Notes: generated by a model from the letters alone, not told the origin. A DNA stretch of 33,269 nt from Pseudobdellovibrionaceae bacterium (GCA_947370945.1 CANBND010000004.1:1-33269), one strand, 5' to 3'; positions 1 through 33,269 are shown, numbered from the stretch's first letter. A program made the numbers and translations.

Positions 1-2
1 GT

Positions 3-467
3 CGGCCCATCTTTCCAATGGGTAGGGACATCGGCTATTTACCAGGAGATATTGAACAAAAATTGAATCCTTGGATGCAGCCAATTTTTGATAACGTAGA
101 ATTTTTAATGGGTTCTGATAAAAAAGCATCGGGCCGTGCGCAAGAATTAATTAACCAAGGAATGTTAAATATCGAACCGTTAACTTACATTCGTGGCCGC
201 AGTATTCCGAAACAATATTTAATTGTTGATGAAGCGCAAAATTTGACTCCGCATGAAATTAAAACAATTGTGACTCGCGCTGGAAGCGGAACAAAAATTG
301 TTCTTACCGGAGACGTTTATCAGATTGATAATCCCTATGTGGATTCTGCAAACTCAGGATTAACTCATGCGGTTGAAAGATTTAAGGGCCAAGAAATCGC
401 AGCGCACGTCACGTTAACAAAAGGTGAACGTTCGGCACTTGCAGAGCTTGCAGCTAATATTTTATGA
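3..467 (+). CDS. PhoH-like ATPase, C-terminal part (5' truncated by window edge)
   Basis: Frame is open upstream of the ORF-track ATG (RPIFPMGRDIGYLPGD); P-loop ATPase motifs YLIVDEAQNLTPHEIKTIVTRAGSGTKIVLTGDVYQID typical of PhoH/YlaK family. Confidence 0.9.
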   Translation, partial: RPIFPMGRDIGYLPGDIEQKLNPWMQPIFDNVEFLMGSDKKASGRAQELINQGMLNIEPLTYIRGRSIPKQYLIVDEAQNLTPHEIKTIVTRAGSGTKIVLTGDVYQIDNPYVDSANSGLTHAVERFKGQEIAAHVTLTKGERSALAELAANIL

Positions 468-898
468 CATTAGAAAATATAGACACAGGTGCAGATAAAG
501 ACGTTGGCTTCAAGGCCAGCGTCACTGCGATAATTACTGATAAAATGGTCAGACAATTTGCTGAAATGTCTGGTGATTATAATCCAATCCATCTGGATGA
601 TGAATTTGCCGCGAAGACCAGATTTAAAAAACGAATTGCTCATGGTATGATTCTGGGCGCATTGGTTTCAAGATTTTTAAATGAAAAAATTGGCGCTGGT
701 GGAATTTATTTGGCGCAGACTTTGAAATTTTCAAATCCAGTTTTTATTGATGATGAGATTACTTTTCATCTTGAGGTGACAAAGCTTCATAAAAAACGCG
801 GATTTGGTACAATCGAAACTATAGCGATAAAGCAAACCGGAGAAGTTGTTTTAAAAGGTGAAGCGACAATTATGATGGCGTATGGAGTTAAAGATTAA
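464..898 (+). CDS. MaoC-like (R)-specific enoyl-CoA hydratase/dehydratase
   Basis: Hot-dog fold hydratase motif FAEMSGDYNPIHLDDEFAAKTRFKKRIAHGMI; ATGA overlap with the upstream PhoH stop. Confidence 0.9.
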   Translation: MTLENIDTGADKDVGFKASVTAIITDKMVRQFAEMSGDYNPIHLDDEFAAKTRFKKRIAHGMILGALVSRFLNEKIGAGGIYLAQTLKFSNPVFIDDEITFHLEVTKLHKKRGFGTIETIAIKQTGEVVLKGEATIMMAYGVKD

Positions 899-1529
899 TT
901 TCTAAATTTTTTCGAAGTTCACTTTTGAAATCCGATGTAATTATTTTTGTATTCAATATTTTTTCTAAATTCGTCATTATTTCTGATTTGTAACCGCAGG
1001 GATTGATGCCAGCAAAGGCTGTGGGGTCGTCATTGATATTAATGGCTGCACCGTGAAACGTAATCCATTTTTTTACGGCAATGCCACAGCTGGCAATTTT
1101 TTTGTCGTCAACCCATACGCCAGTGTCTTCCAGGCCTGATTCAATTTTTTCTGAAGTTTTGCCATGCGCAGTCACCAAATAAGTTTTTAATGTTTGAACA
1201 ATTGAATTTTCAAGTGCGCGCAAAAATCCGCGAACTTCTTGCGGACCGCGATTTTTTCGGGGTTGTTTGATATTTATAATTGGATAGACAACAATTTGTG
1301 AAGGCCCATGATAAGTTGCGCGCCCTCCGCGAGAAACTTCAACGACGGGCCCGTACCAAGCAAATAAATCATGGGGTTCTGTTTGGCGGCCTATTGTGAC
1401 AACGGCAGGATGTGTACAAAAAATTAAAAAACCAGAATGATTTTCTGTTGAAGAAACAATTTCAACATATTCAAGTTGTTTTTGAAGGGCTGCTTCATAG
1501 TCGATCAAGCCCCAGTCTTCGAAAATCAT
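888..1529 (-). CDS. lipB: Octanoyltransferase (lipoyl(octanoyl) transferase)
   Basis: RGGRATYHGPSQIVVYP and GINPCGYK catalytic Cys motif; ORF-track start at 1559 is probably too long, MIFEDWGLIDYEAAL start at 1529 preferred. Confidence 0.92.
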   Translation of the reverse strand: MIFEDWGLIDYEAALQKQLEYVEIVSSTENHSGFLIFCTHPAVVTIGRQTEPHDLFAWYGPVVEVSRGGRATYHGPSQIVVYPIINIKQPRKNRGPQEVRGFLRALENSIVQTLKTYLVTAHGKTSEKIESGLEDTGVWVDDKKIASCGIAVKKWITFHGAAININDDPTAFAGINPCGYKSEIMTNLEKILNTKIITSDFKSELRKNLEINL

Positions 1530-1530
1530 T

Positions 1531-2979
1531 TTAAATATGAGCGCCTTTACCAGCACCATTCAAAGGCTTCTGAATGATGTGAATTGCGTGCCCTAAAGTG
1601 GCTTCGGCAGCCTCCATCATTGTTTCACCCAATGTTGGATGCGGATGAATTGTCAGCGCGATATCTTCGATACGAGCGCCCATTTCAATAGCCAACGCCG
1701 CTTCAGAAATTAAATTTGAAGCATCGGGCCCAACGATATGAACACCTAAAACGACGTGCGTTTTTTTATCTGCGATCATTTTTATAAAACCATCTGTTTC
1801 AATCATGCTGACTGCGCGTCCATTTGCTGCGAACGGAAATTTTGAAATTAATAAATCTGTGTAACCTTTGGCAATACATTCAGCTTCGGTAATCCCTGCG
1901 GCTGCGATTTCGGGATCAGTGAAGACTACAGCTGGAACAGTTTTTGCGTCGTACACGCGGTTAATTCCAGAAATAATTTCTGGAACCATCACGCCCTCAA
2001 ACGAAGCTTTGTGCGCCAACATCGGTTGACCACAAATGTCGCCGATGGCGAAGATATTAGAAATATTTGTTCTGCGCTGAGCATCGACTTTGACGAAGCC
2101 GCGCTCATCAACAGTGATTCCAGCGGCTTTAAGATTTGATTGATCGCCATTCGGTCGTCGACCAACAGTTACTAAAATTTTATCGACAATAATTTTTTCG
2201 TCTTTGCCGTTTAATTCATATGTAACTTCATAGCCACTAGTAATTTTTTTCTGAGACTTTGCTTTGGCTCCATATTTAATTTGAATTCCGTCTTTGACGG
2301 CTTTGCGTGCGACAACTTGCGCGCAATCTGGATCAACAACGCCAGCAAGCAATGTTGTGTTGGCTTCGATCACTGTGACTTCTGTGCCTAACTTTTTTAA
2401 ATAGGACGAGATTTCAAGGCCAATGTATCCACCACCAATAACAGCAACGCGTTTTGGAATTTCATTGAATGCCAGTGCGCCAGTAGACGAGCAAATATCT
2501 TTTTCATCAAACGGAAAACCGCCAATTTCAATGGGTCTAGAACCTGTTGCAATAATAAAATATTTTGCTGTGATTGAATCAGTCCCCGTCGCAGATTTAA
2601 CAGAAATTTCTTTTGAATTTTTAAATGCAGCTTCGCCTTTGATGACTGTGACTGAATTGCCTTTTAATAATTGATTCACGCCACCAGACATTTTATCGCA
2701 GACAGATTGCTTCCAGTTGACCAAAGTTTTCATATCAACAGAAATTCCACCTTTGATATTTAGGCCCATCGTCGGAAAATCATGTTGAGCTTTGTGCAAC
2801 ATGTGAGTCGCCGTGATCATTGCTTTCGAAGGGATACAACCGACGTTTAAACAGACCCCACCGATCGCTTCGCGTTCGATGACAGCTGTTTTAAAACCTA
2901 ATTGTGCAGAGCGAATGGCAGCAACATAACCACCGGGACCAGAACCAATAACAACGATATCAAAATTTTGTGTAGCCAT
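1531..2979 (-). CDS. lpdA: Dihydrolipoyl dehydrogenase (E3)
   Basis: FAD motif VVIGSGPGGYVAAIRSAQLG, redox disulfide GGVCLNVGCIPSKA, C-terminal HPHPTLGE. Confidence 0.96.
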   Translation of the reverse strand: MATQNFDIVVIGSGPGGYVAAIRSAQLGFKTAVIEREAIGGVCLNVGCIPSKAMITATHMLHKAQHDFPTMGLNIKGGISVDMKTLVNWKQSVCDKMSGGVNQLLKGNSVTVIKGEAAFKNSKEISVKSATGTDSITAKYFIIATGSRPIEIGGFPFDEKDICSSTGALAFNEIPKRVAVIGGGYIGLEISSYLKKLGTEVTVIEANTTLLAGVVDPDCAQVVARKAVKDGIQIKYGAKAKSQKKITSGYEVTYELNGKDEKIIVDKILVTVGRRPNGDQSNLKAAGITVDERGFVKVDAQRRTNISNIFAIGDICGQPMLAHKASFEGVMVPEIISGINRVYDAKTVPAVVFTDPEIAAAGITEAECIAKGYTDLLISKFPFAANGRAVSMIETDGFIKMIADKKTHVVLGVHIVGPDASNLISEAALAIEMGARIEDIALTIHPHPTLGETMMEAAEATLGHAIHIIQKPLNGAGKGAHI

Positions 2980-3005
2980 TATATATCTCCCATCATATCT
3001 GGCGG

Positions 3006-4640
3006 TTACGCCAGTCCCATCATAAGGACGCCAGGATTCTGAATTTTATTAAAAAATGATTTCAAGAAATTTGCAGCCACAGCGCCATCGATCAAACGAT
3101 GATCGCAAGTCACTGTGTAATTCATTGATTTAATAAAACCGATTGAACCATCTTTGTTTAAAATAGGTTTATCAGAAATTTTATACATTCCTAAAATAGC
3201 AACCTCTGGGTGATTGATGATTGGAGTCGCATAAGTACCACCGACAGAACCAATATTTGTAATTGTGATACAAGCACCTTTCATTTCGTTAGGCACTAAT
3301 TTTCCGTCGCGTGCGCGTTTTGATAAATCAATAATTTCTTTTGAAAGATCCAAGATTGATTTTTGATCTGCATTTTTAATCACAGGAACAACTAATCCAT
3401 TCGGAGTATCTGCAGCGAAACCAATGTTGAAATATTTTTTATAAACAATTTGCGAAGCCGCATCGTCGATCGATGCGCTGAACATTGGATATTCTTTGAT
3501 CGTTGCGATAAGGGCTTTGATTGCAAATGGTAAATACGTAATTTTTGTTCCATTTTTTTCTGCGAAATCTTTTAATGTTTCGCGTAAACCCACAAGCTGT
3601 GTCACATCGGCTTCATCCATCAATGTGAAATGTGGAATAATCGATTTCGACATTTGTAAATTCTGAGCGATTTTTTTTCTGATACCAATTAAATCAACAC
3701 GCTCTTCAAGATTTGAATTCGTAGAAGTGAACGCGGGTTTTGGAAAATTCATTGATGGAGTTCCCGCTGACGTAGCGCCAGTGCCGTTTGAAATAACCGC
3801 AGCTGATCCGCCTTTTGATGAAATCACATCTTCACGAGTGACTCGTCCAGCAAGTCCTGAGCCTGACATTCCGTTGATATCAACACCCATTTCTCGAGCT
3901 AATCTGCGTGTTGCAGGAGTTGCTAAAACTTTTGAATCAGCAACTGGAGGGTAAATTGTGTTGCTCATTGATGATGACATTGTCATTGCAGCCATAGGTG
4001 CAGACGTCACAGCTGGTTTATGATTTGTTGTCGCTTGCGGAGCAGCGGCAGCTTGAACAGTGCCACCAGATGCTCCAGATAAAACTAAAATTACATTTTC
4101 AACTTTGATGATTTCGCCTTTTTTAAATTTTAATTCTTTAACTATGCCTGCAACAGGTGACGGAACTTCAACAGTCGCTTTGTCAGTCATAATTTCTGCA
4201 ACTGTTTGATCGGCTTTTACTGTGTCGCCGATATTCACAGTCCATTTGACAAGTTCACCTTCGGTAACGCCTTCGCCTAATTCAGGAAGTTTTACGTTTA
4301 CAGTTGCTGAAGATGTTTGACCAACGGATACAGGGTTCGACGGAGTCGGAGCAGAAGCAACAGCAGCTTGCGGTTTTGGTGCCGCGGTAGCAGCAGTGCC
4401 TGCGCCATCAATTTTAATAATGACATTTTCTACTTTGATAATCTGACCAGGTTTAAATAAAAGCTCGGTCACAACACCTGCGTGAGGCGATGGAACTTCA
4501 ACAGTTGCTTTGTCAGTCATAATTTCTGCGACGGTTTGATCGGGCTTTACTGTGTCGCCGACTTTGACAGTCCATTTAACTAATTCGCCTTCGGTAACGC
4601 CTTCGCCTAATTCAGGAAGTTTGATGTCGATTGTTGCCAT
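3006..4640 (-). CDS. 2-oxoacid dehydrogenase E2 (dihydrolipoamide acyltransferase) with two lipoyl domains
   Basis: Two near-identical lipoyl domains (IKLPELGEGVTEGELVKWTV...MTDKATVEVPSP), peripheral-subunit-binding domain (ATPATRRLAREMGVDINGMSGSGLAGRVTREDV), catalytic TCDHRLIDGA. Start trimmed to MATIDIKLPELGEG. Confidence 0.95.
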   Translation of the reverse strand: MATIDIKLPELGEGVTEGELVKWTVKVGDTVKPDQTVAEIMTDKATVEVPSPHAGVVTELLFKPGQIIKVENVIIKIDGAGTAATAAPKPQAAVASAPTPSNPVSVGQTSSATVNVKLPELGEGVTEGELVKWTVNIGDTVKADQTVAEIMTDKATVEVPSPVAGIVKELKFKKGEIIKVENVILVLSGASGGTVQAAAAPQATTNHKPAVTSAPMAAMTMSSSMSNTIYPPVADSKVLATPATRRLAREMGVDINGMSGSGLAGRVTREDVISSKGGSAAVISNGTGATSAGTPSMNFPKPAFTSTNSNLEERVDLIGIRKKIAQNLQMSKSIIPHFTLMDEADVTQLVGLRETLKDFAEKNGTKITYLPFAIKALIATIKEYPMFSASIDDAASQIVYKKYFNIGFAADTPNGLVVPVIKNADQKSILDLSKEIIDLSKRARDGKLVPNEMKGACITITNIGSVGGTYATPIINHPEVAILGMYKISDKPILNKDGSIGFIKSMNYTVTCDHRLIDGAVAANFLKSFFNKIQNPGVLMMGLA

Positions 4641-4641
4641 A

Positions 4642-5610
4642 TTAAATTGTCTCCTCAGATTGAGTTGTGCTGTTTTGTAATTTTTTATTTTTTTCGATAA
4701 TTCCGTGCATAAAGAATTCTCCTGCACGATAGCTACTTCTGACAAGTGGGCCTGACGCTACATACAAAAATCCCATGCCTTCAGCGATTGTTTGCCATTC
4801 AGCGAATTTTTCAGGCGTCACATATTCAATAACTTTTAAATGCTTTTCTGTAGGCTGCAAATATTGACCAAACGTTACAACATCACAACCAACAGCACGC
4901 AAATCTTTCAGAGTTTGAATAACTTCAGAATCAGTTTCGCCAAGGCCTAACATAATTGAAGTTTTTGTATACATAGCTGGGTGAAATTCTTTAACAGCCT
5001 GAAGCAGTCGCATCGATTGTTTGTATTTTGCGCGCGGGTCGCGAACCGATGGCGTTAATCGTTCGACAGTTTCAATGTTGTGAGCAAAAACATCTGGTTT
5101 TGCATCAGCAAGGTGGCGAATTAAGTTTTCATCTCCGCGAAAATCAGGAGTTAAAATTTCAACGATTAAATTTGGATCTAATTTTTTCACAGTTTTGACA
5201 GTTCGAGCAAAATGGTCCGAGCCTTGGTCGGGCATATCATCGCGATCAACAGATGTAATAACGACATATTTTAATTTCATTTGCGAAATTGAATAAGCCA
5301 CTTTTTCAGGTTCAAGATCATCGACCGGAGGCAAGCCAATTTTAGCATTGCCAGTTTTAACGTTACAGAATTTGCATCCGCGTGTGCACACTTCGCCCAT
5401 CAACATAAACGTTGCGGTGCCGCCAGACCAACATTCGCCCATGTTCGGACAGCGTGCTTCTTGGCAGACGGTTGCTAATTTTAATTCGCCCAACATATTT
5501 TTAATGCGCGAATAATTTTCGCCCTGCGGAGCGCGAACTTTTAACCAATCAGGTTTTCGAAGCGGAGCTGGTTTTTGAACAGAAGCCTTATTTTGATCTG
5601 AATTTTCCAT
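4642..5610 (-). CDS. lipA: Lipoyl synthase (radical SAM)
   Basis: [13 protein letters not shown] and [13 protein letters not shown] cluster motifs characteristic of LipA. Confidence 0.96.
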
Positions 5611-5740
5611 AGGCCCATAGGTTTATACCTGAGGCCTGCTCCGAGCAAGAATTTAGAGCTAAAATTGAACCGCAAGCTGTCGAAAATCAGTCGAAGGAGA
5701 CTTGTTTTTATCGCCCCTCAACGAGAGAGAGAAAATGAAG

Positions 5741-5769
5741 AAAAAAGGCGATTATTGTGCGCCTTTTTT
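5741..5769 (-). terminator. Rho-independent terminator-like hairpin downstream of the PilZ gene
   Basis: Perfect 10-nt inverted repeat AAAAAAGGCG / CGCCTTTTTT with 9-nt loop; overlaps the PilZ stop codon, gives a U-tract on both strands. Confidence 0.75.
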
Positions 5770-6517
5770 ATGCAACATTTTTGAGGATATAGTTTTTAAG
5801 GTCATTTTTCAACCAGGACTGAAGCAGAACAACATTTTTTTCGCTCAGATCGACAAATTGAATATGTTTAGAGACTTTATCATTTTTTAAAATATGTGCT
5901 TTTAATTTAATATTAATTTTTTGGTCTGGAGAAGTGAGAAAGACTTCTAATTTTTTGTCATTCAAATGCTGAGGTAAATTTTCTTCGAGTAAAATTCCAC
6001 CTTCAGAAACATTTTTAGTAAAGGTTCGAAATGTTTTTTGTTCGAAAATAAAAGTGGCTTTAAGTCGGATATCAATACGGACGTATTTTCTTTTTTCTTC
6101 AGGTCTTAAATTTTTAGTTTCCTTTTGAACCTCTTGTTGAATCTCTTTGGCGACTTTATTTTTTTTAATATTTTGAAGGCTGACAACATTATCAGGTTCT
6201 GCGGCATTAACCTCAGTAGAAGGTTCTGGAGCAGAATGAGTTACAGTTACTTGTGATGCTTCATCACTGATTTCTGGAAAAGAAGGTAAATCACTTAAGT
6301 TTTGTGAATAGTTTTGTAAAAAGTCTGGAGCTTCTACAGCCAATTTCCAGGATTTCCATCCTCTTTGACAGACTTTAACTTCGGCAAGATTTAATTTTTG
6401 TTGACTAATATAGTTAATTGCACTCGTTGAATCAAAAGGACCCATCGGAGCTTTTAATTTGGTATCGAAAATAAACCAAACAGCTTCTGAGTTGTGAGTA
6501 TTGATTGAATCATTCAT
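5768..6517 (-). CDS. GYF_2-like N-terminal domain + PilZ (c-di-GMP binding) domain protein
   Basis: N-term VWFIFDTKLKAPMGPFDSTSAINYI...VCQRGWKSWKLA resembles GYF_2; PilZ motifs RKYVR (RxxxR) and NVSEGG ([D/N]xSxxG). Confidence 0.82.
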   Translation of the reverse strand: MNDSINTHNSEAVWFIFDTKLKAPMGPFDSTSAINYISQQKLNLAEVKVCQRGWKSWKLAVEAPDFLQNYSQNLSDLPSFPEISDEASQVTVTHSAPEPSTEVNAAEPDNVVSLQNIKKNKVAKEIQQEVQKETKNLRPEEKRKYVRIDIRLKATFIFEQKTFRTFTKNVSEGGILLEENLPQHLNDKKLEVFLTSPDQKINIKLKAHILKNDKVSKHIQFVDLSEKNVVLLQSWLKNDLKNYILKNVA

Positions 6518-6745
6518 AAAACTCCCCGATAATAATTATGATTTTATATCGACAAAATACGGGCTTTTCTAAAGTCGAGTTGAAACCTAAAATAAATTAA
6601 AATTGATATTGATCCTCATTTAAAAAATGTTTCACATTGAAACGCAAAAAAATAAAAAACAAATCGAACGGCATTTTGGTCGAGTTGAGGTCTAAAAAGT
6701 TTTGACGCTATTAAGAAGTTGGACAGATTAGCCGATATTTTATTT

Positions 6746-9700
6746 ATGAGAATGATCAATCTACTTTGCATTGCTTTTTTATTTTTTATTGTTGGTTGTG
6801 ATGAAAAGGTTATTGTTGCTCAATCTGCATCTTCGGTTTTAGAAGTTGTTACTTCTGAGTCCTCAAATCAAATTGTTTCACAAAGTAATAAAGTTTTTAG
6901 CTGGAGTTGTAATCGCACAAATTCGGAAAAACTTTGTAAGTACCGAAGTCATATCACATCGTCGGCAAGTTTTGATTTTACTTCTGAACCTTATGGTGAA
7001 TACGGTGCTGAAAAAAAGAAAGATCTAACTGGCGTCGTTGAAGGTGATTACTATTTATATGTTCAAGCCACTAATCAAGTCGGTTTAGAGAGTGAAGTCA
7101 AACAGATTCAGTTTCATTATTACCGCGTGCCTGTTATTAATTTAACAATCACAAGTTATACCTTTCAAAGGGATACATTAATTACGCCGATCAGTGTGAC
7201 CTCATCTGCAGGACTTGTGCAATCCTATAGTGTATCTCCGGCTTTACCAGCAGGTCTGACGCTGAATCCAACAACTGGAGTCATCAGCGGAACGCCGACG
7301 GCATTTAGTGCGGCCCAGACGTATCAGTTAACGGGAACTAACGTCAGCGGAAGTTCTAATGTTGCTTTTACGATCGCCGTGAATGATTTGCCGCCAACCG
7401 GTCTGACTTATTTAAATAATCCTGCAACTTATTTTAAAACGATCAGTTTATCAGTGCCGAACACTCCAAGTTTAAGTGGAGGTGGTGCTGTTACAGGTTA
7501 CAGTATCAGTCCGGTGCTTCCTGCGGGTCTTGTTTTTAATACAACCACGGGAATAATTTCTGGGACTCCGACAGTCATTCGTAGCACTTCGGATTATGTG
7601 GTCACTGCAACGAACAGTGGTGGTAGCGCAACAGCGACATTGACAATCACTGTGAATGATATAGGTCCTGCGGGTTTATCTTATTCAGCAAGCCCTGCGA
7701 TTTACACAAAAACAGTCCCGATCACAAATAATACTCCATCAACTGTTGTAGGAACGCCGACGAGTTATAGTATCTCGGCGCCGCTGCCTGCGGGACTTAG
7801 TTTTAATACAACCACGGGAATTATTTCTGGAACACCAACAGCTCTGTCGATTGCGACAGTTTATACAATCACTGCAGCAAATTCGGGTGGATCAACGACA
7901 ACAAGTTTATCGATCACTGTGAATGATGTCGCACCAAGTGGGTTAACTTATAGTACTAATTCGCCAGTTTACACGCGCGGTGTACTCGTCACTACAAACG
8001 TACCTATACAAACGGGTGGTGGTCCAATCACGGGCTACAGTATTAGTCCGGCTTTACCAGCAGGTCTTAATTTTAATACAGGAAATGGTCGAATCACTGG
8101 GACTCCGACAGGGTTGTCTGCAGCAGCCAATTATGTTGTGACGGGTACAAACACAGGTGGTTCTGTTCGAACGACTTTAAATATTACAGTGAATGATCAA
8201 GCGCCTGTGGGATTAAGTTATACAAATAATAATCCAGTGTATACGCGCATGAGTCAGATCACAACAAACTCACCGTCGTTCACAGGCGGGGGATCGCCGA
8301 CATCATTCAGTATTAGTCCTGCGTTACCGTTGGGTTTAGATTTTAATTTGTTGAACGGAGAAATCACAGGAACACCTCTTCTGATTCAAGATGCAAAAAC
8401 ATACACAGTGACAGCGACGAATAGTGGTGGCTCTGTATCTGTGAATTTAACAATTGCCGTGAATGATATTGCACCAAGTGGTTTGACGTATTCGAGTAAT
8501 CCTGCGGTGTATACGAAATCGTCTGCAATTACGGCGAATGTTCCGTCAACTAGTGGCGGATTTGTAATTAGTTATAGCGTGAGCCCTGCTTTACCAGCGG
8601 GACTCAGTTTAAATACAATCAACGGTCGAATTACGGGAACTCCAACAACAGTGCAACCTATTGCAAGTTACACAATAACTGCAACAAACACGGGTGGCAG
8701 TACAACAGCGACTTTACAAATCACAATCAGAGATATTGCACCGAGCAGTCTGACGTATTCAAGTAATCCAGCGGTCTACACAAAATCTTCAGCGATCACT
8801 CCAAACACACCATCAAGCAGTGGTGGTGCTATTGTCAGTTACAGTGTGAGTCCCGCATTACCTGCCGGATTAACTTTAAATACGACAACGGGAATTATTA
8901 CGGGAACTCCGACGGCTGCAGCTGCTCAAGCAAATTATACGATCACAGCGACGAATACGGGTGGCACTGCAACGGCATCTTTGAGCATAACTGTAAATGA
9001 TATTGCGCCAAGCAATCTAAGATACTCAAGTAATCCCGCTGTATATACAAGAACAGTTTTAATTACTGCGAATACACCAACAGTGGATGGTGGTGCAATT
9101 ACGAGTTACAGCGTTAGTCCTGCATTACCTGCTGGACTAAGTTTAAATACAACAACTGGCGTAATTACTGGGACGCCAACAAGTTTGCAAGGTCAGCTCA
9201 GTTATGTCGTCACTGCGACGAATGCTGGTGGAAGTACAACAGCCACTTTACAAATTACAGTCAATGATGTTCCTGCAAGTGGATTATATTATGCTGTCAA
9301 TCCTGCCAACTACACAATATCAACACCAATTGCAACGAACACTCCAACAGTGACTGGTATTGTAACAAGTTATTCGATATCTGCACCTTTACCTGCAGGC
9401 TTAAGTTTTAGCACAGTAACTGGTGAAATCACAGGAACACCAACTGTATTAAGTCCAGCAACAAATTATATTGTTACAGCAAATAATTCCGGTGGATCTG
9501 TGACAACGAATTTAACGTTGGCTGTGAATGACGTTGCGCCAAGTAGTTTAACATATTCAAGTAATCCTGCGGTCTATACAAGATCATCAGCGATTACTCC
9601 GAACACACCATCAAGCAGTGGTGGTGCAGTGATCAGTTACAGTGTCAGTCCCGCATTACCTGCAGGATTAAGTTTAAATACATCAACTGGAATTATTACG

Positions 9701-12700
9701 GGAACACCTACAAGTGTTCAGCCTATTGCGAGTTACACAATCACTGCCACGAATACAGGCGGAAGCACTACAGCCACATTACAAATAACAGTCAATGCTG
9801 TTGTACCAAGTAGTTTAACATATTCAAGTAATCCTGCGGTCTATACAAAATCTTCAGCTATTACACCGAATACGCCATCAAGCAGTGGTGGTGCAGTAAT
9901 TAGTTATGGAGTCAGTCCGGCATTACCTGCAGGATTAACTTTAAATACTTCTACTGGTGTTATCACAGGGACACCAACATCTGTTCAATCAATAACAAGT
10001 TACACAATCACAGCAACGAATACAGGTGGAAGTACAACAGCCACTTTACAAATTACAGTGAATGATGTTGCGCCTAGCAGTTTAACCTATTCAAGTAATC
10101 CTGCGGTCTATACAAAATCATCAGCAATTACACCGAACACGCCAAGTTATAGTGGTGGTACACCAACAAGTTTTAGTATTTTTCCGTCGTTATCAGCCGG
10201 ATTAAGTTTTGATAATACAACGGGTATTATTTCAGGAACGCCTACAGCAGTTGTGTCAATCACTTCATATCGTGTAACATTATTTAATTCAGGCGGATCG
10301 ACAGCTGTTGATATTTCAATAACAGTGAAAGACATTGCGCCGACGGGATTAACGTATTCTACGCATCCTGCGACGTATGAAAAATCTTCGGCAATTACGC
10401 CGAACACACCATCAAACACTGGTGGCGCAATTACAAGTTATTCTATTTCTACGCCGTTATCCGCAGGTTTAAGTTTTGATACGACAACGGGAATAATTTC
10501 AGGAACGCCAACAGCCATTTGCAGTGCAACTACGTACACTATCACTGGATCGAACTCTGGCGGAAGTGCAACTTTTGCATTATCTATCACAGTCAATGAT
10601 ATAGCGCCAAACACACTATCATATTCTGATATGACACCGATCTATACGAAATCAGTTTTGATTACACCGAATAATCCATCAAGTCTTGGCGGTGCACCAA
10701 CAAGTTATTCAGTGTTGCCACCGTTACCTGCGGGATTAAATTTAAATACAACAACGGGAATCATCACAGGAACGCCAACAATTTTAAAAACCACACCTTC
10801 AAGTTATGATATTACTGCTTACAATAGTGGTGGTAGTGCGACAGCCACGCTATCGATTCGAATCAATGATCGCGCGCCAACATCGTTAGTGTATGCCAAT
10901 AATCCAGTGACCTACATGCAAAATATTGCGATCACTCCGAACACAGCCACAGTTGGCGGTGGTGGGGCTCCGACGTTGTTTGCAGCGCCTTCGTTGCCTG
11001 CGGGATTAAGTATTAATTCAGCAACAGGTGAAATCACGGGGACTCCGACAACATTAACTGCAGCTGCAGATTACACAGTGACTGTCAGTAACAGTGGTGG
11101 AAGTATTTCGACATTATTAAATATCACAATCGATGAACCTGCACCAAGCGGATTAACATACAGTACACCAGCTGCAAAATACGAACAAAATGTCGCGATC
11201 ACTCCGAACACACCAACACTTGCGGTTGGAAATGCAGTTAGTTACGCGATCACGCCAACATTACCAACGGGATTAATTTTTAACACCACAACAGGTGTCA
11301 TCACAGGAACACCAACAGTTCGACAAAATGTGGCCAGCACCCACACCGTCACCGCCACAAACTCAAAAGGCCAGACAACCACAACGACAATTACTATTCG
11401 GGTGTTAGCGGCATTTATTATTACGGTGAAGACGGATGCGACGAATACAGCAGGTTCAATGGATTCAGATGGTTTTTCACGTAAGACTTATTGTTTAAAA
11501 CCAATAACTGATTATAATTTTAGTGTTGATTGGGGCGATTCAGTTATTGAAAACGTAACCTCATCGAATGGTAGTAGTACTGTTTGTCATACATATTCAT
11601 CGATTGGTACTTATTCTGTTAAATTATTAGGTGACTATGCATTTATTGAATTTGGAAAAATATTATCCGCTAACAGTAGTATCGATTCATTTAAGATTTT
11701 GTCTGTGGACCAGTGGGGTACTAATGTTTGGCAAAATATTAGATTTGGGCTTTGTGAAAACATGCATATAAATGCATTAGATACGCCTGATTTAAGTAGT
11801 GCTCAGTCAATTGATTTTGGAATTGCAAAATCTATGAATGAAAATATAAATAATTGGGACGTATCGCATGTGACAAATCTTAGTTATGCATTTTATCGTA
11901 CCAGCGCATTTAACCAACCCTTAGATAATTGGAATACATCGAATGTCACTGATATGAGTTACATGTTTGGCGATACTGCTTTATTTAATCAGCCACTGAA
12001 TAGCTGGGATACTTCAAAAGTAACAAATATGAGTTATATGTTTGTAAGTGCACGAGCATTTAATCAATCCTTAAACAACTGGGATACTTCAAACGTAACA
12101 AATATGTCTGGTATGTTTTATTATGCTACAGCATTTAATGGAACAATTGGAAGCTGGGATACTTCAAAAGTAACTTCAATGAATTCTATGTTTCTTTTAG
12201 CAGGAGTATTTGACATTGATATTTCTGGTTGGGTCACTTCGAATGTAACTGACATGTCGAAAATGTTTGTCTATGCAACAAAATTCAATCAGCCAATCGG
12301 CATTTGGAATACTTCAAAAGTAACAAATATGTCGAGTATGTTTTACGGCGCGACTTCTTTTAATCACCCCATTGATTATAACCCGTCAACTGGTGCATGG
12401 AATACTTCAAAAGTAACAAATATGTCGAGTATGTTTTACGGAGCGAGTTCATTTAATCAAAATTTAAATTTATGGGATGTGTCAGGTGTAACCGATATGA
12501 GTTACATGTTTTTTCAAGCAGTATCGTTTAATAGTAATATTAGCACCTGGAATACATCCAGTGTGACAAATATGATGCAAATGTTTGGTATGGCGTCAGT
12601 GTTCAATTCAGATATCTCTGCATGGGACACCTCAAGTGTTACAAATATGTCTGGTATGTTTAATGGCGCCGGTTCTTTTGATCAGCCGATTAATTATAAT

Positions 12701-13663
12701 TCATCAACAGGTGCTTGGAATACATCCAACGTAACAACAATGGCAGCAATGTTTCTTCATGCGTCAGTATTTAATCAAAATATTGGAGCTTGGGTTACAT
12801 CAAAAGTAACGGATATGCATGGAATGTTTTGGGATGCGACATTATTTAATCAGGATATTAGCGGCTGGAATACTTCTGCAGTAAAAAGCATGTCATATAT
12901 GTTTTCTCGGGCAGGAAGTTTTAATCAACCGCTCGATCAATGGAATGTATCGAACGTCATTGATATAGGGTGCATGTTCTGTGCAGCTACTTCGTTTAAT
13001 CAAAATATTAACACTTGGGATATATCAAAAGTAACAGAGATGAGAGGGGTGTTTATGGGTGCAACCTCATTTAATCAACCACTTAATAATTGGAATACTT
13101 CGAATATTACGAATATGGGTGGAATATTTAGAGGTGCAACTTCATTTAATCAACCCATTGGTAGTTGGAACACTTCTAAAGTTGAATATACAGCGGAGAT
13201 GTTTCGAGATGCGACATCATTTAATCAAGATTTAAATACATGGGATGTATCTAAATTAAGTATTACCGATTATATGTTTTATAATGCCACTGCATTTAAT
13301 AAACCTTTAGACCAATGGAATACATCTCATTTTAGTAGGTTGAATTATATGTTTTTAAATGCGACATCATTTAATGGAAACATTAGCACTTGGAATACTG
13401 CAAATGTCTCATCGATGGCAGGAATGTTTAGTCAAGCGACATCTTTTAACCAGCCGATTGGCAGTTGGAACACATCAAATGTTGGTGCGTTTTCAAATCA
13501 AGAATATCTAGGTATGTATGCAATGTTCTATGGTGCAACTTCATTTAACCAAGATCTGAGTGGATGGGATGTTAGTCATATGACAAGTTTCAATATCAGA
13601 CAAAATTTCGACACCGGCGCCACCGCCTGGGAAGCACCAAAAAAACCAAACTTCCCACCATAA
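6746..13663 (+). CDS. Giant predicted lipoprotein: He_PIG Ig-like repeats + PKD-like linker + BspA/DUF285 repeats
   Basis: Lipobox FFIVGC after [12 protein letters not shown]; 16 copies of ~89-aa PAGL.xNttTGxIxGTPT...[12 protein letters not shown] repeat; about 23 copies of 25-aa FNQPLxxWNTSxVTxMsxMFxgAts repeat. ORF-track start 6719; 6746 or 6752 gives a better signal peptide. Confidence 0.93.
7132..11406 (+). repeat. Tandem array of 16 He_PIG-type Ig repeats (~267 bp units)
   Basis: Counted from the translation by the recurring PALPAGL...GxITGTPT...ATNSGGS...ITVND pattern; units at about 9538 and 9805 are nearly identical at nucleotide level over most of their length. Confidence 0.9.
11840..13600 (+). 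repeat. Tandem array of ~23 BspA/DUF285-like 25-aa (75-bp) repeats
   Basis: Recurring FNQ(P/N/D)(L/I)xxW(N/D)TSxVTxMSxMFxxATS in the translation. Confidence 0.9.
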
Positions 13664-13671
13664 AAAAACAT

Positions 13672-13701
13672 TAAATCTAGAATTCAAATAGGCTAGATTT
13701 A
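13672..13701. terminator. Stem-loop between convergent genes (possible bidirectional terminator)
   Basis: Perfect 9-nt inverted repeat TAAATCTAG / CTAGATTTA, 12-nt loop, lying between the convergent stops at 13663 and 13699. Confidence 0.4.
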
Positions 13702-13983
13702 GTGTCCACCAATACCATGATATTTATCGGGGTTAAATCGTACTTTTAATTTACAATCAGAGATTTTGAATTTGTATTGAAAGTCATTTATCAGGCTATT
13801 TGCATCTTTAGGATAATTGTAAAAATTAATTTCGCCAGCATCGAACTCGATGACGTCGCAATTCACAATTTTAATTTTGTTGTCGGCGATACACTCGCCA
13901 GTAACATTATATGTGCCCGTGGGCGTTGACGCAAAAGTTTTAAAACTAAGTAACCCCAAAAATATATAAATCAGTTTTTTCAT
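13699..13983 (-). CDS. Small predicted secreted protein, unknown function
   Basis: Signal peptide MKKLIYIFLGLLSFKTFASTP; start trimmed from 14013. Confidence 0.7.
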   Translation of the reverse strand: MKKLIYIFLGLLSFKTFASTPTGTYNVTGECIADNKIKIVNCDVIEFDAGEINFYNYPKDANSLINDFQYKFKISDCKLKVRFNPDKYHGIGGH

Positions 13984-14003
13984 GATCATCTTTCTTTTAA
14001 ATG

Positions 14004-14300
14004 TTAAAAACATTGGCTTGAATTTGGATTACATCGGGCTAAAATTTCACATTTATCAGGGTCTAAAGTGATCAGCGACATCAATCCCGAATTGTTATTG
14101 TCTGGTTCTTTGTAATTGAACAAAGTCATTTGACCATTATTTATTTCAACGTAATCGACTCGTGAATGACCTGGTACGTAGAGCTTATTGCAATTAACGA
14201 CCAAGTACGAATTGCTCTTTGTATAGTCCACATAGGTCACAAGGGAGTATGCAGTTGCAGAATTTAAAATAAATAAAGAAGTCAGTAAAATAAATTTCAT
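14004..14300 (-). CDS. Small predicted secreted protein, unknown function (possible paralog of the 13699-13983 product)
   Basis: Signal peptide MKFILLTSLFILNSATAYS; start trimmed from 14351; shares VNC...(G)(E/Q)(I/M)xxxNY pattern with its neighbour. Confidence 0.7.
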   Translation of the reverse strand: MKFILLTSLFILNSATAYSLVTYVDYTKSNSYLVVNCNKLYVPGHSRVDYVEINNGQMTLFNYKEPDNNNSGLMSLITLDPDKCEILARCNPNSSQCF

Positions 14301-14543
14301 AGATTCCTCAAGTCGTTTCTGAGTCTGTAGACTGAATTGTCTTTTATTCAAACATGAACGAGCTTCGAGAATTAGTTAGCTAAAACCATTCCAAGATGAG
14401 GGTGTCTTGTTATCGATTTGACAGGATAAAGGTGTCCAAAGGATTTACATTTGACAGTAGAATGTAACTTTAGATTGTAAGTATAAAAAAGTTTGACAGT
14501 TCAGCAATAAGATTTTTGAAGTTAAAACAAACCCCACCTCATC

Positions 14544-14581
14544 CAACGGCTAGATTTATCAAATCAAAGTCTAGGCCGTTG
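14544..14581. other. Imperfect stem-loop upstream of the motor-like cluster
   Basis: CAACGGC-TAGATTT / AAAGTCTAGGCCGTTG pair with one bulge and one mismatch; 8-nt loop. Confidence 0.55.
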
Positions 14582-14625
14582 ATCTTGAAATTGCTTAGAA
14601 TGTTTTTCATGAATAATCTATTCAG

Positions 14626-15420
14626 ATGAAAAGTGTTGGTGCTCGGATTATTAAGCTGTTTCAATTCCTTATCTTTTTGTTAACTCTGACCGTGGCTCAA
14701 CTTGCGCTTGCGCAAGTCCAACAGTCAACGCCCGCAAAAATCGATACCGCGACCCCCGCAAAAACCCCGACAGCAGCCGCACCCAAGGCCGACACTGAAT
14801 TTAAACTCGATAAAACGATTCTTGTCGATGAAGACAAAGAGCAAATTAATTCTTTATTCAAAGACATGATCGTCGTGCAACGCCGTGCGATCACGCGTGA
14901 AAATAAAATTTTGGCTGATACCAGTTTTAATTTCGATTATTCAGATTATCCCCGTACGATGTACGCCCTTGGGTTAGGTGCCGGGTATGCGCTGAGTGAA
15001 TCCATTGAAATTCACGGAGTACTTCATCCTGTGTATGTGTCGAATGAAAAACCGATCGCGCAATCCGTACGAAGTTTGCAGCTTTTAGATGAAACTCAAG
15101 CCGAACTCTTGGCGGCAAAACCTGTGCTTGGTTTTGAGAGCCACTTGATTTGGGTTTTAGCTTACGGAAAAGATGCGTGGGGTCCGTTTGATTTAGTTCG
15201 CAGTGATACATTTATGAAGTTTCTGCTGGGTGCAATTAAATATGATGGTGGAAAAACAGGACTTAAGTTCGGTGCCATGTTTGGTAAAACCTTATTTTTT
15301 AGCCGGCACTTTAATGTTCGCTTGTCCGTTGGACTCAGCTCTGTAGAACGATATATTAATGATCAAAAGCAAAGTTCAATCGTTGGAAATTTAGAACCCG
15401 CATTATTTTGGTATTTTTAA
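14626..15420 (+). CDS. Predicted outer-membrane beta-barrel-like protein at the head of a Glt/Agl-like cluster
   Basis: N-terminal signal peptide (LFQFLIFLLTLTVAQLALAQ); alternating amphipathic strands and terminal aromatic residue (EPALFWYF) typical of OM barrels. Confidence 0.6.
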   Translation: MKSVGARIIKLFQFLIFLLTLTVAQLALAQVQQSTPAKIDTATPAKTPTAAAPKADTEFKLDKTILVDEDKEQINSLFKDMIVVQRRAITRENKILADTSFNFDYSDYPRTMYALGLGAGYALSESIEIHGVLHPVYVSNEKPIAQSVRSLQLLDETQAELLAAKPVLGFESHLIWVLAYGKDAWGPFDLVRSDTFMKFLLGAIKYDGGKTGLKFGAMFGKTLFFSRHFNVRLSVGLSSVERYINDQKQSSIVGNLEPALFWYF

Positions 15421-15433
15421 AGGAGAATAGATT

Positions 15434-16069
15434 ATGTTTAAAGCGATAAAATTATTAATGTCACATGGAATGTCAGGATATCTTATTTTGATCGCCGCCG
15501 TATTTTGTATCGTCATCGCGATCGATCGATTGTATTATTTGTACGTTAAAATTTCTCTGGATGCGAAAGCCGCTTTGATTTTAGTGCAGAAAGAAATTCT
15601 TTCTCGAAATTACAACAACGCTTTACAAATTTGTAACAATCACAAACAAGTCCCTGAACTGACTGTCGTACGTGAAGGATTACTGGCTGTTGAAAACGGG
15701 CGGGAAGCAATGAATTCGGCGATTTCAGCAGCTGTTCTTGATGTGTCTCGTGGTTGCGAAACGCGATTATCATTTTTGTCATTGATTGCAAGTTCTGCGA
15801 CTTTACTGGGTTTGTTTGGAACGATTATGGGTCTAATTTCAACGTTTGAAGCCATCGCCAACGCGGATCCAGCAAGTAAAGGTCGCCTGTTGGGTAATGG
15901 TATTTCTGAAGCCATGTATTCAACAGCGGGCGGAGTTATCGTCGGTGTTGCGGCAATGATCGTTCACACAATTTGTGTTTCAAAATCAGATGTGATCGTT
16001 GGTAAAGCGCAAAATGCAGCATTAAGTATTGTAAAATGGATTGAGCAATCAGAAAGATCAAATGGCTGA
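15434..16069 (+). CDS. MotA/TolQ/ExbB proton channel family protein (AglR-like)
   Basis: Three TM segments; SSATLLGLFGTIMGLISTFEAIA...GISEAMYSTAGGVIVGVAAMI is the TolQ/ExbB core. Confidence 0.92.
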   Translation: MFKAIKLLMSHGMSGYLILIAAVFCIVIAIDRLYYLYVKISLDAKAALILVQKEILSRNYNNALQICNNHKQVPELTVVREGLLAVENGREAMNSAISAAVLDVSRGCETRLSFLSLIASSATLLGLFGTIMGLISTFEAIANADPASKGRLLGNGISEAMYSTAGGVIVGVAAMIVHTICVSKSDVIVGKAQNAALSIVKWIEQSERSNG

Positions 16070-16577
16070 TTTTTTAATCAAGCCCCCACGTCGTACAGTT
16101 AAAGAAATTCCACTGGCACCAATCCTGGATTTGCTGACAGTGGTTATATTCTTTTTAATTTTATCGACGTCCTTTGAGGAAGTCAGACAAAATACAATAC
16201 CTCAGTCGCAATTAATCAAACCCGATTCTGCGGACACTGCTAAACCTGAAATACCTCTGAATCCAAAAGTTCTTTTGGCTGAATCCCAAAACAGTTACAA
16301 AATTGTTGTGACTTGGACCGGAGATCACCCTGGCAGCCTTTCTAAAAATGTGGCGAAAGACAATCAAGATTATAATAAAAATTTGTACCAGATGACCCAA
16401 GAACTTTTAGATCAATATATTCAAAAATTTCCAAACGAAAAAACAATTCAAATCGGTTTTGAATCTAAAATTTCTTTTCAAAATGTGATCACAATCTATG
16501 ATGCCGTCTACTCAAAGTTGAAAGATATTGTTCTTCTTTCAAATGTTGATTCTGATGCCATTTTAAGTTCGAGGTAA
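16062..16577 (+). CDS. ExbD/TolR-like protein
   Basis: IPLAPILDLLTVVIFFLILSTSFEE: Asp-containing single TM of ExbD/TolR; start trimmed to MADFLIKPPRR, overlapping the TolQ-like stop by 8 nt. Confidence 0.85.
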   Translation: MADFLIKPPRRTVKEIPLAPILDLLTVVIFFLILSTSFEEVRQNTIPQSQLIKPDSADTAKPEIPLNPKVLLAESQNSYKIVVTWTGDHPGSLSKNVAKDNQDYNKNLYQMTQELLDQYIQKFPNEKTIQIGFESKISFQNVITIYDAVYSKLKDIVLLSNVDSDAILSSR

Positions 16578-16579
16578 AA

Positions 16580-17068
16580 GTGAAATTTGGTAAAACTCAT
16601 CGACATGAGCCCCATGAACCACAGCTTGCTACAATGATCGATGTATTTTCGATTTTAATCATTTTCTTGATCGCGGGAACTGCTATGGATTCATCGATTC
16701 TGCAAATTCCATCAGATATCAAATTACCGGCAACAATATCAGATGATACGATTATCAATGCTCCGCAAATCACAATACAAGGTGAAACGATCTGGTTTTC
16801 AGTCACGAAACAAAAATACCCATTGAACTTATTCTCTGAGGCCAATATGGGCACTCAAGAATTTTTAGATTTAAAAAATGTGTTAACTCAAGCTCTGGCT
16901 GAAAACAGCAAACAAAGTAATGCCATTATCAAAAATGAGAGCGCAGATTATTTGAATCTGGTCGCTGAAAAATCAACGCCGTATAAAGATATTTTTTTAG
17001 TCGTGAAAAACTTAAAAGATATTGGATTTAAAAATATTGTCTTTGTAGGAACAGTTCAAAAAAAATAA
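16580..17068 (+). CDS. ExbD/TolR-like protein (second copy)
   Basis: HEPQLATMIDVFSILIIFLIAGTAMD: MIDVF Asp TM motif of ExbD/TolR. Confidence 0.88.
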   Translation: MKFGKTHRHEPHEPQLATMIDVFSILIIFLIAGTAMDSSILQIPSDIKLPATISDDTIINAPQITIQGETIWFSVTKQKYPLNLFSEANMGTQEFLDLKNVLTQALAENSKQSNAIIKNESADYLNLVAEKSTPYKDIFLVVKNLKDIGFKNIVFVGTVQKK

Positions 17069-17069
17069 T

Positions 17070-18155
17070 ATGAATAGACTAACCACGCTGATTCTTTTAT
17101 TAGTTATTTTTAGCTCAAGTGTTGGTCGCGCGATCGATTTTTCAAGCTTAGAAAGCCACTTGAAAAATTTTGAACTGATGAGTGCCCGTGAAGAAATTAA
17201 AAAAATATCACAGGAAAAACTCAACATCAAAGATTGGCAACAGGTCCGTAGTTTACTGCATTCACATCCCAGTGTAGGTTGGGACATACTGCTTTTTTGG
17301 GATACAATGGCGCCGCTGAGCGAATCTAAAATTGATTCTTTGATTAAATCAGCGGATCAGCAATCTCTTGAAGGCCATTTTTTAGAGGCCGCCTTCAAAT
17401 ATCAAAGCGTGATTAAGAAAATTCAATCCAAAAAGAACTGGGTTCAGGGGCCTAATTACCAGCTTTATTTAACATTGATGCATTCTTTAGGGCGAGCATT
17501 ATATGGGGCTCGATTATTTAATGAAGCCTTTATGGTCTATCGAAAAATCCCTTCCAATTACATTTATTACAAGCAAGTTCAGTTTGAAATCATGTGGACA
17601 ACTTTTCGAAGCCAAAAATATGAATTAACTTTGGGGTCCTTAGCCACTCAGTCTTCAGGTTTCTTTTCTACATTTTTAGAACCTGAAGCTTACATTGTGC
17701 AATATTACGTCTATCGAAAAATATGTCGCCAGGACGAGAGCAATCTTATTGTTAAAAATATTAATGATTATTTTGATAAATTGAAAAAAAATGAAATTTC
17801 ATTGGATTTGTGGCTTAAAAAAGACGTCGAGACTTTATTATACAATCAGATTCTGAGCCTTGCTAAAAACAATCAACAAGAAAAAAATAACGAATATATC
17901 AGTTTACAAAATACAATGGAGCTTCGACGAAAAGCAGATCTAAAAAGACTGCTTGATCAAATGGAACTTGTCAGCGCCCATGTCAATCTGGTCCAAGTGA
18001 AAAAAACGAACGAACTCCGCAGTAATAAAAAGCTATTGATCGCTAATGAATATATCAAAAGAAAAGATCTTGAAACTTGGGATGTCGACGACAACGAAGT
18101 TTGGTCAGACGAATTGGGTCGCCATGTTTTCAAAGGTAAAAATTTATGTCGATAA
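17070..18155 (+). CDS. Predicted secreted helical/TPR-like protein (GltE-like position)
   Basis: Signal peptide MNRLTTLILLLVIFSSSVGRA; helical repeats (GHFLEAAFKYQSVIKK...GRALYGARLFNEAFMVYRKIP); operon position. Confidence 0.6.
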   Translation: MNRLTTLILLLVIFSSSVGRAIDFSSLESHLKNFELMSAREEIKKISQEKLNIKDWQQVRSLLHSHPSVGWDILLFWDTMAPLSESKIDSLIKSADQQSLEGHFLEAAFKYQSVIKKIQSKKNWVQGPNYQLYLTLMHSLGRALYGARLFNEAFMVYRKIPSNYIYYKQVQFEIMWTTFRSQKYELTLGSLATQSSGFFSTFLEPEAYIVQYYVYRKICRQDESNLIVKNINDYFDKLKKNEISLDLWLKKDVETLLYNQILSLAKNNQQEKNNEYISLQNTMELRRKADLKRLLDQMELVSAHVNLVQVKKTNELRSNKKLLIANEYIKRKDLETWDVDDNEVWSDELGRHVFKGKNLCR

Positions 18156-21100
18156 CACGTGGATTCAAAATGAAAAGTGTTTTCTTGGCCATCAGCCTGT
18201 TTCTATCAACAACAGTCTATTCTGCTGTTGAAAACTCATTCAAAGTCAGCACGCGACCTGAAGATGAACTGGCTCAGAAAAATAAGAAAAAAGATGAGAA
18301 AGTGGATCAGGTTTCAAAATACAAGCCCAAAGCAAAAAAAATTGAAATTGCAGTTGAACAAATCGAGACTCCTGAAGACCTAAAAAATAAACTTGATAAC
18401 TACTTGATCATTCTGAACAAAGAAAAAAAAGAAGACAAAAAAAGGATGATCAAGCTGAATAGCTTAGTCGTTCGTTTACAATTGGCCAGATCTTTACGTA
18501 TCAAATCAGGCGGAAAACAGTTATTAGTTGAAGAGAAAAAAATTCTTGAAGATTCAATTCAAGTTGCAGATGAGCTTTTAGCTGATACGTCTCTAGAGAC
18601 TCCTAAAAAAGCCTATGTCCTCTATTTAAAAGGTATGGCCTATCTGGATCTCAACGAAAAAGAAAAATCCAGATCCATGCTGTTGAAATCGATTGAACTT
18701 GATCCAAATTCTAAGTTTAGCATTGGAACAAGTATTTATTTAGCGGATGTTTTATTTGATGAGCAAAAATTAGAAAAATCCTTAAAAGAATTTAATCGAT
18801 TTTATTCAAAAATGAATGAAGCTGAAAAAGAACTCGTCGATTATAAAATAGCCTGGATTTATTTAAATCAATCCAAATTGGACCAGGCGCAAAGTATGTT
18901 CGAGAAAATTTATATACAAACAAAATCAGCCAATATGCTCAATGATGCTGTTCAGTCATTGGCCATTGTCGTCGGTGAAAATAAAGATCAAATGCGAGCT
19001 CTGAATTCACTTGAAAAAATATTTAGTCGAATTGATCCCAAGGATACAAGCGACAGAAAATTAAAATTGCTCTGGGCTGTATTTAACACTTTTCAAAGTA
19101 ATATCAATCGACAGCATGATAAAATCACTGAAAAATTGCTCGCAAGCATATTGAAAACAGAAGATAAAATTAAAATTTGGCTGGCTGAATTAAAGGATGC
19201 TCGTTACGTTGATAATCATAAAATGCAAATTTATTATTATAATGAAATCATAAAAAATATTGAAATTAAAGAGGGTCGATTTCCTGAAAACTTAGTGACT
19301 TATCAAGAAGAAGTTGAATATGAAAGTGAATTTATCATTTCCTATTATCTTCAATCCTATACTAAAAAAAGAACACCTGAAAGTCTCACTGTTTTAAAGC
19401 AAGCCTTGATGAATCACCTTCAGTTTAAAGACTCTAAAAAAATCAATGATGTTCAGCTCTTGTTACTCGATTTACTCAGCGAAGGCACTGACAAAAATGA
19501 ACTTTTAAGTTCCTGCGATGAAATGTTAAAATCCACTTTGGAGCCTCGTATTCAAGAAAAAGTGCTTTTGTATAAATTAGATGCTCTTGAATCGCTCTAT
19601 CGAACAGATCAGCAAAAATACTCTGATTTATATAAACAAACCTTTGAACAATTTCTTCCACAGACAAGTTTTCCGAACTGGGATACTGTGGCCAATAAAT
19701 ATGTCGGTTTTTTAGTAAATCTGAAAGATTTCGGCGCAGCTTTAGAAGTCTTAAAAACAATTTATGAAAAAAACAATTCAGAAGCCATTTTAGAAAAACT
19801 AGCAACAGTATTTTTTGAACTCGATCAGTGTTCAGAAATAATTGAATCTAAAAATTATCCATTTTCATCATCAAAAAGTACAAAAATCAGTGACTTCAAG
19901 CGCGAGTGTAATTTGAAAATGGCATCCAAAGCTAAAGAGTCGCCCGAGCAATTTGGAAATTACGAAAATCATATCAAAAGTTTTATTAAATCTTCGGACG
20001 GGGATAAAAAAATATCAGGAATGTTAGACTACCTTGCCACACTTGAAAAAAAAAATCAGCTTGAAAAAATTTATCAGTCATTAACGACGGATTTTAATGC
20101 AGATCGGTTTAATCCAAAAGTTGTTCCATTTACTTTTAAAATTTCGGTCCTGCTTGAAAATATTGCTCAATGGGACCGCGTCTTTAAATTAACTGATCAA
20201 TGTTTTGATCTTAAAACTTGTGCTGAATTAAACAGAGCCAAAGCTAACGCAGTCTTTGTACAAAGTGCAAAGTTTGATGCAAAAAAATTAAGTGATTTGG
20301 CTCCTGATCAATTGAAATATTATGAAGGATTTTTATCTGTTTTAGAGCCTTCTCAGTTTATTGAGTATAAATCAAAAACATCGAACATTTCAGCGCTCGA
20401 TAAAGGTCTGCTTGAATTGTCATTGAAATTAGATCAGAGGGATCTTAAAACGAAAGAAAATAAAGCGTTGTTGAAAAAGTTCGGTTTAACTGATGATAGT
20501 GTCTCGCTTTCCTTTACAGAAACAGACACTTATAAAATTTTAAAATCAATTAATTGGAATAAACCTGGTCGCAAATCAGAAGCTGACATTGCGAAAAGTG
20601 TAGAAAAAGTTCAGAAAACAAGAAAGACGTTTGCGAATGATCTTAAAAAATTAAAATACGATCAAATTGATTTGCTTTTAAATGAACTTATTATTGCCGA
20701 ACGAAATTGTTCACAGATGATTCTATCTTCTGATATTCCAGCAGGCCTGAATGAAGCTCAGAAAAATGAATATCTGAGCTCACTCAAGGGAATTGCAGCT
20801 GAATTCGACAAAAATGTGATTGATTATGAAAAAGCAAAAGTTTCGGTGAATGAAAAAATGAAAAGCTTGAAGAATCAAAATGAAGCTGCCAATTTTAAAA
20901 GGCCCAAAACAATTCAAGCTTGGTTTGGGCAAAAAGTAAAAGCAAAATATTTTTCACTCGTTGCCAATCAAGTGAGCTTAAAACAATATAAATCCGCAGT
21001 GCTGTTGGCAGATTTGTATAGGTCACAAAAACTGATCACAGATGCTGATTATTTTCTGATGCGATCAGGAGTCTTTTTAATTTCGAACAGTTCAAATGCA

Positions 21101-21175
21101 ATGCGTGATTTTGTCTATCAAGAACTCAAATCAGAAAAACAAGAAGGAGTCATTCAAGTATGGAAAAAGCTGTAA
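18146..21175 (+). CDS. Large TPR-repeat periplasmic protein (GltD-like position)
   Basis: TPR-like motifs (AYVLYLKGMAYLDLNEKEKSRSMLLKSIELDPNS...); signal peptide if started at MKSVFLAISLFLSTTVYSA (18170). Confidence 0.7.
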   Translation: MSITRGFKMKSVFLAISLFLSTTVYSAVENSFKVSTRPEDELAQKNKKKDEKVDQVSKYKPKAKKIEIAVEQIETPEDLKNKLDNYLIILNKEKKEDKKRMIKLNSLVVRLQLARSLRIKSGGKQLLVEEKKILEDSIQVADELLADTSLETPKKAYVLYLKGMAYLDLNEKEKSRSMLLKSIELDPNSKFSIGTSIYLADVLFDEQKLEKSLKEFNRFYSKMNEAEKELVDYKIAWIYLNQSKLDQAQSMFEKIYIQTKSANMLNDAVQSLAIVVGENKDQMRALNSLEKIFSRIDPKDTSDRKLKLLWAVFNTFQSNINRQHDKITEKLLASILKTEDKIKIWLAELKDARYVDNHKMQIYYYNEIIKNIEIKEGRFPENLVTYQEEVEYESEFIISYYLQSYTKKRTPESLTVLKQALMNHLQFKDSKKINDVQLLLLDLLSEGTDKNELLSSCDEMLKSTLEPRIQEKVLLYKLDALESLYRTDQQKYSDLYKQTFEQFLPQTSFPNWDTVANKYVGFLVNLKDFGAALEVLKTIYEKNNSEAILEKLATVFFELDQCSEIIESKNYPFSSSKSTKISDFKRECNLKMASKAKESPEQFGNYENHIKSFIKSSDGDKKISGMLDYLATLEKKNQLEKIYQSLTTDFNADRFNPKVVPFTFKISVLLENIAQWDRVFKLTDQCFDLKTCAELNRAKANAVFVQSAKFDAKKLSDLAPDQLKYYEGFLSVLEPSQFIEYKSKTSNISALDKGLLELSLKLDQRDLKTKENKALLKKFGLTDDSVSLSFTETDTYKILKSINWNKPGRKSEADIAKSVEKVQKTRKTFANDLKKLKYDQIDLLLNELIIAERNCSQMILSSDIPAGLNEAQKNEYLSSLKGIAAEFDKNVIDYEKAKVSVNEKMKSLKNQNEAANFKRPKTIQAWFGQKVKAKYFSLVANQVSLKQYKSAVLLADLYRSQKLITDADYFLMRSGVFLISNSSNAMRDFVYQELKSEKQEGVIQVWKKL

Positions 21176-21408
21176 TCCTTGGAATAGTTTCTCTATTTGT
21201 TTGTATTTCATCTTCGTATGCGCAAAAATCTAAGGGGAATGTATTAGATTTTAACGCGAGCGTTATTGAGGGTGAATTGAAAAGACCACAATTGTTTTTA
21301 GAACTTGGTACAGATATTAAAGATTATAGTTCAGTTTTACTTCAACGAGATGATTTTAACGACTTTCATGCGCTTGATATGAAACATAGACTTAAATTTA
21401 TCGAGTAA
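21160..21408 (+). CDS. Small secreted protein (CglF/GltF-like by size and position; tentative)
   Basis: Signal peptide MEKAVILGIVSLFVCISSSYAQ; VIEGELKRPQLFLELG core; overlaps the upstream stop by 16 nt. Confidence 0.55.
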   Translation: MEKAVILGIVSLFVCISSSYAQKSKGNVLDFNASVIEGELKRPQLFLELGTDIKDYSSVLLQRDDFNDFHALDMKHRLKFIE

Positions 21409-21414
21409 TTAGAT

Positions 21415-23151
21415 ATGTTAAAAAAATTAAGAATATCAAAATCAAAATTAGAAATTTTAAATATCTATCCCAATTCTCCATTGGTATTGATAGGTCGTTC
21501 GCCCTTATGTGATGAAATTTTACGAGCACCTGGCATACAGCCTGTCCATTTTCTGCTGGAATGGCTCGGAGAAGGAGAATTTAATCCTTCTTCAGGTGAA
21601 TGGACTATCTATGATGTTTCAAAGTTGAATCATCATACTGAAAATCAGTCTTCATCATCAGCTCTGTCAGATGGAATTTTATTAACTGAACAGTCACAGA
21701 CGATTGGTGACTTTCAGTTTTCCTGGTATGAAGATCGTATTGCCGAAGTTCAATTGGATAAAGGGTTACTGTCAGAGAACCTTATGAGATCATCGTACTC
21801 GGATGAACCTGCCATTAAAAATAACCCAAAATTAGCTTTAGAAATTGTAAAAGTGAATAGAAATGATAATTTTGTTACAGATATTGATCATGTCTTTTTA
21901 GGCGATTCCTGTTTGATTCGAACTGCAATTTCGCCTGAAATTAGAATTCATTGGAAACTTCAAAGTCAAAATGTGAATTTATCCTTTTTGAAAGAACCTG
22001 AATCAAGTTATACCATTAAAGGCGAGCAGATCGATCTTAAAAATTCACCTGTTGAAATGAATAATGTTTACAGGATCTTTTTTCAAGAATCTGAATATTA
22101 TTTCAGGCTCGTTCACCGTATTCAAATCCCTGCAGTTCCTTTGGAAATTTTTAAAGATCATTTTTTTAAATTACTCGCTTCAATTTTTGTCATTTCGATT
22201 CTGCTATTTTGGGTGATTTATAGTTTTGTTTCGCTCCAAGTGATCGACAACAAATCTGAAGAGCCACGAATTGTTAAATTAAAAACTATCGATTTAAAAC
22301 CAGCACCTCCGCCGGCACCTCCAGCTGCGATTGAAAAACCCCAAGAGGTTACCTCTGAAGTTCAGGTTCCGCAAAACACGAATAAGGTCGAAGAAAAACA
22401 GCAACCTCAACCAGAAAATAAACCAGTTCCTAAAACTGTTAAAAATATCCATGCTCCTAAAGCACCTGCCAAGGAAAAGAATGTCGGTAGTTTGGGTCTA
22501 TTGGCAAAGTTAAAAAAATCGCAAACGAATGACAATAGCAACTCTCAAGCTCTGGCGAAAACTTTGAATGATAACGTTGCCGCCTCACAAAATACAGGTG
22601 GCGTTTTATTAAAAACGTCTAAAGAAGCTTCGCTTGATGCGAACTCATTAAAAAGTAAAACGAATAATTCAAATGACCTTGAATCAGCTTCAACGAATCT
22701 CAATGGCTCAAAAGAATTAACTGATGGAAATAACAAAGCCTTAGTTTCTGATAAGGGTGTCGATTCAAGCCAGTTTAGTGCTTCTCAGGGGCAACAAAAT
22801 GGAAAAAGAGATTTTTCAGAGGGAAATAAACTAGGTCAAGATGGAGAAAGCGTTTCAGGTGGTCTGACAAAACAGCAAGTCAGTGACAGTATTGCTGAAC
22901 ACCGTCGCGAAATAAGAACGTGTTTTGAGTCAGCGCTTTCTGTCAGAAATAATTTAAATGGAGTTGTTTCTTATCAATGGAGTATTTCGGCGGATGGAAG
23001 TGTAACTTCAATTAAAATTAAATCGTCAGAAACAGGCAGTAATTTGTTAGAAAGTTGCGTTATGCAAGTGATCCGAGAAATTAAATTTCCAAAAGCTGCG
23101 AATGGGCAAAGTACAGTTGTTATTTATCCGTTTGTATTCAAGAAAACTTAG
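21415..23151 (+). CDS. FHA-like domain + TM + Pro-rich + AgmX/PglI-TonB-like C-terminal domain protein (GltG/GltJ-like)
   Basis: FHA-like VLIGRSPLCDEILRAPGIQPVHFLLEW...WTIYDVSKLN; TM FFKLLASIFVISILLFWVIYSFV; PAPPPAPPAA; C-term SDSIAEHRREIRTCFESAL...GVVSYQWSISADGSVTSIKIKSSE...SCVMQVIREIKFPKA. Confidence 0.8.
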   Translation: MLKKLRISKSKLEILNIYPNSPLVLIGRSPLCDEILRAPGIQPVHFLLEWLGEGEFNPSSGEWTIYDVSKLNHHTENQSSSSALSDGILLTEQSQTIGDFQFSWYEDRIAEVQLDKGLLSENLMRSSYSDEPAIKNNPKLALEIVKVNRNDNFVTDIDHVFLGDSCLIRTAISPEIRIHWKLQSQNVNLSFLKEPESSYTIKGEQIDLKNSPVEMNNVYRIFFQESEYYFRLVHRIQIPAVPLEIFKDHFFKLLASIFVISILLFWVIYSFVSLQVIDNKSEEPRIVKLKTIDLKPAPPPAPPAAIEKPQEVTSEVQVPQNTNKVEEKQQPQPENKPVPKTVKNIHAPKAPAKEKNVGSLGLLAKLKKSQTNDNSNSQALAKTLNDNVAASQNTGGVLLKTSKEASLDANSLKSKTNNSNDLESASTNLNGSKELTDGNNKALVSDKGVDSSQFSASQGQQNGKRDFSEGNKLGQDGESVSGGLTKQQVSDSIAEHRREIRTCFESALSVRNNLNGVVSYQWSISADGSVTSIKIKSSETGSNLLESCVMQVIREIKFPKAANGQSTVVIYPFVFKKT

Positions 23152-23214
23152 AAACTGACCCGCTTTTAAAGAGGATTTTTGCTTTTAAGGAGCATTAGAT
23201 GGGGTCAGTTTCTA
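23149..23214. repeat. REP-like long inverted repeat overlapping the stop codon
   Basis: Perfect 13-nt arms TAGAAACTGACCC (23149-23161) and GGGTCAGTTTCTA (23202-23214), enclosing imperfect direct repeats GCTTTTAAAGAG / GCTTTTAAGGAG. Confidence 0.8.
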
Positions 23215-23259
23215 GGTGATTCGGCAAGAATTTTGAGTCAAAGAATTGATGAGCTGTGG

Positions 23260-23982
23260 TTAAGCTGATTTAGTTTCCGCATTAAGAACCTGATCTTCGT
23301 GAATAACGTGTTTAAGCAGCTGAAAGTGTTCAATTTGAATAGGTTCTGGTATGTCTTTATAGCGTTCAGATTCGCGAACCAAAGAATTAAAATGATTTGT
23401 CATAGATTTTAATTCTGCTGTTAAGGCCACGATTTCAAATATCGAAAGCATCGTTGGCTGGTCGGCTTCATAGATTTTCTGCCAAAAATGGATATTTTCA
23501 AAATTGTTATTTAGATCTGATTTTTGCATTGAAGAATTTTTTTCAGATTGAATTTGTTCAATCTGATCATTAAATCCGACCTCGGTTTGAGAAATTAAAT
23601 CGTATATTTTTTTAAGTCCGAGCATTAATTTTTGAAAGTTTTCGTTTGCAGCCAGGTCGAGCTCTGAAATTTCTTTGTAGTTCAATTTAATTTCTTGAAT
23701 AATTTTTTGGTCAAGTCCATTGGCTTGTAAAAATTGGTTTGATTTTTGGCGAAAATTTCGTTTGATATTCATTCTGAGTAATGAAATTTGGGCCTGCATT
23801 TTAGTAATATTTTGCTTTTTTTGAAAAATATAAATCATCGTGGCGACGTGTTTTAACGACCAGACGATTAAGATCAGGATAAACAACTGATTATAAATTT
23901 GACTGATTTCTGTAAATGCATCCACATTTAGTTTTCGGCAGTTCGCCATTAAATCTGAATGGCCTGTTTCAAAATAGGACAC
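23260..23982 (-). CDS. Hypothetical protein with one TM segment and coiled-coil-like region
   Basis: Hydrophobic IYNQLFILILIVWSLKHVATMIYIF followed by long charged helical region; no family recognised. Confidence 0.6.
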   Translation of the reverse strand: MSYFETGHSDLMANCRKLNVDAFTEISQIYNQLFILILIVWSLKHVATMIYIFQKKQNITKMQAQISLLRMNIKRNFRQKSNQFLQANGLDQKIIQEIKLNYKEISELDLAANENFQKLMLGLKKIYDLISQTEVGFNDQIEQIQSEKNSSMQKSDLNNNFENIHFWQKIYEADQPTMLSIFEIVALTAELKSMTNHFNSLVRESERYKDIPEPIQIEHFQLLKHVIHEDQVLNAETKSA

Positions 23983-24050
23983 TTTTTTGAAACAGTTCTG
24001 AATCAGGTTGATGAGTTGCGTATAATCCTATTTTGTGACATAAAAATGAA

Positions 24051-25856
24051 ATGAATTTAATGTTTGAACCACTTCGAAAAAAACTGACGCTCCCTTTATT
24101 AAAGGCCATCCAAAACTGCGGCGTTATGTCGTCATCCGAAGAAATTTATAAATTTCTAGTAGAACCGCCGAATCCTGATATGGGTCAATTGGCGTTTGGC
24201 TGTTTTGTAGTTTCTAAAAATTTAAAAAAAGCTCCAGCTGTTGCAGCTGTTGAAATTAAAAATCAATTGGAAAAAATCGAAGGCGTCGATTCAGTCGAAG
24301 CCGCTGGGCCTTATCTAAATTTTAAATTCTCATCACAGTTTTTGGCAGAAAGTATTTTAATTCCGATTTTAAATAAAAAAACTTTTTCTGAAAATCTGGT
24401 CGTTGATGCACCGAAAACAATGATCGAATATTCGCAGCCCAACACACACAAAGAATTGCACGTAGGACACATGCGGAATTTATGTTTGGGTGATGCACTT
24501 GTTCGTTTGCTTCGTCGCAGTTACGGGAATAACCAAATCATCAGCTCGACATTTCCGGGTGATGTGGGCACGCACGTTGCTAAATGTTTGTGGTATATTA
24601 AAAATCATATTGGTCTGAATATCTTGGATCAAAAAAGAAATTCACCAGATCGTGGTGAATGGCTGGGGCAGATGTATTCTGCCGGAAATATTAAACTTGA
24701 AGATGAAGCGATTGTCCCAGAAAAATTTGAAAAGAATAAAAAAGAACTCACATTAATTTTAAAACAACTTGAATCGGCATCCGGTGAATTTTATGATTTA
24801 TGGAAAGAAACCCGCGAATGGTCAATTCAGTTGATGCAGAAAACATATGTGTGGGCCGATGTCACTTTTGATAAGTGGTATTGGGAATCTGACGTTGATG
24901 CAGATTCCGTTCGAACAATTAAGAAATATTTCGCTGAAGGTAAATTGGTCGAATCGCAAGGTGCCATTGGTCTTGATTTTGACTTTACAACAGAAACTCA
25001 AAAAGAAAAATTAGGATTTTGTTTGCTGCTAAAATCAGACGGCACAGGTTTATATGCAACCAAAGATATCGAATTAGCCCGCCGTAAATTTGAAGATTAT
25101 AAAATCGAAAAATCAATTTATGTTGTTGATCAACGTCAAGCTTTGCATTTTAAACAAGTTTTCAGAAGTTTGTTGCATTTGGGTTTTGAACAAGCCAAAG
25201 ACTGTTTTCATTTGCAGTATAATTTTGTCGAATTGCCAGATGGCGCAATGAGTTCGCGTAAAGGCAATATTGTGCCGTTGATGTTGTTGGTAGAAAAAAT
25301 GCAGAATCATGTTCGTACCGAATATTTATCGAGGTATGAATCAGAATGGTCTGCAGATGAATTAAATTCTGTGGCAGCCTGTGTGGCCAAGGGCGCCATC
25401 AAATACGGAATGTTACGCCAAGATACAAATAAGAAAATTGTTTTTGATATGAATGAATGGTTAAAGTTGGACGGCGAATCAGGCCCGTTTATTCAGTATT
25501 CATACGCCCGAATTAATTCATTAATTAAAAAAATAAATATCAGTATTGATGGTGGTGTCGATAAAAATTTCGATGGTGGTTTATTAATTCATTCCAGCGA
25601 AATTAAACTGATGCAGCATTTGATGAATTTTAATACTCAAATTTTATTATCGGCTGAAAATTACAAACCAGCGTCACTGTGTACGTATTTGTACGAGACG
25701 GCGAAAAAATTTAATTCGTTTTATCACGACTGTTCGATCAGTCAGGCTGAAACGATAGAATTAAAAAAAGCACGCTTGGCTTTAGCAATGAGCACTGGCG
25801 AAATTTTAAAACAGGGCTTATCGTTATTGGGAATTCCTGTTCCTGAAAGAATGTAA
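24051..25856 (+). CDS. argS: Arginyl-tRNA synthetase
   Basis: YSQPNTHKELHVGHMRNLCLGDALVRLLR (HIGH motif) and MSSRKGN (KMSKS-equivalent); start at 24051 or 24060. Confidence 0.93.
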   Translation: MNLMFEPLRKKLTLPLLKAIQNCGVMSSSEEIYKFLVEPPNPDMGQLAFGCFVVSKNLKKAPAVAAVEIKNQLEKIEGVDSVEAAGPYLNFKFSSQFLAESILIPILNKKTFSENLVVDAPKTMIEYSQPNTHKELHVGHMRNLCLGDALVRLLRRSYGNNQIISSTFPGDVGTHVAKCLWYIKNHIGLNILDQKRNSPDRGEWLGQMYSAGNIKLEDEAIVPEKFEKNKKELTLILKQLESASGEFYDLWKETREWSIQLMQKTYVWADVTFDKWYWESDVDADSVRTIKKYFAEGKLVESQGAIGLDFDFTTETQKEKLGFCLLLKSDGTGLYATKDIELARRKFEDYKIEKSIYVVDQRQALHFKQVFRSLLHLGFEQAKDCFHLQYNFVELPDGAMSSRKGNIVPLMLLVEKMQNHVRTEYLSRYESEWSADELNSVAACVAKGAIKYGMLRQDTNKKIVFDMNEWLKLDGESGPFIQYSYARINSLIKKINISIDGGVDKNFDGGLLIHSSEIKLMQHLMNFNTQILLSAENYKPASLCTYLYETAKKFNSFYHDCSISQAETIELKKARLALAMSTGEILKQGLSLLGIPVPERM

Positions 25857-26617
25857 TGAAATTTCAAAAAAAATTATTTGAGGGTCTATTATTGGATCGT
25901 TACAAAAGATTTTTTGCTGATGTTGAACACAATGGCGAAAAAATAACGATTCATGTTCCGAACACAGGCAGTTTGAAATCTGTCATCGAGAAAAAACCAA
26001 CAACACCGCAAAAATGCTGGTTCAGTTTACACGGTGATGAGTCGAAAAAATTAAAAGGCACATTAGAAGCCATTCAAACTATCGACGGCGCATGGGTCGG
26101 CGTGAATACATCCAACCCCAATCGAATTGTTACAGAAGCTGCAAATAAATCCATTGATTCGGGCAAACCATTTTTACCGCACTGGCAGGGTTTTGGTTTT
26201 TACAAACCAGAATATAAAATTAATAAAGAATCCAGACTGGATGGTGCATTTTTAAAATTAGAATCAGATTTAGAAAATCCGAAATCAAAAAAACATTTTA
26301 TTGAAATCAAAAACACAACTTTTCAATCAGATGTTTCAGGTGATTCTCATGCACAATTTCCAGATGCAGTGACCGAACGTGGTCAAAAGCACTTAACTGA
26401 AATGATGAAATTAATTGATGAAGGTCATACGTGTGAATTAATTTTTGCAGTTCAAAGAAATGACGTAAAATACTTTTCTGCAGCGGAACAGTTCGATCCA
26501 GCGTACGCAAAGCTTTTGGTGAAGGCTGAAAAAATGGGAATGATTATTTCGCCTTTGATTTGTGAAATCACAAGAGATCATGTTGTTTTAACGAATCAGC
26601 TTTTGAAGTTAAAATAA
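25856..26617 (+). CDS. sfsA: Sugar fermentation stimulation protein A family
   Basis: IHVPNTGSL...WVGVNTSNPNRIV...FIEIKNTT...FPDAVTERGQKHLTEM: SfsA signature regions. Confidence 0.92.
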   Translation: MKFQKKLFEGLLLDRYKRFFADVEHNGEKITIHVPNTGSLKSVIEKKPTTPQKCWFSLHGDESKKLKGTLEAIQTIDGAWVGVNTSNPNRIVTEAANKSIDSGKPFLPHWQGFGFYKPEYKINKESRLDGAFLKLESDLENPKSKKHFIEIKNTTFQSDVSGDSHAQFPDAVTERGQKHLTEMMKLIDEGHTCELIFAVQRNDVKYFSAAEQFDPAYAKLLVKAEKMGMIISPLICEITRDHVVLTNQLLKLK

Positions 26618-28573
26618 GCTTTTACAAGACATTTGTTTTGTTTGCGGTACAGAATCTTTGATCATTTTCAACAAATCTGGATAATCTTTCAATTTCAAAT
26701 TTTTTTCTTTCAGTAACAGATCTGTCATATATATTTTATTTTTAAGTGCTATTTTTTGAACAATTTGATCAAATGTCAGAGAACTTTTTGCATCTGATAG
26801 TAAAATTTCAATGGCTGTTATGCCACGATTTAATTTTAAAAATTCATAGTTTAAGTCTTGGCCTTGATCCAGCGACCAAGCAATCCATTCAGACAAAGAT
26901 TGTTCTTTGATTTCGTTTCTTTGAATTTGTAAACATCGTTCAACAACCAGTTTTCGAAAAGCTGCAGTTTCTTTTTGATTTTTTGATAACAGAGTTAAGT
27001 GTTTTAAAATAAGTTCAGTATGATTTGTTTTAATACCAAGACCCAGCAGCAGCGCACTTTTTTGCTGGTCGGCAGTCAGTTGGCCCGTCATACCGAAATC
27101 CAGTAAATTGACTTTGATTTCAGGGTCAGTGATTTGCATCATCATGTTGCCCTGATGTAAGTCAGCGTGAAAAAAACCGCCTTTAAAAAACACTTCCGTT
27201 AACCAAAGCTCAGCCGTTTTTTCAGCGATGATTGTATACAGATCAGGGTAAATTTCTTTGTATTGAACAAGTTCTTTGTAAGGTTTTTGTCCAAAAACTA
27301 ATTCTTGGGCCATCAATTTTTTATTTTTTCCCAGAGAAAATGTTTTCGGAACACTGAACTGCAGTTCATTTTTTTGTTCGTTGAAACGAATAACTTCTGA
27401 TTTTGAATATATTTTTTGTGCTTTGTTTTGATCTTTGATTGTGCGCACTAAATCGAGCTCTTCGGTGACTGAATTGTTCAGATCATCAATCAGGTCAGCA
27501 AGTGAGGGCAAATTTAAATTTTTAAGTTCAGGATCATTATCGATTTCTTTCGCTATGGTCTTTAAAATTTGGTAATCCATTTCGACCATTTTTTCGATAT
27601 TAGGTTTTAAAAATCGAATGACTAAACTTTGGCGTTCACCATTTTCATCTGTCATTTGCACACGATGTGTCTGTGCCATAGTACCAACGCCAACTGGTTT
27701 TTTTTCAAAGTAATCAAAGTCAGACACTTTTAAACCTTCGCTTTCGATCAGTGATTTGACTTTACGCCATGGGACGGGGCTGACTTGGCTTTCAAGCTTT
27801 TGAAATACATCTTGAAAATCTTTCGGAATATTTGCACTGCGCCCCATGATTTGAATTAATTTTTGAATTTGCGGCCCTGAATTTTGAATCATGACTAAAA
27901 AGAAATCCATGTGATTGGCATCAATTGGCAATTTTGATAATTGGTAAACAATTTCAATTTTTTGAGACTCTGGCAAATTTAAAAAATAAGCTTTTAAAAG
28001 TTTTCCGATGACAAGAGCCTGCGGGTTTTCCGTGGCATTCATTTTTGAAACAAATTCGGCAGATTTATTTTCAATATACGTCGTTACAAAGTCTTTCAGC
28101 TCTTGGTTGGAGCTGCGGTTTTGCAAAGCTAAGTCAAAACCAGCAAGACCTATAATCAGGCTTGAGTTGCGCAGAGTTTCTGTGCGTTTATTTATATAGT
28201 TATCAATTCTTTTTTGCAAAGTAGGGATGTCACTGTAGTATTCGACGGATTTTATTTCAGCTAGTAAATCATCATTATTTAATTCAGACAGATTATAATT
28301 TGAAAAAAGATCCTCATTCTGCATGGATTCAACAAGTTCTTTGTGCGAGTTAATTTTAATTTTCTTCTGTGTTTTATGTTCTGATCTTTTGAGTCTTAAA
28401 TAAATATTTTTTACCAGTTCGATTTGTTCGGCAGGGTCTGCTTGGATTGATTTTAAAGCCAATGCAATGATCGATTTTTCAGACGAATTCAAATAAAACT
28501 GCGTCTGCGCACCAGCAAAACTGGTCGACACGGTGATCAGTACATAAAATATTTTTAACAAATGACGTCCCAT
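26609..28573 (-). CDS. ABC1/AarF/UbiB-family kinase-like protein with predicted signal peptide and divergent active site
   Basis: UbiB-family order of motifs (KLIQ..., VGVGTMAQTHRV, NSVTEELDLVR, FFHADLHQGNMM, LLDFGMTG); N-term MGRHLLKIFYVLITVSTSFAGAQ signal-like. Confidence 0.88.
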   Translation of the reverse strand: MGRHLLKIFYVLITVSTSFAGAQTQFYLNSSEKSIIALALKSIQADPAEQIELVKNIYLRLKRSEHKTQKKIKINSHKELVESMQNEDLFSNYNLSELNNDDLLAEIKSVEYYSDIPTLQKRIDNYINKRTETLRNSSLIIGLAGFDLALQNRSSNQELKDFVTTYIENKSAEFVSKMNATENPQALVIGKLLKAYFLNLPESQKIEIVYQLSKLPIDANHMDFFLVMIQNSGPQIQKLIQIMGRSANIPKDFQDVFQKLESQVSPVPWRKVKSLIESEGLKVSDFDYFEKKPVGVGTMAQTHRVQMTDENGERQSLVIRFLKPNIEKMVEMDYQILKTIAKEIDNDPELKNLNLPSLADLIDDLNNSVTEELDLVRTIKDQNKAQKIYSKSEVIRFNEQKNELQFSVPKTFSLGKNKKLMAQELVFGQKPYKELVQYKEIYPDLYTIIAEKTAELWLTEVFFKGGFFHADLHQGNMMMQITDPEIKVNLLDFGMTGQLTADQQKSALLLGLGIKTNHTELILKHLTLLSKNQKETAAFRKLVVERCLQIQRNEIKEQSLSEWIAWSLDQGQDLNYEFLKLNRGITAIEILLSDAKSSLTFDQIVQKIALKNKIYMTDLLLKEKNLKLKDYPDLLKMIKDSVPQTKQMSCKSLF

Positions 28574-28651
28574 ATTTTTCCCTACAACATCACCATGCTG
28601 CTATTTTAAAGCCACATGGTTGTTGATTAGAATCGATATGAGAGCGTTAGG

Positions 28652-28681
28652 CTGTAAAACTGTTTTACAGAGAGACAGTTT
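28652..28681. promoter_or_regulatory. Overlapping palindromes upstream of the UbiB-like gene
   Basis: CTGTAAAA-CTG-TTTTACAG (28652-28670) overlapped by AAACTGT...ACAGTTT (28657-28663 / 28675-28681). Confidence 0.5.
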
Positions 28682-28685
28682 GTGA

Positions 28686-29471
28686 TTATTTAATTGCTGC
28701 TAAATGCTGATCGATAATTTTTTTGAATGCATCAATTGGGTAAGCGCCACGTAAAGAAACACCGTTGATCACGAAACCTGGAGTTCCACTCATATTAAAG
28801 CCCTTGGCTTCTTCCATGTCGGCAGCGATACGTTTTGCGATGCTTTCGTCTTTTAATGCAGCATCAATTTTCTTTTGATCAGCGCCAACTTTTTTAGCGA
28901 CTTCTTTAAACCAAGCTTCGCCTTTTTCTTTTAACATGTTTTGGTTTTCGAAAACCATGTCGTGAAACTTTTCAGCTTTTTTGTGATCTTGCTGAGCGAT
29001 GGCTTCGAAATATTTCGCAGCTGGCATTGCCATAGGATGAAAATCAAGAGGTAAATGTTTAAAGATCACGCGAACTTTTTCGCCGTAAGCTTTTTTGACC
29101 TCTTGAACTGTTTGGTAACCCTTAGAGCAATACGGACATTGAAAATCAGAAAATTCAACAATTGTAATCGGAGCAGATTTATTTCCGAAAATAACACGCG
29201 ATTCGTCGATCGCTGGTTTTAATGGGTTTTTAAATTCTTCTTCGCGTGCTTTTTTTTCTTCGTCTTGAGCTTTTTCAGCAGAAACTTTTTGAGCGTCTTG
29301 CTGAGCCTTCATGACAACTTCGATAAATTTGTCTGGTGCTTTTTCGATAGCTGCGAAAACAATTGAAGGATCTTTTTCGATGGCTTCTTTAAGTTGTTTT
29401 GCTGATGGAGCACATGCTGAAAATGCAAGTGCGATTGTAGCGATAGTTGCTAAGACTGAATATTTTTTCAC
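28686..29471 (-). CDS. DsbA/Com1-like thioredoxin-domain lipoprotein
   Basis: FSDFQCPYCSKGYQ CxxC motif, cis-Pro GTPGFVING; lipobox ALAFSAC. Probable GTG start at 29471 preceded by GGAGGA (RBS) rather than the ORF-track ATG at 29507. Confidence 0.88.
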   Translation of the reverse strand: MKKYSVLATIATIALAFSACAPSAKQLKEAIEKDPSIVFAAIEKAPDKFIEVVMKAQQDAQKVSAEKAQDEEKKAREEEFKNPLKPAIDESRVIFGNKSAPITIVEFSDFQCPYCSKGYQTVQEVKKAYGEKVRVIFKHLPLDFHPMAMPAAKYFEAIAQQDHKKAEKFHDMVFENQNMLKEKGEAWFKEVAKKVGADQKKIDAALKDESIAKRIAADMEEAKGFNMSGTPGFVINGVSLRGAYPIDAFKKIIDQHLAAIK

Positions 29472-29654
29472 TGAATCCTCCGTTTGATTCTGTTTTGTTT
29501 TTTTCATTAAATTGAAAGCTCTGATAGTGTGACAAATTGAAAATCAAACGTCATTCATTTTTTATGAAGGGTACCTTTTGTATTGACCACGACCGAGGTC
29601 CAGTCATCAAACCCTAGACTGCACGAAGTCGTAAAAAACAGATATATTAGTGTT

Positions 29655-30308
29655 ATGAAAAAACTGATTTTATTTTTAAGTATGGTGTCAATTTTAACCG
29701 CTTGCGAAACATCAAACGTTCATTCAACAGAACATTCAGCACCACCAAGGGCTGACAAAGTTTTCGAGCCCATCGAGATGAAATTAACTTATAAAAATTT
29801 AAAATTAAACGATTTGGATCAAATGATGGATCTGATGTACGAAAAAATTAACGAATATAAGAAAACTGATCAAGTACAAAAATTAAAAGAAGGCGCACAG
29901 ATTGCTTATTCGCGTCCGGATGAAGATCGTACTTTGGACAAAGTCATTTCATTGGTTAAAAACCCACTGGAAGACAACGGCGAATGGGAAAATACCGTCG
30001 AAGCGATGGTTCAGCAAAATATTGTCAGAGTAAATGATGAAAAAGGCGATCCAATTATTCAGGTGACGGCTGGTGTTGTCTTAGAAAACTTAATTTCTGA
30101 TTTTAAACCTTTATTCATCAAGCAATACAAATCCGGTGGTTTTGAAACAGAGATGATCGAAAAAATCGCTGACAGTAATGCTGCTTATTCAAAGTTAGCA
30201 AAAGCTGAACGTAAATTAAATTTAATGCGTATGAACAGCAGTCCTAGTGAAATTGCGAACCGTTTGATTGAACAAAAAAATTCTGTTTTAAGTGCAGAAA
30301 AAAAATAA
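29655..30308 (+). CDS. Small predicted lipoprotein, unknown function
   Basis: MKKLILFLSMVSILTACETSN lipobox LTAC; start trimmed from 29583. Confidence 0.75.
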   Translation: MKKLILFLSMVSILTACETSNVHSTEHSAPPRADKVFEPIEMKLTYKNLKLNDLDQMMDLMYEKINEYKKTDQVQKLKEGAQIAYSRPDEDRTLDKVISLVKNPLEDNGEWENTVEAMVQQNIVRVNDEKGDPIIQVTAGVVLENLISDFKPLFIKQYKSGGFETEMIEKIADSNAAYSKLAKAERKLNLMRMNSSPSEIANRLIEQKNSVLSAEKK

Positions 30309-30899
30309 TTACGAAATTTTACGAGATTTGAAAAATCTGTAAGCCTGAATTAATCCAATAAAACCCGCCAGTAAACTGTATTTGATCAGATCTGTTTTTT
30401 CGATTTTTAAAACATGAATTGATGCCAAAATAAAACCTAAATAAACAGATCTGTGCAGCCATTTCCATTTTTTAACAGTTAATTTTTTCACTGAAAAATC
30501 GTTTGAGGTTAGGGCTAATATTAAAAATAAAATCCACGCGGAAAAACCTAATATCAGATACAATTTGGTGTAAATTTGTTCGACGGCTTTAAATTCAAAG
30601 CTTTCCATCGCAAAATATAAAGTTAAATGTAAAATAAGATAAAAAAATGTAATCACACCCAAAAATCTGCGATTTAAATATAAAAATCGAAGTACGCTGG
30701 GCATTTTTATTTTTAATGCGATCAGCACACCAATGATCAGATTTGCCATCAGAAAATAATACGACATTTCACCTGTTTTATGGTTCAAAGACTTTGCAGG
30801 GTCAGCGCCGAGGTCAGTTAAAAATACACGATAAATCCAATACCAAAATGGGATTGTCAGACAGGCTTTGAATAAATAATTTTGATATTTCTGATTCAT
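30309..30899 (-). CDS. msrQ: Protein-methionine-sulfoxide reductase heme-binding subunit MsrQ (YedZ)
   Basis: Multi-TM ferric reductase-like (SYYFLMANLIIGVLIALKI...FLGVITFFYLILHLTLYF...WLHRSVYLGFILASIHVL) adjacent to msrP. Confidence 0.88.
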   Translation of the reverse strand: MNQKYQNYLFKACLTIPFWYWIYRVFLTDLGADPAKSLNHKTGEMSYYFLMANLIIGVLIALKIKMPSVLRFLYLNRRFLGVITFFYLILHLTLYFAMESFEFKAVEQIYTKLYLILGFSAWILFLILALTSNDFSVKKLTVKKWKWLHRSVYLGFILASIHVLKIEKTDLIKYSLLAGFIGLIQAYRFFKSRKIS

Positions 30900-30923
30900 A
30901 GTTTATTTTTACATCCTGTGGGA

Positions 30924-31850
30924 TTAGATATTTTTCTTTAAATCTAAATTTTTATAAAGTGCTGCAACTTCTTTTTCATAGCCATTAAATAATAACGTGG
31001 GCTTTCGTTTGGGTAGAAAACTTTTATCTAATATTTTTTCGCTGGCTTGGCTCCAACGGGGATGAGCGACTTCGGGATTTACATTTGCATAAAATCCGTA
31101 TTCATCAGGAGCTAGTTGATTCCACAAAGTTTTTGGTTGTGATTTTGTGAATTCAATTTTTGTAATTGATTTGATGCTTTTAAATCCGTATTTCCACGGC
31201 ACAACTAATCTGAGTGGCGCACCATTTTGTCGAGGCAAATCTTTGCCGTACATGCCAGTTGCAATCAAAGTTAGTTCGTTTTTTGCTTCGGGCAAAGTTA
31301 GACCTTCAGTGTAAGGCCACGGGTATTGCGGCAGGCTTTTGATGTTTGTGAAAACTTTGGCGTCAGACATACTTTGAAATTGAACGTGAGTGGCGTCTTT
31401 GGTGGGTTTTAATTTTTCGATCAGCTTTGCCAATGAAAATCCTGTCCATGGTACAACCATTGACCAGCCTTCGACACATCTGAATCTGTATACGCGTTCT
31501 TCGACTCCGCCGGCCATTTCGATCAATTCATTCACCGAAAAACTTTTTTTATTTTCAACTAGACCTGAAATTTCAATGCGCCAAGATTTTGCATCCAGAC
31601 TCCATTTTTCAGCTTTGGGTTTGACGCCGTCTTTTTCCAGACTGAATTCGTAAAAATTATTGTACGAAGTGGCTACGTCTTCTTTCGTCAGATTTAAATC
31701 TTTGGGCAGGGTATAGATCGAACTTTTTTTCGCATCACCAGCAAAAATAGTTTTCGGTAACAGCATCAACATTCCGAATGTGATTCCGTATTTCATAAAG
31801 ACGCGACGATTTTGAAAATAAAATTCTGGTGTAATTTGTGGTTTTGTCAT
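30924..31850 (-). CDS. msrP: Protein-methionine-sulfoxide reductase catalytic subunit MsrP (YedY)
   Basis: Tat-like NRRVFMKYGITFGMLMLLPKTIFA; molybdopterin-binding VYRFRCVEGWSMVVPWTGFSL; GAPLRLVVPWKYGFKSIKSI. Confidence 0.95.
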   Translation of the reverse strand: MTKPQITPEFYFQNRRVFMKYGITFGMLMLLPKTIFAGDAKKSSIYTLPKDLNLTKEDVATSYNNFYEFSLEKDGVKPKAEKWSLDAKSWRIEISGLVENKKSFSVNELIEMAGGVEERVYRFRCVEGWSMVVPWTGFSLAKLIEKLKPTKDATHVQFQSMSDAKVFTNIKSLPQYPWPYTEGLTLPEAKNELTLIATGMYGKDLPRQNGAPLRLVVPWKYGFKSIKSITKIEFTKSQPKTLWNQLAPDEYGFYANVNPEVAHPRWSQASEKILDKSFLPKRKPTLLFNGYEKEVAALYKNLDLKKNI

Positions 31851-31928
31851 GACAATAGTCTTGGTGAGATACGATTTAAGGTCAATATCGTTTTTTCAAA
31901 CAAGAAGCGTTATCTATTGTTCATAAAA

Positions 31929-33158
31929 TTATAACCCCTCCCAATGACTAAATGCCCCCGCTAAATAATCCAAATCATTTTTCGAAAGCCCTTCGCTTAA
32001 ATAAAAAGAATGCCATTTTGAAATGACAGTTTTCATTTTATTAAAAATATTTTTTGCTTCATCAGTTGTTAAATCAAAAGCATCAGATTGTGATAATAAA
32101 TTTTCTAAATTAAATACGCGCCCCTGTGATCCAAATTTCATAGCTAGATAACGTGTTGTGCCGGTTTCAGGTTTTGGAACTAAATCATAAACGGGTGACA
32201 AATGATAATCGTTAGTGCCGTATAAAAATCCGTGGTTTCTGGGATGATCGTCCGTATTTGAAACCAAGCCGTTAAACACGATTCGTTTAAACATTTCGTG
32301 CAGATCGTTTTTTGGTTTTTTGATCCAGCGGCGCATTTGATCTGCCAAATCAATATAGGACCAATTCGAATAATCTTTTTCGTCCAAATTCATTAACGTC
32401 AGGCCACTGATAAAATGCGTGCGATAAAAGTCATTTTGTTTTTTTTCAAAACGCCTATCAAAGCGCTGAATTAAAAATACGTCTTGGTTTTTAATTTTGA
32501 TCAATTCAATATTTGGAACATTCAATCCGCATTTTTTTGCAAGTTTCATCGTCGCATATTCAATGCTTGAAATATTGTATTTGTCATAAGCCGACGGAAA
32601 TTTTACCAGCCATAATTGATTGTTATGTTCGACTGTGGTTTTTGGTCGAGCTCCGCCGGCAGATGGGCCTGCCATTAGAATTGATTTTTCAGCTTCATCC
32701 AGTGGTAAATCTTGTTCAAGCTTGTGTGCCGCTGCAATTAATTTTTCAAGTTGAATCGTTTGATTAAATTTTCTTACGGGCGCTGGCGGAACTTTTCCAT
32801 GACCAAATGACAGCGCGCCGATGCGATCATCGGCAGAATTTAATAAATAACCAATCGTATCGTGTTCCGAGGGCGGAGTATTTTTTTGAATGACATATCG
32901 GCCCCAGCCGTCAGGGCTTGAATCGCGAAGTGGACCATGAGTGCCTTCGTTTTTTGTTTCAGAAAACTGGCGTTCTTCAAGCGGTAAGTTATAGGGATCA
33001 ATTGAAATTGCTGATTTGTTTTTTAAATAACTTTGAGCATAAACGAAAGTTCCAACATCTGTATTGGCTCCGCTGTTTGTCCAGTTGAATCGTCCAACGG
33101 TAACGGTTTCAAATGTATCTGGTAATTGGATGTAGACGTAACATTCTTTAGAAATCAT
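31929..33158 (-). CDS. hipA: HipA-type toxin kinase
   Basis: GPSAGGARPKT, LWLVKFPS, VFLIQRFDR, FNGLVSNTDDHPRNHGFLY, LSPVYDLVP: HipA kinase signature. Confidence 0.92.
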   Translation of the reverse strand: MISKECYVYIQLPDTFETVTVGRFNWTNSGANTDVGTFVYAQSYLKNKSAISIDPYNLPLEERQFSETKNEGTHGPLRDSSPDGWGRYVIQKNTPPSEHDTIGYLLNSADDRIGALSFGHGKVPPAPVRKFNQTIQLEKLIAAAHKLEQDLPLDEAEKSILMAGPSAGGARPKTTVEHNNQLWLVKFPSAYDKYNISSIEYATMKLAKKCGLNVPNIELIKIKNQDVFLIQRFDRRFEKKQNDFYRTHFISGLTLMNLDEKDYSNWSYIDLADQMRRWIKKPKNDLHEMFKRIVFNGLVSNTDDHPRNHGFLYGTNDYHLSPVYDLVPKPETGTTRYLAMKFGSQGRVFNLENLLSQSDAFDLTTDEAKNIFNKMKTVISKWHSFYLSEGLSKNDLDYLAGAFSHWEGL

Positions 33159-33267
33159 TGTTTAACTTTCTTTTTTGAATTTTAATTTTTTGTGGTAATC
33201 GGCTGGTCATTAATTTTTGACCTTCGATATCTTCGGGGTTTGAAATTTGTAATAATTCTTTTTCAAG
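33148..33267 (-). CDS. C-terminal end of an ORF overlapping hipA (possible HipB-type antitoxin; truncated by window edge)
   Basis: Own translation of the reverse strand: ...LEKELLQISNPEDIEGQKLMTSRLPQKIKIQKRKLNNDF*, stop inside the first codons of hipA (11-nt overlap). Identity as antitoxin is positional inference only. Confidence 0.45.
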   Translation of the reverse strand, partial: LEKELLQISNPEDIEGQKLMTSRLPQKIKIQKRKLNNDF

Positions 33268-33269
33268 AC

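Follow-up and report, generated by a model that had tools for sequence, protein, structure and literature searches.

Four Agl/Glt-like gene clusters have been counted in Bdellovibrio bacteriovorus HD100 (PMC2797640; PMC12546842), and a review from 2026 describes the gliding machinery of Bdellovibrio as unidentified and as a major open challenge (PMC13104615). In Myxococcus xanthus, contact between AglR and GltG has been seen, and an AglQ D28N mutant has been studied (PMC3858216). We analyzed a stretch of 33,269 nucleotides, hereafter the window, from a Pseudobdellovibrionaceae bacterium (GCA_947370945.1, CANBND010000004.1:1-33269) whose genome comprises 2.59 Mb in 247 contigs (C numbers below). 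The window carries a conserved cassette of eight genes that is a fifth Agl/Glt type, beyond the four published HD100 clusters. The fifth type is new in the sense that the open-access papers searched hold no description of it, subscription literature lying outside that search.

The eight genes (P1 to P8) occupy positions 14626-23151 of the window, all on the + strand, with gaps and overlaps of -29 to +13 bp between neighbors, as proposed in an earlier sequence-only reading of a tightly packed, same-strand set. Using profile-profile comparison (hhalign), P1 through P8 paired one to one with the canonical Bdellovibrio GltB, AglR, AglQ, AglS, GltC, GltD, CglF and GltG, respectively, at 96-99.9% probability. 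P1 (14626-15420; hhalign GltB 98.9%) had been described as an outer-membrane barrel-like protein. The window protein alone matched OMP_myx_plus (TIGR04565) weakly (E 0.0023), and 21 of 21 orthologues matched this model (best 7e-17). Its AlphaFold (AF2) model is an eight-stranded barrel, with pLDDT mostly 90-98 from residue 91 onward, and resembled OmpA/OmpW-type barrels upon structure comparison, supporting the description of P1 as a GltB-like outer-membrane barrel.

P2 (15434-16069) is an AglR-like Q-type channel of the MotA/TolQ/ExbB family (PF01618, E 2e-22; hhalign AglR 99.7%), while P3 (16041-16577; PF02472) and P4 (16580-17068; PF02472, E 4e-11) are R-type subunits of the ExbD/TolR family. 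P3 is AglQ-like (hhalign 97.6%), and P4, filed as AglS-like, scored AglS and AglQ alike (95.9% vs 95.7%). The true start of P3 is probably the ATG at 16062, rather than the TTG at 16041. Both the channel and the two R-type proteins had been anticipated; the further claim that one Q together with two R subunits is diagnostic had to be weakened to supportive only, since ExbB-ExbD-ExbD sets exist in other systems.

The remaining genes encode envelope components. P5 (17070-18155) is a short GltC-like exported protein (NF033756, E 1e-14; hhalign GltC 98.6%) that serves as the marker of the type, and P6 (18146-21175) is a GltD-like exported TPR protein, which displayed TPR matches and aligned with GltD over nearly its full length (hhalign 99.6%). 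The tiny secreted protein of the sequence-only reading corresponds to P7 (21160-21408), a CglF-like small exported protein (hhalign CglF 97.6%), 18 of 18 orthologues of which matched NF033764 (best 3e-8). The bridge protein it had described is P8 (21415-23151), a GltG-like transducer (NF033768, E 9e-24; NF033760, E 6e-22; hhalign GltG 99.9%, full length) composed of an FHA domain, found in 18 of 20 orthologues, a transmembrane segment at residues 256-274, a Pro-rich stretch and an AgmX/TonB-type C-terminus. Because the identical eight genes occur in identical order in diverged species (P5 identity 27-33%), chance can be excluded as an explanation for the cassette.

We then placed the Q protein in a tree of 64 proteins. 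All Agl-type Q proteins split from TolQ/ExbB at 100/100, and the 31 window-type sequences formed a single clade (95/99) that stood apart from the Q proteins of all four HD100 clusters. A sister relation between the window clade and the Bd1473 clade is not relied upon, because the tree program flags long branches at their join. Membership in Tol-Pal, which calls for TolB, Pal and TolA alongside a TolQ, and in TonB-ExbBD was rejected on the basis of the Q tree and of the neighborhood: the annotated genes of the window yielded no domain of TolB, Pal or a TonB-dependent receptor. A grouping of the Q and R proteins with Tol-Pal or ExbBD, together with a lack of likeness between the TPR and FHA proteins and Glt components, had been named as the outcome that would count against the Agl/Glt class; the Q tree and hhalign did not refute the class.

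Of the features that define the Agl/Glt core, the following were found in the cassette: an AglR-type channel, two R subunits with a transmembrane Asp, and homologues of GltC, GltD and GltG. We are highly confident that it encodes an envelope machine of the Agl/Glt class. GltE, a TPR lipoprotein, is absent from the cassette and has its copy in the canonical cluster on C48, for which reason we file the cassette as a variant of the class, and not as the complete core that Luciano 2011 describes. Likewise, no separate gene matching GltA, GltF, GltH-K or CglB was found in the cassette, GltA being located elsewhere in the genome (C48). Comparison with the AglRQS-GltA-K gliding machine and the Nfs sporulation machine of M. 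xanthus was made through NCBIfam models alone. The GltC, GltG, GltJ and CglF models matched, albeit with 54, 78, 58 and 17 bits against equivalog cut-offs of 450, 650, 450 and 90. The cassette lacks GltF/H/I/K, a separate GltJ and CglB, and it unites motor and transducer, which occupy separate loci in M. xanthus. The proposed match to the M. xanthus architecture therefore holds for the class, but not for the full set, of which the cassette contains only a subset.

The relation to Bdellovibrio was likewise upheld in part: the class is the same, but the cassette is an additional type and not the canonical cluster. The canonical GltA-B-C-D-E-CglF-G set lies on C48 of the same genome and its motor on C13, leading us to reject the cassette as their orthologue. 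Bd0828-0838, and its orthologue on C48 and C13, provide a counterpart for every cassette protein, but in the order GltA-B-C-D-E-CglF-G-AglR-Q-S, as compared to GltB-AglR-Q-S-GltC-D-CglF-G in the cassette, which differs further in lacking GltA and GltE, and in having a short GltC, a single barrel and a dedicated GYF-PilZ protein, so named for a GYF-like domain at the N-terminus and a PilZ domain at the C-terminus. Bd1473-1483 shares with the cassette a set of AglR-Q-S, GltD, GltG, GltB and GltC, but its Q belongs to a separate clade, its GltC is long (~700 aa) and its gene order is different. Bd0412-0420 and Bd2368-2377 resemble the cassette in their AglR-Q-S, GltD, GltG, GltB and GltC content and in a protein of CglF size, and GltC is short (358 aa) in the Bd0412 type as well; in contrast to the cassette, their Q proteins fall outside the window clade, their order is permuted, and an extra gene of ~360-390 aa lies between GltG and the barrel. 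We also rejected all four HD100 clusters as orthologues of the cassette, based on the Q tree and on the P5 model, whose matches leave an empty range between E 1e-77 and 7e-20.

With this model, we found 36 copies of the short GltC, distributed over 34 of the 372 genomes in the phylum; B. bacteriovorus HD100 and P. exovorus yielded none of the window type, and GltC of some type was present in 77 of 79 relatives. A single scan of 85,462 species' genomes returned 28 loci. Every one whose title names a group belongs to the Bdellovibrionota, or to the Oligoflexia, its former name, and one is titled merely 'bacterium'. The only named carrier that is not a MAG is Ca. Bdellovibrio qaytius, described as an epibiotic predator (PMC11656739). 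Gene order was identical in every complete cassette among the 28 loci, and held in loci from several Bdellovibrionota families. Several genomes have the canonical GltG-AglRQS cluster, then lptC/A, lptB and rpoN, immediately ahead of the cassette. One genome (L073) carries a second, rearranged copy.

The unit probably reaches to a ninth gene outside 14626-23151, which encodes the GYF-PilZ protein (5768-6517, - strand, 249 aa), a partner that the sequence-only reading had not mentioned. Among the 21 loci with a complete cassette and both flanks present, 19 had a GYF-PilZ gene within 1.3 kb of the cassette. Eight sampled genomes contained 12-18 PilZ genes each, and a simple estimate puts the chance of such adjacency at ~2% per locus, a figure that serves as a guide rather than a p-value because the loci are related. 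The window gene lies farther off, 8.1 kb upstream of the cassette, has a divergent orientation shared with qaytius and loci L114 and L127, and is separated from the cassette by the gene for a 2314-residue repeat lipoprotein and two small ORFs. Its product scored 113 bits over its full length against a model built without it, the next PilZ protein in its own genome reaching 34 bits, and it is orthologous to the protein found beside the cassettes of relatives.

The PilZ domain (residues 141-236, E 4e-11) bears the RxxxR (R143, R147) and [D/N]xSxxG motifs of c-di-GMP receptors, with no variation among 19 orthologues at either arginine or at S171/G174 of NxSxxG, and the AF2 model displays a PilZ fold; these features predict binding of c-di-GMP. 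No signal peptide or transmembrane segment was seen in the window protein. Assignment of the N-terminal domain to GYF is probable rather than certain, given that its fold match was weak (E 0.08), that the window protein had no Pfam match to GYF, and that 3 of 19 orthologues matched GYF_2. MotI and YcgR, PilZ proteins that act on flagellar stators, are among the structural neighbors of the PilZ domain. In the Bd1473-1483 operon, Hobley 2012 noted that Bd1482, at the 5' end, is a PilZ protein (PMC3271064). The counterpart of this operon on C45 has at its 5' end a GYF-PilZ protein (PF14237 and PF07238) and a MIDAS-adhesin-like lipoprotein; thus, pairing of GYF-PilZ with an Agl/Glt cluster recurs in two types. 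The two proteins are distinct, that of the Bd1473 type scoring 12 bits against the window-type model, as compared to 113 for the window protein.

The cassette most likely encodes an accessory machine for surface transport that is driven by protons and gated by c-di-GMP. The AglR-Q-S-like subunits would assemble into an inner-membrane motor, in which protons may be carried by conserved Thr residues of Q and by the Asp that each R subunit has within the membrane. Asp30 of P3 and Asp21 of P4 were each invariant in 18 sequences, and Thr130 and Thr164 of P2 were conserved, as fits a proton-driven Q-R-R motor. P8 would link this motor, via its transmembrane segment and TonB-like tail, to the periplasmic GltC, GltD and CglF homologues and to the GltB-like barrel, and would thereby drive a surface component along the outer membrane. 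By analogy with M. xanthus and its AglR-GltG contact, use of protons by Q-R-R and the passing of movement outward by P8 are both probable. The cytoplasmic GYF-PilZ protein could allow c-di-GMP to engage or disengage the machine, and the likely output would be surface translocation, or positioning on a substrate or prey. We regard gating by c-di-GMP as moderately likely, and give a gliding-type output an even chance.

The more specific reading, that of a self-contained, minimal, proton-driven Agl/Glt-class machine that is gated by c-di-GMP and serves surface translocation or positioning, is in our judgment somewhat favored overall. It draws support from the homology of all eight proteins, the Q split, the motor residues, the gene order, linkage to GYF-PilZ, adjacency to the canonical cluster in relatives, and the MglA-like GTPase that the genome encodes. 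Counting against a gliding machine are the lack of GltE, GltA, GltH-K and CglB counterparts in the cassette, and the finding that paralogous M. xanthus clusters were without effect on gliding (Luciano 2011; PMC3169522). Since it combines motor and transducer in eight genes devoid of accessory parts, the cassette offers a simple set for testing core function, and it brings with it a specific candidate c-di-GMP switch.

In the manner of Nfs, the same drive could instead serve to transport or wrap surface polymer (coat, capsule or slime) and not to move the cell. PilZ control frequently accompanies polysaccharide systems, which would suit such a role for the GYF-PilZ partner. The M. xanthus AglRQS motor powers both Glt and Nfs, and Nfs spreads spore-coat polymer without GltI/J/K (PMC3858216; PMC3169522), which the cassette also lacks. 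However, polysaccharide export or glycosyltransferase genes were not found among the annotated genes of the window, and we consider this explanation unlikely. A device for prey contact or invasion that is separate from locomotion, of the kind proposed for Bd0412-0420, would accord with the presence of the cassette in the epibiotic predator qaytius and with the timing of related clusters, in that the proteins of Bd0411-0421 reach their maximum once prey has been entered, those of Bd2368-2377 at exit (PMC12546842); nevertheless, the cassette is absent from both the intraperiplasmic HD100 and the epibiotic P. exovorus, and its carriers are mostly MAGs, rendering such a device decidedly improbable. 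Envelope work or uptake, whether by Tol-Pal-like constriction of the outer membrane or TonB-like energized transport, shares the Q, R and TonB-like tail families, but is very improbable and largely refuted by the Q split, the lack of TolB, Pal or receptor domains noted above, the GltC, GltD, CglF and GltB homologues in the cassette, and the separate Q/R pairs that the genome has on C17 and C19.

The gene between GYF-PilZ and the cassette (6719-13663, + strand) encodes the 2314-aa protein mentioned above, a putative surface adhesin with 16 He_PIG stretches, six DUF285 matches and an N-terminal hydrophobic stretch ending in IVGC, a predicted lipoprotein signal. No homologue was found in the flanks of related cassettes, and its membership in the cassette is uncertain. 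The cassette and GYF-PilZ might form a complete minimal Agl/Glt motor with a c-di-GMP clutch, comparable to MotI and YcgR, that moves this lipoprotein as an adhesin; we hold this extended version to be quite unlikely.

Additional sets of this kind are scattered over the genome. Besides the Bd1473-type set on C45, partial Agl/Glt-like sets lie at contig edges on C49, C145 and C158. The Q/R pair on C19 is followed by two genes that resemble a TonB protein and its receptor by size, position and N-terminus alone. Lastly, a scan for promoters and terminators proved uninformative, with 47 promoter-like sites, compared to 35.1 (sd 6.2) in shuffled sequences, and eight terminator-like sites, compared to 6.9 (sd 2.2).

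Between the gene for the predicted c-di-GMP receptor protein GYF-PilZ and the Agl/Glt-like cassette lies a gene (window 6719-13663) encoding a 2314-residue repeat protein whose N-terminus (...IVGC) is probably a lipoprotein signal. In this protein, 16 stretches correspond to He_PIG (Ig-like) and 6 to DUF285 (BspA-like), and the gene contains a tandem repeat array with a 267-bp unit at 8462-10144. We regard the 2314-residue protein as a candidate surface adhesin.

Elsewhere in the window, genes for lipoate and 2-oxoacid dehydrogenase functions (an LplA/LipB-type ligase, lpd, E2 and lipoyl synthase) are tightly clustered at 888-5610, with overlapping ORF calls. A HipA-like kinase gene (HipA_C, E 1e-51) occupies 31932-33158 at the window end.

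A rearranged second copy of the window-type cassette was observed in a single genome (locus L073, G042 C24), in which the GltG-like gene P8 is ahead of the GltD-like gene P6 and the GltC gene is in inverted orientation. In the Bd1473-type cluster of the source genome (L015 7262-8938, contig C45), the motor genes have on their 5' side genes for a GYF-PilZ protein and for a CglD/MIDAS-adhesin-like lipoprotein.

Across loci L065, L019, L152 and L154, the region 3' of the canonical AglRQS motor holds lptC/A, lptB and rpoN, identified by Pfam matches in L065. Genes similar in size to lptC/A, lptB and rpoN follow the canonical motor in the source genome (contig C13), HD100 and P. exovorus. An FHA-sigma54-activator gene (L018 15621-16534) shares contig C48 with the canonical glt genes of the source genome.
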